A stretch of 64,000 bases of DNA, taken from Thalassobaculum sp. OXR-137. GTDB lineage: Bacteria > Pseudomonadota > Alphaproteobacteria > Thalassobaculales > Thalassobaculaceae. Position numbers and translations under genes: made by a program. How positions within the stretch are numbered: position 1 is the first letter of the stretch; each line of letters opens with the position of its first letter. Below the pieces are notes generated by a model. That model was not told the DNA's origin, did not search any database, and saw only the letters and a program-made list of their open reading frames with translations. Below are positions 1 through 64,000 of this stretch, piece by piece. The DNA lies in contig NZ_CP139715.1 of the NCBI RefSeq assembly GCF_034377285.1, forward strand, positions 1,782,001-1,846,000. The letters are read 5' to 3'.

Positions 1-567
1 ATAGCCGTTGTTGTGCCAGTGGTACTGCAGGCCCTTGCGCTGCAGGAACCCGAACTCGCCCAGCCGGTCCCATTCGCCCTGAGGCACGAAGTTCACATGG
101 GCGGTCGTGACGTTGAGCTGGTTCATCAGCGCGACGATGCCGCCGGCCAGGATCTCCTGGGCCCGCCCCCGGTCGATGTCCGGGCGGATCAGCATGCGCG
201 GGCCGGTCACCGGCGTGAACGGCACGGCGGAGAGCAGCTTGGGGTAATAGCGCCCGCCTGCCCGCTCATAGGCATCGGCCCAGCCCCAGTCGAACACGTA
301 TTCGCCCTGGGAATGGCCCTTCAGGTAGAGCGGCATGGCGGCGGCGAGGCGGCCGTTGGCGTCGTTGACCGCCAGGTGGCGCGGCAGCCAGCCGGTCTGT
401 GCCCGCACCGACCCGCTTTCCTCCAAGGCGTTCAGGAAGTCGTGGGAGAGAAACGGATTGGCCGCGCCGGCGCAGGCGTCCCACTCCTCCGCCGCGACCG
501 CGGAGATCGCGGGCAGGACGGAGACCTCTTCGGCCAGGTCGGTCTGGATATCGGTGCCGTCGGGCAT
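1..567 (-). CDS. GNAT-superfamily protein of the DUF482/FemAB-like family (partial, C-terminus outside window)
   Basis: The reading frame is open from an ATG at 567 down to base 1, giving 189 codons with the C-terminal part missing off the left edge. The protein starts MPDGTDIQTDLAEE. Stretches such as AANPFLSHDFLNALEESG, GWLPRHLAV and YPKLLSAVPFTPVTGPRML are the hallmarks of the DUF482 family (often called peptidogalycan biosynthesis or GNAT family), whose members are about 370-400 residues and have an acyl-transferase fold of unknown substrate. It lies downstream of ridA on the same strand with a 117-bp gap that holds a 9-bp hairpin, so the two may be co-transcribed. The family call is firm. 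The substrate is unknown. Confidence 0.8.
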   Translation of the reverse strand, partial: MPDGTDIQTDLAEEVSVLPAISAVAAEEWDACAGAANPFLSHDFLNALEESGSVRAQTGWLPRHLAVNDANGRLAAAMPLYLKGHSQGEYVFDWGWADAYERAGGRYYPKLLSAVPFTPVTGPRMLIRPDIDRGRAQEILAGGIVALMNQLNVTTAHVNFVPQGEWDRLGEFGFLQRKGLQYHWHNNGY

Positions 568-605
568 GGGCGGGATCCGCTGCGGTCCTCCACTGGCATC
601 GAGGT

Positions 606-637
606 GGGGCGGCCGTGCCGCGAAGCAAGGCCGCCCC
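606..637 (-). other. GC-rich hairpin between ridA and the GNAT gene
   Basis: GGGGCGGCC at 606-614 pairs perfectly with GGCCGCCCC at 629-637 (9 bp, 14-nt loop). No T-run follows on either strand, so it is not a classical terminator. It could stabilise or attenuate the ridA transcript. Confidence 0.45.
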
Positions 638-684
638 CGATCGATGTGCTCCGCCGTCCGGCGGCGGAAGGCTTTCCGGCGGGA

Positions 685-1152
685 TCAGGCGAGTTCGAAC
701 ACCGCTTCCACTTCGACCGCGACGCCGCGCGGCAGGGCATTGGTGCCGACCGCGAAGCGCGAATGGCGGCCCTTGTCGCCGAACACCGCGACCATCAGGT
801 CGGAGGCGCCGTTCACCACCTCCGGCTGCTCGGTGAACTCCGGGGTGCAGCGCACGAAGCCGCCGAGCTTCACCACGCGGGCGACCTTGTCCAGGTCGCC
901 GTCGCAGGCGGCCTTGGCCTGGGCGATCAGGTTCTTGGCGCAGATCTCGGCGATCTTGCGCGCGTCGTCGGTGGAGAGATCCTTGCCGACCACGCCGATG
1001 CCTTCGATCTTGCCGTCGACCATGGGGATCTGGCCGGAGACGAAGACGAGCTTGCCGCTCTTCACATAGGGGACGTAGTTGGCGGCGGGACTCGCCGGCG
1101 TGGGGATGTCGATGCCGAGTTCGGCCAATCGGGCGTCAATGGTGCCGGCCAT
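685..1152 (-). CDS. RidA family protein (reactive imine/enamine deaminase)
   Basis: A 155-residue member of the YjgF/YER057c/UK114 family. RidA proteins hydrolyse reactive enamine/imine intermediates released by PLP enzymes. The N-terminal part YVPYVKSGKLVFVSGQIP and the C-terminal LPRGVAVEVEAVFEL match the family core, including the conserved arginine before the C-terminal VEVEA. At 155 residues it is of the longer RidA subgroup (about 150 aa) rather than the 128-aa archetype. The start at 1152 is preceded by GGAG at a good distance. An in-frame upstream start at 1221 would add 23 unconserved residues. A PLP aminotransferase gene is divergently encoded 560 bp away, which fits the imine-clearing role, but co-regulation is inference. 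Confidence 0.9.
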   Translation of the reverse strand: MAGTIDARLAELGIDIPTPASPAANYVPYVKSGKLVFVSGQIPMVDGKIEGIGVVGKDLSTDDARKIAEICAKNLIAQAKAACDGDLDKVARVVKLGGFVRCTPEFTEQPEVVNGASDLMVAVFGDKGRHSRFAVGTNALPRGVAVEVEAVFELA

Positions 1153-1286
1153 GGCAGAGTCTCCTTCGATGGACGCTGGAAAAGGATCGAAGGCCGAGCC
1201 TAGCCGGGCGGCGCCGCACATGCCAGAGCCGCAATCGAACCGACCGCCCTGCCTCGCGCCGTCTCCGGGCGGGACAGCGGGGCACC

Positions 1287-1487
1287 TGAAAAAGCCGGGT
1301 GCGCCAAGTCTCAGGCGGGCGCACCCGCTAGGCTGGACGGAGAACCGCCCTTAGGAGCTTCACAGGGTGGTGGGAGAGGGCGCGAAACGAGCCGTGGCCT
1401 CTCCCGCTTCCGCCGCCGGGGAAGCGACGGAACTCTGCGCGCCGGGCGATCCGCTCCTTCAAAGAGATCGCAGCGCAATCCTGTTCC
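1287..1487 (-). ncRNA. Candidate small structured RNA (family not recognised)
   Basis: On the minus strand a -10-like TATAAC (1498-1493) is followed by about 200 nt with three strong hairpins: GCGATC/GATCGC at 1446-1471, CGCTTCC/GGAAGCG at 1405-1426 and GGGAGAGG/CCTCTCCC at 1372-1405. It ends in a 10-bp hairpin plus T5 terminator at 1289-1327. No reading frame in it looks protein-like. The length and the long-stem shape would allow a 6S-type RNA, but I cannot confirm any family by eye. It lacks the SRP RNA and RNase P RNA signature motifs. The -35 box is weak, so the 5' end is uncertain. Confidence 0.4.
1289..1327 (-). terminator. Intrinsic terminator of the candidate small RNA
   Basis: CGGGTGCGCC at 1296-1305 pairs perfectly with GGCGCACCCG at 1318-1327 (10 bp, 12-nt loop). 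Read on the minus strand, the stem is followed after two bases by TTTTT (complement of 1289-1293). The upstream minus-strand sequence contains no protein gene. Confidence 0.65.
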
Positions 1488-1511
1488 GATTCGTTATATA
1501 TAGTGCCGAAA

Positions 1512-1564
1512 AATCCTTCGGAACACAATATATATTCGATTTTCCCGTGTGGCTCCGAAGGATT
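1512..1564. promoter_or_regulatory. Long inverted repeat with repeated CCGAA/TTCGG half-sites
   Basis: AATCCTTCGGA (1512-1522) is perfectly repeated inverted as TCCGAAGGATT (1554-1564). ACAC at 1523-1526 and GTGT at 1547-1550 extend the pairing past a 3-nt bulge. A further CCGAA at 1506-1510 faces the TTCGG at 1517-1521. The block sits between divergent transcription units, so it is either an operator or a leader hairpin of the aminotransferase mRNA. No regulator is encoded next to it. Confidence 0.4.
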
Positions 1565-1711
1565 GTGTCTCGCGCTCTCTTTCGTCTTTTCGGCGCCGGT
1601 CCGCGACGATGCAGGGCCGGTCGACGAGCGAATATTCCGGTCCACCGGTGAGGTCTTGGCGCGGGCAGGGCGGCGGGCCACTATGATCCCCTCTTCTTCC
1701 TGGGGGCCGCC

Positions 1712-3127
1712 ATGTCCAGCTTGCTCAGAAACGATCTCGACGTCCTGCCGCCGCTCGGCACCCTGGCCCGCGGAGAGCCCATCCAGGTCTTTGCCGCCCC
1801 GCCGGGCACCCCCGCCAAGCCGCAGATCGCCCGGGCCATGGGCATCGAGATGTGGGACACCGCCGGCAACCGCTATCTGGATGCCAGCTCGGGCCCGGTG
1901 GCCTGCAACCTGGGCTACGGCAACCGGCGGGTGCTGGACGCCCTGACCTCCCAGGCGGAGGCGGCGGCCTTTGCCAACGTCTCGCATTTCGAAAGCAAGG
2001 CGAACCGCGACTTCGCCGAGCGGCTGGCCGAGGCGGCCGGCCCGGGCTACGAGCGGGTCTTCGTGGTCTCCGGCGGATCGGAGGCCAACGAGGCGGCCCT
2101 GAAGCTCGCCCGGCAGATCGCCTTGTCCCGGGGCGAGGCGTCGCGCTGGAAGGTGATCTCGCGCCTGCCCTCCTATCACGGCGGCACCCTGGGGGCGCTG
2201 GCGATCACCGGCGACCCCTCGGCTCATGCGATGTTCGGCCCGATGCTTCAGGAGATGCCGAAGGTTCCGGCGCCGGTCACCTACCGCATTCCCGACGGGA
2301 TGGACGAGGAGAGCTGGGCCCTGAAATGCGCCCAGGAGCTGGAGGACAGGATCGTCGAGGAGGGGCCGGACAGCGTGCTGGCCTTCATCCAGGAGCCGGT
2401 GGGCGGCGTTTCCACCGGCGCGCTGGTGACCCCGGCGGCCTACATGACCCGGGTCCGTCAGATCTGCGACACCTACGGCATTCTGCTCATTCACGATGAA
2501 GTGATGAGCGGCGGCGGGCGCACCGGCGCCTTCCTGTCGCACGACCACTGGCCCGACTGCCGGGCCGACCTGATCGTCATGGCCAAGGGCATCGGAGCGG
2601 GCTATCTGCCGCTCGGCCTGGTGCTGGCGCCGCGCGACCTGGTGGAGAAGGTGGCGGTCGGCGGCGGCTTCCTGCACGGCCACACGGCGCTGGGCAACCC
2701 GCTGTCCTGCGCGGTCGGGCTGGCCGTGCTGGAGGAGACGCTGGAGCACGGGCTGGTGGAGCGCTCGGCCCTGCTGGGCGCGGAGCTGAAGAAACGTCTG
2801 TGGGACATGTCGACCCGCTATCCGATCATCGGCGACGTGCGCGGCAAGGGTCTGCTGATGGCGGTGGAGTTCGTCGCCGACCAGGAGACCAAGCGCTCCT
2901 TCCCGATCCCCGCGGGCGTGCCGGCCGCGGTCTCCCGTATCGCAATGCAAAACGGTTTGATATTGTACACGCGACGAACGAACGGCGGTCGGGACGGAGA
3001 CTGGGTGATGGTGTCTCCGCCGCTGGTGACGAGCGACAGCGAGCTCGATGAAATAACCGACCGTCTGGAAAAGTCGTTCTCACAGGCAGAAGCCGAATTT
3101 TCTTCCCTGCGGGTGGCGGGGGATTAA
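1712..3127 (+). CDS. Class-III PLP-dependent aminotransferase
   Basis: A 471-residue fold-type-I aminotransferase of the class-III (omega-amino acid / acetylornithine-like) family. The PLP phosphate-binding region is VVSGGSEANEAALK (about 118-131). The cofactor-ring aspartate lies in HDEVMSGGGRTGAF (D262), and the Schiff-base lysine is K292 in VMAKGIGAGYLPLG. The length is normal for the family. The ATG at 1712 follows a G-rich ribosome-binding stretch. Class-III enzymes move an amino group from a terminal or side-chain amine to a keto acid. The exact amine cannot be read from the sequence. The long structured leader at 1512-1564 may control it. Confidence 0.88.
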   Translation: MSSLLRNDLDVLPPLGTLARGEPIQVFAAPPGTPAKPQIARAMGIEMWDTAGNRYLDASSGPVACNLGYGNRRVLDALTSQAEAAAFANVSHFESKANRDFAERLAEAAGPGYERVFVVSGGSEANEAALKLARQIALSRGEASRWKVISRLPSYHGGTLGALAITGDPSAHAMFGPMLQEMPKVPAPVTYRIPDGMDEESWALKCAQELEDRIVEEGPDSVLAFIQEPVGGVSTGALVTPAAYMTRVRQICDTYGILLIHDEVMSGGGRTGAFLSHDHWPDCRADLIVMAKGIGAGYLPLGLVLAPRDLVEKVAVGGGFLHGHTALGNPLSCAVGLAVLEETLEHGLVERSALLGAELKKRLWDMSTRYPIIGDVRGKGLLMAVEFVADQETKRSFPIPAGVPAAVSRIAMQNGLILYTRRTNGGRDGDWVMVSPPLVTSDSELDEITDRLEKSFSQAEAEFSSLRVAGD

Positions 3128-3162
3128 CCAAGTTTTAAGCACGTAACGGCGACTGTGGGCGG

Positions 3163-4377
3163 ATGAGCATCCAGGGTCACTTAGCGCACGAAGCGGTTGA
3201 ACGGAAACTCGCGAGCCACCGGCTTTGGTTGGAGGGCGCCGCCGAGGGTCAACCGGCGTCGTTTGCCCATACCAACCTCTTCGGCTCGGATTTCTCCGGT
3301 CAGGATCTGCGCGAGGTCGATTTCGGCGGCGCCGATCTGCAGGGCGTGCGCTTCATCGGCTGCAACCTGACCCGGGCGATCTTCGCCGGCGCCGATCTCT
3401 GCGGTGCGTCGTTTCGCGGCGCCACCCTGGAAGAAGCGGATCTGACGGGCACCCAGCTCGTCGGCACGATCTTCGAAGGCGCGGACCTGCGCGGGGTGTC
3501 GCTGCGCGGCGCCAGTGGGCTGCCGTCGAAGAATGACAGCCGGGCCGCCTTCGCCGGCGCCTCGGTGAACTTCGCCGGCGCGCGGATGCACCGCGCCAAC
3601 CTGAAGGGCGCGAAGCTCGATCAGGCCCGCATGGCGCAAACCGACCTGACCGGCGCCAATCTGGAGCGGGCAAACCTGCGCCGGGCCTCCATGTCCGGCG
3701 TGATCCTGCGTAACGCTAACCTGGTATCCGCCGACCTGAGCGAGGCCGACCTCAGCGACTCGCTGGCGACCGGCGCCGATCTGTCCGGCGCCCAGCTCGA
3801 CGGCGCGACCATCGACCGGGCCAACCTGATCGGCGCCCGGCTGCGCGATGTCGACCTCAGCAAGGTGGACACGTCCAACGCCCGTCTCGCTCCACCGGCC
3901 GATATCGTGGCCGCCGAGGTGCAGCGGACCCTGGTCGAGCATGACCGCTGGGTGCGCAGCGACGGCAAGCGCGGCTCGCGCGCCTCGCTGGACGGGGTGG
4001 ATCTGACCGATGCCGATCTGCGCGGCCTGAATCTGTCCGGCGCCGACCTGCGCGGCGTGATCATGCATCGCGCGCTGCTGACCGATGCGCTGCTGGTGCT
4101 GGCGGACCTGTCGGGGGCGGACCTGTCCCTGGCCTCGCTCGCCCGCTGCAACCTGTCCGGTGCGATCCTGTCGGGCGCGAACCTGTCCCGGGCGGACCTC
4201 ACCGACGCGATCCTGACGGCCGCCCCGCTGCTGTCGAGCCACGGCGAGAATATCGGCCGAAAGCAGGAGACCCGCCTGAACGGCGCAAACCTGACCGGGG
4301 CCGTGCTCGACGGCGTGAAACTCGACGAAGCCCGCCTGGAGGGCGCGCCGCCGAAGAAGCTGCGCTCCGACAAGTAG
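3163..4377 (+). CDS. Pentapeptide-repeat protein
   Basis: A 404-residue protein built largely from A(D/N)Lxx pentapeptides, for example ADLCGASFRGATLEEADLTG, which form a right-handed quadrilateral beta-helix. Two repeat blocks (about residues 35-245 and 275-395) are separated by a non-repeat insert around 245-275 containing VEHDRWVRSDG. The N-terminal 30 residues are non-repetitive, and there is no signal peptide or membrane segment, so a cytoplasmic location is likely. Some pentapeptide proteins mimic DNA and bind gyrase, but most have no assigned role. Nothing here selects one. The gene starts 35 bp after the aminotransferase and may share its transcript. Confidence 0.88.
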   Translation: MSIQGHLAHEAVERKLASHRLWLEGAAEGQPASFAHTNLFGSDFSGQDLREVDFGGADLQGVRFIGCNLTRAIFAGADLCGASFRGATLEEADLTGTQLVGTIFEGADLRGVSLRGASGLPSKNDSRAAFAGASVNFAGARMHRANLKGAKLDQARMAQTDLTGANLERANLRRASMSGVILRNANLVSADLSEADLSDSLATGADLSGAQLDGATIDRANLIGARLRDVDLSKVDTSNARLAPPADIVAAEVQRTLVEHDRWVRSDGKRGSRASLDGVDLTDADLRGLNLSGADLRGVIMHRALLTDALLVLADLSGADLSLASLARCNLSGAILSGANLSRADLTDAILTAAPLLSSHGENIGRKQETRLNGANLTGAVLDGVKLDEARLEGAPPKKLRSDK

Positions 4378-4494
4378 CGCGCGCCGCTTCCGGCCATCTG
4401 TCGTCCATCGCCCATCGCTATGTCTCTGCACTCTTAACGCCGGTTCCGCGCGGGCGTAGGCTGGTCGTGTTCCGCCGCTGCAGAGGCCGAGATC

Positions 4495-5643
4495 GTGACC
4501 CCCGACACCATTCGCCCGCTCTTCGAGCTCACCGACGACGTCGTGTACATGAACTGTGCCGCCCAGGGCCCCGCCCCGAAGGCGGCCGCGGAGGCAGGTC
4601 GGCGGGCCGTCTCCCGCAAGTCCCGGCCGTGGGAGCAGGAGCGCAACGGGCTCTCGCAGGAGATGGCCAGGGCGCGGGAGCTGTTCGCCGGCTTCATCGG
4701 CGCCTCGGGCACCGACATCGCCCTCAGCACCGCGACCAGCTATGCCGTCGCGGTCGCCGCCCGGAACATCACCCTGGAGCCGGGTCAGAGCGTGGTCGTG
4801 CTCGAGTCCCAGTTCCCCTCCAATCTCTACGCCTGGCAGCTTCTGGCCGAGCGCAGCGGCGCGACCATGACGGTCGTCCCCTGGCCGTCCGACGGCGACT
4901 GGACCAGCGCGGTTCTCGAGCATATCGGCCCGGAAACGGGGCTGGTCACGCTGCCCAACGTCCATTGGGTGGATGGCGGCACGCTGGACCTCGGGCCGAT
5001 CGCCGACGTGGCCCATGCGCAGGGGGCGGCGATCTTCATCGACGCGACCCAGTCGATCGGCGTGCTGCCGCTGGATGTCGCGCGGATCGATCCGGACTAT
5101 GTGGCGTGCTCGGCCTACAAGTGGCTGCTCTCGCCGGACCAGTGCGGATACCTCTACGTGGCGCCGAGGCGCCAGCACGGCGAACCGGTGGAGCATAATC
5201 ACGCGGCGCGGATCGGCGACGGGCCGATGACCCTCTCGCCCGGATACGGACGCACCTTCCAGCCCGGCGCCAAGCGCTTCGACCAGGGGGCGGCCGATGC
5301 CATGATCCACCTGCCGATGGCCGTGACGGCCATGGAGCAGATCGCCGAATGGGGGGTGGAGGCCATCGCCAGCGGGATCGAGCCGATCGTCGACCGGATC
5401 GCCGACGAGGCCGCCAACAGGGGCTGGGGCGTGCCGCCGAAGCCCTACCGGTCGCCGCATTTCATCGGCCTGACCCTGCCGGAGCCGCCGATGCCCGATC
5501 TCGCCGAGCGGCTCGCGGCCGACAACGTCCATGTCAGCCTGCGCAGCGGCCGGGTGCGCGTGGCGCCTTATCTGTTCAACCGGGTGGAGGAGGTGGAGAT
5601 CCTGTTCGCCGCCCTGGACCGGTACGTCCGGTCGGCGGCCTGA
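4495..5643 (+). CDS. Class-V-fold PLP-dependent aminotransferase/cysteine-desulfurase-like enzyme
   Basis: A 382-residue fold-type-I PLP enzyme. Visible landmarks are YMNCAAQGPAPKAA at the N-terminus, FIDATQSIGVLPLD with the cofactor aspartate (D183), and the Schiff-base lysine K209 in ACSAYKWLLSPDQCGYLYV. The C-terminal VSLRSGRVRVAPYLFN is also typical of class V. The NifS/IscS mobile-loop cysteine signature is not evident, so an aminotransferase or lyase is likelier than a sulfur donor. The start is GTG at 4495. Start and substrate remain uncertain. Confidence 0.82.
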   Translation: MTPDTIRPLFELTDDVVYMNCAAQGPAPKAAAEAGRRAVSRKSRPWEQERNGLSQEMARARELFAGFIGASGTDIALSTATSYAVAVAARNITLEPGQSVVVLESQFPSNLYAWQLLAERSGATMTVVPWPSDGDWTSAVLEHIGPETGLVTLPNVHWVDGGTLDLGPIADVAHAQGAAIFIDATQSIGVLPLDVARIDPDYVACSAYKWLLSPDQCGYLYVAPRRQHGEPVEHNHAARIGDGPMTLSPGYGRTFQPGAKRFDQGAADAMIHLPMAVTAMEQIAEWGVEAIASGIEPIVDRIADEAANRGWGVPPKPYRSPHFIGLTLPEPPMPDLAERLAADNVHVSLRSGRVRVAPYLFNRVEEVEILFAALDRYVRSAA

Positions 5644-5656
5644 ACGCCGAGGATCC

Positions 5657-6376
5657 TCAGCAGGCCGGGGCCGAGCGCACGGCGCCGCGGCCGGTGGCAT
5701 CGACCGAGGGCGGCCGCGGCGGCAGACGCCGCTGACGGACCTCGCTCATGTCGATGAAGGCCACGCCCTGGCCGAGCACGCCGATCGCGGCGGTCTTCAG
5801 GGTCTGCTCCATCTTCTGCTTGGAGAAGCGGATCACCGGATCGGTCACGGCGATGATGAAGGCGTTCTCCAGCGCCCGCTTCAGCACGTCCGGCTGGCTG
5901 GTCAGCACGCGGATCGGCTCCTCGCGGTCGAAGGCGATGGCCACGTTGCAGGAGGCCTCGAACCGGGAGGTCAGGTCGCCCATCGGCGGCTCGATCGCGA
6001 TCCGGAACGGCAGCGGAATGACGATTGCCGCCTGCCGCGCCGCCTGAAGCCGCAGCCGCAGGAAATGCGCCGCGATGGAGAGCAGGGCGAAGATCACCGA
6101 CAGTTCCAGCAGGTTGCGATAGTCGCCGGGTGCGAAGATCGGTGCGCCGCCCGACAGGGTCAGCGCGTTGTCCAGCATGTAGATGGTCAGGGTGAGGATG
6201 AGCGACAGGGCCGCCATCAGCGCCGTCGCGACCGTGAGCAGCCAGAGGGTGTAGGGAACGTCGACAACCTGGCCGAGGGCCGGAGAGGCAATGGGTTTCG
6301 GCATCCGGGGCGCGGGCACGCGGACGATGGGAGCCGGACCGTCGTCCTCCATCATCATGTCCGTCGTGGCGCTCAT
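5657..6376 (-). CDS. Conserved hypothetical protein with two membrane segments
   Basis: A 239-residue protein with an acidic, proline-rich N-terminus and two hydrophobic stretches at about 42-68 (LWLLTVATALMAALSLILTL) and 88-105 (NLLELSVIFALLSIAAHFL). A soluble C-terminal domain of about 110 residues follows, containing VAIAFDREEPIRVLTSQPDVL. The pattern of a membrane anchor followed by an 'ALENAFIIAVTD' helix is loosely like FliL-type proteins, but the similarity is too weak to name. It is divergent from the MFS gene and convergent with the class-V enzyme, whose stop lies only 13 bp away. Function unknown. Confidence 0.65.
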   Translation of the reverse strand: MSATTDMMMEDDGPAPIVRVPAPRMPKPIASPALGQVVDVPYTLWLLTVATALMAALSLILTLTIYMLDNALTLSGGAPIFAPGDYRNLLELSVIFALLSIAAHFLRLRLQAARQAAIVIPLPFRIAIEPPMGDLTSRFEASCNVAIAFDREEPIRVLTSQPDVLKRALENAFIIAVTDPVIRFSKQKMEQTLKTAAIGVLGQGVAFIDMSEVRQRRLPPRPPSVDATGRGAVRSAPAC

Positions 6377-6627
6377 AGCCGACTTGCCCTTCTCATACTC
6401 AAAAGGCGCTATATGCCTTCTGAATGAATATAGAATATGAGGTCTGACGTTTCAATCAGCAAGATGAATCGCGATCTCCCCGTTCAGGCGCGAGGCAATG
6501 GATACGCATCGCACCCTGCGACCGAACGCGCCGGTGCTGGAGGGGTTCCAATCTGCGCTAAGATCGTGTGCCATCCCCTGCGTCGCCGACGCCGCCGGCA
6601 TCCCCCACGGCGAGACCGGACCCCAGT

Positions 6628-7872
6628 ATGATCGACCATCCGATTCTGCGCACCTTGGCGCATCGCGAATACGGCCTCTATACGCTGGGCAACGGCGTAT
6701 CGCTGATCGGCATGTGGGTGCAGCGGGTGGCGCTGGGCTGGCTGACCTGGGAGCTGACCCATTCGGCGACCTGGCTCGGGGCGGTGGCCTTCGCCGATCT
6801 CTTCCCCTCGGTGCTGATCGGGCTGATCGGCGGGGTGGCGGCGGACCGGCTCGACCGGACCCTGGTGATCTTCGCCTGCCAGGCCTTGTCCATGGCCCTG
6901 GCCGTCGTGCTCGGTATCCTGACCCTGACCGGGAACATTTCGGTCGAGGTCGTGGTCCTGATGACCTTTCTGAACGGGACGGTGATCGGCTTCAACCAGC
7001 CCTCCCGTCTCGCCCTGGTGCCGAGACTGGTGCCGCGCGAGCGCATCACCACGGCGGTGGCGATCAACTCCATGGTGTTCAACACGGCCCGCTTCATCGG
7101 ACCGGCCATTGCCGGGCTGGTGATCGTCTGGGCCGATCTCGGCTGGGCCTTCATGGTCAACGGGCTGAGCTATCTCTGCCTCCTGGCGGCGCTGATGGTG
7201 ATCCGCGCGCGCAATCCGTCCATCGGTCGGGAGGGCGGCGTGCCGCGGGCGCGGCGCGGACTGCTCGGCGATATCGCGGAGGGCATGCGCTACGGGGCCA
7301 ACGATCCGGGGCTCGGCCCGATCCTGCTGCTGCATCTGGTGACGGCGATCTCGGTGCGCGCCATCACCGAACTGCTGCCGGGCTTCGCCGACCACGTCTT
7401 CGGCGGCGGCGCCGATACGCTCGCGATGATGACCTCGGTGACCGGAATCGGCGCCATCGTCGGCGGCTGGATGCTGGCCGGACGGCGCCAGGAGGGCGGG
7501 CTGGTGCCCATCGTGCTGGTCGCTTCGATCGTGGTCGCCCTGTCGGTCCTCGCGGTGGCCCTGTCGGGCAGCCTGTGGGTCGCCCTGCCGGCGCTCGGCA
7601 TCTATGGCGCGTCCATGGTGGCGGCCGGCGTCGGCACCCAGACCATCGTCCAGCTCGCCGTCCCCTCCGATATGGTCGGCCGGGTGCTGAGCCTGCACGG
7701 CGTGATCTTCCGCGGCGGCCCGGCCATCGGCGCCCTGGCCATGGGGGCGGCGGGCGACGTGGTCGGACTGCAGCCGCCGGTGATCGTCGGCTGTGCCATT
7801 GCTCTGGTCGTCGTCGCGGCTATCTGGATGCGGCGACGTGCCATCTCGGCGGCGGTCGACCATACGGAGTGA
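6628..7872 (+). CDS. MFS transporter (EntS-like exporter family)
   Basis: A 414-residue major-facilitator protein with about 12 hydrophobic helices. The start YGLYTLGNGVSLIGMWVQRV and the cytoplasmic loop GGVAADRLDRTLV (the MFS signature between helices 2 and 3) place it in the MFS_3/enterobactin-exporter-like group, which usually exports small molecules. LVPRERITTAVAINSMVFN near helix 5 is also typical of this group. The ATG at 6628 was chosen because the upstream in-frame extension (from 6568) is proline-rich and lacks membrane character. Substrate unknown. The stop is 31 bp upstream of a flavin oxidoreductase, so an operon is likely. Confidence 0.87.
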   Translation: MIDHPILRTLAHREYGLYTLGNGVSLIGMWVQRVALGWLTWELTHSATWLGAVAFADLFPSVLIGLIGGVAADRLDRTLVIFACQALSMALAVVLGILTLTGNISVEVVVLMTFLNGTVIGFNQPSRLALVPRLVPRERITTAVAINSMVFNTARFIGPAIAGLVIVWADLGWAFMVNGLSYLCLLAALMVIRARNPSIGREGGVPRARRGLLGDIAEGMRYGANDPGLGPILLLHLVTAISVRAITELLPGFADHVFGGGADTLAMMTSVTGIGAIVGGWMLAGRRQEGGLVPIVLVASIVVALSVLAVALSGSLWVALPALGIYGASMVAAGVGTQTIVQLAVPSDMVGRVLSLHGVIFRGGPAIGALAMGAAGDVVGLQPPVIVGCAIALVVVAAIWMRRRAISAAVDHTE

Positions 7873-7903
7873 AGTTTCGTCACAGGACGGGGGAGGGTGG
7901 GGG

Positions 7904-9379
7904 ATGACGGTGACCGACACGGCGGGCCTGGGCCTGCAGGCGCTGGAACAGCGGGTGGCGGAGGATCTGCCGAAGATCGCCTATCCCTCCGGCCGCTGGG
8001 TCACGCCGCACCACACCGCCGACGGCACCCGCATCCTCGACGTGCTGATCGTCGGCGGCGGCCAGGGCGGCACCGCCATCGCCCATGCCCTCACCCGACA
8101 GCGGATCGTGAATTTCCGAGTCGTCGACGACTCCGAACCGGGCCTGGAAGGCCCCTGGAACACCTATGCCCGCATGGCGACCCTGCGCTCGCCGAAGGCG
8201 GTGACCGGGCCGGATCTCGACATCCCCTCGCTGACCTTCCAGTCCTGGTTCGAGGCGCAGCACGGCACGCTCGCCTGGGAGGAGCTGAACAAGATCGATA
8301 AGGGCGACTGGGTCGCCTACCTGCTGTGGCTGCGCCGGGTGCTGGGGCTGAGCGTCGAGAACGGCAAGCGGGTGGAGCGGATCGAGCCGGCCGAGCCGTA
8401 TCTCGTCGCCACCATCCGCGACCTCGCCACCGACCGGCTGGAACGGGTGACCGCCCGCAAGGTCGTGCTGGCGACCGGCATCGAGTCGTCCGGACGCTGG
8501 TGGGCACCGCCGGTCATGGAGAGCGTCGACAAGCGATTCTGGTCTCATACCTGCGAGGAGATCGATTTCGCCGCCCTGGCCGGCAAACGGGTGGCCGTTC
8601 TCGGCGCCGGCGCCTCGGCCTTCGACAATGCGGCGACGGCGTTGGAGGCGGGGGCGGCGTCGCTGACCCTCTGCGTGCGCCGGCCGGAGCTGCAGCGGGT
8701 CCAGCCGTTCCGCTGGCTCAGCTTCCCGGGCTTTCTGGGGCATTTCCACAGCCTGGACGACGTCTGGCGCTGGCGTTTCATGAACTACCTGCTGTCCATG
8801 CGCGAGGCCTTCCCGAAGGAGACTTGGGCGCGGGTCGCTCGGCACGAGACCTTTGAACTTCGAACCAACGCCGCCTGGGATCGGATCGAGGCGGTGGGCG
8901 ACGCGGTGCGGATCGAAACCCCGTCGGGCGCGCTGGAGGCGGACTACCTGATCGTCGGCACCGGCTTCGACATGGACCTGGCCCTCAAGCCGGAACTGGA
9001 CGGGGTGGCGGAACATGTGGCGCGCTGGTCCGACCGCTACGTCCCGCCGCCGGGGGAGGAAAACCCGCGCCTCGGCCGCTATCCGTATCTCGGTCCGGCC
9101 TATGAATTGCTGGAGCGCGAGCCCGGCAGCGCGCCCTGGCTGAAGCACCTCCGGCTCTTCACCTTCGGCGCGACCATGAGCTTCGGGCCGTCGGGCGCCT
9201 CCATCAACGCCATGAAATTCGCCGTCCCGCGCATGGCGTCCGGCCTCGCCCGCGACCTGTTCCATGAGGATGTGGCCGACCACTGGGAGAACCTGACCAG
9301 CTTTCAGTTGCCGGAGTTCCTGTTCGACGGCGAAGAGGGCGAGGCCGCCCCGGCGGTGCCGGTGATCGACCGCGGGTAG
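7904..9379 (+). CDS. FAD/NAD(P)-dependent oxidoreductase (flavin monooxygenase-like)
   Basis: A 491-residue flavoprotein with two dinucleotide-binding motifs: DVLIVGGGQGGTAIAHAL near residue 48 (FAD) and VAVLGAGASAFDNAATAL near 230 (NADPH). This two-Rossmann arrangement is that of the flavin-containing/Baeyer-Villiger-like monooxygenase group. YLIVGTGFDMDLAL near 350 matches the late conserved ATG-containing motif. The ATG at 7904 has a very strong ribosome-binding site (GGGAGGGTGGGGG just upstream), and the in-frame start at 7793 inside the MFS gene is rejected. Translationally close to the MFS gene. Substrate not predictable. Confidence 0.85.
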   Translation: MTVTDTAGLGLQALEQRVAEDLPKIAYPSGRWVTPHHTADGTRILDVLIVGGGQGGTAIAHALTRQRIVNFRVVDDSEPGLEGPWNTYARMATLRSPKAVTGPDLDIPSLTFQSWFEAQHGTLAWEELNKIDKGDWVAYLLWLRRVLGLSVENGKRVERIEPAEPYLVATIRDLATDRLERVTARKVVLATGIESSGRWWAPPVMESVDKRFWSHTCEEIDFAALAGKRVAVLGAGASAFDNAATALEAGAASLTLCVRRPELQRVQPFRWLSFPGFLGHFHSLDDVWRWRFMNYLLSMREAFPKETWARVARHETFELRTNAAWDRIEAVGDAVRIETPSGALEADYLIVGTGFDMDLALKPELDGVAEHVARWSDRYVPPPGEENPRLGRYPYLGPAYELLEREPGSAPWLKHLRLFTFGATMSFGPSGASINAMKFAVPRMASGLARDLFHEDVADHWENLTSFQLPEFLFDGEEGEAAPAVPVIDRG

Positions 9380-9470
9380 GGGGAAGGCCGGGTTCAGGCT
9401 GGACCCGCCCGCCCGCTCGGCTTACCAATTGCGGAACAAAAATCAGCCGATCCGGGGAGCGCCCAGACCC

Positions 9471-10157
9471 ATGCCCATAGACAAGATCGTCCCTGACGTC
9501 GCCGCGGCCGTGGCCGGCGTGAAGGACGGCGACACCATCATGATTTCCGGCTTCGGCTTCGCCGGCGTGCCGAACGATCTGATCCACGGCGTGCTCGACA
9601 GCGGCGCCAAGGACCTCACGATCATCTCCAACAACGCCGGCACCGGGACCGAGGGTCTCGCCGCCCTGATCGGCAGCGGCCGGGTGACCCGCATCATCTG
9701 CTCCTATCCGCGTTCCAAGGGCTCCGACCTGTTCGACGCGCGCTATGCTGCGGGCGAGATCGAGCTGGAGCTGGTGCCCCAGGGCACCCTGTCGGAGCGG
9801 ATGCGCGCCGCGGGCGCCGGGGTCGCCGGCTTCTACACCCCGACTGGCGTCGGCACCGATCTCGCCGAGGGCAAGGAAGTCCGCAATTTCGACGGCCGCG
9901 ACTATGTGCTGGAGCTGCCGCTGCGTGCCGACATCGCCCTGGTCCAGGCCTATCAGGCGGACCGCTGGGGCAACCTGACCTACCGCAAGGCGGCGCGGAA
10001 TTTCGGCCCGGTCATGGCCATGGCGGCCGACCTGACGATCGTGCAGGCGCGCGAGATCGTGCCGCTCGGCGAGATGGATCCCGAGACCATCGTCACCCCG
10101 AGCATCTTCGTCGACCGGGTGGTCCATATCGACAACGACCGGGAGTGGGACATATGA
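9471..10157 (+). CDS. 3-oxoacid CoA-transferase, subunit A
   Basis: A 228-residue alpha subunit of a family-I CoA-transferase. VKDGDTIMISGFGFAGVPNDLI and the GxGxxxx oxyanion region TGTEGLAALIGSGRVTRIICSY match the ScoA/AtoD/PcaI family at its usual length. ATG 9471 is preceded by GGGGAG. The in-frame start at 9429 would add 14 residues with no family match. It overlaps subunit B by 4 bases (ATGA), so translation is coupled. The complex moves CoA from succinyl-CoA or acetyl-CoA to a 3-oxoacid. Which acid is not visible here. Confidence 0.92.
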   Translation: MPIDKIVPDVAAAVAGVKDGDTIMISGFGFAGVPNDLIHGVLDSGAKDLTIISNNAGTGTEGLAALIGSGRVTRIICSYPRSKGSDLFDARYAAGEIELELVPQGTLSERMRAAGAGVAGFYTPTGVGTDLAEGKEVRNFDGRDYVLELPLRADIALVQAYQADRWGNLTYRKAARNFGPVMAMAADLTIVQAREIVPLGEMDPETIVTPSIFVDRVVHIDNDREWDI

Positions 10158-10858
10158 GCACCGCCGTCCAGAACGCCGGCTCTACCGAGGGTTTCACCAA
10201 GCTTACCCGGCTGCAGATCGCCCGCCGCGCGGCGGAGATGATTCCCGACGGCAGCTACGTCAATCTCGGCATCGGCATCCCGACCCTGGCCGCCAACGTC
10301 ATCCCCGAGGGCAAGGAGGTCGTGCTCCACAGCGAGAACGGCATCCTCGGCGTCGGGCCTGGGCCGGCCGAGGAGGATCGCGACCGCGACCTGATCAACG
10401 CGTCGAAGGAATACGTGACCCTGCGGCCGGGCGGGTCGTTCTTCGTGCACAGCGACGCCTTCGCCATGATCCGCGGCGGCCATCTCGACCTGGCGCTGCT
10501 CGGCGCCTTCCAGGTGGGCGGCAACGGCGATCTGGCGAACTGGACCACCGGCGACCGGCGCTTCCCGCCGGGCGTGGGCGGGGCCATGGACCTCGCCGCC
10601 GGCGCCAAGGCGATCTGGGTGCTGACCGATCACGTCACCAAGAAGGGCGAGCCGAAGATCGTCAACACCTGCTCCCTGCCGCTGACGGCGCCGGGCGTGG
10701 TGAAGCGGATCTTCACCGACATCGCGGTGATCGACGTCACCGAGAATGGGCTCGTGGTGCGCGAGATGGTGCCGGGCCTGACCCTGGAACAGCTCCAGGC
10801 GATGACCGAGCCGCCGCTCACCCTGGCGGAGGACTGGAAGGAGCTGGTGGTCGCGTAA
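10154..10858 (+). CDS. 3-oxoacid CoA-transferase, subunit B
   Basis: A 234-residue beta subunit partnering the preceding gene. IARRAAEMIPDGSYVNLGIGIP and the catalytic-glutamate motif SENGILGVGP (E in HSENG) are the signature of family-I CoA-transferase B subunits, where the glutamate forms the covalent CoA thioester. The start is the ATG overlapping the upstream stop codon by 4 bases. A GTG three codons earlier is less likely. The length is normal. Transcription probably ends in the palindromic repeat that follows. Confidence 0.93.
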   Translation: MSTAVQNAGSTEGFTKLTRLQIARRAAEMIPDGSYVNLGIGIPTLAANVIPEGKEVVLHSENGILGVGPGPAEEDRDRDLINASKEYVTLRPGGSFFVHSDAFAMIRGGHLDLALLGAFQVGGNGDLANWTTGDRRFPPGVGGAMDLAAGAKAIWVLTDHVTKKGEPKIVNTCSLPLTAPGVVKRIFTDIAVIDVTENGLVVREMVPGLTLEQLQAMTEPPLTLAEDWKELVVA

Positions 10859-10882
10859 GGCGGCTGCCAGGCACCGGCTCCA

Positions 10883-10995
10883 CCCTTCGACACGCCCCCG
10901 CTCATGCGGGGGCTGCTCAGGGCGAGGTCATAAAATTGGCTTCATAATAATTTGTCCTCGCCCTGAGCAGCTCCCGTAGGGAGCGTGTCGAAGGG
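10883..10995. repeat. 113-bp nested palindromic repeat element between convergent genes
   Basis: The outer arms CCCTTCGACACGC (10883-10895) and GCGTGTCGAAGGG (10983-10995) are perfect inverted copies. Inner arms GCTGCTCAGGGCGAGG (10912-10927) and CCTCGCCCTGAGCAGC (10956-10971) are also perfect. Small hairpins sit between outer and inner arms (GCCCCCG...CGGGGGC near 10894-10912; CTCCC...GGGAG at 10971-10983). The AT-rich centre carries the apex. Similar CCTTCGACA...CTCAGGGCGAGG elements are scattered in many alphaproteobacterial genomes. Between two converging genes it should act as a bidirectional terminator and mRNA-end stabiliser. Confidence 0.8.
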
Positions 10996-11021
10996 CCGGG
11001 CCGCGTGAAGCCGCGCACTCC

Positions 11022-11975
11022 CTACGCCGGCTGGCGGCCCGTGCTGTAGCGGCCGCCGGGGCGGAACTTGTCGAGATAGGTCGGCACGATCACTTCCACC
11101 GGGGTCGCCTTCACGCCCAGATCCGCCAGCGTCTTGGCATCCGTCGCCACCACGTTGTCGGATTTCAGCAGCTCCACCTGGTCGCGGGTCAGCATCGGGC
11201 TCGGCAGAAGCTCCATCACGCCGGCCTGGATCGACGCGGCCCAGAACGGCAGGGACACCAGCTTAGCTTTCCGGTTGGTCTCCTGCAGGACCATCTCCAT
11301 CAGGGCCTTGAAGCTGTACACCGTCGGCCCGCCCAACTCGTAGGTCTGACCCTGGGCGGCCGGGCTCTCCAGCGCGGCGATGACCGCGTCGGCGACGTTG
11401 TCCACATAGACCGGCTGGAACTTCGTCTCGCCGCCGCCGATCAGCGGCAGCACCGGCGAGATCTGCGCCAGGGCGGCGAACCGGTTGAAGAAGCTGTCAT
11501 TCGCACCGAACACGATGGACGGGCGCAGAATCGTCGCCTCGGGGAAGGCGGCGCGCACCGCGTCCTCGCCCTGGGCCTTGCTGCGGGCGTATTTCGAGGA
11601 CGAGTTGGCGTCGGCGCCGATGGCCGAGATCTGCACCATGGCCTGCGCGCCCGCGTCCTTCGCCGCCTTGGCGATCACGCCGGGAGCGGTCGCCTGGACG
11701 GCGTCGAAGGTGTTGCGGCCGGACTGGTGCAGGATGCCCACCAGATTGATCACCGCGGACGCGCCGTTGACCGCACGGGCAATGGCGGTGGCGTCGGTGA
11801 CGTCCGCGCGCATCGGCGTGACCTGTCCGACCACGCCCATCGGCTTGAGGAACTTCGCCTTCTCCACGTCGCGGCACACCGCGTTGACCCGGACTCCGCG
11901 CTGGGCGAGTTCGCGCACGATGTTGCGGCCGATGAAGCCGGAGGCGCCGAAAACGGTGACGAGCTTGCCTTGCAT
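11022..11975 (-). CDS. Complex I NDUFA9-subunit-like NAD(P)-binding epimerase-fold protein
   Basis: A 317-residue atypical short-chain dehydrogenase. The Rossmann motif is VTVFGASGFIGRNIVREL at the N-terminus. VINLVGILHQSGRNTFDAVQ, SAIGADANSSSKYARSKAQGE and TILRPSIVFGANDSFFNRFA are characteristic of the NDUFA9-like family, which in alphaproteobacteria and mitochondria is linked to respiratory complex I assembly and in other bacteria to ubiquinone metabolism. The canonical YxxxK becomes YARSK. ATG 11975 has AGGAG upstream. A GTG four codons earlier sits on that AGGAG and is less likely. Confidence 0.85.
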   Translation of the reverse strand: MQGKLVTVFGASGFIGRNIVRELAQRGVRVNAVCRDVEKAKFLKPMGVVGQVTPMRADVTDATAIARAVNGASAVINLVGILHQSGRNTFDAVQATAPGVIAKAAKDAGAQAMVQISAIGADANSSSKYARSKAQGEDAVRAAFPEATILRPSIVFGANDSFFNRFAALAQISPVLPLIGGGETKFQPVYVDNVADAVIAALESPAAQGQTYELGGPTVYSFKALMEMVLQETNRKAKLVSLPFWAASIQAGVMELLPSPMLTRDQVELLKSDNVVATDAKTLADLGVKATPVEVIVPTYLDKFRPGGRYSTGRQPA

Positions 11976-12109
11976 GGCCGGTTCCACTCCTGCACTCGAG
12001 AATACGGGGTCTTATAGTACAGCCTGCTCGCCGAGGGGAGAATGAATGCCGTGCGACAGATCGCGCAGGCCGATCTTCCGGCCCGTCGCAAAAAGCTGCG
12101 AAAACCCGT

Positions 12110-12137
12110 TTGACATTGTCTGCGCGGCGCTTATAAC
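12110..12137 (+). promoter_or_regulatory. Sigma-70-type promoter of tRNA-Leu
   Basis: TTGACA at 12110-12115 and TATAAC at 12132-12137 are separated by 16 bp, close to the housekeeping consensus. Transcription should start near 12144, about 35 nt before the tRNA. The leader contains a perfect 7-bp hairpin, ACGGTCC (12150-12156) with GGACCGT (12163-12169). Confidence 0.75.
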
Positions 12138-12178
12138 ACGGCCCTCCGAACGGTCCTGCAACGGACCGTCCGCACCTT

Positions 12179-12265
12179 GCCCAGGTGGCGGAATTGGTAG
12201 ACGCGCTAGCTTCAGGTGCTAGTGACCGTAAGGTCGTGGAAGTTCGAGTCTTCTCCTGGGCACCA
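12179..12265 (+). tRNA. tRNA-Leu (anticodon CAG)
   Basis: An 87-nt leucine tRNA with a 7-bp acceptor stem (GCCCAGG with CCTGGGC), the type-II long variable arm expected of tRNA-Leu, and an anticodon stem CTAGC/GCTAG enclosing the loop TTCAGGT, which places CAG at positions 34-36. The T-arm contains GTTCGAGTC. Discriminator A73 at 12262 and a genome-encoded CCA at 12263-12265 follow. It reads CTG, the leucine codon expected to dominate in a GC-rich genome. RNase D starts 38 nt downstream on the same strand. Confidence 0.97.
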
Positions 12266-12303
12266 CTGCTTCTCGTCCAAGCTGCCGATCCGGGACCGAC
12301 ATC

Positions 12304-12915
12304 ATGACCGCGACCGTGCACCAGGGCGATCTCCCCGACGGACTGGACCTCGGCAAGGTCGTTGCCATCGACAGCGAGACCATGGGCCTGCGCCCGGAGC
12401 GCGACCGGCTCTGCGTGGTCCAGCTCTCCAGCGGCGACGGCGATGCCCATCTGGTGCAGTTCGCCAAGGGCCAGCACGAGGCACCCAACCTCTCCCGGCT
12501 GCTGACCGATCCCACCGTGCTGAAGCTTTTCCACTACGCCCGTTTCGACGTGGCGGTGATGCAGGCCTATCTCGGCGTGGTGACCACTCCGGTCTACTGC
12601 ACCAAGATCGCCTCCAAGCTTGTGCGCACCTATACCGACCGTCACGGCCTGAAGGACCTCTGCCGCGAGCTGCTCGGGGTGGAAGTGTCCAAGCAGCAGC
12701 AGTCCTCCGACTGGGGTGCCGTCGAGCTGACGCCGGAACAGGTGGCCTATGCCGCCTCCGACGTCCTGCATCTGCACAAGCTGAAGGCCCGGCTCGACGA
12801 GATGCTGGTGCGCGAAGGGCGGATGGAGATGGCGCAGGCCGCCTTTGACTTCCTGGCCACCCGTGCCCATCTGGACCTTATCGGGTACGGCGACGAGGAC
12901 ATCTTCGCCCACTGA
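12304..12915 (+). CDS. rnd: Ribonuclease D-type 3'-5' exonuclease (short form, no HRDC domain)
   Basis: A 203-residue DEDDy exonuclease. Metal ligands are visible as D23 and E25 in AIDSETMGL, D82 in HYARFDVAV, and Y149/D153 in VAYAASDVLHL. Full-length E. coli RNase D is about 375 residues and carries HRDC domains. This protein ends right after the exonuclease core, as is common in alphaproteobacteria. RNase D trims the 3' ends of tRNA precursors. The gene begins directly behind a tRNA-Leu gene with no obvious promoter between, so it may be transcribed with its own substrate. Confidence 0.9.
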   Translation: MTATVHQGDLPDGLDLGKVVAIDSETMGLRPERDRLCVVQLSSGDGDAHLVQFAKGQHEAPNLSRLLTDPTVLKLFHYARFDVAVMQAYLGVVTTPVYCTKIASKLVRTYTDRHGLKDLCRELLGVEVSKQQQSSDWGAVELTPEQVAYAASDVLHLHKLKARLDEMLVREGRMEMAQAAFDFLATRAHLDLIGYGDEDIFAH

Positions 12916-13034
12916 GTCGCAGCGTTGCTGAGTACGGTCGCCCGGAGCTTTTGACTTCGGCTGCCTTTGCCTATGCCTGGTTCCGTCTGCGCGTTATAAA
13001 ACTCGAGAGAAGAGTCGCGGAGTCAGGACCAGTA

Positions 13035-13691
13035 GTGGCAGTCGCTCAACACTCCAGCCAGCATTCACCAGCGCCCGCGGCAGACCGCCGGCGTCCGGTG
13101 GCGCGTGCCAGCCGGATGGTGGCGGCGATGAAGATGCTGCTGCCGGCCCTGGCCATAACCCTGGTCGCCCTGGTGCTGATCTGGCCGCAGCTCTCGCGCA
13201 ATGCCGCGGACATTCCGGTCGACCAGTCTCCGGTCACCCTGGAGGACGTCGACACCCTGAGGATGGCCAATCCCCGATTCGTCGGCCTGGACGAGAACGA
13301 CCAGCCCTTCGAGATCGTGGCCCGGGCGGCGACCCAGGTCGGCGATACCGGTCAGGCCGTCGAGCTCGACCACCCCCAGGCGGACATGGTCAACAAGGAC
13401 GGCACCTGGGTCTCGCTGAACGCCGACGAGGGTGTGTGGTTCAAGGACGCTTCGGTTGTGAACCTGAGCGGCGGCGTGTCTCTGTTCCACGACGCCGGTC
13501 ACCAGCTCCAGACCGAAGAGGCGATGATCGACATGGGACCGGGCAACGTGTTCAGCGAAGTGCCGACCCATGGCCAGAGCCCCGGCGGCACCATCGAGGG
13601 CGAGGGCATGCAGAGCCTGGACCGCGGCGCGCGGATCATCTTCACCGGGAAGGCGCGGGCCGTCCTGTACAGCACCGGCCCCAGCGAGTGA
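13035..13691 (+). CDS. lptC: LptC, inner-membrane-anchored LPS transport protein
   Basis: About 218 residues with one membrane helix (MLLPALAITLVALVLIWPQL) followed by a periplasmic beta-jellyroll domain (MANPRFVGLDENDQPFEIVA ... GGVSLFHDAGHQLQTEEAMID). LptC receives LPS from LptB2FG and passes it to LptA. The start is uncertain: GTG 13035 has AGGA just upstream and is preferred. A TTG at 12951 would give 246 residues, and ATGs at 13116 or 13128 would put the helix at the very N-terminus. It heads the order lptC-lptA-lptB-rpoN-hpf-ptsN that is conserved in many proteobacteria. Confidence 0.88.
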   Translation: MAVAQHSSQHSPAPAADRRRPVARASRMVAAMKMLLPALAITLVALVLIWPQLSRNAADIPVDQSPVTLEDVDTLRMANPRFVGLDENDQPFEIVARAATQVGDTGQAVELDHPQADMVNKDGTWVSLNADEGVWFKDASVVNLSGGVSLFHDAGHQLQTEEAMIDMGPGNVFSEVPTHGQSPGGTIEGEGMQSLDRGARIIFTGKARAVLYSTGPSE

Positions 13692-13715
13692 CGACAGTTG
13701 ATTGATGGCACACCG

Positions 13716-14525
13716 ATGATGGCACGCCTGGCCGCCTTGCTTGCGACCGTCCTGATCCTGGTTCTGGGCGTTGTCGGATCGCCCGTTCGGGCGCAGCTCC
13801 TGCAGCAGGAGGGCGACGATCCGGTCACCATCGAGGCCGATGACGGCATCGAATGGGTGCGCGACGACAAGCTCTACATCGCCCGCGGCAACGCCAAGGC
13901 GGTGCGGGGCACCCTGACCGTCAGCGCCGACACCCTGACGGCCGCCTACCGGGCGAAGGACAGCGGCGGCAGCGAGGTCTACAAGTTGGAGGCGCGCGGC
14001 AACGTGCAGATCGTCTCGACCGATGACCGGGCGGTCGGCGACCATGCGGTCTACGACATCGACAAGGAGGTCATCGTCCTGGTCGGTGACAATCTGAGCT
14101 TCAAGAGCGGCGTCGACACCATCACTGCCCGGGACAGCCTGGAATACTGGGAGACCCGCCGGCTGGCGGTGGCCCGGGGCGATGCCTCGGCCTGGCGCGA
14201 GGGCCAGCGGATCGACGCCGATGTCCTGACCGCCCATTTCGGCGACGGTCCGAACGGCGAGAACCGGATCGAGCAGGTCGACGCCCTCGGCAACGTGGTG
14301 ATCACGACGCCCGAAGAGGTCGTGCACGGCAAGGAAGGCGTCTACGATGTGCTGCGCGAGGTCGCCACGCTGGAAGGCGATGTCCGGGTGACCCGGGGCG
14401 AGAACCAGCTCAACGGCGAGCGCGCCGTGGTGAACTTGAAGACCGGGGTCAGCCGCATGCTGCCCGGCTCGAAATCCGGGGAGCGGGTGAAGGGCCTGTT
14501 CACGCCGGAAAGGGAGAAGAACTGA
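13716..14525 (+). CDS. lptA: LptA, periplasmic LPS bridge protein
   Basis: A 269-residue OstA-fold protein with an N-terminal signal peptide (ARLAALLATVLILVLGVVGSPVRAQ, cleavage expected after VRA). The beta-taco repeats include VTIEADDGIEWVRDDKLYIA, VYKLEARGNVQIVS and VDALGNVVITTPEE. LptA oligomers carry LPS across the periplasm. It is longer than E. coli LptA (185 aa), which is normal for alphaproteobacteria. The ATG at 13716, the first of two adjacent ATGs, sits at the front of the signal peptide. A TTG at 13698 is less likely. Confidence 0.9.
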   Translation: MMARLAALLATVLILVLGVVGSPVRAQLLQQEGDDPVTIEADDGIEWVRDDKLYIARGNAKAVRGTLTVSADTLTAAYRAKDSGGSEVYKLEARGNVQIVSTDDRAVGDHAVYDIDKEVIVLVGDNLSFKSGVDTITARDSLEYWETRRLAVARGDASAWREGQRIDADVLTAHFGDGPNGENRIEQVDALGNVVITTPEEVVHGKEGVYDVLREVATLEGDVRVTRGENQLNGERAVVNLKTGVSRMLPGSKSGERVKGLFTPEREKN

Positions 14526-14629
14526 CGCGGTGCGGAAAACCGCCGCTCGCCGGATCACCGTGCTAGACTTCGACGGTGGGGGCGTAACTAGAGTTCGGCA
14601 GACAGTGCCGGCAGGGGACGAGAAAACGG

Positions 14630-15427
14630 ATGTCACCGATGGACGGGGTCCGACCGACACGCGCTGACGACGGCTCGCCGCGTCTGGTGCACGAGAACAC
14701 CGCGCGCCGGGGGCTCGCCGCCCATAATATCGGCAAGCGGTTCAAGAAGCGGCCGGTTCTGCGCGACGTCTCGGTTTTCGTTCGCCCGGGCGAGGCGGTC
14801 GGCCTGCTGGGACCCAACGGCGCCGGCAAGACCACCTGCTTCTACATCATCACCGGCCTGATCGCGACCGACGCGGGCACCGTGAGCCTGGACGGCCAGG
14901 ATATCACCGACCTCCCCATGTACCGCCGCGCCCGGCTCGGCATCGGCTATCTGCCGCAGGAAGCGTCCATCTTCCGCGGACTCAGCGTCGAACAGAACAT
15001 CGCCGCCGTGCTCGAGGTGGTCGAGTCCAATGCCAGCCGCCGCGAGGTGATGCTGGAGGATCTTCTGGCCGAATTCTCGATCAGCCACCTGCGGCGCACG
15101 CCGGCGCTGGCCCTGTCCGGTGGTGAGCGCCGCCGGGTCGAGATCGCCCGCGCCCTGGCCTCCAGCCCGCAATTCATCCTGCTGGACGAGCCGCTCGCCG
15201 GCATCGATCCGATCGCCGTCGGCGAGATCCGGGATCTGATCTCGCATCTGACCGATCGCGGACTAGGCGTGCTGATCACCGACCACAACGTCCGCGAGAC
15301 GCTTGAGATCGTCGATCGCGCCTACATTCTGCATGATGGCATGGTCCTGATGGAAGGATCGCCGGACGATATCGTCGGAAACCGCGATGTCCGGCGCTTC
15401 TACCTCGGGGAACGTTTCAGTCTCTGA
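14630..15427 (+). CDS. lptB: LptB, ATPase of the LPS export ABC transporter
   Basis: A 265-residue ABC ATPase. Walker A is GPNGAGKTT (61-69), the Q-loop glutamine is Q110 in GYLPQEASIF, the ABC signature is LSGGE (162-166), and Walker B is ILLDEP (183-188), followed by the H-loop in LITDHNVRETLEI. GYLPQEASIFRGLSVEQNI and LITDHNVRETL are diagnostic of LptB rather than the related branched-chain amino-acid importers. About 30 unconserved N-terminal residues precede the core. The ATG at 14630 follows AGGGGA. rpoN starts 13 bp after its stop. Confidence 0.94.
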   Translation: MSPMDGVRPTRADDGSPRLVHENTARRGLAAHNIGKRFKKRPVLRDVSVFVRPGEAVGLLGPNGAGKTTCFYIITGLIATDAGTVSLDGQDITDLPMYRRARLGIGYLPQEASIFRGLSVEQNIAAVLEVVESNASRREVMLEDLLAEFSISHLRRTPALALSGGERRRVEIARALASSPQFILLDEPLAGIDPIAVGEIRDLISHLTDRGLGVLITDHNVRETLEIVDRAYILHDGMVLMEGSPDDIVGNRDVRRFYLGERFSL

Positions 15428-15439
15428 CGCAGTCCGACC

Positions 15440-17047
15440 ATGGCTCTGTCGCAACGCCTTGACCTCCGCCAGGGACAGTCTCTTGTCCTCACGCCGCAGC
15501 TGCAGCAGGCGATCAAGCTGTTGCAGCTCAACAACATGGAACTGGCGGAGTATGTCGAGGGCGAGCTGTCGCAGAATCCGCTGCTCGACAGGGACGAGGG
15601 CGACGGCCCGGCGACGCTCGACGCGGTGGCCGGCGACAACCTGCTGCGTCACGAGAGCGAGGCGGCGGCCCCGGCGCCCGAAGGCGACGGTTTCGGCGAT
15701 GCGGTGGACGACGGTGGCCGCGATACGCTCGACCGGACGACGACCGACGCGATCCCGGCCTCCGGCGACGATCCCAACGACATCGACTACGACAACAACT
15801 GGGGCAGCGCCGGCATCGAGGAGACCGACGGCATCGCCGCGATCGGCTCGGGCGACCTGTCGAGCTGGAGCACCGCCGGCGGGGGCGGCGGCGGGATCGT
15901 CGGCGACGACGATTTCGGCCTGGAACAGATGGTGGCGGACTCCAAGACCCTGCGCGACCATCTGCTCGACCAGATGTCGCTGGAGTTCGACGAGCCGCGC
16001 GACCGGCTGATCGCCGCCCATCTGATCGACATGGTCGACGCCGCCGGCTACCTGTCCGGCGACATCGAGTCCCTGGCACAGCAGCTCGGCACCGACCTGG
16101 ACGAGGTGGAGCGGGTGCTGAAGCGGGTTCAGGGGCTGGATCCGGCCGGCGTGCTGGCCCGCGATCTGAAGGAATGTCTGGCGCTGCAGCTCGCCGACAG
16201 GAACCGCCTCGATCCCTGCATGCAGGCGCTGCTCGACAATCTCGACATGCTGGCCCGCCGCGAGGTCGCCGCCCTGAAGAAGGTCTGCGGCGTCGACGAC
16301 GAGGATCTGACCGACATGATCGGCGAGATCAAGGCGTTGAACCCGAAGCCGGGCGAGGCGTTCGACCGGCCGCTCGACCAGCCGGTGGTGCCCGACGTGC
16401 TGATCCGGCGCGGGGCCGACGGCAAATGGGTGGTCGAGCTGAACACCGACACCCTGCCCCGGGTTCTGGTGAACAACGCCTATTACGCCGAGGTGTCCAA
16501 GGTCGCGGCCAAGGACCGCAAGGCCAAGGAATACCTGTCCGAATGTTTGCAGTCGGCGAACTGGCTGACCCGTTCGCTGCACCAGCGGGCGACGACGATC
16601 CTCAAGGTCTCCACCGAGATCGTGCGGCAGCAGGACGCCTTCTTCGAACACGGCATCCAGTATCTGCGGCCGCTGGTTCTGCGCGACATCGCCGACGCCA
16701 TCGGCATGCACGAGAGCACGGTCAGCCGGGTGACCAGCAACAAGTTCGCGGCCACCCCCCGCGGCATCTTCGAACTGAAGTACTTCTTCACCTCCGCCAT
16801 CGCCTCGGCGGCCGGCGGCGAGGCCCATTCGGCCGAGGCGGTGCGGCATCGGATCAAGGGGCTGATCGATGGCGAGCCGGCCAACGCCATCCTGTCCGAC
16901 GACCGGATCGTCGAACTATTGCGGGCAGACGGTGTCGACATCGCCCGGAGAACGGTTGCTAAGTACAGGGAAGCAATGCGCATTCCCTCAAGCGTGCAAC
17001 GCCGCCGCGAGAAGGTCGGACAGGCGGTGATGGCCGGCCGCAGATAG
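15440..17047 (+). CDS. rpoN: RNA polymerase sigma-54 factor
   Basis: A 535-residue sigma-54. Region I is the glutamine- and leucine-rich start (LTPQLQQAIKLLQLNNMELA ... ENPLL-like QNPLL) that contacts enhancer-binding activators. An acidic region II lies at about 60-165 and includes a glycine run. The core-binding domain and helix-turn-helix (MHESTVSRVTSNKFAATPRG) follow. The RpoN box ARRTVAKYRE near residue 505-515 reads the -24 element. The length is normal for alphaproteobacteria. The tight spacing to lptB and the downstream hpf-ptsN arrangement match the classical rpoN cluster, which links nitrogen control to PTS-Ntr. Confidence 0.96.
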   Translation: MALSQRLDLRQGQSLVLTPQLQQAIKLLQLNNMELAEYVEGELSQNPLLDRDEGDGPATLDAVAGDNLLRHESEAAAPAPEGDGFGDAVDDGGRDTLDRTTTDAIPASGDDPNDIDYDNNWGSAGIEETDGIAAIGSGDLSSWSTAGGGGGGIVGDDDFGLEQMVADSKTLRDHLLDQMSLEFDEPRDRLIAAHLIDMVDAAGYLSGDIESLAQQLGTDLDEVERVLKRVQGLDPAGVLARDLKECLALQLADRNRLDPCMQALLDNLDMLARREVAALKKVCGVDDEDLTDMIGEIKALNPKPGEAFDRPLDQPVVPDVLIRRGADGKWVVELNTDTLPRVLVNNAYYAEVSKVAAKDRKAKEYLSECLQSANWLTRSLHQRATTILKVSTEIVRQQDAFFEHGIQYLRPLVLRDIADAIGMHESTVSRVTSNKFAATPRGIFELKYFFTSAIASAAGGEAHSAEAVRHRIKGLIDGEPANAILSDDRIVELLRADGVDIARRTVAKYREAMRIPSSVQRRREKVGQAVMAGRR

Positions 17048-17238
17048 CGGGCAGGGGAGCGGCATGACTCGATTGTTGACCTTGAAACGCGCTACACTTA
17101 GGTTCCGGCGCTTCGCTCAGATGGGACCGGAATGGGTGGCGCCGGCGCGGCGAGAAAATCGCGCTGCGGAGCAGCTTTAGCTCGTGCGAAACCCAGTGTC
17201 CGTACCCACCTATGCGAAGGGCGGACGCAAGATTGGAA

Positions 17239-17832
17239 ATGACCATGCAGATTTCTGTCCAGGGCAAACAACTCGACGTCGGTGACGCGCTGCGTGAGCG
17301 GATCGAAACCGAGATCGGGGAGATCGCGACCAAGTATTTCTCCGATCCGATCGAGTCCACGGTGACCATGACGAAGGCGGCGAGCCAGTTCATTGCCGAT
17401 ATCGTCGTTCATGTGGGCAAGGGCATCACGGTCCAGAGTGAAGGCAAGGCCTCCGACGCCCATGCCGCGTTCGACGCGGCGGCGGAACGCATGAGCAAGC
17501 GTCTTCGGCGCTACAAGCGTCGCTTGCGCGACCATCACCGCGGACATGCACAGGATGTAATTTCTGCGCAACAGTATATCCTGGCGGCAGAGATTGAGAC
17601 GGAGGCCGAAGAGGCGCCGGAGCCCGATGGCTGGTCCCCGGTCGTCGTCGCCGAAATGGAGACGGCGGTGGATACCCTGACGGTGGGGGAGGCGGTCATG
17701 CGCCTCGACCTGTCCGGCGCCCCGGCGCTGATGTTCCGCAACCGCGGGCATGGGGGAATCAACATGATCTATCGGCGGTCCGACGGAAATGTCGGCTGGG
17801 TGGATCCTGCCGGCGCAACCGGCGCAGACTAA
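17239..17832 (+). CDS. hpf: Ribosome hibernation promoting factor, long form
   Basis: About 197 residues. The N-terminal S30AE domain (MQISVQGKQLDVGDALRERI ... RLRRYKRRLRDHHR, residues 1-105) binds the decoding centre. A linker leads to the C-terminal dimerisation domain (VVAEMETAVDTLTVGEAVMR ... FRNRGHGGINMIYRRSDGN). The C-terminal domain marks it as long HPF, which forms 100S ribosome dimers on its own. The start at ATG 17239 (or ATG 17245) gives the family N-terminus. The frame extends upstream to 17212 without support. It lies in the 190 bp after rpoN, in which a -35-like TTGACC near 17076 suggests its own promoter. Confidence 0.92.
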   Translation: MTMQISVQGKQLDVGDALRERIETEIGEIATKYFSDPIESTVTMTKAASQFIADIVVHVGKGITVQSEGKASDAHAAFDAAAERMSKRLRRYKRRLRDHHRGHAQDVISAQQYILAAEIETEAEEAPEPDGWSPVVVAEMETAVDTLTVGEAVMRLDLSGAPALMFRNRGHGGINMIYRRSDGNVGWVDPAGATGAD

Positions 17833-17896
17833 ACGCGTTCCAATAGACGGACGCGTCCGAAGCAGGTCACTGTCGAGCACGATTCCGACTTCGTCG

Positions 17897-17921
17897 GCCC
17901 CCTGACTGCGGTTCAGGGGGC
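17897..17921. other. Strong hairpin between hpf and ptsN
   Basis: GCCCCCTGA at 17897-17905 pairs perfectly with TCAGGGGGC at 17913-17921 (9 bp, 7-nt loop). No T-run follows, so it may be a processing or partial-termination site rather than a full terminator. Confidence 0.45.
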
Positions 17922-17948
17922 TGGACGGCCAAAAGAGCGAGCACGAGC

Positions 17949-18413
17949 ATGGACATCACCGACCTGATCTCGACGGACGGTATCCTTCCGAACCTGCGGG
18001 TCACCAGTAAGAAGCAGCTCCTTCAGGAGCTGGCGCGCAAGGCGTCCACGCTGACCGGGGTCGAGGCCAGAGAGATCTTCGACGTGCTGTTGGAGCGCGA
18101 GCGGCTGGGCACGACCGGGGTCGGCCACGGCATCGCCATCCCGCACGGCAAGCTGCCCAAGCTCGATCGGCTCTATGCCGTGTTCGCCCGGCTCGACAAA
18201 CCGGTGGAGTTCGACTCGATCGACGACGAGCCGGTGGATCTTGTGGTCCTGCTCCTGGCTCCGGAAGCGGCCGGCGCCGACCATCTCAAGGCGCTTGCCC
18301 GCGTCTCCCGGCTGCTGCGTGACCGCGCGGTCTGCACCAAGCTGCGCGGCTGCGAGAGCACCGACGCGATCTACGCCCTGTTCAGCGCCGCGGCGGCCAG
18401 CCACGCCGCCTGA
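17949..18413 (+). CDS. ptsN: PtsN, nitrogen-regulatory phosphotransferase IIA protein
   Basis: A 154-residue EIIA-Ntr. The phosphorylated histidine is H66 in GVGHGIAIPHGKLP, and the surrounding LLERERLGTTGVG and LLAPEAAGADHLKALARVSRLLR are family signatures. The protein receives phosphate through PtsP and PtsO and regulates potassium transport, stringent response and nitrogen functions in other proteobacteria. The length is standard. The position after rpoN-hpf is the usual one. A hairpin overlapping its stop codon forms the terminator. Confidence 0.94.
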   Translation: MDITDLISTDGILPNLRVTSKKQLLQELARKASTLTGVEAREIFDVLLERERLGTTGVGHGIAIPHGKLPKLDRLYAVFARLDKPVEFDSIDDEPVDLVVLLLAPEAAGADHLKALARVSRLLRDRAVCTKLRGCESTDAIYALFSAAAASHAA

Positions 18414-18431
18414 GCGGCGGGCGCTCTTTTT
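18404..18431 (+). terminator. Intrinsic terminator after ptsN
   Basis: CGCCGC (18404-18409) and GCGGCG (18414-18419) form a 6-bp stem over the loop CTGA, which includes part of the stop codon. TCTTTTT follows at 18425-18431. Confidence 0.6.
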
Positions 18432-18519
18432 CCATGGTTCATTTTTAACCGACTTCCTGGAAGCGGCCCCGCCGCTATCCAGGACCGTGCCCTGGCGTCA
18501 ATCGCAGGATCCCGGCTCA

Positions 18520-18540
18520 CCCTCGAACAGGGTTCGAGGG
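18520..18540. other. 9-bp hairpin between the convergent ptsN and DUF1150 genes
   Basis: CCCTCGAAC (18520-18528) and GTTCGAGGG (18532-18540) form a perfect stem with a 3-nt loop. No T-run follows on the minus strand. It probably marks or protects the 3' end of the hsp20-DUF1150 mRNA. Confidence 0.5.
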
Positions 18541-18597
18541 CGTCCGGGAAGTCGGGAAGAGGGAAGGATTTTTACCGCGCCGCGGGGGTGCCGGGCC

Positions 18598-18831
18598 TCA
18601 GTGCAGGCTGACGGCCTGCAGGTCGCTCTGGCGGATCGCCAGTTCGGCCAGCTCCCGGGTCGGGAACAGCCGGACGGCCATGCCGTCGGCGGCGTGCACC
18701 ACATAGTGCTCCGCCCCTTCCTCATGCACCGGCTTGATGAAGGCCACCTGGTTCAGGCCCAGGGTGCCCAGATCCTGCGGGGACATCGCGGCCAGGGCCT
18801 GGCGGTTCGACGCGTGATTGGTATCGGACAT
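18598..18831 (-). CDS. DUF1150 family protein
   Basis: A 77-residue protein of the DUF1150 family, found almost only in alphaproteobacteria and typically next to a small heat-shock protein. Recognisable stretches are MSPQDLGTLGLNQVAFIKPV and DGMAVRLFPTRELAELAIR. It starts at ATG 18831, two bases after the hsp20 stop, so it is translated from the same mRNA. No function is established. The constant pairing with Hsp20 suggests a stress-related role, which is inference. Confidence 0.85.
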   Translation of the reverse strand: MSDTNHASNRQALAAMSPQDLGTLGLNQVAFIKPVHEEGAEHYVVHAADGMAVRLFPTRELAELAIRQSDLQAVSLH

Positions 18832-18833
18832 GT

Positions 18834-19298
18834 TTACTCTCCTGCCTCCGCGGGCTCGGCATCGACATCGATCGTGTCGGCCTTGCGGCGGGCTCCCTTG
18901 ATCGGAATGGTCTTCACCGTGGTTTCGGGCAGCGGTCGCTGCAGGTCGATATGCAGCAGGCCGTTGTCCAGTTCGGCCGAGTCGACCTGGATCCCTTCGG
19001 CAAGCACGAAGGTCCGCTGGAACTGACGGGCGGCGATGCCGCGATGCAGATAGACCTTGCCGTCTTCCTCGGCCTGACGGCCGCGGACGACGAGCTGATT
19101 GTTCTCGAGATGGATCTCGAGATCGTCCATCGTGAAGCCGGCGACCGCGAGGGTGATCCGCAGCCCTGACTCCGACGTCTGTTCGATGTTGTACGGTGGG
19201 TACCCGTCCGACTGGGCCTTCTGGACCCGGTCTAGCGCCCGCTCGAAATGATCGAAACCGAGCAGGAGCGGCGAGTTGAACATGGATATGCGTGCCAT
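18834..19298 (-). CDS. Hsp20 family small heat-shock protein (IbpA-like)
   Basis: A 154-residue alpha-crystallin-domain chaperone that holds unfolding proteins for the DnaK/ClpB machinery. N-terminal MFNSPLLLGFDHFERALDRV and PPYNIEQTSESGLRITLAVAG are class-A rhizobial/IbpA-type sequences. The core ends with DNGLLHIDLQRPLPE, and the C-terminal I-x-I motif is IPI in KTIPIKGAR. ATG 19298 has AGGGGA 6-8 bases upstream. The longer frame from 19313 starts inside that ribosome-binding site. A heat-shock-type promoter lies about 120 bp upstream. Confidence 0.92.
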   Translation of the reverse strand: MARISMFNSPLLLGFDHFERALDRVQKAQSDGYPPYNIEQTSESGLRITLAVAGFTMDDLEIHLENNQLVVRGRQAEEDGKVYLHRGIAARQFQRTFVLAEGIQVDSAELDNGLLHIDLQRPLPETTVKTIPIKGARRKADTIDVDAEPAEAGE

Positions 19299-19415
19299 CG
19301 GCAATCCCCTCAAGCGAGCGAGACATCCGGTCCGGGCGACAGGCCCGGCTCGAACCCCGGATCCGCTGTCGCGCGATCCGGACGCACCGATCCTTGCGGC
19401 ATCGGCTTTCGATAA

Positions 19416-19444
19416 AGATGGTCGCGCGATCCGGCGATATCAAG
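19416..19444 (-). promoter_or_regulatory. Sigma-32-type promoter of hsp20
   Basis: On the minus strand CTTGATA (complement of 19438-19444) is followed after 14 bp by GACCATCT (complement of 19416-19423). This fits the heat-shock consensus CTTGAAA-N13-17-CCCCATNT at most positions. The resulting leader of about 110 nt ends with TCTCGC...GAGGGGA, in which the ribosome-binding site could pair with the upstream TCTC. Confidence 0.6.
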
Positions 19445-19488
19445 AGGCGGAAACAATCGTTGGCGCCGGCCCATGGCAGGAAATCCGG

Positions 19489-20169
19489 CTAGCGTAGGGC
19501 GGCGATCCGCCTGGCGATCTGCGCCGCGCTTACCGGCTCGGCGTCGCCGGTGCCGTCGATCCGGCCGACATGGATCGCGGCGATGCTCAGTCCTTCCGGC
19601 CGATCGATCAGCAGGGGCGATCCAGAGTCGCCGGCCACCGCCTCGCAATTGTGCCGCCACTGGCCGCCGGGGCGAGTGCCCAGGAACGAGCAGGCCGGGT
19701 CGACGGTCAGCACATGGCTGCGGTCGCCGCTGTAGCCCGCCTGGGCCAGGGCCGCACCCTCCCGCGGCAGGACGCCGTCGTAGATCGGGATCGCGGGCAG
19801 GTCGATCGGCGCGGACAGGCGGACCAGCGTCGAGTCGGCGCCCAGCGGGATATAGGCCAGAGCTGTCCGGTGGGCGCTGAAGCGGCCGTGATCGTAGCCG
19901 GCGAGGAAATGCACCATCGCGGGGTCGGCTCGTTCCCCCGCTCCGATCGGGTTCAGGCAGTGATGGGCGGTCAGCACCAGATCCGGCGACACCAGGGTCG
20001 CGGTGCAGTGGCGTCGAATGCGATAGCCGGCCACGTTCAGCCGGCCGATGGAGGCCCAGGGATGGGCGTCCGGCGCGACGGTGACCCGGCCGTCCCGGGC
20101 GGCGGTCGGTCCGGGGGCGGCAAGCGCGACGGCGAGCAGTCCCATCAGCAACAGGAATCGCGAAGTCAT
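19489..20169 (-). CDS. Secreted trypsin-like serine protease (S1 family)
   Basis: A 226-residue protein with a signal peptide (TSRFLLLMGLLAVALAAPGP, cleavage near TAARD) and a chymotrypsin fold. Catalytic triad: histidine in LVLTAHHC, aspartate in LGADSTLVRLS, serine in AVAGDSGSPLL. It is a single-domain secreted or periplasmic protease with no PDZ domain, so it is not a DegP. ATG 20169 places the signal peptide at the N-terminus. The longer frame from 20259 is rejected, although no good ribosome-binding site precedes 20169. Ends about 45 bp upstream of the hsp20 promoter. Confidence 0.85.
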   Translation of the reverse strand: MTSRFLLLMGLLAVALAAPGPTAARDGRVTVAPDAHPWASIGRLNVAGYRIRRHCTATLVSPDLVLTAHHCLNPIGAGERADPAMVHFLAGYDHGRFSAHRTALAYIPLGADSTLVRLSAPIDLPAIPIYDGVLPREGAALAQAGYSGDRSHVLTVDPACSFLGTRPGGQWRHNCEAVAGDSGSPLLIDRPEGLSIAAIHVGRIDGTGDAEPVSAAQIARRIAALR

Positions 20170-20334
20170 CGGAAAACGCACGTCCGGTCCAGTGATCCGC
20201 CCCGGGAGACTCTGGTCGTCGCCTCCCGCTCTGGCAAGGGATAGCGGCATCCGGGCCAAGACGGTGCGGTGCAGTAGGCGCGCCGCGAGCGCTATGCTAG
20301 GGACGGAGATCTATCGTGCACAGGGACGCTCAGG

Positions 20335-21225
20335 ATGTCTGAAGAGATCGAGGCGGTGATCCGACGCCTCTACGACATGCCGGTCTTCTTCGTGGCCGGG
20401 TTGCCGCGGTCCGGCACCACCTGGCTGCAGCAGATGCTGAACGCCCATCCGCAGCTCCTGTGCCTCGGCGAGTCGCATTTCATCAACGACATGGTGCCGG
20501 GCCTCTACAACGTGCTCTGGAACTTCACGAAGTCCCGCAAGAACCCGGAAAGAACCTGGGCCCCGGGCGTGGTGGGACCGCAGCTCGACCATATGATTCC
20601 GGTTCTCCGCATGGCCTTCGCCTCGCTGGCGGCGGCCAATCTGGGGGAACGCGACATCGGAGCGCTGCGGGCGATCGGCGAGAAGAACCCCGACAACCTG
20701 TATCATGCCGAACGGATCTGGCGGGTGTTCCCGGATGCCCGGATCGTCCACATCATCCGCGACCCCCGGGACGGGGCGATATCGGGCTTCACCCGGTTCC
20801 GCGCCCGGCTGTCCCAGGATCTCACCCGGACGCAATACGTCGCTGCCTATGCCAAGGATTGGGCCTCTCGGATCGCCACCGCCCGGGGGCTGGCGAAAGA
20901 CCGGCCATATATGGAGATCCGTTACGAGGACTTGCATGCGGACACGTCGGCCCGGGCGGCGGAGATCTTCCGCTTCATCGGCGCCTCGGACGATCCGTCC
21001 GACGTGACGACCGCGACGGAGGCGGCGAGCTTCGAGCGCCTGTCCGGCGGCCGCAAACAGGGCGAGGTCGACCCCGCCTCCCACTATCGCCGCGGCGAGG
21101 TCGGCGGCTGGCGGGACGAGATGACGCCGGAGGAGGTCAGCGCCGCCGAGCGGGCTGCTGGCAGGATGATGGCCGCCATGGGGTATGAAGTTTCCGCCGA
21201 GGGACTGGCCGCGGCCCTGGCGTGA
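20335..21225 (+). CDS. Sulfotransferase family protein
   Basis: A 296-residue PAPS-dependent sulfotransferase. The 5'-phosphosulfate loop is FVAGLPRSGTTWLQQML (19-35), and the 3'-phosphate motif is IVHIIRDPRDGAISGF near 137-152. Both are canonical. There is no signal peptide, so sulfation would occur in the cytoplasm on a small molecule, lipid or glycan precursor. It opens the surface-glycan region, so a glycan or its carrier is the likely acceptor, though the sequence does not show which. Divergent from the protease gene and convergent with the following epimerase gene. Confidence 0.88.
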   Translation: MSEEIEAVIRRLYDMPVFFVAGLPRSGTTWLQQMLNAHPQLLCLGESHFINDMVPGLYNVLWNFTKSRKNPERTWAPGVVGPQLDHMIPVLRMAFASLAAANLGERDIGALRAIGEKNPDNLYHAERIWRVFPDARIVHIIRDPRDGAISGFTRFRARLSQDLTRTQYVAAYAKDWASRIATARGLAKDRPYMEIRYEDLHADTSARAAEIFRFIGASDDPSDVTTATEAASFERLSGGRKQGEVDPASHYRRGEVGGWRDEMTPEEVSAAERAAGRMMAAMGYEVSAEGLAAALA

Positions 21226-21290
21226 TGGTGCCCGACACGTCGTCGCCCTCGCTGACCGGCCACATTGTCGGCAGGCGGGGTAGATCCGAT

Positions 21291-22205
21291 TCATTCCTTA
21301 TGGATCGTGTCGGAGAGTGATTCGCCATAGCGGAACAGCACGTCCCAGGCCGGCCGTGCGGCGAGACCCAGGGCAATCGCTGGACCCGGATCGAGGACCG
21401 GCGCGGTATAGGGGGCCGGTACGACCCGGAGATCGGCGGTGCGGCCGAGCCCGGTGGCGATCGCCTGGACCCCATCTCGGATCGTGGTCGCAGGGCCGGT
21501 TGCCGGCGAGACGGCGACGAAACCCGCCGCAACGCAGGCAAGACGGATCGCGAAGCGGGCGAGGTCTGCTGCATCGACTACCGCATTGTATGGGGCATCT
21601 GGGTTGAAGACCGTCACCGTCTTCGCCCGGATCAGGGTGGCCGCGGCCGCTGCGGGGAAGTTGTCATGGGCGCCGGGCCCGACCACTGCCGGCAGGCGCA
21701 GGACGGCGGCCCCGACCAGACGTCCCTGCGCGACGGCGCGGGCGATGGCCGCCTCGGCGTCCCGCTTGGCTTCGCCATAGGGAGCGACCGGCGCCAGGGG
21801 GGTGTCCGTGTCGATCCGCGCTCCGCCGGGGCGCCCGTAGACCGACTGGGAAGACATGTAGACCAGCCGGCCGCGGCGCCTCGCGGCGAGGTCGATGGCG
21901 CCCTCCACCAGCAGCGCGTTGATCCGCTTCAACTCGGCCGGATCGTCGACCCGGGAGGGCAGGGCGGCAGCGCAGTCGATCACCGCGTCGACTTGGATGC
22001 CCGGGGCGGGCGGACCGGCATCGCGCAGCGGATCCCAGCCATGCGCCGTGACGCCCGTCGCGGCGGCGAGCGGCGTGCGGGCAATGCCGTGGACCGGAAT
22101 GCCCGACGCGGCGAGCATCCGGAGCACAACGCCTCCGACGAAGCCGGCGGCACCCGTAACGGCGATGGCCCCGTCGGTTGGCGATCGTTCAATCTTCTTG
22201 GTCAT
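21291..22205 (-). CDS. NAD-dependent epimerase/dehydratase (extended SDR)
   Basis: A 304-residue sugar-nucleotide-type SDR. IAVTGAAGFVGGVVLRML is the NAD-binding motif, and LVYMSSQSVYGRPGG supplies the catalytic serine region. The expected YxxxK is YGEAK in PVAPYGEAKRDAE. RLPAVVGPGAHDNFPAAAA corresponds to the substrate-side motif. The length is near the usual 310-330. Divergent from the following methyltransferase by 69 bp. Substrate unknown; a nucleotide sugar is likely from context. Confidence 0.82.
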   Translation of the reverse strand: MTKKIERSPTDGAIAVTGAAGFVGGVVLRMLAASGIPVHGIARTPLAAATGVTAHGWDPLRDAGPPAPGIQVDAVIDCAAALPSRVDDPAELKRINALLVEGAIDLAARRRGRLVYMSSQSVYGRPGGARIDTDTPLAPVAPYGEAKRDAEAAIARAVAQGRLVGAAVLRLPAVVGPGAHDNFPAAAAATLIRAKTVTVFNPDAPYNAVVDAADLARFAIRLACVAAGFVAVSPATGPATTIRDGVQAIATGLGRTADLRVVPAPYTAPVLDPGPAIALGLAARPAWDVLFRYGESLSDTIHKE

Positions 22206-22274
22206 CGCGCCTCTGTTCGATCACACTGATAATCTTACAGCAATGACGCGTGTGTCCCGAAGAGAGGCGCCAGA

Positions 22275-23438
22275 ATGGCGGATGTTTGCCCGATTTGCGA
22301 GGCGGAAGGCGCGCCGGTTGTCTACCGCGCGGAGGCGCAGCTCTTCTGGGTCGTTTCGGATCCGGCGCTGACCGACCGGTTCGCGGATATCGCGCTGCGC
22401 CAGTGCCGGGACTGCGGCCACGTCTTTCACAGCGATCTGGGGGCGGACACAATCGACGAGATCTACCGCCGTCAGGCTCTCACCAACCGACCCGTCTCGG
22501 CAGCCATGGCCCAGCGTTACGAGACCCTCATCGCGATGCTGGGAAGCGAACGGCTGGTCGGCCGGCGCATTCTCGAGGTCGGCGGCGGTACCGGCTCGCT
22601 GGCGCTGCTTCTGGCGGGACTCGGCAGCGAGGTTACGGTAGTGGAGCCGAACGAGTCGCTGCCCGATCTGTTGGCGGAGGGCGAGGAAAGCATCCGGCTG
22701 ATCAACGCGTTCTTCGGCCCCGATACTCTGGACGAGACGTTCGACGGGGTGATCTGCCGGCAGGTGGTAGAGCATATCGCCGACATCCGGCCTTTCGTGC
22801 GGGCGCTGGCGGCCGCGGCGGCGCCGGGAGGGTTCGTCTATCTGGAAGTGCCGACCCTGGAATTCATCGCCGAGACCGGCGCCTATATGGATGTGCACGT
22901 CCAACATCTCCACTACCTCGACGCCGCCGCGCGGGAGCGGCTGCTGGCCGATGCCGGACTGGCGGTGGTGGCGACCCACCAGATCCTGGGGGGACACGAT
23001 ATCGGCGTTCTGGCGGTGCCTTCCACCGGCGCTTCCCGGACCCTTAGCGGCTTCGCGCGCACGGACCTCAGCCTCGTGCCGGAGCGGCGCGATCTCCATC
23101 GCCGCGCCCTGGCCGAGGTCGCCGGCCGGCCCGAGCGCAGCGCGGTCTATGCCGCCACGTCCCAGGGGGTGACCTTCTACGCGCAGTTCCCGCCGGATCG
23201 CGCGCCCAACGCCTTTATCGACGACAATCCCGACACGATCGGCCGTCTCGCTTACGGCCGCGGCGGGCCGGTGACGATCCAGGCCCGAAATCGAGTTCTT
23301 CTGGACGGGCTGGACGATATCTTCATCGGCGCCTATCACCATGAAGCCTCGATCGCGGAGAAGCTGGCAGCCGACGGTTACCGCGGCCGGCTTTGGTCGA
23401 TCGATCCCCATCGGCCCACCATCGAGCGCCTGTCATGA
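22275..23438 (+). CDS. SAM-dependent C-methyltransferase-like protein with zinc-binding N-terminus
   Basis: A 387-residue protein with the three-part layout of sugar C-methyltransferases: an N-terminal CPIC...CRDC zinc site (C5/C8 and C43/C46), a SAM domain (LEVGGGTGSLALLLAGLG near 97-114) and a C-terminal Rossmann-like domain (YAATSQGVTFYAQF ... AFIDDNPDTIGRLA). In TylCIII-like enzymes these parts methylate C3 of a 4-keto-deoxysugar. The match is weaker than in the protein at 41.7-43.0 kb, so the acceptor may differ. Its stop overlaps the next start by four bases (ATGA). Confidence 0.8.
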   Translation: MADVCPICEAEGAPVVYRAEAQLFWVVSDPALTDRFADIALRQCRDCGHVFHSDLGADTIDEIYRRQALTNRPVSAAMAQRYETLIAMLGSERLVGRRILEVGGGTGSLALLLAGLGSEVTVVEPNESLPDLLAEGEESIRLINAFFGPDTLDETFDGVICRQVVEHIADIRPFVRALAAAAAPGGFVYLEVPTLEFIAETGAYMDVHVQHLHYLDAAARERLLADAGLAVVATHQILGGHDIGVLAVPSTGASRTLSGFARTDLSLVPERRDLHRRALAEVAGRPERSAVYAATSQGVTFYAQFPPDRAPNAFIDDNPDTIGRLAYGRGGPVTIQARNRVLLDGLDDIFIGAYHHEASIAEKLAADGYRGRLWSIDPHRPTIERLS

Positions 23439-24436
23439 CCGTGGAGACCGACGCGCCGCTGACCGACCTCTGGACCACCGCGGTGGTGGATGTCGGTGCG
23501 CGGTATGGGATCCATCCGTCCTGGCGTGGTTTCGAGGCGCCGCTTGCCTACGACATGTACGAGCCGGAGCCTGAAGAGGCCGCCCGTCTCACCGCCAAAT
23601 ACGCCTCCCGGCCCGAGGTGTCAGTCCACCCCTGCGCCCTGGGGGGGCAGCCCGACACGACCGCCACCCTGTGGCTGACCGCCCATCGCGGCTATGCGGG
23701 GGCGCACAAGCCGAACCCCGACAGCCTGTGGTTCGGCCAGGTCCGCCCCGAGGAAGGGGCGGTCGAGGGAGCTTTGGAGGTGCCCTGCACCACGCTGGAC
23801 CGTGCCTTCGCCGAGCGCGGCCGGAGGGCTGATTTCCTGAAGGTCGACGTGGAAGGGGAGGAGCGCGCGGTTCTGGAGGGCGGGGCGCGGACCCTGGACC
23901 GGGTTCTGGCTCTGCGGGTGGAAGTGCAGTTCGACGAGTCGTTCGAACGCCAGACCGCCTCCGAGATCCTTCAGCACCTGATCGACGGCCACCGGTTCCG
24001 GCTGATGCGATTCGACTATGCCGGCCGCGGCCAACCGCTGAGCTATCTTGTGGGAGAGGAGAACTACGGCGTCCTGACGGGCTGCGACGCGGTCTTCGCC
24101 CGGCGGCCCGATACGGTTGCGGGCTGGGGCGGAGAGGCGGCCGTCGCGGGCCTGGCGAAGCTCGCCGTCTTCGCCCTGCGCAACGGCATGGCCGATTACG
24201 CGGTCGTCTGCCTGGAATATCTGGTCGAGACCGGGGGCTGGCCGGAAGGCGGCTCGGGGCGAGAGCCGCCGCTGCGGCGATACCTGCGCAAGCTCTTCAC
24301 CCTCTCGGCGCTGCGGGCGCGGTCGGCCTCGGGCGACCTCTACGAGCGGGCCCGGGCCGATTACCGGCGCTTCTTCGGCGAGCCCATGCTGGAGCGCAAT
24401 GCGGTGTTCGAGAGCGACTGGATGAACCCGGGATGA
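23435..24436 (+). CDS. FkbM family methyltransferase
   Basis: A 333-residue protein. VVDVGARYGIHPSW opens the SAM fold, and FLKVDVEGEERAVLEGG is the diagnostic FkbM motif. FkbM enzymes O-methylate sugars or polyketides. ATG 23435 overlaps the previous stop. An upstream in-frame start at 23393 would lie deep inside that gene. The C-terminal 110 residues (from AGWGGEAAVAGLAKLA) are helical and outside the FkbM domain. They may serve binding to a partner. Coupled with the preceding methyltransferase. Confidence 0.85.
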   Translation: MTVETDAPLTDLWTTAVVDVGARYGIHPSWRGFEAPLAYDMYEPEPEEAARLTAKYASRPEVSVHPCALGGQPDTTATLWLTAHRGYAGAHKPNPDSLWFGQVRPEEGAVEGALEVPCTTLDRAFAERGRRADFLKVDVEGEERAVLEGGARTLDRVLALRVEVQFDESFERQTASEILQHLIDGHRFRLMRFDYAGRGQPLSYLVGEENYGVLTGCDAVFARRPDTVAGWGGEAAVAGLAKLAVFALRNGMADYAVVCLEYLVETGGWPEGGSGREPPLRRYLRKLFTLSALRARSASGDLYERARADYRRFFGEPMLERNAVFESDWMNPG

Positions 24437-24515
24437 GCGCCGACGACGCGTCCGGGCCCGCGCGGCCCCGGCTCCGCTGCCGAATATATCGACGTGCAAC
24501 AATAGGGATCGAGAC

Positions 24516-26198
24516 GTGACCAGGACCAACGCGGCGCTGCTGTATCATCCGGAATCCTTCCAGATTAAGCGCAAGGAACTGAAAGGGCGGCATGTCGCCA
24601 GTGCGAGCTTCCTGGAGGGCTTCGTGCGCCACAGCGGCACCGATCGGATCGTCGGCGCCGTCTCCGACATGGCGTTCGGCGAGCCCTTCGCGCAGTCGGT
24701 CACGGAGTTCCGCGCCGGCAGAACCGACGGTCCCGTGCCGGAGGCCGAGACCGTCTCGGTGTCCGACCACGCCCGCCTCGGCGACGTCGGTATCCTGTTC
24801 TGCGGCGATCCCATTCTGTCCGGCCACGCCCAGCGGCGCGCCTCGGCGGGGCACCGTCGCTATTCCCTGTGCGGGATCACCCATACGATCTCCAGCAAGA
24901 GCGTGCAGACCGGTCTTGCCAGTTATCTCACAGCGCCGCTGCAGCCCTGGGACGCGCTGATCTGCACGTCGCGGGCCGTGCGGGACGTCGCCGAGGGGCT
25001 GCAGCGGCGCCACGCCGACCGGTTGGGGGCGGTCCACGGCACCAGGCCACGGATGAACGCCCGGCTGGAAACCATTCCCCTGGGCATGGATGCCACATTC
25101 TACGAAAGGCTCGGCGCCGACGCTGAGGCACGGGCCTCGATGCGGTCCCGTCTCGGGGTGGCGGAGGATGATATCGTCGTGCTGTTCCTCGGGCGGCTCG
25201 CCTTCCACGCCAAGGCGCATCCCTATCCCATGTATGTTGCCATGCAGCGGGCGCAGGAGCGCTTCAGGCAGGAGGGTCGCCGACTTCACTTCGTGATGAC
25301 CGGCCAGTTTGCAAACGTCCATGTGGGGCCGAGCTTCCGCGACTCGGCGGCGGAGGCCTGCCCGGACGTCCCGGTGCATTTCATCGACGGCACGCCCGGG
25401 CCGGAGTCCTGGGCGAGCTGGGCGGCGGCCGATATCTTCCTGTCCCTCTCCGACAACATCCAGGAGAGCTTCGGCATCACCCCGATCGAGGCGATGGCCG
25501 CCGGTTTGCCCTGCGTGGTCAGCGACTGGGACGGGTACAAGGACACGGTACCCGACGGGGAGGTGGGATTCCGTATTCCCACCCGCATGGCCCCCGGCGG
25601 ATTCGGCGGCGGTCTCGCCAGATCCTATGCGGACGACCAGACCACCTACGACCGGTTCATCGGCACCGTCTGTCTGATGACCGAGGTGGAGGTGGAGGCG
25701 GCTGCCCAGGCGATCTGGCGCCTGGCGACCAATCCCGAGATGCGCCGTCGTATGGGGGCGGCGGGGCAGGCCCGGGCGCGGACGGTCTATGACTGGTCGG
25801 TCATCGTTCCGCGGTACCAGGAACTCTGGTCGGAACTGGCCGAGATCCGCGCCAGCGCGCAGGAGTGTCCCCAGGGCCCGACCCAGCCGGCGCCGGTCCT
25901 GGAGGACCCGACCATGGTCTTCGCCGGGTTTGCATCCCAGCCGGTCACCGGGAGCACGCGTGTGACGGCGGTTCAGGAGTCCGGCGTGATCGATCGACTG
26001 CTGGCCAACGGCATGACCAACTTCACGCCCGGTCTCGTTCTCGAGGCTGACGCCTGCCGGGCGCTCCACGACAGGATCGCGGCCGGCGCATCGACGGTGT
26101 CCGCCCTGGCCGAGCCCGTCCCGGCCGACGACCGCGCCCGGCTCATCCGGACGGTTATCTGGCTGGCCAAGTTCGGGGTGGTCTCCCTGTCCCGCTGA
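24516..26198 (+). CDS. Glycosyltransferase family 4-type protein with C-terminal extension
   Basis: A 560-residue GT-B glycosyltransferase. The donor site is SLSDNIQESFGITPIEAMAA followed by GLPCVVSDWDGYKDTV (near 310-350), which holds the E-x7-E-type nucleotide-sugar contact of GT4 enzymes. VLFLGRLAFHAKAHPYPMYV marks the start of the donor domain. About 110 residues after the GT domain (from PTQPAPVLEDP) match nothing I recognise. Start GTG 24516 with AGGGATCGAG upstream. Probably adds a sugar in the surface glycan encoded around it. Confidence 0.83.
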   Translation: MTRTNAALLYHPESFQIKRKELKGRHVASASFLEGFVRHSGTDRIVGAVSDMAFGEPFAQSVTEFRAGRTDGPVPEAETVSVSDHARLGDVGILFCGDPILSGHAQRRASAGHRRYSLCGITHTISSKSVQTGLASYLTAPLQPWDALICTSRAVRDVAEGLQRRHADRLGAVHGTRPRMNARLETIPLGMDATFYERLGADAEARASMRSRLGVAEDDIVVLFLGRLAFHAKAHPYPMYVAMQRAQERFRQEGRRLHFVMTGQFANVHVGPSFRDSAAEACPDVPVHFIDGTPGPESWASWAAADIFLSLSDNIQESFGITPIEAMAAGLPCVVSDWDGYKDTVPDGEVGFRIPTRMAPGGFGGGLARSYADDQTTYDRFIGTVCLMTEVEVEAAAQAIWRLATNPEMRRRMGAAGQARARTVYDWSVIVPRYQELWSELAEIRASAQECPQGPTQPAPVLEDPTMVFAGFASQPVTGSTRVTAVQESGVIDRLLANGMTNFTPGLVLEADACRALHDRIAAGASTVSALAEPVPADDRARLIRTVIWLAKFGVVSLSR

Positions 26199-26269
26199 AC
26201 TCGGCTGGGGACGGCCCTCCTACCGAGGGGAACACCAGCTACTCGGCAGGTGCGGCGCGGTGGGGGGCG

Positions 26270-27496
26270 TCAGTCGGACCCGCTGCCGCCCGGCACGATG
26301 CCCTCATCCACCATGGTCTTGGTCAGCAGGTTCGGGGCCGACTGGTCGGCGCCGTAGATCGGCACCGGATGCGACAGCCCGCCGGCCGCGAGCTCCCGGG
26401 CGAAGGTCATCGCCTGCAGGATCAGGTCGTCGATGTCGATATACTTATAGCTCCCGGCCCGCCCCATCGAGACCACCCCGTCGGGCATCGCGTCGAAATA
26501 CTGGTAGGCGCGGGCGATGTGCTTCTTGATCGGCAGCGGGTAGAGCCGGTTGGAGAAGCTGGGAATCTCGATACCGAGCAGGGTCGACGGCGCCTTGTGC
26601 TGGGTAAACTTCTTGTACTCGACGATCCGGGTATAGGGCTCGTCGCCGGCGTAATAGGTGAAGTAGGTCTTGTCGGGGAAGGCGTGCTCGACCGGCAGGA
26701 TGATGGTGATGAAGTCGCGCCCGACGAACGGCAGTTCGCCGAAGGCGTTGTTCATCAACGTATCCGGCGCGATCGTGCTGACGATCAGGTCGTAGCCGTG
26801 CCACTCGCCGGCGATCTGTACCCGCTTGTTGGGGATGTCGAACCGCTCAATCTCGGTGCCGGTCTTCACGTTCACCTCGGCGGTGGCGACCTGGAAGTAG
26901 CGGTCGTAGCCGTCCGCGGCCAGCGGATAGGCGCTGATCGCGGTGTCCCAGCCCTCCCGCGAGCCGCTCTTGATCGCCACGCCCTTGGGCGACCAGCCGA
27001 AGTCGTCGAGCTCGGTGTTGCTGTCCACCTGCCACATCTTGCGGGAATAGCCGTCGACCATCTTGCGGTAGAGCGTGTCGCCGACCGACGCGCGCCAGTA
27101 CTCCTCGAAGTTACGGGCGTTGTTCCAGCCGCGGATCTCCTGGGCTTCGGCGATCTCGCGGTGAATGTCGTCGCGCTCCGGCATGCGCGGCAGGTCGTCC
27201 TCGTGGATCGGGAAGGAATAGAAGTTCCTGTCCTTTTCGACATACGTAATGAACTCGTGGTCGAGTTTCCGCATCGGCACGATGGCGTTCAGATAGGCGA
27301 ACAGGTCGTCGGAGGGGGTGAGGAAGTGCCTCGGCCCGAAGGTGAACGGGTGCCCGCCGCGCCAGTGGGTCTTCACCCCGCCGCCGAGAAACGGCGCGCG
27401 TTCCACCAGATCGATGTCCCAGCCCCCGAGCAGGGAGAGCTGATGGGCTGCGGCACAACCGGCAAATCCGCCGCCGATGACGAGAGCGCGTTTCAT
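26270..27496 (-). CDS. UDP-galactopyranose mutase-like flavoprotein
   Basis: A 408-residue FAD enzyme. ALVIGGGFAGCAAAHQLSLL is the FAD-binding motif, and EPYTRIVEYKKFT with AYQYFDAMPDGVVSMGRAG matches the UDP-galactopyranose mutase (Glf) family, which converts UDP-Galp to UDP-Galf through an FAD-sugar adduct. Typical Glf is about 370-390 residues. Divergence from textbook Glf leaves a different nucleotide sugar possible. ATG 27496 has AGGTGAG at 8 bases. The longer frame from 27544 is not supported. Convergent with the GT4 gene, and terminal to this small cluster. Confidence 0.72.
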   Translation of the reverse strand: MKRALVIGGGFAGCAAAHQLSLLGGWDIDLVERAPFLGGGVKTHWRGGHPFTFGPRHFLTPSDDLFAYLNAIVPMRKLDHEFITYVEKDRNFYSFPIHEDDLPRMPERDDIHREIAEAQEIRGWNNARNFEEYWRASVGDTLYRKMVDGYSRKMWQVDSNTELDDFGWSPKGVAIKSGSREGWDTAISAYPLAADGYDRYFQVATAEVNVKTGTEIERFDIPNKRVQIAGEWHGYDLIVSTIAPDTLMNNAFGELPFVGRDFITIILPVEHAFPDKTYFTYYAGDEPYTRIVEYKKFTQHKAPSTLLGIEIPSFSNRLYPLPIKKHIARAYQYFDAMPDGVVSMGRAGSYKYIDIDDLILQAMTFARELAAGGLSHPVPIYGADQSAPNLLTKTMVDEGIVPGGSGSD

Positions 27497-28077
27497 TCCA
27501 TACTCACCTGTCTGTCCGACCCTCCAGGAGGCCGGCGACACCATCGTCCGAAACCGTCTGCGATGGCAACCGGAAGGGGCGCGACGGCGCCGGGCAAATG
27601 CTCCCCGCGAGACGCCCCGACGGGACCCGGTTTCCCGTTGGGGTTGTCCGATTCAGACCATTCCATGGCGCGTACCGGCCTAGTCTCGCGGTCCCGGGTG
27701 CTCGTCCGGGCCGTCGCCGCGCCCCGGCCAGGGTCAGCGAGCACTGATGCGTCCGGGCCACGATCCGCGAAATCCGGTGCTCTCGGAGCGACATACTCAG
27801 CAACGGCAGTTGACGGCTGCATGGGTTTGAGGCACCAATTGATCGCCTGCTGGGAATGCCTGTGTTCAAAACGCAACACGTGACGGCGCAACTAACTTTG
27901 ACCGGGTGAACGAGCACCACAATGCGCTTGCATATCAATTCCATGGCAGGTAGGAACAAACTCGTAACGAGAGCGTGCAGACATTAAACTCGGGCACGCA
28001 TAAGATATCGTGGTCTTGGGGAGCGGGGAGCCGTCTAGCGCCAAGGCTAGAACCAACACGTAGGAGTCAACGAGATC
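27497..28077. other. 581-bp intergenic region upstream of the RTX gene
   Basis: No gene is recognised. Short frames on both strands are compositionally poor and lack ribosome-binding sites. Near the RTX start are a 6-bp hairpin TCTAGC/GCTAGA (28034-28051), then TAGGAG as ribosome-binding site (28061-28066). Another short inverted repeat GCGTGC/GCACGC lies at about 27973-27999. A weak promoter-like pair (TTGCAT at 27928, TAGGAA at 27951, 17-bp spacing) is not convincing. A long leader for a highly expressed surface-protein mRNA is plausible. Confidence 0.5.
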
Positions 28078-30123
28078 ATGGCAACCTTCGTTTTTTCGAC
28101 GATCACGGACGCCCAAGCTGCGGCGCTCACTACTGCGGATACCTTGCTGGTTGATACCGGCTCGGCCAGGAGCGTGGTTGTCAGTCAAGCGACGAATTCC
28201 ACCACCCTTACCGTCGGCACGAAGTCGGTCACCGTACCGTTCGCGTCGAACACCCTGACGAATACCCAGATTCAGTTCACCGACCAGTCCTCTCTGGTCT
28301 TCGGTGACAACACCAACGGCACGATCAGCGACCCGCTGGCGAACCCCATCGCTGGTGCGACTGCCGGTTCCCAGATCCGCGGTTTCGACGGCAACGACAG
28401 CATCACCGCGCTGTCCGCTGCGGACCTCCTGTACGGCAACCAGGGTGACGACGTCGTCTCCGGTTCCGACGGCGCCGACACGATCTTCGGCGGCCAGGGT
28501 GCCGACACCATCGTGACCGCTTCCGGCGCGGCCGTCCTGTACGGTAACTTCGGCAACGACGTGATCACCGACGGCGAAGGCGCCGCGAAGATCTACGGCG
28601 GTCAGGGCAACGACACGGTCAATGCCGGTTCGGGCGCCGATCTGGTCTACGGCAACATCGGTGCTGACAGCATGGTCGGTGGTGCCGGTGCCGACACGAT
28701 CTACGGTGGTCAGGACAATGACTCCGTGACCGGTGCGACCGCCGACGGCGCGGACCTGGTCTATGGTAACCAGGGTAACGACTCCATCACCGCCGGTGAC
28801 GGCTCCGACACCGTCTACGGTGGCCAGGGCAACGACACCATCGCCCAGGCTTCGGGTGCCTCCGTCCTGTTCGGTAACGCCGGCAACGACAGCATCACCG
28901 GTAGCGCGCAGGCCGACACCATCCGTGGTGGCGACGGTAACGACGTGGTCGCCAACGGCGGCGGCAACGACGTGATCTACGGTAACGGCGGCACCGACAC
29001 GGTCACCGTTTCGACCGGCAACGCGACCATCTTCGGTGGTCAGGGTGCTGACACGGTCACGATCGCGACCGGCAACTCCGTCGTGTACGGTAACCTCGGT
29101 GACGACAGCCTGACCGCTTCCGGCAGCGCCGCGGCTCTGTTCGGTGGTCAGGGTAACGACACCCTGGTCGACATCATCTCCGGTGGCGACATCGTTAACG
29201 GCGGCGTCGGCAACGACCTTCTGGTTCTCGGTTCCACGTCTGCTGCTCCGGCCACCGCCGCGACGATTGCGGGTGGAGACGGCACCGACACGATCTCTCT
29301 TGCCGGTAGCGGTAACTTCTCCGGCAGCACCGTCAGCGGTATCGAGACGATCGCCTTCACCTCGGCTGGTACTGTGACCCTGACGGGTGCGCAGGCTGCG
29401 ACGATCACCACGATCGACGGCAGCGGCACGACGGGCACGACCGAACTGTCCATCGCTGGTGGCGGTTCGTCGAGCCTTGCTGCCACGACCCTGCAGGGTG
29501 TCGACGGCATCAACATCCTCTCCGGTGCTGTCCTGGTTGCGACCAGCGGTGCGGATCGGATCGTCGGTTCCATCTCCGGTGACCAGATCCTCGGCGGTCA
29601 GGGTGCTGATACGATCGATGCTGCCGGCGGTGCCGACAACGTCTTCGGTGGTGCGGGTGCCGATGTCGTCGTCATGACCGATGACAGCGTGTCCGACACG
29701 GTCGATGGCGGTGCCGATATCGACCAGTACATCTTCGATAACAGCTACTTCAACGTGGCTGGTAACGCGGGTTCGGTCGCTGCGGACGGTTCCGTCAACG
29801 GTTCGTTCGATGTCATCACCTTCGGTGCGGGCACGGGTGACCTGCTGAACTTCTCCGGCGTCAGCATGGCCAGCGCCGGCACGATCAGCACCTTCGTCGC
29901 CTACGCCGGTACGGGTGTCAGCTCGACGTTCCTCGCCAGCTTCTCGGCCTTCGCCTCGGCGCAGGGCAGCAGCACGGCGGTGTACTTCTTCAACACCGCG
30001 ACCGACGTCCTCTACATCGGTAACAACGGCGGCACCGGCAACGTCGATGTCATCAAGCTGAACGGTGTGGATAGCGTGTCGGTCTCCGGCGGCGGCATCC
30101 TGAAGATCGAAACCCTCGGATAA
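28078..30123 (+). CDS. RTX-type calcium-binding repeat protein, likely type-I-secreted surface-layer protein
   Basis: A 681-residue acidic, glycine/aspartate-rich protein with almost no lysine or cysteine. Residues 1-95 are a Ser/Thr-rich N-terminal domain (MATFVFSTITDAQAA). Residues of about 98-400 hold tandem nonapeptide-like repeats in which YGNxGxD and (F/Y)GGQGxD alternate about every 18 residues, the parallel beta-roll that folds on calcium. A second shorter repeat patch lies at 490-545. The Ser/Thr-rich C-terminus ends SVSGGGILKIETLG, as type I secretion signals do. No Sec signal. Codons are biased toward GGT/GAC/AAC compared with neighbours, as for very abundant proteins. T1SS genes lie 5.5 kb downstream. 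S-layer role is inference. Confidence 0.85.
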   Translation: MATFVFSTITDAQAAALTTADTLLVDTGSARSVVVSQATNSTTLTVGTKSVTVPFASNTLTNTQIQFTDQSSLVFGDNTNGTISDPLANPIAGATAGSQIRGFDGNDSITALSAADLLYGNQGDDVVSGSDGADTIFGGQGADTIVTASGAAVLYGNFGNDVITDGEGAAKIYGGQGNDTVNAGSGADLVYGNIGADSMVGGAGADTIYGGQDNDSVTGATADGADLVYGNQGNDSITAGDGSDTVYGGQGNDTIAQASGASVLFGNAGNDSITGSAQADTIRGGDGNDVVANGGGNDVIYGNGGTDTVTVSTGNATIFGGQGADTVTIATGNSVVYGNLGDDSLTASGSAAALFGGQGNDTLVDIISGGDIVNGGVGNDLLVLGSTSAAPATAATIAGGDGTDTISLAGSGNFSGSTVSGIETIAFTSAGTVTLTGAQAATITTIDGSGTTGTTELSIAGGGSSSLAATTLQGVDGINILSGAVLVATSGADRIVGSISGDQILGGQGADTIDAAGGADNVFGGAGADVVVMTDDSVSDTVDGGADIDQYIFDNSYFNVAGNAGSVAADGSVNGSFDVITFGAGTGDLLNFSGVSMASAGTISTFVAYAGTGVSSTFLASFSAFASAQGSSTAVYFFNTATDVLYIGNNGGTGNVDVIKLNGVDSVSVSGGGILKIETLG

Positions 30124-30162
30124 TCTCCATCCGAGAAGTCTCGAACTTCCAAAATATCTAAG

Positions 30163-30197
30163 TGAGGTAGAGCTTCGGCTCTACCTCATTCCTTTTT
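30163..30197 (+). terminator. Strong intrinsic terminator after the RTX gene
   Basis: TGAGGTAGAGC (30163-30173) and GCTCTACCTCA (30178-30188) form an 11-bp perfect stem capped by a stable TTCG tetraloop, followed by TTCCTTTTT. The next gene starts only about 20 bp beyond, so it is reached by read-through or by a promoter overlapping this site. Confidence 0.9.
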
Positions 30198-30216
30198 GAG
30201 CGTGAGTTGATTTGGA

Positions 30217-32961
30217 ATGTCCGTCAAAGAACAGGTCGAGCATTTCTTTTCGTTGAACATGCCCGGTCAGGCGGAAGCTCTGATCCATCAATCCGCAGAC
30301 CAGTTACCACTAAACGATTTGTATACACTTCTCGCCAGAGCTCAGTTCATGCGCGGGAAGATGGCCGGTGCTCGGAGCTACGCAACAAGATCCATCCGAT
30401 TGGCGCCCGCGAACGCGGAAGCATGGCGCGTCCGCTCCCTTCCAGAGATTTCATCGCGCCAGCATGCGGAGGCGGCTCTCTGCCTCAAGGCGGCGTTGGT
30501 TCTGGATCCTCAATACGTGAGCGCCTACGCCACGGCGACGACCCACAGCCGGGCGTCGGGTAATATCGCCAACGCAGAAAGATTGAGTCGCCAGGCGGAG
30601 CTTGTCTCGCCGTTGTCGAACGAAGCATTGAGATCCCGCGCGGCTCTTCTTTTTGCTACCGAGAAGTTCGAAGAGGCGAACACGATTAACCGACGGGCGC
30701 TCATAACCGCTCCCAATATTGGTCGCCCGTACTACGTTCAGGCCCTCTTGGAGCAGCATTTTGGACGCCCCTACTACAGGGAAGCCGCGCGAGCTGTCAC
30801 GATCCAGCCGACCGACGACGGACCCCGTGCGATGGTCGTCGAAACGCTGGCGACCAAAAATAGGACCAAGAAGCTCTTCCAGGAAATCCGCCGGTTAATT
30901 TTGACGAATCCGGAATTGGCCGTTGGCTATCTCTTCATGACCGCCAGCTCGGTCTGGGAGCACGCGAGTGTCAACCCATTACAGCAATTGAAGAAGTTGA
31001 AGCCATTCGGGCTCGACATGAATCAATGCGGCCGGCAGCTGGTCCTACGTCTGGCGGGGGCGGGCAAACAGGATGAAGCGCTTGGGGTGATGCGCTATCT
31101 GGTTTCTCTCGACCCGAACGACCGGACTGCCCCACTTTACCTCGGCGCGGCCTATAAAAACTTCGGTCGATATAAAGAGGCGGAGAAATTAGCCCGAGAG
31201 CTGGTGAATTCCGACAAGACAGATCCTAAGGCGTGGATGCTGTACTCGGATGTCCTCGCAACGCAGGGACATTACGCGGCGGCCGAACGCGTCTTGAGGG
31301 GCGGGCTAAAATTTACGAAGAAAGATCATTCGCTCTGGTCCCTGTATGGAACACAGCTCCGAGAGCAGGAAAGATACGGTAAATCGCTGAAGATGTTTCA
31401 GCGTGCCCTCTACGAGGCGCCCACTCACCTGCAGGCCTACGAGAACCTGGCGAACGCCTACGATCTCATTGGCAAGGAAGACCTGGTCACAAAATACTTC
31501 GAACGTGGGCTGCGCTTCGGTGCAAAGACCGCGCAGGGGATCGCAGCGCTGTCCGGGCTCACACTACAGGCTGGTGACATAGAAGGTGCCCTCGAGAGAG
31601 CGCAAGAGGCGCTCGACCTTGACCCGCTCGAAGACAAAGCCGTCGATGCCTATGTGAAGGCAGCCCATGCGAACGAACGGCACCGAGAGGCGCTCGCCGT
31701 TGCGGAAGCGCAATACAAGCGGTTTCCGAAAAACATCTCGGTCATGTCGAGATATGCGTCGTCGCTGGCGCGGGCCGGCGAATTCGATAACGCCATAGCG
31801 TTCCTGGAAAGCAAGATCGTCCTATACCCACGATCGATCCACTTGGCGCGAGCCTACTGGAACGCGTGGATGCGGGCCGGAGACTATCGCCGTGCCCTCA
31901 AGACCTATACCCGAAGCAGCCGGCTTCAGGCGGAAAAGCCAAAGAACCAGTCCGGCCTGGCAATGCAGCTCCTTGCGCTGGGACATTGGGGGCCTGGGTT
32001 TGACCTTTACGAGACGGGATTCGAGCAGATAAAGCGTGGCCGCGGTTTGAAGCGCAAGTTCAAGCAACCCCGTTGGGAAGGTGAAGATCTCACCGGTAAA
32101 TCTATCGCCATCCATTCCGAGCAGGGCGTTGGCGACGAGATCATGTTTGCGACGATGGTGTCCGACGTCGTCAAATGGGCCGATAAGGTCTATTTGGAGG
32201 GAACCAAGCGCGTGACCGACCTCTATAAGAGGGCGTTCCCCGGGACTCAGATATTCCATAACCGTGAATCACGTCCTTACGAGGACAACCAGGACATCGA
32301 CTACTTCGTTCCTATCGGAAGTCTTGGAAGGTACCTGAGGCGCTCGACGTCGTTGTTTGGCAGAAACCGTCCGTTTCTGCAGCCCAATCCCGAGCTGAGC
32401 CAAGCTCTCCGACAAAAGTACAAGGCAGCGTACGGTGGAAACCTGATTGTCGGCGTCGGCTGGCGCGGTGGCTCTGCTGCATTGAGGCGCCTTCGCCGGT
32501 CGTTCCAGGCACGGGACCTTTTGCCGATCCTGAAAGTACCAGGGGTCACGTTCGTCTGCGTCCAATATGGTGACGTCGAGCAGGAAATCCGCGAGGTCAA
32601 CGATGAACTCGATCAGGATCTCATCTACGATTCGACGGTCGACCCATTGAAGGATCTTGTGGCCTCGGCGAGCCAGATTGCGGCATGCGATCTAGTGATT
32701 TCTGCGACGAATGCTGGCGTGCATACCGCCGGCGGGCTCGGCGTCCCCTGCTGGTCATTGGTCCCCTTCGAGAGTGATTGGCGCTGGACGCTTGGACGAG
32801 ACGATGTCGTCTGGTACCCAGGCATGCGCGTCTTCCGCCAGACGACGATCGATGAAACCTGGGGTGAAGTGATCGGGCGTGTGAAGGCCGAGTTCGACGC
32901 GCTTCTCAACGGCGATCACGATCGCCTACGATCCCCGCCGGCTAGCGATTTGGAATGGTAG
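30217..32961 (+). CDS. TPR-repeat protein with C-terminal GT-B glycosyltransferase-like domain (paralog 1)
   Basis: A 914-residue protein. Residues of about 1-590 are tetratricopeptide repeats, for example AWMLYSDVLATQGHYAAAER and SLWSLYGTQLREQERYGKSL. The C-terminal 320 residues hold HSEQGVGDEIMFATMV, VGVGWRGGSA, CDLVISATNAGVHTAGGLG and DWRWTLGRDDVVWYPGMR. That layout resembles heptosyltransferase-like (GT9) GT-B domains fused to TPRs, as in O-GlcNAc-transferase-style protein glycosylators. No signal peptide, so cytoplasmic. Less GC-rich than housekeeping neighbours. It follows the RTX gene directly and may glycosylate that Ser/Thr-rich protein before secretion (inference). Confidence 0.8.
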   Translation: MSVKEQVEHFFSLNMPGQAEALIHQSADQLPLNDLYTLLARAQFMRGKMAGARSYATRSIRLAPANAEAWRVRSLPEISSRQHAEAALCLKAALVLDPQYVSAYATATTHSRASGNIANAERLSRQAELVSPLSNEALRSRAALLFATEKFEEANTINRRALITAPNIGRPYYVQALLEQHFGRPYYREAARAVTIQPTDDGPRAMVVETLATKNRTKKLFQEIRRLILTNPELAVGYLFMTASSVWEHASVNPLQQLKKLKPFGLDMNQCGRQLVLRLAGAGKQDEALGVMRYLVSLDPNDRTAPLYLGAAYKNFGRYKEAEKLARELVNSDKTDPKAWMLYSDVLATQGHYAAAERVLRGGLKFTKKDHSLWSLYGTQLREQERYGKSLKMFQRALYEAPTHLQAYENLANAYDLIGKEDLVTKYFERGLRFGAKTAQGIAALSGLTLQAGDIEGALERAQEALDLDPLEDKAVDAYVKAAHANERHREALAVAEAQYKRFPKNISVMSRYASSLARAGEFDNAIAFLESKIVLYPRSIHLARAYWNAWMRAGDYRRALKTYTRSSRLQAEKPKNQSGLAMQLLALGHWGPGFDLYETGFEQIKRGRGLKRKFKQPRWEGEDLTGKSIAIHSEQGVGDEIMFATMVSDVVKWADKVYLEGTKRVTDLYKRAFPGTQIFHNRESRPYEDNQDIDYFVPIGSLGRYLRRSTSLFGRNRPFLQPNPELSQALRQKYKAAYGGNLIVGVGWRGGSAALRRLRRSFQARDLLPILKVPGVTFVCVQYGDVEQEIREVNDELDQDLIYDSTVDPLKDLVASASQIAACDLVISATNAGVHTAGGLGVPCWSLVPFESDWRWTLGRDDVVWYPGMRVFRQTTIDETWGEVIGRVKAEFDALLNGDHDRLRSPPASDLEW

Positions 32962-33530
32962 TACCCATGGATCAACTGACCCCCAATTCGGTGATCAAGA
33001 GCGTTCGGTCTTTCAGGCGAGACGGCGGCATTGCGCTTGTGGAATGCGACACCTTGGACGGCGAGAAAGTCACCCTCCGTTTCGATATCCGCTACCTTTG
33101 GTCCGTGGCCGCCGATATGCGGACCGCCTCGATCGATCTCATCGCTCCCGTCCCGGAAGCCTTGAGGGCGGCTTTGGGGTCGGAGGCCGACGAGGAAGAA
33201 GAAGAAGCCTCGACGAAGAAGAGCACATCCGCTTCCGAGGGCGCTGAGGAGCCCCGAAGTGGCTTTGCGGGACTGGAGCAGGCCTGGACTCTTTGCGACA
33301 GCCTTAACGACGCGCAGCTCTCCAGCCCGAAAGAAGCTCCGGAAGCGGTCTTTTCCCGCATTGCTTCGGGCCATTTCCTGCTCGATGCCGACGCAGGGCT
33401 GACGGCGCTCGACTCCGGATATGAGGTCCCTCTGAAAAACGAGTTCAAGCTCGTCTACCGCACGCAGACAAAGGACTGGATCCCCGATCGTCGGGACAAG
33501 GCCCCGGAGCCCGGAGCCGAAGTCAGCTGA
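32955..33530 (+). CDS. Hypothetical protein with acidic linker, between two TPR-glycosyltransferases
   Basis: A 191-residue protein of no family I recognise. An N-terminal domain (1-75: SVIKSVRSFRRDGGIALVEC, VTLRFDIRYLWSVAADM) is followed by an acidic, low-complexity linker (DEEEEEASTKKSTSASEGAEE) and a C-terminal part ending in LKNEFKLVYRTQTKDWIPD. ATG 32955 overlaps the upstream stop region. ATG 32967 is an equally reasonable start. It lies 3 bp from the next TPR gene, so the three are one translational unit. An accessory or partner of the glycosyltransferases is the natural guess. Confidence 0.7.
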   Translation: MVVPMDQLTPNSVIKSVRSFRRDGGIALVECDTLDGEKVTLRFDIRYLWSVAADMRTASIDLIAPVPEALRAALGSEADEEEEEASTKKSTSASEGAEEPRSGFAGLEQAWTLCDSLNDAQLSSPKEAPEAVFSRIASGHFLLDADAGLTALDSGYEVPLKNEFKLVYRTQTKDWIPDRRDKAPEPGAEVS

Positions 33531-33533
33531 TCG

Positions 33534-35207
33534 ATGGCAGCCGAGACCGTAAAGGCGATCCTCGATCGGGCCGTTCTCGCCCACAGACGGGGTGAGGAGG
33601 AGGCCGCGCTCTCCCTGTACGAGCAGGTTCTCAAGGCCGACCCGATCAACGCATCCGCCAATTCGAACCTGGCGATTATTTTGCGTCGAAAGGGTCAGAT
33701 CGATCGCGCCGCCGCCTGCCTGCAGCGCTCCGTACTTGTCATGCCGAAGCTCGCTGCCGGATACAACAACCTCGGCAACCTGCTGCGGGAAAACGGACAC
33801 CGCGACAAGGCCCCCACTCAGAACAAGCGCTGCATCGTCCTGTCGCCGTTCTACGCGGAAGGCTTGAACAACCTCGGCCTGTCAATGCCGGATACGGAAC
33901 TGGAGAAGCGTGTCCAGGTCTATCGCAAGTCCTTGATCCTGAAACCGGACTACCCTGAAGCCTGGCTCAATCTCGCCAATGTGTCCGGCGCGAACCGCTT
34001 GACGATGACGGACCCGACTGCCGGTCGGTACTACCGCCGCACACTGCTTCTCAACCCGACCTATGCAACGGCGGTGAGCAGCTACGGCGTCTACCTGGCG
34101 AGTGTCGGGCATCTTTCCGAAGCGACGCGCCTCCAGGAAGAGGCGCTCCGGCTCGACCAGAACTACGAAGAAGCCTACTTCAATCTGGCCCTCTACTACC
34201 TGCTGGCAGGGCGCTACCACGAGGGCTTTTCCCTCTACGAGCACGGGATCGGCGGCCGGTCGGCGGATTCGAAGAGAGGTCATCGCCGCCGGGTCGGGCA
34301 GCCCAGGTGGAATGGTGAGCCGCTCGCGGGCAAGACGATCCTGGTCACTGCCGAGCAGGGCGTCGGCGACGAGATCATGTTCTCGTCCGTGCTTCCCGAA
34401 CTCATCCGACGCGCCAAGCACGTGTATCTGGAAAGCACGCCGCGACTGGCGCCCATCATGCGGCGATCCTTTCCGCGCGCCACGATCTTCGCCTACAACC
34501 CGGCGAACCCGTCCCCTCTGCTCGGCGATCGTCGGATCGACTATTCCGTGCCGCTGGGATCCTTGCCGCTGTATTTTCGGAAGTCGCTTGCCGATTTCGG
34601 TAAGCAGCGGCCCTACGCCATTCCCAAAGCCTCTCTGGCCCGCCATTTCCGTCACAAATACAAGACGATGTTCCCGGGAAAGCTGCTTGTCGGCTTCTCC
34701 TGGCGCGGCGGGAGCGGCCTGCTGCGATCCCGGACCAGATCGCTCGATCAGGACTCCTTCGAGGGGCTTCTGAGCCACGAGGGGGTTCAGGCGATCTCGT
34801 TGCAGTACGGCGTCAAGGAAGAGGAGAAGGCTTGGTTCCAGAAGGAATCCCGCAGCAGCTTCTTCTATGACGACACCGTCGAGCCGCTCGAGAGCATGGA
34901 TCTGGCGATGGCGCAGATCGCGGCCATGGATGTCGTGATATCCGTTACCAACGCCGCCGTTCATTGCGCCGGCGCGTTGGGAGTTCCCTGCTGGATCCTG
35001 GTGCCGCATATCAGCGACTGGAGATGGACCTGGGGCCGCACCGATGTGCCGTGGTATCCGGGCATGCGCTCGTATCGCCAAGAATCGGTCGGCGACTGGG
35101 AGGCACCTCTGACACAAATTCGCCGAGATCTCGCTGCATTATTGGCAGACGGCAAGGGGCTCAAGGCAGAGCCCGCGCCCGATATGGACTGGCGGGGGGA
35201 TCTATAG
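33534..35207 (+). CDS. TPR-repeat protein with C-terminal GT-B glycosyltransferase-like domain (paralog 2)
   Basis: A 557-residue paralog of the 914-residue protein upstream, with fewer TPRs (about residues 1-250, e.g. ASANSNLAIILRRKGQIDRA and EAYFNLALYYLLAGRYHEG). The C-terminal domain is shared: TAEQGVGDEIMFSSVL, VGFSWRGGSGLLRSRTRS, MDVVISVTNAAVHCAGALG and DWRWTWGRTDVPWYPGMR. GC content is higher than that of paralog 1, so the two did not arise by a recent local duplication. Cytoplasmic, probably a protein or glycan glycosyltransferase. Last gene of the RTX-TPR unit before the 376-bp gap. Confidence 0.8.
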   Translation: MAAETVKAILDRAVLAHRRGEEEAALSLYEQVLKADPINASANSNLAIILRRKGQIDRAAACLQRSVLVMPKLAAGYNNLGNLLRENGHRDKAPTQNKRCIVLSPFYAEGLNNLGLSMPDTELEKRVQVYRKSLILKPDYPEAWLNLANVSGANRLTMTDPTAGRYYRRTLLLNPTYATAVSSYGVYLASVGHLSEATRLQEEALRLDQNYEEAYFNLALYYLLAGRYHEGFSLYEHGIGGRSADSKRGHRRRVGQPRWNGEPLAGKTILVTAEQGVGDEIMFSSVLPELIRRAKHVYLESTPRLAPIMRRSFPRATIFAYNPANPSPLLGDRRIDYSVPLGSLPLYFRKSLADFGKQRPYAIPKASLARHFRHKYKTMFPGKLLVGFSWRGGSGLLRSRTRSLDQDSFEGLLSHEGVQAISLQYGVKEEEKAWFQKESRSSFFYDDTVEPLESMDLAMAQIAAMDVVISVTNAAVHCAGALGVPCWILVPHISDWRWTWGRTDVPWYPGMRSYRQESVGDWEAPLTQIRRDLAALLADGKGLKAEPAPDMDWRGDL

Positions 35208-35583
35208 CCGTCAGGTGCCCGACCTGAACGCAGCGTTTTATGAGCGATCTGGCCCGCCCCCCCCGATAAGTTGTGAGTGTGCGCGGCGGTATGTCCGGGC
35301 GATCGAATAACGGGTATAGTATAGGGGGGTGGTGACGATCCCCGGCTGTGAACGATGTACTGCGGGCCGGAGACTCTTTTCCGATCGCGCTAGGCCATGA
35401 TCGGCGCTTCCAAACGTCACGGGGCGGAAGCGATCACCATGGTTGCCCATCCGGCGGCGAGAGCGTAGATGAGGTCAGTTTGGCCGATGGCTGCACAGCG
35501 ACAGCCTAGACTATCCGAGAGTATAGGGTTGACGACTAGCTTCCCTGCCTCGGCACGGAACGTTGTAGACAGGATATCCTTTC
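35208..35583. other. 376-bp intergenic region upstream of the type I secretion genes
   Basis: No gene seen. It contains a run of eight C (35257-35264), a G6 run near 35323, and a -35-like TTGACG at about 35528 with no clear -10 at the right distance. AGGATATCC just before 35584 serves as ribosome-binding site of the ABC gene. The promoter of the secretion operon is probably here but I cannot place it. Confidence 0.5.
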
Positions 35584-37308
35584 ATGGCCGGTAACAGCGA
35601 CATCTCGGGCGGCATTCTCGCAGAGATCAAAGGCGTCGTATATTCGACCTGCGTTTCGGTCGGAGTCTTCAGTTTCTTTACGAATCTGCTGATTCTGGTC
35701 GTGCCTCTCTACATGTTGCAGATCTACGACCGGGTGCTATCGACGCGAAGTGGCGATACCCTCGCCGCGATCACGATCATCGCCCTGGTCATGGTGGTGA
35801 TCCATGTCAGTCTGGAATATGCGCGCGACCGCTTCCTGGCGGCGACGAGCTTAGTGACTGACGAAAAGCTCCGCGGACGAGTCTTCGATGCCGTCGGTCA
35901 TGAATATCAGCGGACCCGTGAGCCCCAGGTCACTCGGGCGATATCGGATCTGGATCAGGTCAGACAGTTTCTGACAGGCCGCGCCCTGATCTCTCTGGTC
36001 GATGCACCTTGGGCGATCGTCTTCGTCGCGGTTCTGTTCATGCTGCACGAAGCCCTGGGCATGTTCGCCGTGGGCGTCATCCTGCTGATGATCGGTGTCG
36101 GGCTATATTCCGAGTTCCGGACCAAGAAAGCCATTCTCGACGAGCACCGAGAATCTAAAAAGGCCAGCATCGTCATCGAGCGGAGCATCCGGAATTTCGA
36201 TGCTCTGATCTCCATGGGCATTATGGCGAACTTCAAGGATATCTGGGCAAAACGGCATGCCGAGGCAATCAGTCTTTCCCAAGGCAACCTTAAGACTCAC
36301 GCCAATATTTCGCTGACCTCGCACGGCATCCGCCAACTTGCCCAGATTATGATCCTGTGTATCGCGGCGTATCTCGCGATCACAGATCACATCAGTCCCG
36401 GTATGCTGATCGCCGCGAACATCCTGTTCCTGCGGGCGATCGGTCCGTTCGAAGGTGCGATCGGTGTCTGGCAGAACATCGTCCGCTTCCGCGACTCGTT
36501 CGGCCGTCTGCGGAAGGTCTTCGACCGACTGGACAGCTCGGTTGGGTCGCGCGACCTGCCGGCACCGACCGGTCGGATCCGTCTGGAAGACCTGGTGGTC
36601 ATTCCCCCAGGCTCGAAGAATGCGGTTCTGGCGCGAGTCAATCTGTCGATCGAAGCGGGAGAGGTTATCGCCGTCACCGGCCCCAGCGGGGCGGGGAAAT
36701 CGACCATGCTGAAGACCATCGTCGGCGCCTGGCTACCCGACCGCGGCAAGGTCCGGTACGACGGTTTCGACATCAATGATTGGGACCCGGCAAAGCGCGG
36801 GCTTCACATTGGTTATCTGCCGCAGGACGTGGAGCTGTTCGACGGAACGGTCGCCGACAACATTGCCCGCTTCCAGCCCGACGCTCCGATGGAGCAGATT
36901 ATCGCGGCTGCGACAAAGGCCGGCGTTCACGATCTCGTCCTGTCGTTGCCCTCAGGGTACGAAACGCCCCTTGGGGTGTACGGAGCCAGTCTTTCTGGCG
37001 GCCAGCGGCAGCGGGTCGGCCTGGCGCGGGCTCTCTACGGCGAGCCGAAGATCATCGTGCTCGACGAACCCGATGCCAGCCTGGATACCAGCGGACTTCT
37101 GACGCTGAAGGAGAAGCTGGCCGAACTGAAGCAGCAGAGCGCCACCATCATCCTGGCGACACACAATGTTCAACTTTTGAACATCGTTGACCGTATTCTG
37201 GTGGTCAAGGGAGGCCGGATCGAACGGGATGGAGACAGGGATTCCCTGATCAAGAGTCTCACGAAGCCCGTGCCCGTGCGCGCGCCGAACAAGGCCGCAG
37301 AAGCCTGA
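35584..37308 (+). CDS. Type I secretion system ABC permease/ATPase
   Basis: A 574-residue half-transporter of the PrtD/HasD/RsaD type: no N-terminal C39 peptidase-like domain, six membrane helices (first FSFFTNLLILVVPLYMLQIY at about 26-45), then the ATPase with Walker A TGPSGAGKST (about 364-373), signature LSGGQRQRVGLARALYG (about 468) and Walker B IIVLDEPDASLD. This group exports RTX proteases, lipases and S-layer proteins with uncleaved C-terminal signals. The RTX protein at 28-30 kb is the obvious substrate. The adaptor gene follows after 31 bp. No TolC-type gene is in the window. Confidence 0.93.
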   Translation: MAGNSDISGGILAEIKGVVYSTCVSVGVFSFFTNLLILVVPLYMLQIYDRVLSTRSGDTLAAITIIALVMVVIHVSLEYARDRFLAATSLVTDEKLRGRVFDAVGHEYQRTREPQVTRAISDLDQVRQFLTGRALISLVDAPWAIVFVAVLFMLHEALGMFAVGVILLMIGVGLYSEFRTKKAILDEHRESKKASIVIERSIRNFDALISMGIMANFKDIWAKRHAEAISLSQGNLKTHANISLTSHGIRQLAQIMILCIAAYLAITDHISPGMLIAANILFLRAIGPFEGAIGVWQNIVRFRDSFGRLRKVFDRLDSSVGSRDLPAPTGRIRLEDLVVIPPGSKNAVLARVNLSIEAGEVIAVTGPSGAGKSTMLKTIVGAWLPDRGKVRYDGFDINDWDPAKRGLHIGYLPQDVELFDGTVADNIARFQPDAPMEQIIAAATKAGVHDLVLSLPSGYETPLGVYGASLSGGQRQRVGLARALYGEPKIIVLDEPDASLDTSGLLTLKEKLAELKQQSATIILATHNVQLLNIVDRILVVKGGRIERDGDRDSLIKSLTKPVPVRAPNKAAEA

Positions 37309-37339
37309 TCCGACTGCATCGACTGGAAAGTTCCTCACT

Positions 37340-38692
37340 ATGGCTATGGCTCAGACATTGCGTTCGACTTTCGGCTCCAAGGATCGATCGACCCGAAGAG
37401 ACCCCCGAACCGTTCCGCTCTGGATGGGGATCTTTCTTATTTTCGCGATCTTCGGGAGCTTTCTGGTCTGGGCTGCGCTGACCTGGCTGGATCGGGGTGT
37501 GACCACATCCGGTCGGGTGCAGATCGAGACGGAACGTCTGACCATCAGTACTCTGATCGGCGGCCGCGTGAACGAGGTCTTCGTCAAGGAGAACGAGTTT
37601 GTCACGGCGGGGACCGTTCTTCTGACCCTGGAGACGGAGGAGGAGAAGGAGAGATTGAACCTTCTGCGCTATCAGCTCCTCTCCAACCAGCTCGAGCAGG
37701 CACGCCATCAGGCCATGATCAGCGATCTGGATCAGATCGACGTGAGTCGTTGGGCCACGGAACGCGCCTCTTCGCCCGAGCTGGCCGCCCTGATCGACGG
37801 CCAGATCGCCCTGTTCAAGTCCGACCGGCAGTCGCTGGAGCAGCAACTTGAGATCCTCGAATCCCGTAAACAGCAGACGGAGGAGGGTATCGAGGGGCTC
37901 CGGGCGCGCCGTACGGCGGTCGGCACGCAGCTCTCTCTGGTTTCCGAGGAGCTGGACGGGATGCGTTATCTCTCCGAGAAGGGTTATGTGCCGAAAACCC
38001 GCGTGCTGGCCTTGGCCCGCGCGGAGGCCGGTCTGGTCGGGGAACGTGCTCAGCTTCTGTCCGAGATCACCCTGCGCCAGAACCAGATGGGTGAGATCGA
38101 TAAATCCATTCTCCAGCTCAAGACTGAAGCGGTGCGCAACGCCTCGACCCGGCTGGACGCGTTAAAGCGCCAGGAATCCGAGCTCAAGTACAACATCGCG
38201 GTGGCTGAGCAGGATCAGGACAACAAGGTTATCGTCAGCCCCCATGACGGCATCGTACTGGGCCTATCGGTGTTTCACTCGGACCACATTGTGGGCGCCG
38301 GGAAGCCGCTCATGTATATCGTCCCGGAAGACGAGCAGTTGATCATCGGCGCAAAGATCGGTTCTGGGGACATCGAGGGTATCTATCAGGACATGCCGGT
38401 CGAGGTCCGCGTGAAGACCTCCTCCGGCCTGAAGGCGGCCCGCCGCAGCCCGCTGCTGCTCGGCCATGTGGAAGAGGTTTCCCCAGACGTTCTCAACGAT
38501 CCTCAGAGCGGCCTGGACTATTATGAAGTGAAGGTGGCGATCGAGCCCGGCGAGTGGAAGAAGCTCGAGGGTGTTCGGGTCATTCCTGGGATGGGGGCGG
38601 ATCTGCTGTTCAAGGCCGGCCGTCGATCGGTCCTCGACTTCCTGGTGTCGCCGTTGTCGTTCATCTTCGAGCGGGGCATGGCGGTTCCCTGA
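37340..38692 (+). CDS. HlyD-family type I secretion membrane-fusion protein
   Basis: A 450-residue periplasmic adaptor. A single membrane helix near residues 28-50 (MGIFLIFAIFGSFLVWAALTW) is followed by a lipoyl half (GRVNEVFVKENEFVTAGTVL), a long coiled coil (about 90-290, rich in EQQLEILESRKQQTEEG-type heptads), the second lipoyl half (VIVSPHDGIVLGLSVFHSDH) and a beta-barrel end. It connects the ABC protein with an outer-membrane TolC-like channel. ATG 37340; ATG 37346 also possible. In operon with the ABC gene. Confidence 0.92.
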   Translation: MAMAQTLRSTFGSKDRSTRRDPRTVPLWMGIFLIFAIFGSFLVWAALTWLDRGVTTSGRVQIETERLTISTLIGGRVNEVFVKENEFVTAGTVLLTLETEEEKERLNLLRYQLLSNQLEQARHQAMISDLDQIDVSRWATERASSPELAALIDGQIALFKSDRQSLEQQLEILESRKQQTEEGIEGLRARRTAVGTQLSLVSEELDGMRYLSEKGYVPKTRVLALARAEAGLVGERAQLLSEITLRQNQMGEIDKSILQLKTEAVRNASTRLDALKRQESELKYNIAVAEQDQDNKVIVSPHDGIVLGLSVFHSDHIVGAGKPLMYIVPEDEQLIIGAKIGSGDIEGIYQDMPVEVRVKTSSGLKAARRSPLLLGHVEEVSPDVLNDPQSGLDYYEVKVAIEPGEWKKLEGVRVIPGMGADLLFKAGRRSVLDFLVSPLSFIFERGMAVP

Positions 38693-38900
38693 TATCGGGG
38701 GACGGCTCGGTTCGGACAGAGGCGGCGGTGGCTCGGCCCCCGCCGCCTGTCGTTGCTGCCTGAACAGCGCCGGGTTTCGTGGGCGCGACGCGCCGTGCCC
38801 AGCGATAATCTCCTCCTAAAACCACCGGCGCTATGCTATGAGCGGTACCCGCAAGAACCCTGATCGCTTACACGGCTTTTCCAAATCCGCGAGTTAAAAT

Positions 38901-40580
38901 ATGTCGAAGATTAATCTGGAGAGCGCGGAGTTTCGCGTTAATTCTCAAAATGGCGAAGATGGTATTCTGGAAGTACTTTCTTCACATTTGAAGAAGCCGG
39001 AAAAGACCTTTCTGGAGATCGGTTGTTCTGACGGGCGCGAGAACAACTCGACGTATCTCCTTAAAAAGGGGTGGAGCGGTCTCGGCATCGATATGGATGA
39101 CGACAAAATTGCCCAATTTGCCAAGATGGGCAACGAGATGGGCTGGTCCAAACAGCTCCGACTGGCGGCCGGCGCCGTATCGTACTCCACGGTCGAAAAG
39201 GTGATGGGGATCTTCGGCAGCGCTGAGCCCGACATCTTCTCGTTGGATATCGACAGCATCGACTATTACGTCATGCACAAGTTTCTCGAGGATGGTTTTC
39301 GGCCCAAGATCATCTGCGCCGAATTCAACCCGTTCCTCGGGGACGACCCGATCACCGTCGAGTACAACGAAGCCTTTCGCCGGTACGAGTTCGATCCGCA
39401 GCGCGGCCTGTATTTCGGCGTTTCTCTGAACGCCTACCGGCACTTGGTCGAGCCCTACGGCTACAAATTCGTCGGCGTGAACAAGGACGGCTGCAACGTC
39501 TTCTTCGTGCGCGAGGACGCCTACGAGGCCGAGACGCTCGATCGGTTCGAGTTTCTGGATTTCGCCTACACCACCGTCTTCGTGAACAAATACAAGATGT
39601 CCGGCGAGGCTCTGCGCGACGAGCTGTTGGCGCGGCCGAACCTGAAGTTCGTCGACGTCCGCACGCTTGATGTCGAGGCTGCGGCCAAGGCCTACATCGC
39701 GACCAAGCCGAAGCCGGCTCCGGAGGCCGCCGCACCGGCGAAGCGACCGGCGGCCGCTGCTGCGCCCCTGGTCGATGAATCGCTGGAGGCGCCTGTCTAC
39801 CACGGGGTGACGACGTTCCATGCCGAAGGGTTCGAGAAGCACGGCAAGGAATTCATCGAGTCGTTCGAGCGGCACTGGCCGGAGGGAACCAAACTCTGGG
39901 TGATGGCCGAAAACTGCCAGCCGCCTCAAACCGACAAGGTGCAGATCCGCGACCTGCTGGACTCCTGCCCGGCCCTCGTCGAGTTCAAGCAGCGCCACGC
40001 CTCCAACCCGGGGGCCCGCGGACGCTTTGGTCGGATCTACGACTACCAGCTCGATTCGGTTCGCTGGAGCCACAAGGTCTATGCCGTCGAGGCTGCGGCG
40101 GAGTTTTCCGACGCCGACATCCTGATCTATGTCGATGCCGACATCGTTTGTTTTCAGGACATGCCACTGTCGTTCCTGAACGGCCTGATGCCGTCGTGGG
40201 CCGATATCGGATACATGCCCCGAAAGAAGATGTATTCCGAATGCAGCTTCGTTCTGTACCGCATCAAGCGGCCGGAAGTGCGGAACTTCATCAGAGAGCA
40301 TTCGTCCTATTACACCACCGACAAGATCTTCACCCTGCCGCGCTGGACGGACTGTCATATTTTCGACCGGCTGGTTCAGGAGTACACCCGCGACCGGCGG
40401 CTTAAATTCTATAATCTGAACGAGGGAATCCCCGATTCCATGCACCCGTTCATCAACGGTCCGCTCGGTGGATATATGGACCACCTGAAGGGTGCCCGGA
40501 AGGATGGCGGTCAGTCCTACGCGTCCGACCTCATCGTCCAACGGGACGAGGCGTATTGGGCGAATTCGCGCCAGAAGTGA
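38901..40580 (+). CDS. Fusion of FkbM-like methyltransferase fold and GT-A glycosyltransferase-like domain
   Basis: A 559-residue two-domain protein. Residues 1-215 resemble the FkbM-like fold (FLEIGCSDGRENNSTYLLKK, SLDIDSIDYYVMHKFLEDG). An alanine/proline linker (about 270-295, KPKPAPEAAAPAKRP) leads to a GT-A-like C-terminal domain of about 265 residues with a DxD metal motif in LIYVDADIVCFQDMP and late features DCHIFDRLVQEYTRD. The usual FkbM DxEG triplet is DIDSID here, so methyl transfer is doubtful and the N-domain may be a binding module. Context is GDP-deoxysugar synthesis and surface glycan assembly. Confidence 0.75.
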   Translation: MSKINLESAEFRVNSQNGEDGILEVLSSHLKKPEKTFLEIGCSDGRENNSTYLLKKGWSGLGIDMDDDKIAQFAKMGNEMGWSKQLRLAAGAVSYSTVEKVMGIFGSAEPDIFSLDIDSIDYYVMHKFLEDGFRPKIICAEFNPFLGDDPITVEYNEAFRRYEFDPQRGLYFGVSLNAYRHLVEPYGYKFVGVNKDGCNVFFVREDAYEAETLDRFEFLDFAYTTVFVNKYKMSGEALRDELLARPNLKFVDVRTLDVEAAAKAYIATKPKPAPEAAAPAKRPAAAAAPLVDESLEAPVYHGVTTFHAEGFEKHGKEFIESFERHWPEGTKLWVMAENCQPPQTDKVQIRDLLDSCPALVEFKQRHASNPGARGRFGRIYDYQLDSVRWSHKVYAVEAAAEFSDADILIYVDADIVCFQDMPLSFLNGLMPSWADIGYMPRKKMYSECSFVLYRIKRPEVRNFIREHSSYYTTDKIFTLPRWTDCHIFDRLVQEYTRDRRLKFYNLNEGIPDSMHPFINGPLGGYMDHLKGARKDGGQSYASDLIVQRDEAYWANSRQK

Positions 40581-40639
40581 GCGCGGCGGACCAGCCGACC
40601 AGTCAGACAAGCCAAACCGTGTGAGAGATATCCGGTACG

Positions 40640-41683
40640 ATGACCCAGAAGCGCGCACTGATCACGGGAATTACGGGCCAGGACGGGGCGCTGCTCGCCG
40701 AACTCCTCCTGTCCAAGGGGTATGAGGTTCACGGCATCCGGCGTCGCACCTCGTCCTTCAACACCTGGCGGATCGACCATCTCTATCGGGACTGGCACGA
40801 CAAGAACGCCAAGCTGTTCCTGCATTACGGCGATATGCTGGATTCGCTGTCGCTGACGCATTTGCTGCGCAAGATCGAGCCGGACGAGATCTATAACCTC
40901 GCAGCCCAGAGCCATGTCCATGTGAGCTTCCAGACGCCGGAATACACCGCCAATGTCGACGGGCTCGGCGCGCTCCGCCTGCTGGAGGCGGTGCGGCTGC
41001 TCGGGATGGAGGATCGGGTCCGCGTCTATCAAGCCTCCACGTCCGAGTTGTACGGGCTGGTGCAGGAGACTCCGCAGACCGAGAAGACCCCGTTCTACCC
41101 GCGCAGCCCTTACGGCGTGGCGAAGATGTTCGCGTTCTGGATCACCGTGAACTACCGCGAAGCCTACGGGTTCCACGCCTCCAACGGCATTCTGTTCAAC
41201 CACGAATCCCCGATCCGCGGCGAAACCTTCGTCACCCGCAAGATCGTCAGAGCCGTGGCGGCCATCAAGAACGGGACGCAGGACTGCCTGTATCTCGGCA
41301 ACATTCATTCGAAGCGCGATTGGGGCCATGCCCGCGATTTCGTCGAAGGCATGTGGCGCATTCTCCAACAGGACGAGCCCGACGATTACGTCCTGGCCAC
41401 CGGCGAGACCCATTCGGTGAAGGAGTTCGTCGAGAAGTCGTTCGAATACGCCGGCATGAAGATCGAGTGGAGCGGGAGCGGCCTGGACGAGGTCGGTGTC
41501 GATGCCGGGTCCGGCCGGGTGGTTGTCCGCATCGATCCGGAGTTTTTCCGGCCGTCCGAGGTCGATCTGCTCCTCGGCGATGCCACCAAGGCCAAGGAGA
41601 AGCTCGGCTGGGTCGCTTCCACCAGCTTCGAGGGCCTGGTCGAAGACATGATGGAAGCGGAACTGAAGACCATTAAGTCGTAG
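40640..41683 (+). CDS. gmd: GDP-mannose 4,6-dehydratase
   Basis: A 347-residue Gmd that converts GDP-D-mannose to GDP-4-keto-6-deoxymannose. [57 protein letters not shown], the catalytic YxxxK in [26 protein letters not shown] and [19 protein letters not shown] are all textbook Gmd. Its substrate can be made by the ManC/PMI protein encoded at 50.6-52.1 kb. The following genes (C-methyltransferase, second GDP-sugar SDR) probably use its product. Confidence 0.95.
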
Positions 41684-41693
41684 AGGATCAGAT

Positions 41694-42959
41694 ATGTCTT
41701 TGGAAAGCAAAACCCTGGAGAACTGCCGGCTCTGCCAGGGCCGCGACCTGCAGGTTCTGCTCGACCTCGGTGTGATGGCGTCTTGCGGAAACTTTCCAAA
41801 GCGTGAGGAAGAGGATCTGAACGGCCCGATGAATCTGGTGCGGTGCGCCGATTGCGGGCTCGTTCAGATGGGCTATTCCTATCACATGCCGGTTTTCTTC
41901 GGCGCAGGATACGGCTACCGCTCCGGCCTCAACCGGACGATGGTGAATCACCTGCATTCGGTGGTGCGCTCCGTCCAGGAAGTGCGCCCGTTGGCCGATG
42001 GAGATTACGTCCTGGATATCGGAGCCAACGACGGCACGTCGCTGAAAGCTTATCCCGCCAGCGCCAATCGCGTGGGGATGGATCCGACGATCAGCACCTT
42101 CAGCGAGTTCTATCCGGACGACATCCTCCAGATCGCCGATTTCTTCTCGGCGAAGAACTGGATGGAGCGCGTGGGCGACCATAAGGCCGCTATCGTCAGT
42201 TCCATCGCGATGTTCTACGACATCGAGCGGCCGGTCGATTTCGCCAAGGAGATCGCCTCCATCCTCGCGTCGGACGGCGTCTGGGTGTTCGAGCAGAGTT
42301 ATCTGCCGCTGATGCTGGAGCGTCGTTCGTTTGACACCATCTGCCATGAGCACCTCGAGTACTACACGCTGTCGCAGATCGAGCGGATCCTGTCCGAGGC
42401 GGGGTTGCGGGTGGTCGCCGTCGATCTGAACGACATCAACGGCGGAAGCTTCCGGATTACCGCCACCCATGTCGATGGCCCGATCGCAGAGATCGCGCCC
42501 GACGCCCTGGCAAAGCTTCGCAAGGAAGACGCCGCCTTCAACAGGAACTTCCACGCGATCTTCGACGAGTTCAGAGAATGCCTGGATGCGCTGAAGAAGA
42601 ACCTGCTGACCTGCTTCGAAGAGCTGGCCGCGACGGGAAAGACCGTGCACGGCTACGGCGCCTCGACGAAGGGCAACACGCTGCTGCAGCTCTATGGGGT
42701 GGATGCGGCACGGATGCCGATGATCGCCGACGTGAATGAGCGCAAATGGGGCCTCATGACCCCGGGCACGCACATTCCTATCGTCTCCGAGGAAGAGTCC
42801 AAGCGTCACGCGCCGGACTACTACATGGTTCTGCCGTGGCATTTCCGCGACGGGATCCTGGAGCGGGAGAAGGACTTCATCGCGAATGGCGGCGGTTTCA
42901 TTTTCCCGTTGCCGCAGGTGGAAATCGTCGACCAGTCCGGGTGCCGGGTCATCTCCTGA
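41694..42959 (+). CDS. NDP-sugar C-methyltransferase (TylCIII/Methyltransf_14 type)
   Basis: A 421-residue enzyme with the complete three-domain layout: a zinc site from CRLCQG and CADCGL (residues near 11-14 and 52-55), a SAM domain (DYVLDIGANDGTSLKAYPAS, HEHLEYYTLSQIERIL) and a C-terminal domain with VHGYGASTKGNTLLQ and MTPGTHIPIVSEEE. This family methylates C3 of 4-keto-6-deoxy NDP-hexoses. Encoded 10 bp behind gmd, it most likely acts on GDP-4-keto-6-deoxymannose, giving a branched-chain deoxysugar. That substrate is inference from position. Confidence 0.88.
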   Translation: MSLESKTLENCRLCQGRDLQVLLDLGVMASCGNFPKREEEDLNGPMNLVRCADCGLVQMGYSYHMPVFFGAGYGYRSGLNRTMVNHLHSVVRSVQEVRPLADGDYVLDIGANDGTSLKAYPASANRVGMDPTISTFSEFYPDDILQIADFFSAKNWMERVGDHKAAIVSSIAMFYDIERPVDFAKEIASILASDGVWVFEQSYLPLMLERRSFDTICHEHLEYYTLSQIERILSEAGLRVVAVDLNDINGGSFRITATHVDGPIAEIAPDALAKLRKEDAAFNRNFHAIFDEFRECLDALKKNLLTCFEELAATGKTVHGYGASTKGNTLLQLYGVDAARMPMIADVNERKWGLMTPGTHIPIVSEEESKRHAPDYYMVLPWHFRDGILEREKDFIANGGGFIFPLPQVEIVDQSGCRVIS

Positions 42960-42979
42960 GGAGGCGTCGAGGGGCCCGT

Positions 42980-43945
42980 ATGGCGAAGACAGTCTTGATT
43001 GTCGGTGCGGCCGGGCAGGACGGGACACTCCTTTCCCGACGCCACCGACGGCAGGGTGATCGGGTCATAGGTCTGTCCCGCAACGGGGTCAGTGACGGCA
43101 CGGTCGTCCAACATGCTCCGCTGGACCTGTGCGACCCGCTTGCTGTGCCCGACCTGATCGACCGCTACCGGCCGCAAACGATCTATTATCTTGCTGCCTA
43201 TCATCACAGCAGCGAAGACCGGCCGAATGGCGAGCAGGCGGCTGATCTGCGCGAACTGTTCAAGCGATCAGTCGATACAAATCTGCTCGGTTGGCTGAAC
43301 TGGCTTGCCGCGGCCGACAGCGCGCGCTCGAGACCGCGGCTGTTCTACGCCTCGTCATCGTTGGTATTCGGTCACCCCTCTGTCCCCGTCGCTGACGAGA
43401 ACGCGCCCCTTGATCCCAAGAACCCCTATGGGATCACGAAGGTATCGGCGATGCAGGCTGCTGATTTCTATCGGGAGAACCGCGACCTGCATGTCAGCAC
43501 CGGAATCCTCTTCAATCATGAATCGATCAGGCGCTCGACCAGCTTTGTCACGCGGAAGATCACCCAGGCGGCGGCGCGGGCGGCTCTTGGGGACTCATCT
43601 CCGCTGGCGCTGAGAAACCCTTGGGCCACGGTCGACTGGACCGCTGCCGAGGACGCCGTGTCCGCGATGAGCTTGATTTGCGATCAAGAGGATCCAGGCA
43701 CCTATGTCATCGGAACGGGGATCACGCGCTCGGTGATGGATTTTACGGAAGAGGCCTTCGGTGCCTTGGGGCTTCCGGCGCCGAGGATTGAATATCCGGA
43801 AGATGCCATTCCCAAAAAGGGCATTGCTGCGCGGCCAGAAAAATTGATGAGGATCGGATGGCAGACCGAATATCCTTGGCCAAAATGGATTCACAGAATG
43901 GCCAAAACCGATTATCGGCTTGCCCGTTGTCGATCTGGGAGTTGA
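42980..43945 (+). CDS. Gmd-related GDP-sugar dehydratase/reductase-like SDR
   Basis: A 321-residue extended SDR similar to Gmd: VLIVGAAGQDGTLLSR at the NAD site, IYYLAAYHHSSEDRP where Gmd has AAQSHV, YxxxK in NPYGITKVSAMQ, and [20 protein letters not shown]. The changed active-site loop and lack of the RR(T/S)S arginine loop suggest reduction or epimerisation of the product of the two previous genes (an RMD-like role) rather than a second dehydratase. ATG 42980 follows GAGGGG. The longer frame from 42746 overlaps the methyltransferase and is rejected. Ends at the GC drop into the AT-rich island. Confidence 0.78.
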   Translation: MAKTVLIVGAAGQDGTLLSRRHRRQGDRVIGLSRNGVSDGTVVQHAPLDLCDPLAVPDLIDRYRPQTIYYLAAYHHSSEDRPNGEQAADLRELFKRSVDTNLLGWLNWLAAADSARSRPRLFYASSSLVFGHPSVPVADENAPLDPKNPYGITKVSAMQAADFYRENRDLHVSTGILFNHESIRRSTSFVTRKITQAAARAALGDSSPLALRNPWATVDWTAAEDAVSAMSLICDQEDPGTYVIGTGITRSVMDFTEEAFGALGLPAPRIEYPEDAIPKKGIAARPEKLMRIGWQTEYPWPKWIHRMAKTDYRLARCRSGS

Positions 43946-44066
43946 GTCGGAATATAGCCATAGAGAACAATAGACGAGATATTTATATGCTCTCCTTTCT
44001 ATCCAAAATCTGCTGAAGGAAATTGTTAGACAGGGAAATTAAAATTGACCAGATCAGAGGCCGGAA

Positions 44067-44588
44067 ATGGTTGACGGTGTTCTTTGGTGGATTACCGGAT
44101 TATCTGGATCTGGAAAAACCACTATTGCGCGCGCCCTAGTTAAAAAGTTAGATATTGAAAAAATTCCTGTAGTTCATTTCGATGGAGATGAGCTTAGATC
44201 TATATTCAATGCAGAATCGTCGTTCGACAATTTAGCGCGACTTGAATTGGCGCATCGGTATTCCAGGCTGTGCGAGGTGGTCACGAAACGCGGTGTGGAT
44301 GTTGTCTGCTCGACGATGTCACTGTTCCACGAGATCCACGTCGCCAACCGAAGCCGGTTCCCCAGATATCGGGAGATTTTCTTGGACGTACCGATGTCGG
44401 TCCTGGAGCAACGAGATCAAAGGGGTCTGTATAGCGGCGCTCGCGCGGGCCGTGCGACGAATGTGGTGGGCGTGAACTCCGCCGTCGAGATTCCCACTGC
44501 CCCGAACCTGGTTCTGGTAAACGATGGCGGCTCTGCGCCCGACTTTATGGCCGAGCAGATATATGCGCTTCGCCCTCTGACGGATTGA
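44067..44588 (+). CDS. APS-kinase-like protein, candidate cytidine diphosphoramidate kinase (Cj1415-type)
   Basis: A 173-residue P-loop kinase of the CysC fold: GLSGSGKTT (11-19) and FDGDELR (38-44, cf. LDGDNVR in APS kinases). Sulfate-assimilation partners (CysD/CysN) are absent. The downstream genes are instead those of the phosphoramidate pathway, in which the CysC homolog Cj1415 of Campylobacter jejuni phosphorylates the 3'-OH of cytidine diphosphoramidate, as established by biochemistry on that system. The 5' part and the 121-bp upstream gap are markedly AT-rich. An ordinary APS kinase serving the sulfotransferases remains the alternative. Confidence 0.75.
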   Translation: MVDGVLWWITGLSGSGKTTIARALVKKLDIEKIPVVHFDGDELRSIFNAESSFDNLARLELAHRYSRLCEVVTKRGVDVVCSTMSLFHEIHVANRSRFPRYREIFLDVPMSVLEQRDQRGLYSGARAGRATNVVGVNSAVEIPTAPNLVLVNDGGSAPDFMAEQIYALRPLTD

Positions 44589-44617
44589 TGCAAGCTACCC
44601 ATTGGGGGGCGGTGAGT

Positions 44618-47011
44618 ATGTCTACACTCAGACGACGTTTCGAGTTTGGTACGAAGGCTGAAACCCTCCGTCGGGTCGGCGAATACGATTCATCGCTCTT
44701 CATCCCCGTTTTTGAGTTTTTTTCCGTTTCGGACTGGGCGGCAGGCAAGTCTGCGTGGCTTTTGCGGCTTCGGGAGAAATTCGGAGGGCAACTCGTCGCC
44801 GTCAGATCAAGCGCGGCCGATGAGGATGGTGCGCATAGTTCGATGGCCGGAGCGTACACGTCGGTCTTGAACGTTCCTGCCGATGATCCTGAAACTGTCA
44901 GCGCGGCGGTGGAGGAGGTTCTGGCCTCCTATGGGGCGACAGCCGGCTCCGGTGACCAGATCTTGGTCCAGACAATGGTGACAGGGATCGACGCTGCTGG
45001 CGTGATCACCACGCACTGTATCGACGATGGCGCGCCCTATTACGTCATTAACTACGACTCTCTGTCTGGACGGACCGACACGGTTACCGGTGGCATTGGC
45101 GCCCATAAGGCAGTCGTCATTCATCGGGAATCAGGCGAGGTCCAGGTTCACTCCCCTCGAGTCCGGGCCATGCTGTGGCTGGCGCGCCGAATTGAAAGCA
45201 TCACCGGGCCCGTGCCCATGGATATCGAGTTCGCCTTGCGAACGGATGGTACACCGTGCCTATTTCAGGTCCGGCGGCTGTCCACTGCCAAGGCCTGGGA
45301 CATCAGCGTTAGTGCGCGTGTTCGGGAATCTCTGGAGGGGGTCGAGACCTTCATTCTTGGGCGTTTGGGGCCGCGGCAAGGTCTGCTGGGTGATCGCAGT
45401 ATCCTTGGCAATATGCCGGACTGGAATCCGGCCGAGATGATCGGCGCCGTGCCGAAGACGCTGGCATTCTCGCTTTATCGTCGATTGATCACAGAGCGTG
45501 TGTGGCGAGAGGCGCGCGCCAAGATGGGATACCGCAACCCCGTCGCCGAAGAGCTCATGGTCGGTCTTGCCGGGCGGCCCTACATCGATGTCCGCTCCTC
45601 CCTCAATTCGTTCCTTCCGGCAGACCTCGACGAGGCGGTTGGGAGCCGATTGGTCAATTCAGAAATCGAACTCCTGAACGACAAGCCGGAATGGCACGAC
45701 AGGATCGAGTTCGAGATCGCTCCAACAATTCTCGACTTCTCCACCAATCGGTTTCTCGTTGAGGCCTATGGCAGCGAGCTGTCGGCCACGGATCGTCATC
45801 ATATCGTGGAAAGGCTACGGGCACTGACCGCTCGCACGCTCACCCGGGGCGCGCACGGTACCATCGACTGGGCGAGCGAGCGTATTCATGATCTTGCGAC
45901 GTACCAAAGTACCCGGATCTTGGGCAAAAACTCTGGTGGTGAGATTGCCGACCTGCACGGAATCTTGGCTCTGTTGGAGGAGTGTCGGAAGATCGGGACG
46001 TTCTCGTTTTCTATACTTGCGCGCCATTGTTTCGTGGCAGAGGCTCTGTTGCGGAGTGCGGTGGACCGGGGGGCGCTGAGGGCGGAGCGTGTAACGGAGT
46101 TCAAGAGATCGATCCGCACCATCGCCGGCGACTTGACTCACTCGATGTCGGAAGTTGCTGCCGGTAGAGCCGACCAGGCCGCCTTCCTTGCACGGTTCGG
46201 CCACGTCAGACCCGGCACCTACGATATCACCTCGCCGCGCTACGACGATCGGCCCGCCCTCTTCAGCGACTGCGTCGAGACCGAGTTCCACGAGTATCCA
46301 CCGTTTACGCCGACCTTGTCGGAGGCTGCGGCGCTACAGTCTCTGTTGACCGAAGCCAGATTGCCGATCGATTCAAATGCGTTCTTTGATTATGCGACGA
46401 AGGAGATTGCTCAGAGAGAGTTTGCCAAATTCGTGTTCAGCCGGAATATTTCCGACGCTTTGGAGCGGTTGACCGTTTGGGGGACAACCCACTCTCTGAC
46501 AAGAGACGATCTCTCCCATCTCGACATTGATTGGTTGGAGAATATTGTCGCTGGAACGGCGGCCGCGCTGGATCGGGGAGCACTCAGAGAGCGCCTTGCC
46601 CGGAACAGGGATAAATGGGAACGCGATCTGCCGGTTCGGATCAGCTACATCGTACGATCTGTTGACGATCTGTATGTCGTGCCCGTGCACCGTGCTCTGC
46701 CGAGTTTCGTGACGCGCGGACAGATCACAGGTGTGGGGCGGGTTGTAGAGGCTACGGAGACCGCGGGGGATCTCCGCGGCGTCGTCGTCTGTATCGAGAA
46801 TGCCGATCCTGGCTTTGACTGGATCTTTTCTCGCGGGATCGCCGGTCTGGTCACGAAATTCGGTGGAACGAACTCGCATATGGCCATTCGCTGTGCTGAA
46901 TTTGGCCTGCCGGCGGCGATCGGATGCGGCGAGCTTCTATATGAAGAAATCTGTGCCGCTCATCGGATCGAGTTGGACTGTGTAAACCAGATTCTCCGCC
47001 CGGCTGTCTGA
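44618..47011 (+). CDS. PEP-synthase-like ATP-grasp/phosphohistidine enzyme, candidate L-glutamine kinase (Cj1418-type)
   Basis: A 797-residue protein. The N-terminal ATP-grasp domain has LVAVRSSAADEDGAHSSMAG (60-78), with DIEFALRTDGTPCLFQVRRL near 200-225. The C-terminal swivelling domain carries the phosphorylated histidine, H754, in FGGTNSHMAIRCAEFGLP. The PEP/pyruvate barrel of true PEP synthase is missing. Instead a middle region of about 450 residues matches no standard enzyme. This architecture is that of L-glutamine kinase (Cj1418), which makes glutamine amide-N-phosphate. ATG 44618 has a G-rich GGTGAG site. A TTG at 44585 overlapping the kinase stop is less likely. The next gene starts 1 bp after the stop. 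Confidence 0.8.
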   Translation: MSTLRRRFEFGTKAETLRRVGEYDSSLFIPVFEFFSVSDWAAGKSAWLLRLREKFGGQLVAVRSSAADEDGAHSSMAGAYTSVLNVPADDPETVSAAVEEVLASYGATAGSGDQILVQTMVTGIDAAGVITTHCIDDGAPYYVINYDSLSGRTDTVTGGIGAHKAVVIHRESGEVQVHSPRVRAMLWLARRIESITGPVPMDIEFALRTDGTPCLFQVRRLSTAKAWDISVSARVRESLEGVETFILGRLGPRQGLLGDRSILGNMPDWNPAEMIGAVPKTLAFSLYRRLITERVWREARAKMGYRNPVAEELMVGLAGRPYIDVRSSLNSFLPADLDEAVGSRLVNSEIELLNDKPEWHDRIEFEIAPTILDFSTNRFLVEAYGSELSATDRHHIVERLRALTARTLTRGAHGTIDWASERIHDLATYQSTRILGKNSGGEIADLHGILALLEECRKIGTFSFSILARHCFVAEALLRSAVDRGALRAERVTEFKRSIRTIAGDLTHSMSEVAAGRADQAAFLARFGHVRPGTYDITSPRYDDRPALFSDCVETEFHEYPPFTPTLSEAAALQSLLTEARLPIDSNAFFDYATKEIAQREFAKFVFSRNISDALERLTVWGTTHSLTRDDLSHLDIDWLENIVAGTAAALDRGALRERLARNRDKWERDLPVRISYIVRSVDDLYVVPVHRALPSFVTRGQITGVGRVVEATETAGDLRGVVVCIENADPGFDWIFSRGIAGLVTKFGGTNSHMAIRCAEFGLPAAIGCGELLYEEICAAHRIELDCVNQILRPAV

Positions 47012-47012
47012 C

Positions 47013-47648
47013 ATGCGGATAGGCATCACACAACGCATCGTCCAGGCCGACGCCTATGTGGAAGCCCGCGATGCCCTTGCCCATGATTGGGCTCGCTTCA
47101 TGGCTGCTGCTCTCCCCGAGGCGGTGTGGGTGCCTATCCCGAATGTCGGACCTGACGTAGTCCGGTGGGCGAGTGCCGTCGGCTTGGATGGCCTCATTCT
47201 GTCGGGCGGTGAAACGCCTGGCGACGCGCCGTTAAGGGATGCAACGGAGGCAGCACTGGTCGATTGGGCGGAGACCGAGAGCCTGCCCGTGCTTGGCATC
47301 TGCCGTGGTCTTCAGTTCGCGTTGATGCGCGCTGGATGTGTGCTGCACCCATGTGACCGGGAGTTGCACGTCGCGTCGCGACATCGTGTGCGAAAGTTCG
47401 CCGCTCCTCAGGGGCTTCCATCGCTTCCGGACGAGGTGAATTCGTATCATACGGTAGGGGTGCCGGCCGCGACCGGACTGCCGGACGGTTGGATTGTTCT
47501 GGCGGTGTCGTCCGATGGGATGATCGAGGCCGCTTCAGATGCGACCTCACGAATGCTGCTGCTGATGTGGCACCCTGAGCGCGACGAACATCCCGACCCC
47601 GCGTCGGTCGAGCTTGTCCGGTATCTGTTCATTGAAGAGAGGCCATGA
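47013..47648 (+). CDS. Class-I glutamine-amidotransferase-fold hydrolase, candidate gamma-glutamyl-CDP-amidate hydrolase (Cj1417-type)
   Basis: A 211-residue peptidase-C26/PuuD-like protein. The catalytic triad is visible: C97 in VLGICRGLQFAL, H187 and E189 in LLMWHPERDE. GLILSGGETPGD (59-70) and NSYHTVGVP correspond to the oxyanion and substrate loops. Cj1417 in Campylobacter uses this fold to remove glutamate from CDP-L-glutamine, releasing cytidine diphosphoramidate. Start and stop nearly abut the neighbours (1-bp gap before, 4-bp overlap after), so translation of the three is coupled. On its own it would only be called a GATase-like hydrolase. Confidence 0.8.
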   Translation: MRIGITQRIVQADAYVEARDALAHDWARFMAAALPEAVWVPIPNVGPDVVRWASAVGLDGLILSGGETPGDAPLRDATEAALVDWAETESLPVLGICRGLQFALMRAGCVLHPCDRELHVASRHRVRKFAAPQGLPSLPDEVNSYHTVGVPAATGLPDGWIVLAVSSDGMIEAASDATSRMLLLMWHPERDEHPDPASVELVRYLFIEERP

Positions 47649-48427
47649 TGTCTTGCAGAGGTCTCGTGCTCGCGGCCGGCCGGGGCAGCCGGATGGAGAG
47701 CCTGACGGAATTGCGGCCGAAATGTCTGGTCCCCATCGCTGGAAAGCGGCTGATTGAGTGGCAGCGCGACGCGTTGCAGGCTGCCGGTGTCAGCCCAGTC
47801 GCGGCCGTCGGAGGATACAGATCTGATCTGTTGACACCGTTTCTGCCTGTGCCTTTCGTTAACGAACGCTGGGCTGAAACAAACATGGTCGCCAGCCTTG
47901 CGGTTGCCCGAGACTGGATGTCGGCAACCGATGTGATCGTTTCTTATTCGGACATCGCCTATGCGGTCGAATGGGTCACCCGCCTGATCGACGCCCCCCC
48001 TGCGCCAATCACGATCGCTTTCGATCGGAAATGGTGGGATCTGTGGTCTCTGCGGTTCGAGGACCCTTTGTCTGACGCGGAGACGTTCCGGATCGACGCC
48101 TCTGGGCGTCTCCTGGAGATCGGGGGCAAGACGGAAGACTCCGGGGCGATCGAAGGCCAGTATATGGGGCTTCTGCGGTTTAGCTCGGAAGGATGGGCGG
48201 CAGTTGAGGAACTGCTTGCCGATTTGCACGACATCCCCGACCGCGATCGTCTGGACATGACGGGGATGCTGTCACGCCTCATCGCCCGGGGTGTTGAAAT
48301 CGCCACCGTTCCGGTTGACGGCCGTTGGGCGGAAGTGGACCAGCGCGTCGACCTTGAAGCCTATGAAGCGGCGTTGCTGGCGAACGAGGCCAAGGGCACT
48401 ACATGGTCGCACGATTGGCGAGGGTGA
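47645..48427 (+). CDS. Sugar-nucleotidyltransferase-fold protein, candidate CTP:phosphoglutamine cytidylyltransferase (Cj1416-type)
   Basis: A 260-residue NTP-transferase. The nucleotide-binding signature is LVLAAGRGSRM (7-17) with RPKCLVPIAGKRLIEWQ (24-40). SYSDIAY carries the metal-binding aspartate. WDLWSLRFEDPLSDAETFRI and EIGGKTEDSGAIEGQYMGLL are the acceptor-side segments. It resembles the phosphocholine/LicC-type cytidylyltransferases. In the Cj1416 reaction CTP and glutamine phosphate give CDP-glutamine. The ATG at 47645 overlaps the hydrolase stop and has GAGAGG upstream. Assignment rests on gene company. Confidence 0.8.
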   Translation: MMSCRGLVLAAGRGSRMESLTELRPKCLVPIAGKRLIEWQRDALQAAGVSPVAAVGGYRSDLLTPFLPVPFVNERWAETNMVASLAVARDWMSATDVIVSYSDIAYAVEWVTRLIDAPPAPITIAFDRKWWDLWSLRFEDPLSDAETFRIDASGRLLEIGGKTEDSGAIEGQYMGLLRFSSEGWAAVEELLADLHDIPDRDRLDMTGMLSRLIARGVEIATVPVDGRWAEVDQRVDLEAYEAALLANEAKGTTWSHDWRG

Positions 48428-48599
48428 CGCCTCAAGAGGGATTGGACGATCAATGCCGGGGAGCGCAGGCGATATCCGACGACCATGCTGGCAATGGTGC
48501 GGATCGGCATGTCGGAAAGCGAGATCGACGGGCCGGAAAATCCCAGACAACTGGTATACCGACCAAATTAGGTAATCACAGCTCGCAAGGACGCTGATC

Positions 48600-49382
48600 A
48601 TGACATCGATCAAGAAGGGCGATTTTTCGACTCTTGCCAATGACTATGCGGCGTATCGCCCTTCGTATAACGAGGCTCTGACGAACGATATTGTGCGGAA
48701 CCATCCGGTCGGCACCGATAAGCTGCGGGCTGCCGACGTTGGTGCTGGAACCGGTATTTTCACACGTCTGTTGGTGAAGGCAGGCGCTGCTACCGTTACG
48801 GCGGTTGAGCCGAACGACAATATGAGAGCCGCTGGCGCCAAAATGTCGACCGGGCCGGAATTCGGGAAGATCCGGTGGATGAAGGGCAGTGCCGAACAGA
48901 CCGGCTTAGACGATCGAAGCGTCGATCTGGTGTCGATGGCCTCTTCCTTTCACTGGGCCGATACCGAGGTCGCGCTGGCCGAGTTTGATCGAATTTTATC
49001 CGAGCACGGAGTGTTCGTTGCTATCTGGAACCCGCGGATTACGGAGAAATCCGAGGTGGAGACAATCATCCAGAATGAGTTGGTTGATCATTTCGGATTG
49101 AAAAACAGGGTGTCTTCCGGCCGAAGCGGTATCGCTGAAAAGATGACGGACATCCTGTCCGAGTCGCCGTATTTTGGGAGTGTCACCTATGTCGAAGCCA
49201 CGGATGTCGTTGAGCGTTCGCCGGCGGATTATGTGGGCGCCTGGCGGTCGGTCAACGACATCCGAGCTCAGCTTGGTGAAGAGAATTTCTCTGAGTTCAT
49301 CGAATTTGTAGAGAAAACGGTCGCAACACGCGAGTCTGTGCCGGTGCATTATTTAACGCGGGCGTGGATAGCTCAGAAGTAA
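48600..49382 (+). CDS. SAM-dependent methyltransferase (Methyltransf_11 type), candidate phosphoramidate methylase
   Basis: A 260-residue class-I methyltransferase with motif I in AADVGAGTGIFTRLL (44-58), motif II around VTAVEPNDNM, and the post-motif SFHWADTEVALAEFDRIL. The start DFSTLANDYAAYRPSYN is common in this family. Campylobacter has two methyltransferases (Cj1419, Cj1420) that form the methyl phosphoramidate group; only one is present here. A 172-bp gap without a recognised gene separates it from the cytidylyltransferase, so it may have its own promoter. Role by context only. Confidence 0.78.
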   Translation: MTSIKKGDFSTLANDYAAYRPSYNEALTNDIVRNHPVGTDKLRAADVGAGTGIFTRLLVKAGAATVTAVEPNDNMRAAGAKMSTGPEFGKIRWMKGSAEQTGLDDRSVDLVSMASSFHWADTEVALAEFDRILSEHGVFVAIWNPRITEKSEVETIIQNELVDHFGLKNRVSSGRSGIAEKMTDILSESPYFGSVTYVEATDVVERSPADYVGAWRSVNDIRAQLGEENFSEFIEFVEKTVATRESVPVHYLTRAWIAQK

Positions 49383-49762
49383 CTATAACTATCGCAATTA
49401 AATGCAGTTGATTGTCGGGAGTGGATACCGACTTAAAATCGAACCACATGCGAGACGCCGTCGTCGTTCTGTACATTCCGAAGCCGCTTCACCCCGGCTA
49501 TTGGATAGACGGGGGTGTGGTGCGCCTGTCAGAGCATCTTGCCGCTTGGACCTGCGAAGCGTATGCAGTGCTATGCTTGCGATGGGACAATGCGCTTGAT
49601 TATCGAGTACATGGACGGAAATTATGTGTGAGAGATTGTAATTGTGTCGGTGTGGAAGCAGTCATGTTGAATTTTGGTCCTTAGCGATTTTAATGATCAT
49701 TATTAGATGGACTGAGTATTTTGGTAAATGATCTGTAAGACAGAATAAGAGAGTAAATATCT
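49383..49762. other. 380-bp region between the methyltransferase and the sulfotransferase-like gene
   Basis: The left half is moderately GC-rich and contains a short frame from ATG 49448 to 49684 (78 codons, RDAVVVLYIPKPLHPGYWID at its start) without ribosome-binding site or family match. It might be a remnant of a decayed gene. The right half is strongly AT-rich and leads into AAGAGAG, the ribosome-binding site of the next gene. No insertion-sequence ends were seen. Confidence 0.4.
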
Positions 49763-50455
49763 ATGTTCATTCCGGAAAAGAACGCAATTTTCATATTCCC
49801 GCATTATACGGGATTCACGATGACGCATGAGTCGCTGGGGCATTATTTCGATGGTTTGGATTCACAGGAGAATCAAGAAAAAATAAGATCTATGGTTTCT
49901 TTCAAAGAGCATTCTATGTCGTTGATGTTAGAGAAAAAAGGACGTCCTTATCCGGCGCATCCGAATGTAAGGACTCTACATCAACATCTAAAGATTCCTT
50001 TGAGGACTGTGAAGTGGTTTGCAACTGTTCGAAACCCATGGAGTCGATATTGGGGTGCATACCACCATTTCTTGAAATATCAAAGATTAATTGAAAAATA
50101 CAGAATACAAGGAAAATCATTTGACGAATTTGTTCTGGATCAAGAAATAATAAATAAGGGGAGATTTTTTATGTTTAATGACTATCTTCAGCCTTTGCAT
50201 ATACATTTGGCATTTTTGCACTCAAAAGATGTGATTGTATTTAGGCCGGATCTGTTTTCCCATTTTATCAAGTTTGAATCGTTCAATTCGGATATGGAGA
50301 AAGTAGCCGATATTCTGGATATTTCCGTCAAACACGTCGAGATAAGACATAAGAAAAATACTTACGTCAATGAAATGAGCGACGTAGCAAAGGACTGTAT
50401 TTATCGGATGTGCCAAAAGGAAATTCGTGCTTTCAAATATGAATTTGAAGAGTGA
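49763..50455 (+). CDS. Sulfotransferase-like protein, very AT-rich, possible phosphoramidate transferase
   Basis: A 230-residue protein. WFATVRNPWSRYWGAYHHF (85-103) matches the 3'-phosphate-binding segment of sulfotransferases (R-N-P-x-x-R-x-x-S/G-A-Y). The N-terminal donor loop is IFIFPHYTGFTM (9-20) in place of the usual PKTGGTS-type loop, so the sulfuryl-binding part is altered. The GC content is about 30% in lines sampled at 50,101-50,220, far below all neighbours, which indicates recent transfer. It sits at the end of the phosphoramidate-type cassette, whose activated donor would be a PAPS-like 3'-phospho-nucleotide. Ordinary sulfation is the alternative. Confidence 0.65.
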   Translation: MFIPEKNAIFIFPHYTGFTMTHESLGHYFDGLDSQENQEKIRSMVSFKEHSMSLMLEKKGRPYPAHPNVRTLHQHLKIPLRTVKWFATVRNPWSRYWGAYHHFLKYQRLIEKYRIQGKSFDEFVLDQEIINKGRFFMFNDYLQPLHIHLAFLHSKDVIVFRPDLFSHFIKFESFNSDMEKVADILDISVKHVEIRHKKNTYVNEMSDVAKDCIYRMCQKEIRAFKYEFEE

Positions 50456-50613
50456 TAGCGTTTTATAGAATAATATTATTGCTGTTTCTCGTTAATATTT
50501 TTTATTGTAGAAATAAATCAGGAATCTCGATCGATATTTGAATTGATATTCAAACGGCGCATCGGCGAGAAGCCTATCAAAACTGTTCTTCCGCCCCCCT
50601 GAGTCGTTGGGCT

Positions 50614-52059
50614 TCAGGAACTCGTGAGACGCCCGTACCCGTCCTCGAAGCGGACGATATCGTCCTCACCGAGATAGCTGCCGGTCTGCACCTCGATCAG
50701 GTGCAGGGGGGACGTCCCCGGGTTCTCCAGGCGGTGAATGGTCCCCGCCGAAATGTAGATCGACTCGTTCTCCGCCAGCGTCAGGGTGTCCGGCCCGCGC
50801 GTCACCAGCGCGGTTCCCTCGACCACGACCCAGTGCTCGGCCCGATGGTGATGCATCTGTAGCGACAGACGTTGTCCCGGCGCGACCACGATGCGCTTCA
50901 CCTGGAACCGTTCGCCGCGATCGATCGACCGATAGGTGCCCCACGGCCGGTGTACCTTGGTGTGGAGGCTGAACTCGCTCCGTTCCTCGGCCTGGAGACG
51001 CGCGACGAGTTCCTTGATGTCTTGGGTCTTGTTGCGGTCGGCGACCAGGATCGCATCGTCGGTGGCGACCACGACGATGTCGTCGAGGCCGGAAATGGCA
51101 ATCAGCGGATGGTCGGAATGGGCGTAGACGTTGCGGGAATCCTGGATGATGGCATCGCCCCGCACCACATTGCCGTCGGCATCCTTGTCGCTGATGTCCC
51201 AGAGAGCGGACCAGGCACCGATGTCGCTCCATCCCATCTCGACCGGCACGACGACGGCGCGGTCGGTCTTTTCCATCACGGCGTAGTCGATCGACACCGA
51301 AGGCAGGGCGCTGAACTCCTGCGATCCGAGCCTGCAGAAGCTCAGGTCGCGGGCCGCGGCGGCCAGGGCGGCGCGGCAGCCGTCCACGATGGCCGGGGCG
51401 GTCCGCTCCAGCTCGGAGATGTAACCCGCCGCCGAAAACAGGAATATGCCGCTGTTCCAGAGATAGGTGCCGGCGCTCAGGAACGTCTCCGCCGTCGCCA
51501 GGTCGGGCTTTTCGACGAACCGGTCCACAACATGCACACCGGCATGGGTTGCCGTCGGCGCGCCGATCGAAATATAGCCGTACCCGGTTTCCGGCCGCGA
51601 GGGCTGGATACCGAAGCTGACCAGGGAACCGTCCGCCGCGGCAGCGGTCGCCTTGTCGACGGCCTCGATGAACCGGTCCGGCGCGGTGATCACGTGGTCG
51701 GAGGGGGTGACCAGCATCAGCGCATCCGGATCCTGCGCCAGCAGGGCCAGGGCGGCGACGCAGACGGCGGGTGCGGTGTTCCGGCCGATCGGCTCCAGGA
51801 TAATCTCGGCAGGCTCGACGCCTTGCGAGCGCAGCTGTTCGGCAACGATGAACCGGTGCTCTTCGTTGCAGATCATCATCGGTGCGGCGAACTGCTCACC
51901 GGAGAACCGGTGCGCACTTTCCTGCAGCATCGTGCGCTCGCCGGCCAGCGACAGGAACTGCTTGGGGTAGAGCGCGCGCGACAGCGGCCAGAGCCGGCTT
52001 CCGGAGCCTCCGGACAGAATGACGGGCGTGACTTTGCGTGCCGTGCCGGTCGAGCTCAT
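50614..52059 (-). CDS. manC: Bifunctional mannose-1-phosphate guanylyltransferase / mannose-6-phosphate isomerase
   Basis: A 481-residue type-II PMI/GMP (AlgA/XanB/ManC). The guanylyltransferase half has LSGGSGSRLWPLSRALYPKQ (15-34) and the sugar site FVEKPD (near 180). The C-terminal cupin half has RIVVAPGQRLSLQMHHHRAEHW, the metal-binding isomerase motif. It supplies GDP-mannose for gmd at 40.6 kb and possibly for direct mannosylation. First gene of a minus-strand group whose members follow at short distances; it is the most downstream in transcription. KdsD ends 10 bp upstream of its start. Confidence 0.95.
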   Translation of the reverse strand: MSSTGTARKVTPVILSGGSGSRLWPLSRALYPKQFLSLAGERTMLQESAHRFSGEQFAAPMMICNEEHRFIVAEQLRSQGVEPAEIILEPIGRNTAPAVCVAALALLAQDPDALMLVTPSDHVITAPDRFIEAVDKATAAAADGSLVSFGIQPSRPETGYGYISIGAPTATHAGVHVVDRFVEKPDLATAETFLSAGTYLWNSGIFLFSAAGYISELERTAPAIVDGCRAALAAAARDLSFCRLGSQEFSALPSVSIDYAVMEKTDRAVVVPVEMGWSDIGAWSALWDISDKDADGNVVRGDAIIQDSRNVYAHSDHPLIAISGLDDIVVVATDDAILVADRNKTQDIKELVARLQAEERSEFSLHTKVHRPWGTYRSIDRGERFQVKRIVVAPGQRLSLQMHHHRAEHWVVVEGTALVTRGPDTLTLAENESIYISAGTIHRLENPGTSPLHLIEVQTGSYLGEDDIVRFEDGYGRLTSS

Positions 52060-52069
52060 CGCGCCGGCC

Positions 52070-53029
52070 TCACCGTCCCAGCGCGACGAGGTCGTGCATG
52101 TCGACGATCCCGATCGGCTGGTGGGCCCGGTCCACGATGAACACCACCGTGATCCGGCGATCGTTCATGGTCTCCATGAGTTCCCGGCATTTCATCTCCG
52201 GGCCGACCGTGAAGGGATCGGCCGTCATCACCTGGGCGATGTCCTGGTCGAACAGGTCGTCGTTCAGGTGACGGCGCAGGTCGCCGTCGGAGACGAGGCC
52301 GGCCAGGCGGCCCGTCTCATCGACCACGCCGATACAGCCGAACCGGCGGCCCATCATCGCCGAGATCGCATCCTTGATCGACACGTCGTTGCGCACGATC
52401 GGCATGGCGTCGCCGGTATGCATCACCTCCTGGGCGGTGGCCAGCAGGCGGCCGAGGCTGCCGCCCGGATGCAGCACGGCGAAATCGTCGGGGGTGAAGC
52501 CGCGGATCTCCATCACGGTGACCGCCAGGGCGTCGCCGACGGCCAGCATCTGCGTCGTCGATGTGGTCGGCGCCAGATGCAGCGGGCAGGCCTCCTCGGT
52601 CGGCGGCACCAGAATGGCGACGGTCGAGTTGCGGGCCAGCGCGCTGTCGGCGTTGCGCGTCATCCCGATGATCGGGATCTTCTTGGCCTGGGCGAACTGG
52701 ATGACGTCGAACAGCTCCTTCGTCTCGCCGGAATTGGACAGCATGATGATCACGTCCTCCGACCCGATCATCCCCATGTCGCCGTGGCTGGCCTCCGACG
52801 AGTGAACGAAGAGGGCGGGGGTGCCGGTGGACGCAAAGGTCGCGGTCATCTTCTCGCCGACGATCCCGCTCTTGCCGACGCCGGTCACCACGACCTTGCC
52901 CCGGGTGTTGAGGATCAGCGACACCGCCTTGGAGACGATGGTCCGGTCCAGCTCCAGGATCGCGTTGAGGCCTCGGGTTTCCAGGCGGATGGTTTCGTAG
53001 AACCGATCCAGGGAGTAACCAGCGTGCAT
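52070..53029 (-). CDS. kdsD: Arabinose-5-phosphate isomerase (KdsD/KpsF family)
   Basis: A 319-residue protein with an N-terminal SIS domain (VVVTGVGKSGIVGEKMTATF, SSEASHGDMGMI, ILVPPTEEACPLHLAPT) and two C-terminal CBS repeats (MPIVRNDVSIKDAISAMMG ... QPIGIVDMHDLVAL). It isomerises ribulose-5-phosphate to arabinose-5-phosphate, the first step of Kdo synthesis. The position inside a glycan locus suggests a KpsF-type copy dedicated to a Kdo-containing capsule or LPS, but this cannot be told apart from the housekeeping enzyme by sequence. Confidence 0.92.
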   Translation of the reverse strand: MHAGYSLDRFYETIRLETRGLNAILELDRTIVSKAVSLILNTRGKVVVTGVGKSGIVGEKMTATFASTGTPALFVHSSEASHGDMGMIGSEDVIIMLSNSGETKELFDVIQFAQAKKIPIIGMTRNADSALARNSTVAILVPPTEEACPLHLAPTTSTTQMLAVGDALAVTVMEIRGFTPDDFAVLHPGGSLGRLLATAQEVMHTGDAMPIVRNDVSIKDAISAMMGRRFGCIGVVDETGRLAGLVSDGDLRRHLNDDLFDQDIAQVMTADPFTVGPEMKCRELMETMNDRRITVVFIVDRAHQPIGIVDMHDLVALGR

Positions 53030-53109
53030 TGTGTCCTCGGGCTTGCAGAGCAGTCAGGTTCTAGTGGCTATTGCGCGTCGGGGCCATGGCTTATGCAGCG
53101 GGCGCCGGG

Positions 53110-54882
53110 TCAGCCGGCGGTCCCGCCTCCGCTGGCGCCACCGGCGGGGCGGTCCAGCAGCGTGGCCAGACGCTCCGCGAGCTGGCGGTCCAACGCGTCG
53201 TACTGGTCGTACAGCGTGCGGTACAGGTCGAGGACGCCGGCGATGGACGGGGAGAGGGCAAAGTCCCGGCGCGCCTGGTCGTAGGCCCGCGCCCGGATCG
53301 GCTCCAGGTCCGGATGGCCGTCGATCTGCTCGAGCACCCGCGCCAGATCGTCCGGCGTGTCGAAGAGGAAGCCGGTCGCGCCGTCGGAGACGCTGGCGCC
53401 ATAGACGTTGCGGCTGGCGATGGCGACCGTCGCCCCGGCGGCGGCCTCCATGAACTTCAGGTTCGATTTGTGAGCGTTCACCGCCGAATCGGCACAGGGG
53501 AGCAGGGCCAGGTCGGCCCGGCGCATCACCGCCATGTACTGGTCGTAGGGCAGGATCCGGAAGAACTCCTTGTTCGGCATCGTCAGGGCCGAGAAGATCG
53601 TCTCGTCCCCGACGACCAGGAACCGCCAGTCCCGGGCCGAGCGCGCGGCGAAAGCGTTCACGGTCTCGGCGAACGCCTCGAAGTCCGGGCCGCGGTTGAA
53701 CCCGCCGATGAAGATCGTGTTCGGCTCGGACTGGGCGCGGGCTTCGGCGTAGGAGAAGATCTGCGGCACCCGGTTCGGAACCAGGAAGGTGTTCGGATTC
53801 CACTGCTTGATCTTCTGCACCAGGGATTCGGTGCTGACCTGAACCACGTGGGCGCCGAGAAAGCTCAGATAGCGGTTTTCCGGAATCTCCCGCCAAAGAT
53901 CCGGGTCGTCGTCGAAATCCGTGACGATCAGTTTCCGGCGCCGGCGCAGGATCTCGATCTGCGCCGGGTCGCGGTTCAGCCTCAGGATCGGGCGCTGCCA
54001 GACGAAAATGTTGGGGCCTTCGGGATGGGCGGAGATGGAGGCGGTCTCGCCGTGAACGGCGACCGACACGCCCGGGACCGAATTGAAGGCTCTTGCCGGC
54101 GCGGCGACCCGGGTGAAGTTGAAGCCGCCGCGGTCGGCCAGCTTCTTGAAGTCGATCTGCATCGGCGGTGTCGCGGTCGGCCGTTGGGCCTGGACGACAT
54201 ACTGGAAGGTCAGCAGGTCGTTATGAAGATCCTGGGGCGGCACGCCCTTGGCATCCGCCAGGGTCCGGCAGATCTGTTCCAGTTCGGCCGGCGGCTTGGT
54301 GCCGATGCGCCGCCGGTGCAGCTTCTTCATGGTGAGGCCCGCCCCCTCCACGAACCTGCGCAAGGACCGGCCGGTGAAGAACCGCAGGTGGGTGCGATCG
54401 TGCAGGCCGGAATCCTGGTATTCGAAATGTCCGGCCATCAGGTTCAGGGACAGCATCCAGTGCTGGGCGTTCGGCACGCAGATGCAGACGACGCCGTCAT
54501 CCTTCAGCAGGCGCAGATGGTCCTTCAGGGCGGCCCAGGGGTCCACCAGATGCTCGAGCACGTCGCCATAGACCAGGGCGTCGGCAAGGCCGTGCCGTTC
54601 CAGCGCCGCCGTGGTGACCGACGGATCCTCGGCACTGCCCTCGTGGACCGCGTCCAGCACTTCGCGCGCCTTGGCCGCCGCGTCCGGGAACAGTTCGATG
54701 CCGATATACTCGGCACCGGGATTCCAGGTCTTGTAGGCCCAGCCGAGGCGCCCCTCTCCACAGCCGAATTCATAGACCCGTTCGGCGGTGGCGGGCACAA
54801 TCTGCAGCAGGTCCTGGTTTACGTTGCTGTAATACGAGGACTTGGGCGATTGCGCCGCCGTGTCTCCTGAAGGGTTCGTCAT
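53110..54882 (-). CDS. Fusion protein: class-I methyltransferase plus glycosyltransferase
   Basis: A 590-residue two-domain protein. Residues of about 20-215 are a SAM methyltransferase (VYEFGCGEGRLGWAYKTW, YGDVLEHLVDPWAALKDHL, DRTHLRFFTGRSLRRFVEG). Residues of about 240-575 form a GT-B-like glycosyltransferase with VSVAVHGETASISAHPEGPN, TIFIGGFNRGPDFEAFAETV and a donor region AAAGATVAIASRNVYGASV. No frame disruption joins the halves, so the fusion is real rather than a sequencing artefact. It could add a sugar and methylate it as chain terminator, known for capping enzymes of O-antigens. That role is inference. Confidence 0.78.
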   Translation of the reverse strand: MTNPSGDTAAQSPKSSYYSNVNQDLLQIVPATAERVYEFGCGEGRLGWAYKTWNPGAEYIGIELFPDAAAKAREVLDAVHEGSAEDPSVTTAALERHGLADALVYGDVLEHLVDPWAALKDHLRLLKDDGVVCICVPNAQHWMLSLNLMAGHFEYQDSGLHDRTHLRFFTGRSLRRFVEGAGLTMKKLHRRRIGTKPPAELEQICRTLADAKGVPPQDLHNDLLTFQYVVQAQRPTATPPMQIDFKKLADRGGFNFTRVAAPARAFNSVPGVSVAVHGETASISAHPEGPNIFVWQRPILRLNRDPAQIEILRRRRKLIVTDFDDDPDLWREIPENRYLSFLGAHVVQVSTESLVQKIKQWNPNTFLVPNRVPQIFSYAEARAQSEPNTIFIGGFNRGPDFEAFAETVNAFAARSARDWRFLVVGDETIFSALTMPNKEFFRILPYDQYMAVMRRADLALLPCADSAVNAHKSNLKFMEAAAGATVAIASRNVYGASVSDGATGFLFDTPDDLARVLEQIDGHPDLEPIRARAYDQARRDFALSPSIAGVLDLYRTLYDQYDALDRQLAERLATLLDRPAGGASGGGTAG

Positions 54883-54937
54883 CCGGGGCTGTCACTTGGG
54901 CCAGAGTGGAGACAGGGCGTCTCGGAGCGGCGGAGCG

Positions 54938-55627
54938 TCAGGAAGCCTTGCGCTGAGAGGCTTTCAGCATGGCGTCCTTTTCCTTGAACCAGACATCGGC
55001 GTAGTCGGTGTCGATGTAATCGTCGAAATACGGTCCGCCCTCGGTGTAATGCAGGTTCTGGATCTGCTCCACCGGCAGCAGCGGGTCGTATCCGACAAGA
55101 TGGTTCCAGCCGCCCGGCAGCTCGCCGATCTGGTCGTCCGACTCCAGCCACTTGAACTGATGCAGCTCGAGCCCGGTCGCCGTGTTGACGTAGTCCGGGG
55201 TCAACGCCTTGCACTTGGCGTTGTTGAACAGGATCACGCTGCTCCAGTTCTTCTTCTCGTACTTGGTCTGGGCGGCGCCGAGGAACTTCACGTCCTCTTG
55301 CGGCCGGTGATCGTGCTTGATCACCTGCACGGCGTAGCGGTCGTCCTTGAGCTCGAACAGCTTGCAGATGTCGTCGAGAACCAGCATGTCGCAGTCCATG
55401 AAGACGCTCCAGCCCTCGTAGCCGCTCATGTAGGGCACGAGGAACCGGGAGAACGAGAACTCGGTGGACTGGAGCGGGTTGCGCTCGCGTTTGAACACGC
55501 CGTGGAGCTGCGACAACATGATCGGAATGACCGCAACGGGGGCGGACGCGCGCGCCTGGATGCTGTGGTTCAGCACGTGGAACGCAACGGTTTCATTTGG
55601 GTCAAAACCGACGAATACGCGGTTCAT
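54938..55627 (-). CDS. GT-A glycosyltransferase (GT8-like)
   Basis: A 229-residue glycosyltransferase. NRVFVGFDPNETVAFHVLNH starts the nucleotide-binding fold, and the metal-binding DxD is in WSVFMDCDMLVLDDIC (near 81-96). YEKKNWSSVILFNNAKC and GWNHLVGYDPLLPV are conserved later elements. The family acts in the cytoplasm on lipid-linked glycans. ATG 55627 has GGAG upstream at a good distance. An ATG four codons earlier lies before that site and is less likely. A 175-bp gap without gene separates it from the GT4 gene. Confidence 0.8.
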   Translation of the reverse strand: MNRVFVGFDPNETVAFHVLNHSIQARASAPVAVIPIMLSQLHGVFKRERNPLQSTEFSFSRFLVPYMSGYEGWSVFMDCDMLVLDDICKLFELKDDRYAVQVIKHDHRPQEDVKFLGAAQTKYEKKNWSSVILFNNAKCKALTPDYVNTATGLELHQFKWLESDDQIGELPGGWNHLVGYDPLLPVEQIQNLHYTEGGPYFDDYIDTDYADVWFKEKDAMLKASQRKAS

Positions 55628-55801
55628 CGACTGCTCCATTTTTGATGTTAGTCGATCCTCGACTGAGCGCCCGTCCGGTCGACGGGGGCCGATCGCCGCG
55701 GAATGTAGACCAGGAGGTCACCTCGGGCAACACGCGCGGGCATCGGGAGCCGGGCAGTGGAAGGTGCCGGATTTCTCAGGGAAACTGCCGTTTTCCAACC
55801 G

Positions 55802-57031
55802 TCAGGGGATGAGGTCGATGCCGCATCGCGCGCGCACTTCGTCGACCAGCCCGGGCAGGTATACCGTATCGAAACTGTAGTTCTGCTCGACGGTTGCCCG
55901 CGCCAGCCGGCCGATCTTGCCGCGCTCCTCGTCAGCCATGGCGAGGCCACGCAGGAGGTTGTCGCAGACCGACTGAGGCGTGTAGTCGCAGAGCAGCCCG
56001 TTCTTGCCGTCGGCGATCACTTCGCGCACCGGATCGGTGGCGGAGGCGACGACCAGGGTTTCCAGGGCCATGGCCTCCAGCATCGACCAGGACAGCACGA
56101 AGGGCACCGTCAGGTAGGCATGGACTTTGGCGATGCCCAGCAGGTCCAGGAACATCGGATAGGGGACCTTGCCGAGGAAGGCCGCGTTCTCGAGCACCGG
56201 GCCTTCCTGGTGCAGGAAGAAGTCGCGCCAGGAGGTGCCGCCCTTGGGCCGCTTGCCGTAGCTGATGTCGTCGCCGCCGATGAGCACCACTTTGACGTCC
56301 GGCGCGGCGCGGGCCAGCAGCTTGAGGGCTTCGAAGAACACGTCGAAGCCGCGGTAGGGCTCCAGATTGCGCGACACATAGGTGATGACCCGGTCGCCCT
56401 TGTTCAGGGTCCAGCCGTTCGGAAGCGTGACGCTATTCTTCCGGTTCGCCCGGATGTCCCCGACGGCAATGCCTTCGTGCAGCGTCAGGATCTGCGGCCA
56501 CACGATCCGGGGATGGACGAATTTCTGCCATAGGGTCGGCGTCATGATGATGTCGGCCGCCATCATCGACTGGGTCAGGTGAAGGTTCCGCGCCACCAGC
56601 TTGCAGGCGGTGTCGACGGGGACGTCGCCCTTATGGGTGAACGCGGTGTCGGAGTAGCGGGACTCGTAATAGAACTCGGAGAAGACGACGAGTTTCGCCT
56701 TGGGGAAGATCTCCTTCACGAACAATGCCTCGCCCCAGCCGGAATGGGCGAAGATGATGTCGGGTTGGACGTTGTTCTCCTTCAGCGCCAGGAGTTTGCG
56801 CGCCACGGCCTGACCGTAGAGTAGGTGGGAGTCGAGGCCGGAAATGTACTGGTGCGACCCGCCGGTCGGCTTCCGGCTCAGGTCGTAGGTGATCCGGCGC
56901 ACGTTCGGAAGGTCGACGGTGTTCTTCTTTGTAATGAAGTAGACCGTGTTCTTCTCGTTCTTCGCGAGCGCCTGACAGATGTTCTTGAACTGCCCGGGCA
57001 TGTTCTGGTGGATGAAGACGATCACCGGCAT
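55802..57031 (-). CDS. Glycosyltransferase family 4 protein
   Basis: A 409-residue GT-B enzyme. IVFIHQNMPGQFKNICQAL and ADIIMTPTLWQKFVHP are typical of a GT4 subgroup found in polysaccharide loci. The donor domain has VITYVSRNLEPYRGFDVFFE, VLIGGDDISYGKRP and SMLEAMALETLVVASATDPV (E-x-M-A type). The start codon overlaps the stop of the upstream TPR gene by one base (TAATG), so the two are translationally coupled. Donor and acceptor unknown. Confidence 0.87.
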   Translation of the reverse strand: MPVIVFIHQNMPGQFKNICQALAKNEKNTVYFITKKNTVDLPNVRRITYDLSRKPTGGSHQYISGLDSHLLYGQAVARKLLALKENNVQPDIIFAHSGWGEALFVKEIFPKAKLVVFSEFYYESRYSDTAFTHKGDVPVDTACKLVARNLHLTQSMMAADIIMTPTLWQKFVHPRIVWPQILTLHEGIAVGDIRANRKNSVTLPNGWTLNKGDRVITYVSRNLEPYRGFDVFFEALKLLARAAPDVKVVLIGGDDISYGKRPKGGTSWRDFFLHQEGPVLENAAFLGKVPYPMFLDLLGIAKVHAYLTVPFVLSWSMLEAMALETLVVASATDPVREVIADGKNGLLCDYTPQSVCDNLLRGLAMADEERGKIGRLARATVEQNYSFDTVYLPGLVDEVRARCGIDLIP

Positions 57032-58701
57032 TAGAGGGATTCCGCTTCTTTGCGAATTTCATCACGCACCAATGCGTAGAAATCGCGCCAGGACTGGTTT
57101 CTCGGCTTCTGCAGGATCCGCAGCGAGGGATACCAGCGGCTGTGCGGCCCGGTCATCCAGCGCCAGTCGCGGACATGGCCGACGACCACGAGCCCGCGCT
57201 TGCCCAGCGCCCCCGCCAGATTGGCCGTGGAGGTGCAGGACGACACGATCAGATCCATCTGGCTCATCAGCCGGGCGGTGTCGTCGAAATCCTTCAGGTC
57301 GCCGGACAGGTCCCGCGCACCCGGATACCGGGCCTCGATCTCGCCTTCGTCGATCCCCTTCTGCAGGCCGAAGTAGCTGACCGCGTCGGTGTCGAACAGC
57401 GGGGCGATATCGCCGATCCGGGCGGAGCGGTCCTTATCGTGGACGAAGTCGGGATTGCCGGCCCAGGTCAGCGCCACTTTGGGACGGCCGGTATCGGGAA
57501 CCCGCAGGGCCTCGTCCTGTCGGGCGACCAGATAGGGGAATGTCAGGTCGCTCACATCGGAGACCCCGAGGACGCGGGCAATGTCGAACAGCGGGAAATA
57601 GAAATCGTACCCGTCGGGCAGTTTCAGGGTGTAGGGCACGAAACGGACCGAGGGGAAGCTGCGCTCGAATAGGGGCAGCAGGTCCGGAAAGCACTCGACC
57701 GTCACCTCTGTTCCGGCCGGCAGCGCGGCGGTCAGCCGATTCAGGAAGCGGACGAACAGGATGTTGTCGCCGCGGCCCTGCTCGCTATACACGAACAGCC
57801 GGCCCGACACGCTGGACAGGTCGGTGACGTTGGTGATCCCCGGATAGCGGATGCGCGTCGGGAAGCCTTGAAAGTGCCAGCGGTCCTTATACTTGCGAAA
57901 GCCGGAGACGAACTCGCCCTGGGCCATCAGCGACTGGGAGAAGTTCCAGGTGATGGAGTAGTTCTTCGGATCCAGGCATTCGCCGCGGCGGAACAGCCTG
58001 GAGGCGCCGGCGGCATCGCCGCGTTCGCGTTCCAGATTGCCGAAATTGTAATAGACGCCGGAATCCTGTGGCTGCATGAGCAGCGCGCGTTTGGAGGACG
58101 CGGCGCTTTCCTCGTAGCGGCCCAGATGCCGCAGTGAGGAGGCGAGGTTCATGCAGGTGCGCTGTGTCACCTGCTTGCGCAGCGCCTTGAAATACATCGC
58201 CACCGCCGCTTCGTGCCGGCCTTTCAGCGCGTAGTAGTAGCCGAGCTTGAACTCCAGGAATTCCTCGTAGAGGCCGGCCTGTTCGGCCGCTTCGATGATG
58301 CGGATCGCGGTGTCGATATCGTTGATCTGGAAATGCAGGTCGGCCAGCTGCCGGATCGCCGTGGTATCGTGCGGGCTCAGATTGACGCAGCGCGTGCGCA
58401 GGGCAAGATGCCGCGCTGGCGCCAGTTCCGAGGCGAACACGTCGCAGTACAATTGGATGACGACGGGAGAATTCGGATAGGCGGCGAAGAGGCGGTCGGC
58501 GAGCGGCTTGAGCACTTTATGGGCCCGTGAAGCGCGGCCGCGCTGTACCACGGCGGAGAGGATCGCGCCCACGGACGCCTGGTCGGACACATGCTTGTCG
58601 ACGGCGGTGCGAGCCTTTCCCCCCCTCAGAATGCGATCCAGAACCTCAGCGGCAACGTCGCTCGCGCCGGTCGTGGCTTGTGCAGGACTATCGCCCACTT
58701 G
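57031..58701 (-). CDS. TPR-repeat protein with C-terminal GT-B glycosyltransferase-like domain (paralog 3)
   Basis: About 556 residues. TPR-like helices fill the first half (AAVAMYFKALRKQVTQRTCM, SGVYYNFGNLERERGDAAGA). The C-terminal domain has YSEQGRGDNILFVRFL, VALTWAGNPDFVHDKDRSAR, MDLIVSSCTSTANLAGALG and DWRWMTGPHSRWYPSLRI, the same blocks as the two paralogs next to the RTX gene but more diverged. GTG 58701 with GAGGAT upstream is preferred to an earlier GTG at 58749. Coupled to the GT4 gene that follows. Confidence 0.8.
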   Translation of the reverse strand, partial: QVGDSPAQATTGASDVAAEVLDRILRGGKARTAVDKHVSDQASVGAILSAVVQRGRASRAHKVLKPLADRLFAAYPNSPVVIQLYCDVFASELAPARHLALRTRCVNLSPHDTTAIRQLADLHFQINDIDTAIRIIEAAEQAGLYEEFLEFKLGYYYALKGRHEAAVAMYFKALRKQVTQRTCMNLASSLRHLGRYEESAASSKRALLMQPQDSGVYYNFGNLERERGDAAGASRLFRRGECLDPKNYSITWNFSQSLMAQGEFVSGFRKYKDRWHFQGFPTRIRYPGITNVTDLSSVSGRLFVYSEQGRGDNILFVRFLNRLTAALPAGTEVTVECFPDLLPLFERSFPSVRFVPYTLKLPDGYDFYFPLFDIARVLGVSDVSDLTFPYLVARQDEALRVPDTGRPKVALTWAGNPDFVHDKDRSARIGDIAPLFDTDAVSYFGLQKGIDEGEIEARYPGARDLSGDLKDFDDTARLMSQMDLIVSSCTSTANLAGALGKRGLVVVGHVRDWRWMTGPHSRWYPSLRILQKPRNQSWRDFYALVRDEIRKEAESL

Positions 58702-58909
58702 GTATCCTCTTGGTGCCCTTGGAGGGAAAGAGACGTCCCCGTGTCTCACCCGATATGCCCGGGCCGGTCCGCAGGGAAAAGGGTCCTGGCCGTTTTCCGG
58801 CTATGGAGGATCTGATACATACCTAATCCTGTGGTGCCGTCAATGCCGCCCGCCCCCGCGAGGCGGCGGGATACGGTACCCGAATGCAGGCAGATGACGA
58901 GGTGAAGCC

Positions 58910-59734
58910 TTGGTCCTGATTGAGAGCTTCGTCGACCCCCAGGAGGCCGAGATCGCCGAGGCGTTCATGGCCGACGGTTACGTCATCATCGATGTCGACG
59001 ACCGGGAGCGGCTGGATGCGTTTCGACGCGAGATCGTCAGCTTGGTCTGCCGCCACCTCGACTGTTCTCTTCCGGACGATGACGGGGCCTTTCTGAACGG
59101 CATCCACAGGCAGGTCGCGGTTGCCGACGTGAACGCCCTGCGCCTGTTCGTCTTCGAGCAGCTCAACCGCACCGCCTGGGCGCGGCCGAGCTACCTGTCG
59201 CTCGCCCGCTCGGCCATCGACCGCATCGTCGGCAACGAGTTGGCCATGCAGAACAAGGTCAACCTGTCGATCCAGATGCCGAACGACGTGACCTCGGTCC
59301 TGCCGGTCCATGCCGACCCCTGGTCGGCCGAGACGCCCTACGAGGTGGTGGAGTGGCTCCCGCTGGTCGATGTCTACGACACCAAGGCGATGTTCATCCT
59401 GCCGCCGGAGCACAACCGCACGGTCCGCGAGGCGATGAGCGACCTGCCGGACGGCGGCAAATCCCTCGACCTGTTCAATATGTACGAGGACAAGTTCCGC
59501 TGGATCCCGGTGTCCTACGGTCAGGTGCTGGTATTCTCGCCGCTGCTGCTGCACGGCAACGTCATGAACGAGGTTCCCGAGACCCGGTGGTCGCTGAACG
59601 CGCGGGTGACCGGCCTGTTCACGCCCTATACCAGCGACGAGAAATGCCTGGGCAGGTTCTACTCGCCTGCTACGGTGAAGATCATGAGCCGGATCGGCAT
59701 GAATTTCCGCACGCCCACCGGCTTCGACGGGTAA
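58910..59734 (+). CDS. Sporadic carbohydrate cluster 2OG-Fe(II) oxygenase
   Basis: A 274-residue phytanoyl-CoA-dioxygenase-like protein. The iron ligands are expected in VLPVHADPWSAETPYEVVEW (H-x-D) and in FSPLLLHGNVMNEV (distal H), with the 2-oxoglutarate arginine nearby in ETRWSLNARV. The sequence fits the oxygenase family that accompanies the LIC12192-type protein in scattered sugar clusters, and such a partner gene follows after 7 bp. It starts with TTG 58910 behind GAGGTGA. No ATG in frame gives a good alternative. Likely hydroxylates or oxidises a sugar precursor; substrate unknown. Confidence 0.82.
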   Translation: MVLIESFVDPQEAEIAEAFMADGYVIIDVDDRERLDAFRREIVSLVCRHLDCSLPDDDGAFLNGIHRQVAVADVNALRLFVFEQLNRTAWARPSYLSLARSAIDRIVGNELAMQNKVNLSIQMPNDVTSVLPVHADPWSAETPYEVVEWLPLVDVYDTKAMFILPPEHNRTVREAMSDLPDGGKSLDLFNMYEDKFRWIPVSYGQVLVFSPLLLHGNVMNEVPETRWSLNARVTGLFTPYTSDEKCLGRFYSPATVKIMSRIGMNFRTPTGFDG

Positions 59735-59741
59735 GGCGGCC

Positions 59742-60197
59742 ATGACCCGGGCCAAGACGGACGTGCTCCAGGGCTACGTGACGCACCAGAGCTTCAAGGG
59801 GCTGCGGATCCCCGCGAATGTGCAGAACCTGGTGATGCGGGACTATGCCAGGAGCCGGGACAAGACCTTCCGGCTGTCCCGCGGCGAGTACTTCTTCGAC
59901 GGCTGCTACGTCCAACTCTTCGCCATGCTGCGGGATCTCGACCAGATGGACGGGATCATCCTGTGCAGCCTCTTCATGCTGCCGGCCAATGCGGACCGGC
60001 GGCGCGAGGTCTTCGACATGCTGCTCGCCGCCGGCGGCGAGATGCATTGCGTGTTCGAATCCCTGGTGATCCGGGACGAGACCGGGGTGGCCGAACTGGA
60101 GGAACTGTTCCTTCTGAACGACGCGCTCGACAAGGCACCGCGGGAGATAGACCGGTCGATTCTTCCGCCGCTGAACGGAATCGACAGTTTTACCTGA
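59742..60197 (+). CDS. Sporadic carbohydrate cluster protein, LIC12192 family
   Basis: A 151-residue protein. QGYVTHQSFKGLRIPANVQNLVMRDYAR-type N-terminus, FRLSRGEYFFDGCYVQLFAM and DGIILCSLFMLPANADRR are the conserved parts of the family first named in Leptospira (LIC12192), found patchily in polysaccharide loci. No catalytic role is established. It is translationally close to the 2OG oxygenase (7 bp), and the two families repeatedly occur together, so they probably act on one substrate. No signal peptide or membrane segment. Confidence 0.82.
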   Translation: MTRAKTDVLQGYVTHQSFKGLRIPANVQNLVMRDYARSRDKTFRLSRGEYFFDGCYVQLFAMLRDLDQMDGIILCSLFMLPANADRRREVFDMLLAAGGEMHCVFESLVIRDETGVAELEELFLLNDALDKAPREIDRSILPPLNGIDSFT

Positions 60198-60344
60198 CCT
60201 ACCCGCGCGGCGGTTTGGCCGTCCTGTTGGACAGTAGCGGGGTCGGCTTGATATTGTTGCCACTTCAGTGAATCCCCTGCCGTGTGGTATGGGAAGGCAG
60301 GCGTCCGAGAAACGGATGCGACTATCCAAAAGGATGGGTCCACG

Positions 60345-61364
60345 GTGCAGAACGACCACACCATCAAGCGAGTCCTCGTGACCGGCGGCGCCGGATATGT
60401 CGGCTCGGTGCTGACGCCCAAGCTGCTCGAGGCGGGCTACGACGTCGTCGTCTTCGACATCCAGTATTTCGGCGACGACACGCTGCCGCTTTCCAATCCG
60501 AAGCTGACCTCGGTCAAGGGCGACCTGCGCGACACTCCTGCCTTCGCCGAGGCTGTCGCGGGCTGCGATGCGGTCATCCACCTTGCGTGTATTTCCAACG
60601 ACCCGTCCTTCGTGCTCGACCCGACCCTGTCGAAGTCGATCAACTACGACTGTTTCGAGCCGATGGTCGTCGCGGCGAAGGCGGCGGGGGTGAAGCGCTT
60701 CATCTATGCCTCGACCAGTTCGGTCTACGGCGTGTCCGAGGCGCCCGACGTCACCGAGGACCATCCGCTGGTTCCGCTGACCGACTACAACAAGTTCAAG
60801 GGCATGTGCGAGCCGCTGCTGTGGAAGCACAATGACGAGGATTTCGTCGCCGTCACGATCCGCCCGGCGACGGTCTGCGGCTACGCGCCCCGCATGCGCC
60901 TCGACCTGTCGGTCAACATCCTGACCAACCATGCGGTCAATAACGGCAAGATCACCGTCTTCGGCGGCAGCCAGCTGCGGCCGAACATCCATATCGAGGA
61001 CGTCTGCCGACTCTATGTGGACCTGCTGAGCCACGACGCGGCGAAGATCAACGGGGAGACCTTCAACGCCGGCTACCAGAACATGGCGATCTCCGAGATC
61101 GCCGAGGTGGTGAAGAAGGTCGTGGAGGAGCAGATGCCGGAGCGGGCGCCGATCGATATCGTCACCACGCCCAGCGACGATCTGCGCTCCTACCACGTCA
61201 ATTCCGACAAGATCCGCAACGCGCTGGGCTTCGTGCCGCGGCTCTCGGTCGAGGATGCCGTCCGCGGCCTGGTACAGGCGTTCCGCGACGGCAAGCTTCC
61301 GAACCCGATGACCGACGACCGGTATTTCAACGTCAAGACCATGCAGAAACTGACCGCCGCCTGA
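60345..61364 (+). CDS. NAD-dependent epimerase/dehydratase
   Basis: A 339-residue nucleotide-sugar SDR. The NAD motif is VLVTGGAGYVGSVLTPKLL. FIYASTSSVYGVSEAPDVTE has the catalytic serine, and YxxxK is YNKFK in LTDYNKFKGMCE. VTIRPATVCGYAPRMRLDLS and FGGSQLRPNIHIEDVCRLYV define the substrate side. GTG 60345 has AGGATGG upstream. An earlier GTG at 60282 would add 21 residues without conservation. Leads the run gmhA-gmhB-transaldolase-epimerase, so its substrate may be a GDP- or ADP-heptose or another nucleotide sugar. Confidence 0.87.
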   Translation: MQNDHTIKRVLVTGGAGYVGSVLTPKLLEAGYDVVVFDIQYFGDDTLPLSNPKLTSVKGDLRDTPAFAEAVAGCDAVIHLACISNDPSFVLDPTLSKSINYDCFEPMVVAAKAAGVKRFIYASTSSVYGVSEAPDVTEDHPLVPLTDYNKFKGMCEPLLWKHNDEDFVAVTIRPATVCGYAPRMRLDLSVNILTNHAVNNGKITVFGGSQLRPNIHIEDVCRLYVDLLSHDAAKINGETFNAGYQNMAISEIAEVVKKVVEEQMPERAPIDIVTTPSDDLRSYHVNSDKIRNALGFVPRLSVEDAVRGLVQAFRDGKLPNPMTDDRYFNVKTMQKLTAA

Positions 61365-61393
61365 GCGACGGAAGCAGGAAGGCGGGCCGCCCG

Positions 61394-62002
61394 ATGTCCC
61401 ACGCCGAGACGTATCTCGCCCAGGCGGCGGAGATCTGCCGCAGCCTCGATCCGGCGGAGATGGAGGCGATGGTCGCCGCCCTGGTCGCCCTGCGGGAGCG
61501 CGGCGGCCGGCTGTTCATCCTCGGCGTCGGCGGCTCGGCGGCCAATTGCGGCCATGCGGTGAACGACTTCCGCAAGCTCTGCGGTATCGAGGCCTATGCG
61601 CCGACCGACAACGTCGCCGAGCTGACCGCCCGCACCAACGACGAGGGCTGGGAGAGCGTGTTCGCCGGCTGGCTCCAGGTGTCGCGCGCCGGCGCCCGCG
61701 ATGCGGTCCTGGTCTTCTCCGTCGGCGGCGGATCGCGGGAACGCAATGTCAGCCCGAACCTGGTCCTCGCCCTGGAATACGCCAAGCGCCAGGGGATGAC
61801 GGTCTTGGGCGTGGTCGGCCGCGACGGCGGCTACACCAAGCAGGTCGGCGACCATGTGATCGTGGTGCCGGTCGTCGATCCGGCCCATATCACCCCCCAT
61901 TCCGAGGCGTTCCAGGCGGTGATCTGGCACGGGCTCGTGTGCCACCCGGACTTGATGGCCCATGCCAACAAGTGGGAGGGGCTTGCGGGTGCGGTGCCGT
62001 GA
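61394..62002 (+). CDS. gmhA: Sedoheptulose-7-phosphate isomerase-like SIS protein
   Basis: A 202-residue SIS-domain protein of the GmhA family. LFILGVGGSAANCGHAVNDF (residues 37-56) and VLVFSVGGGSRERNVSPNLV are the phosphosugar-binding segments, and HSEAFQAVIWHGLVCHPDLM the C-terminal helix. GmhA converts sedoheptulose-7-phosphate to D-glycero-D-manno-heptose-7-phosphate. The stop overlaps the gmhB start by four bases (GTGA). It could belong to an ADP- or GDP-heptose route. No heptose kinase is in the window. Confidence 0.85.
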   Translation: MSHAETYLAQAAEICRSLDPAEMEAMVAALVALRERGGRLFILGVGGSAANCGHAVNDFRKLCGIEAYAPTDNVAELTARTNDEGWESVFAGWLQVSRAGARDAVLVFSVGGGSRERNVSPNLVLALEYAKRQGMTVLGVVGRDGGYTKQVGDHVIVVPVVDPAHITPHSEAFQAVIWHGLVCHPDLMAHANKWEGLAGAVP

Positions 62003-62550
62003 CGGAGAAGCGCAAGGCGGTTTTCCTGGATCGGGACGGCGTGCTGGTCCGCAGCGAGGTGCGCGGCGGCAAGCCCTATGCGGCCCTCACCCTGAGCGCG
62101 TTCGAGATCCTGCCGGAAGCGCCCGGCGCGGTGCGGGCGCTGAAGGCAGCCGGTTTCGTCACCGTGCTGGTCACCAACCAGCCCGAACTGGCGCGCGGCA
62201 ACCTGGATCCGGTCACCATGGAGGCGATGCACGCCACCCTGGGCGCCGCGCTGCCGCTCGACGACGTGCGGATCTGCCCCCATGACGGGGACACGGGCTG
62301 TGCCTGCCGCAAGCCCGCTCCCGGAATGCTGCTCGACGCGGCCAAGGCGCTCGGTCTCGATCTGGAGCAGAGCTTCATGGTCGGTGACCGGTGGCGCGAT
62401 GTGGGCGCCGGCCGGGCGGCCGGATGCCGGACGATCCTGATCGACCGGGGGTACGACGAGCCCGAACGCGAGATTCCCGATTTCACGGTGCGCGATGTTG
62501 CCGAGGCCGCCGGCGTTATTGTGGCCCATGCCGGCCGGCCGTCGGCGTAG
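61999..62550 (+). CDS. gmhB: HAD-IIIA phosphatase, D-glycero-D-manno-heptose-1,7-bisphosphate 7-phosphatase-like
   Basis: A 183-residue HAD-superfamily phosphatase. DxD nucleophile motif in KAVFLDRDGVLVR (D12, D14). VTVLVTNQPELARG is motif II. The zinc-loop residues lie in ICPHDGDTGCACRKPAPGML, with motif III lysine K in RKP, and GDRWRDVGAGRAAG is motif IV. This is GmhB at the right length. GTG 61999 overlaps the gmhA stop. The longer frame from 61546 runs antiphase through gmhA and is rejected. Confidence 0.9.
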   Translation: MTEKRKAVFLDRDGVLVRSEVRGGKPYAALTLSAFEILPEAPGAVRALKAAGFVTVLVTNQPELARGNLDPVTMEAMHATLGAALPLDDVRICPHDGDTGCACRKPAPGMLLDAAKALGLDLEQSFMVGDRWRDVGAGRAAGCRTILIDRGYDEPEREIPDFTVRDVAEAAGVIVAHAGRPSA

Positions 62551-62568
62551 CGCGGAAGGGACGGGGCC

Positions 62569-63294
62569 ATGGTCACCTCTGTCGACGATCTCCGGATCAA
62601 GATCTTCGCCGACGGGGCGGATCTGGAGGGGATGAAGGCGATGGCCGCCAGACCCTATATCCGGGGGCTGACCACCAATCCCACCCTCATGCGCAAGGCG
62701 GGCGTGACCGACTATGCAGCCTTCGCGCGCGACGTGCTCGCCGCGATCCCCGACAAGCCGGTCTCCTTCGAGGTCTTCGCCGACGACCCGGACGCGATGA
62801 TCGCCCAGGCTCGGGTGATCGGCGCCTGGGGGAGCAACGTCAACGTGAAGATCCCGGTCACCAACACGGCCGGCACCTTCATGGGCGACCCGATCGCCGC
62901 CCTGTCGCGGGAAGGCGTGGTGCTGAACGTGACTGCGATCATGACGCCGGCCCAGGTGAAGGCGGTGGCCGACGCCCTCGATCCGGCGACCCCGGCCATC
63001 GTCTCGGTCTTCGCCGGGCGGATCGCCGATACCGGTATCGACCCGGTCCCGGTGATGCAGGAGTGCCTGGAGATCCTGAAGGACCGCCCGAAGGCCGAGC
63101 TGCTCTGGGCCAGCCCGCGCGAGGTGCTGAACATCGTCCAGGCCGATGCGATGGGCTGTCCCATCATCACGGTCACCAACGACCTGCTGGCCAAGCTCGG
63201 CGGACTCGGCAAGGACCTCGACCGCTTCAGCCTGGAGACGGTGAAGATGTTCGAAGGCGACGCCCGCGCCGCCGGCTATACCATCGCGACCTGA
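62569..63294 (+). CDS. Transaldolase / fructose-6-phosphate-aldolase-like protein
   Basis: A 241-residue TIM-barrel aldolase. KIFADGADLEGMKAMA and IRGLTTNPTLMRKAGV mark the start of the transaldolase family, and the Schiff-base lysine is expected in NVNVKIPVTNTAG. The length (241) is between FSA-type (220) and classical transaldolase (320). Placed after gmhA-gmhB, it could supply sedoheptulose-7-phosphate or process another keto sugar for the glycan. ATG 62569 lies 18 bp after the gmhB stop, so same operon. Confidence 0.85.
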   Translation: MVTSVDDLRIKIFADGADLEGMKAMAARPYIRGLTTNPTLMRKAGVTDYAAFARDVLAAIPDKPVSFEVFADDPDAMIAQARVIGAWGSNVNVKIPVTNTAGTFMGDPIAALSREGVVLNVTAIMTPAQVKAVADALDPATPAIVSVFAGRIADTGIDPVPVMQECLEILKDRPKAELLWASPREVLNIVQADAMGCPIITVTNDLLAKLGGLGKDLDRFSLETVKMFEGDARAAGYTIAT

Positions 63295-63310
63295 CGGAAG
63301 GAGCGAGGTC

Positions 63311-64000
63311 ATGGCCGACAAGCCCTACGCCATCGTTACCGGCGGCGCCGGTTTCATCGGCTCCCACATGGTCGACCTGCTGCTGGCGCGCGGCTATCGG
63401 GTGCGGGCGATCGACAATCTGAGCGGCGGGCGCGAGCTCAACCTCGCTCATCATGGCGACAGCCCCGACCTGATCCGCGACTTCCGGGACATCCGCGGAA
63501 TCCAGCCGGACGATGCGGCCTTCGCCGGTGCGACGGTCGTCATCCATTTCGCCGGGATCGGCGACATCGTGCCGTCGATCGAGCGGCCGCTCGAGTACAT
63601 GTCGGTCAACGTCCAGGGCACCTGCTGCGTGCTGGATGCCGCCCGCACCGCCGGGGTGAAGCGGTTCGTCTATGCCGCCTCGTCCTCCTGCTACGGCCTC
63701 GCCGACGTGCCGACCCGCGAGGATCATCCGATCGCGCCGGAGCACCCCTACGCCCTGTCGAAGTATCAGGGCGAGCAGGCGGCGTTCCACTGGCACAAGG
63801 TGTACGGTCTGCCGGTCAATTCGGTGCGGATCTTCAACGCCTACGGCACCCGGTCGCGCACCTCGGGCGCCTATGGGGCGGTGTTCGGCGTGTTCCTGCG
63901 CCAGAAGATCGCCGGCCAGCCGTTGACCGTGGTCGGCGACGGCACCCAGAGCCGGGACTTCCTGTTCGTTACCGACGTCGCCCGCGCGTTCCTGGCGGCG
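63311..64000 (+). CDS. NAD-dependent epimerase/dehydratase, GalE-like (partial, C-terminus outside window)
   Basis: The first 230 codons are present; the gene runs off the right edge. AIVTGGAGFIGSHMVDLLLA is the NAD motif, FVYAASSSCYGLADVPTRED the catalytic serine region, and YxxxK is YALSK in HPYALSKYQGEQA. VRIFNAYGTRSRTSGAYGAV and VGDGTQSRDFLFVTDVAR are typical of UDP-glucose/GlcNAc 4-epimerases and related enzymes. GGAGCGAGG precedes ATG 63311. Same operon as the transaldolase-like gene. Confidence 0.88.
   Translation, partial: MADKPYAIVTGGAGFIGSHMVDLLLARGYRVRAIDNLSGGRELNLAHHGDSPDLIRDFRDIRGIQPDDAAFAGATVVIHFAGIGDIVPSIERPLEYMSVNVQGTCCVLDAARTAGVKRFVYAASSSCYGLADVPTREDHPIAPEHPYALSKYQGEQAAFHWHKVYGLPVNSVRIFNAYGTRSRTSGAYGAVFGVFLRQKIAGQPLTVVGDGTQSRDFLFVTDVARAFLAA

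Follow-up and report, generated by a model that had tools for sequence, protein, structure and literature searches.

The closest described system is the O-methyl phosphoramidate pathway of Campylobacter jejuni, of which only the steps of Cj1415 to Cj1418 have been shown biochemically; knockouts of Cj1419 and Cj1420, the genes assigned to methylation, had no effect (PMC11800397, PMC3907429). Unmethylated phosphoramidate also exists in C. jejuni (PMC9561416), and its MeOPN transferases are Cj1421 and Cj1422 (PMC11800397, PMC3907429). Of 13 Campylobacter strains with orthologues of cj1416-1418, no MeOPN was seen in four, the likeliest cause being the absence of cj1421/1422 (PMC3907429). A 2022 review called the glutamine kinase C. 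jejuni-specific (PMC9561416), and across the literature searched the pathway is described in Campylobacter only, with no substrate or product shown for any member outside that genus. In the proteobacterium Xanthomonas campestris, too, a surface glycan carries a P-N group, the phosphoramide of its LOS, and the accessible portion of that report gives no genes for it (PMC8042644).

Here, we analyzed a 64,000-nucleotide stretch of the Thalassobaculum sp. OXR-137 genome (the window) that contains the same four enzyme types as Cj1415-Cj1418, likened by family and clustered, as in C. jejuni, in a surface-glycan locus. The cassette differs from the Campylobacter system in being alphaproteobacterial, accessory, and close to RTX and type I secretion genes, and in having a sulfotransferase-like gene where C. 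jejuni has the transferases Cj1421/1422. We consider it likely that this locus encodes a Campylobacter-type pathway to an activated phosphoramidate donor, which would decorate a surface glycan.

Gene organization of the cassette

The cassette begins with K (44067 to 44588, + strand; 173 aa), a protein of the APS-kinase fold and a predicted cytidine-diphosphoramidate 3'-kinase of the Cj1415 type. It is followed by GK (44585 to 47011, + strand), a predicted L-glutamine kinase of the Cj1418 type that combines an ATP-grasp with a phosphohistidine domain and starts either at a TTG at 44585 (808 aa), which gives a 4-bp overlap with K, or at an ATG at 44618 (797 aa). Contiguous with these two genes are H (47013 to 47648, + strand; 211 aa), a predicted gamma-glutamyl-CDP-amidate hydrolase of the Cj1417 type, and C (47645 to 48427, + strand; 260 aa), a predicted CTP:phosphoglutamine cytidylyltransferase of the Cj1416 type; the methyltransferase gene MT lies downstream. 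All five open reading frames were recovered where the first-pass annotation had placed them, together with the couplings it described (a 1-bp gap between GK and H and a 4-bp overlap between H and C). Every frame is open, and the catalytic residues of GK and H are intact.

The surrounding genes within the window form a glycan-locus setting, comprising GDP-mannose dehydratase, C-methyltransferase, epimerase, ManC, and glycosyltransferases, with an RTX protein and type I secretion genes near the cassette. The cassette DNA is present in one of the six genomes of the genus, that of the window itself.

Family assignment of the four core enzymes

Against the NCBIfam profiles, GK scored 834.9 bits with NF004508/PRK05849 across 789 positions (cut-off 501) and 37.2 bits with the PEP synthase equivalog TIGR01418, far below its cut-off of 739.75. 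It has ATP-grasp and phosphohistidine domains in common with PEP synthase, pyruvate phosphate dikinase, and rifampicin phosphotransferase, but differs from them in its own middle region and in having no PEP barrel, and their profiles give it at most about 51 bits, versus 835 for NF004508. The Pfam scan of GK returned PPDK_N and PEP-utilizers domains only, with no PEP/pyruvate barrel domain, as had been read from the translation beforehand. Its phosphohistidine motif is GG-NSHMAIR, in which the histidine earlier singled out as His754 (ATG numbering) corresponds to His765 of the TTG reading frame and is invariant in 12 homologues. Judged by its sequence, GK is a member of the NF004508 family, not a PEP synthase or pyruvate phosphate dikinase; with 835 versus 37 bits, the grouping with those enzymes that the first-pass annotation had raised as the contrary case did not arise. 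We take Cj1418 to belong to NF004508 as well.

K scored 107.7 bits against PF01583 and 154.6 bits against NF004041 (above the cut-off of 127), and its 111 bits against TIGR00455 (apsK) fall below the cut-off of 138.7. The fold, P-loop, and DGD motif are common to K and the APS kinases (CysC/CysNC), but the ENIRR and FTG substrate motifs, both present in 27 of 27 CysC proteins, are replaced in K by ELAHR and NVVG; the Phe of FTG, kept in all 27 CysC, occurs in only 1 of 71 cassette kinases. In the phylogenetic tree, K lies outside the CysC clade (support 0.967), in the separate group of the cassette kinases, with which Cj1415 presumably falls. The assignment of K as a non-APS kinase of the APS-kinase fold is supported, with CDP-NH2 as the predicted substrate of its 3'-kinase activity. 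The first-pass annotation had described the genes as occurring without sulfate-assimilation partners, which is correct at the locus but not genome-wide, where a separate CysNC as well as CysD-type and CysH-type genes are encoded elsewhere.

These data bear on whether the locus might instead be a sulfation cassette, in which K would be an APS kinase making PAPS, the sulfotransferase-like gene downstream (ST) would encode an ordinary sulfotransferase, and GK, H, and C would be unrelated to both. The PF01583 domain of K, its NCBI subfamily name of adenylyl-sulfate kinase, the resemblance of ST to Sulfotransfer_2, and the capacity of the genome to make PAPS are all compatible with sulfation; nevertheless, we regard it as highly improbable, given that the motifs found in 27/27 CysC are missing from K, which belongs to a separate group of cassette kinases, that the genome already has CysNC, and that 48 of 61 loci have K together with GK, H, and C (see below).

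The best NCBIfam family for H is NF045546 (gamma-glutamyl-CDP-amidate hydrolase; 4.4e-22), although the score of 79 bits falls short of the curated cut-off of 250; the profile matches 7/7 cassette hydrolases. The Cys97-His187-Glu189 triad previously proposed for H is likewise invariant in 7/7 cassette hydrolases. C matches PF12804 (3.8e-18, Pfam), and with a profile of its cassette homologues the nearest PDB entry is CTP:phosphocholine cytidylyltransferase (1jyk, 2.5e-22); in the PDB sequence searches, no matched chain was named as a Cj141x protein. Its assignment as phosphocholine-cytidylyltransferase-like is supported, with phosphoglutamine as the predicted substrate.

Conservation of the gene set across genomes

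A scan of genome contigs for homologous loci retained 80, C. jejuni not among them, and neighbors were counted in 61 well-flanked homologous loci, with genes sought in six frames. GK, H, and C occur together in 56 of these 61, K also in 48, and all five genes in 31; where GK, H, and C are all present, they lie on one strand in 76 of 77 loci. Because of this frequency and shared orientation, the association is not attributable to chance, and the four core enzyme types, whose joint occurrence had been noted from the window, constitute a conserved module. Fusions of GK with H and of GK with a nucleotidyltransferase were also found. Certain GK homologues, however, stand without H and C, so that GK by itself is no proof of the pathway.

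Thalassobaculum fulvum (loci L157 and L025) harbors the same genes in the order K-GK-H-C-MT, with a GK about 50% identical to that of the window. Its MT begins 7 bp after C and is followed not by the ST of the window but by an orphan gene whose 434-aa product matches nothing in Pfam. More broadly, bacteria from well over a dozen phyla, together with at least one archaeon, carry the gene set, which also extends to plasmids; a scan of viral contigs yielded one partial relative.

Some plasmid loci, of non-glycan appearance, raise the alternative that the cassette decorates no glycan and instead yields a phosphoramidate small molecule, for instance an antimetabolite of the phaseolotoxin type. An A. 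vitis plasmid (L022) carries LysE-type exporters, a CDP-alcohol phosphotransferase, and a gene resembling amino-acid-tRNA ligases, and on two further plasmids (L021, L024) GK stands alone, beside a TPP enzyme and an aminotransferase. The window cassette, however, stands amid GDP-sugar and glycosyltransferase genes, adjoins neither an amino-acid ligase nor an exporter, and, like the Campylobacter scheme, includes K and MT, and a small-molecule product therefore appears quite unlikely here.

For the favored phosphoramidate-donor pathway, we infer substrates, transfer, methylation, and glycan target from the observed family assignments and gene association, and borrow the reaction order from C. 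jejuni biochemistry, where four enzymes have been shown. GK would use ATP to phosphorylate the side-chain amide of L-glutamine via a phosphohistidine; C would use CTP to join the resulting phosphoglutamine to CMP; H would strip off glutamate to leave cytidine diphosphoramidate (CDP-NH2); and K would phosphorylate the 3'-OH of CDP-NH2. A transferase would then move the phosphoramidate onto a sugar, and MT would probably O-methylate the phosphoramidate group, or else a sugar of the same glycan.

Candidate genes for methylation and transfer

MT (48600 to 49382, + strand; 260 aa) is a SAM-dependent methyltransferase (PF08241, 3.1e-17, Pfam) and a candidate O-methylation enzyme, with homologues in 34 of the 61 well-flanked cassettes. 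Methylation by Cj1419/1420 had been counted among the established steps, an assertion that we withdraw because the Cj1419/Cj1420 knockouts changed nothing. The donor may accordingly be made but left unmethylated, with MT acting on a glycan sugar, a scheme compatible with the core explanation. It would agree with the knockout phenotype, with the methyl-free phosphoramidate of C. jejuni (PMC9561416), and with the lack of an MT homologue in 27/61 well-flanked cassettes, but less readily with the position of MT 7 bp behind C in the T. fulvum operon and with the five-gene set in 31/61 loci; we rate it a genuine possibility that falls short of an even chance.

The first-pass annotation had overlooked ST (49763 to 50455, + strand; 230 aa), a sulfotransferase-like sixth gene that reads in the same direction as the other five. 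ST itself has no Pfam match, and an AlphaFold model of the protein alone was too poor for use (pLDDT 36). Its homologue L108 (29% identity, E 5.6e-6) belongs to Sulfotransfer_2 (2.9e-17) and has the VRNPWxR motif in common with ST. Homologues of ST are scarce, with one other genome among 289 in the class and none on plasmids or in the viral contigs searched; genes of the sulfotransferase family repeatedly adjoin window-type cassettes. We regard ST as the leading transferase candidate of the window. No counterpart of Cj1421/1422 was identified there, as judged without direct comparison to their sequences, and "complete", the term originally applied to the cassette, is too strong on this account and for the status of methylation.

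Two further proposals were set aside. A rule pairing K-bearing loci with a sulfotransferase and K-less loci with a CDP-glycerol transferase failed, since CDP-glycerol-type genes also occur in K-bearing loci. The orphan 434-aa gene of T. fulvum, which resembles a sulfotransferase by eye, has no Pfam support and no homologue was found for it.

The cassette could also be a decayed or partial one without a transferase, whose donor would be made but never transferred. This possibility recalls the four of 13 Campylobacter strains without MeOPN despite their cj1416-1418 orthologues (PMC3907429), and is in keeping with the lack of an identified Cj1421/1422 counterpart in the window. Yet the five frames are open with catalytic residues intact, a sulfotransferase-like gene stands downstream, and transferase candidates across related loci are highly diverse, so that an overlooked transferase is likely; we therefore consider a partial cassette unlikely, and retain the reading of a donor pathway serving a surface glycan.

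Implications for phosphoramidate biology

Among biological molecules, P-N bonds are considered a rarity. As a tentative extension, about which we are more doubtful than confident, CDP-phosphoramidate may serve bacteria and some archaea widely as a group-transfer currency, the P-N equivalent of PAPS, supplied by one conserved GK-H-C(-K) module whose transferase is swapped between unrelated folds. If so, transferases would be sulfotransferase-like in window-type cassettes and CDP-glycerol- or CDP-alcohol-transferase-like in others, and ST would be a sulfotransferase-fold phosphoramidate transferase.

The P-N bond is acid-labile (PMC6429109). With the four-enzyme module so strongly conserved across well over a dozen phyla, an archaeon, and plasmids, surface sugars that carry a phosphoramidate may be frequent yet have gone unnoticed. 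For members of the module, automatic annotations would be corrected, among them "PEP-utilizing enzyme", "adenylyl-sulfate kinase", and "gamma-glutamyl-gamma-aminobutyrate hydrolase". Environmental bacteria already in culture, Thalassobaculum fulvum being one, would become available as hosts for study of the pathway, its methylation, and its transferases.

Gene content and glycan setting of the cassette

The cassette in the window is real and intact, and represents a known type found in a new lineage; the host genome measures 5.6 Mb. Five ORFs lie exactly where the first-pass annotation placed them: K (44067-44588) has the APS-kinase fold, GK (44585-47011) combines ATP-grasp and phosphohistidine domains, H (47013-47648) is a hydrolase of class I amidotransferase fold, C (47645-48427) belongs to the nucleotidyltransferases and MT (48600-49382) to the methyltransferases. 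The gene couplings that it described were also recovered, and a further gene absent from it, ST (49763-50455), follows on the same strand. In C. jejuni, the transferases are Cj1421 and Cj1422, and knockout of Cj1419 or Cj1420 is without effect (PMC11800397; PMC3907429); the claim of a complete cassette was therefore overstated, and Cj1419/1420 cannot be taken as an established methylation step. The analysis establishes which genes are present, the families they belong to, the motif loss in K and the conservation of the module; we infer the substrates of the cassette, the order of its steps, the transfer and methylation of its product, and the glycan that carries it.

Genes for an RTX-repeat (calcium-binding) protein (28078-30123), a type I secretion ABC transporter with HlyD adaptor (35584-38692), TPR proteins, a GDP-mannose dehydratase, a C-methyltransferase and an epimerase lie upstream, while ManC, glycosyltransferases and a methyltransferase-glycosyltransferase protein on the opposite strand lie downstream. 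The RTX, TPR and type I secretion genes (28078-38692) precede the glycan genes, and the predicted phosphoramidate could be carried by capsule, by LPS or by a secreted, glycosylated RTX protein.

Family assignment of the cassette enzymes

GK matched NF004508 (PRK05849) at 834.9 bits (cut-off, 501) over nearly all 789 positions, against only 37.2 bits for the PEP synthase family TIGR01418. The grouping with PEP synthase that the first-pass annotation had named as counting against its reading was thus not found. We take Cj1418 to be an NF004508 member as well. Pfam matches to GK were confined to its ATP-binding part and its mobile phosphohistidine domain, with no PEP barrel, and the phosphohistidine (His765 from the TTG start; His754 from ATG) is kept in 12/12 homologues. 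Judged by profiles and domains, GK is not a PEP synthase.

K likewise departs from the APS kinases. A CysNC fusion elsewhere in the genome scores 224 bits versus 107 for K, and is accompanied by PAPS-reductase-family genes, one of them adjoining it. When CysC domains were aligned with cassette kinases, the [EL]N[IV]RR motif and the Phe of FTG, which packs on adenine in APS kinases, occurred in 27/27 distinct CysC sequences, whereas this Phe was present in 1/71 distinct cassette-linked kinases; window K has ELAHR and NVVG at these positions. CysC formed a single clade in the FastTree phylogeny (support 0.967), with all cassette kinases outside. By motif and phylogeny, K is not an APS kinase. 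At one homologous locus (L083), a cassette-type kinase is encoded together with one that keeps the genuine APS-kinase motifs (ENVRR, QFTG).

The best NCBIfam family for H is NF045546 (gamma-glutamyl-CDP-amidate hydrolase; 4.4e-22), which matches 7/7 cassette hydrolases with the lowest E-value among families; window H scores 79 bits, far below the curated cut-off of 250, and the match therefore indicates kinship rather than formal membership. The Cys-His-Glu triad of H is invariant. For the C-homologue profile, the nearest PDB relative is CTP:phosphocholine cytidylyltransferase.

A candidate transferase and other cassette neighbours

Among 13 Campylobacter strains with cj1416-1418 orthologues, O-methyl phosphoramidate was undetectable in four, most likely for lack of a transferase (PMC3907429). 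ST has no Pfam match; its only homologue found (29% identity) is itself a Sulfotransfer_2 protein (2.9e-17) and shares the VRNPWxR motif. Around cassettes with window-type MT, Sulfotransfer_3 was the top Pfam neighbour family (5/34 proteins scanned), with one Sulfotransfer_1 match besides, and in Azospirillum K is fused to a sulfotransferase-like N-terminal region (weak match, E 0.08). Cassettes without K had CDP-glycerol glycerophosphotransferase as top neighbour family (6/43), and none of the 25 families listed was a sulfotransferase. Neighbours of the other K-bearing cassettes (Pfam, n = 88) comprised formyltransferases (14), CDP-glycerol-type proteins (12), CDP-alcohol phosphotransferases (5) and sulfotransferases (5 and 3 for two overlapping families). 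A sulfotransferase-like transferase would be reasonable because the predicted 3'-phosphorylated nucleotide donor resembles PAPS. Neighbour counts are small, such genes are frequent in glycan loci and the host also makes PAPS, and we regard ST as a candidate phosphoramidate transferase, less likely than not to be the one used.

Many related cassettes carry, beside the kinase, a 244-aa formyltransferase-like gene adjoining that of an all-helical protein of ~190 aa (L039:8708-9277, L043:8681-9262 and 11 more), the two seemingly fused in L041, L042 and L044. The helical protein gave no Pfam match (two members scanned), and a PDB fold search with its model (pLDDT 85) yielded nothing significant; the pair may cap the phosphoramidate or its sugar by a different chemistry. 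A relative of Sulfatase (PF00884, alkaline-phosphatase superfamily), grouped by profile and confirmed by Pfam for two members, recurs near GK in six loci (L060:16436-18208, L082:15036-16835, L053, L089, L099 and L102) and could act on or transfer phosphoramidate.

Conservation and distribution

Scanning with the GK alignment collected at least 552 relatives, the best 80 of which span Pseudomonadota, desulfovibrios, Verrucomicrobiota, Omnitrophota, Bacteroidota, Planctomycetota, Fibrobacterota, Chloroflexota, patescibacteria, an actinobacterial MAG, a Pacearchaeota archaeon and others. Within the 61 loci with >4 kb on either side of GK, H occurred in 56, C in 57, K in 49 and MT in 34, GK, H, C and K together in 48 and all five genes in 31, proportions that describe the closest GK relatives and not the whole set of homologues. 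GK, H and C share one strand in 76/77 loci having all three; GK-H fusions occur in two loci, and fusions of GK to a C-like domain in five. Thalassobaculum fulvum, an alphaproteobacterium of the Thalassobaculaceae, retains the window's order K-GK-H-C-MT, with 7 bp between C and MT. Within the genus, the window's cassette DNA was found only in the host genome, a second member having a divergent version, and across Alphaproteobacteria the GK family is patchy (above cut-off in 16/385 genomes).

In Cupriavidus taiwanensis and Microvirga lotononidis, plasmid-borne GK (L021:7947-10310, L024:7950-10310) stands without H, C or K beside genes for a TPP-dependent enzyme and an aminotransferase, and may serve to make an N-phosphorylated small molecule. 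In Agrobacterium vitis plasmid pRvVAT039a (L022:7914-13003), genes for a LysE-type exporter and a CDP-alcohol phosphotransferase come after GK-H-C, and an amino-acid-tRNA-ligase-like gene lies close by; the arrangement resembles a cluster for a P-N small molecule. K, MT, GK, C and H also occur together on a DPANN archaeal contig (L096, Candidatus Pacearchaeota; possibly mis-binned), and a GK-H fusion on an unverified 'Bacteriophage sp.' contig from human stool (MT837632; L023:652-3687) that may well be bacterial.

We found no description of the phosphoramidate pathway outside Campylobacter in the open-access literature searched, subscription papers being mostly outside this scope; a phosphoramide group can occur on Xanthomonas LOS (PMC8042644). 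The distribution of the cassette is a more interesting result than the window's cassette itself. At the sequence level, the occurrence of GK contradicts the description of the glutamine kinase as C. jejuni-specific in a review (PMC9561416).
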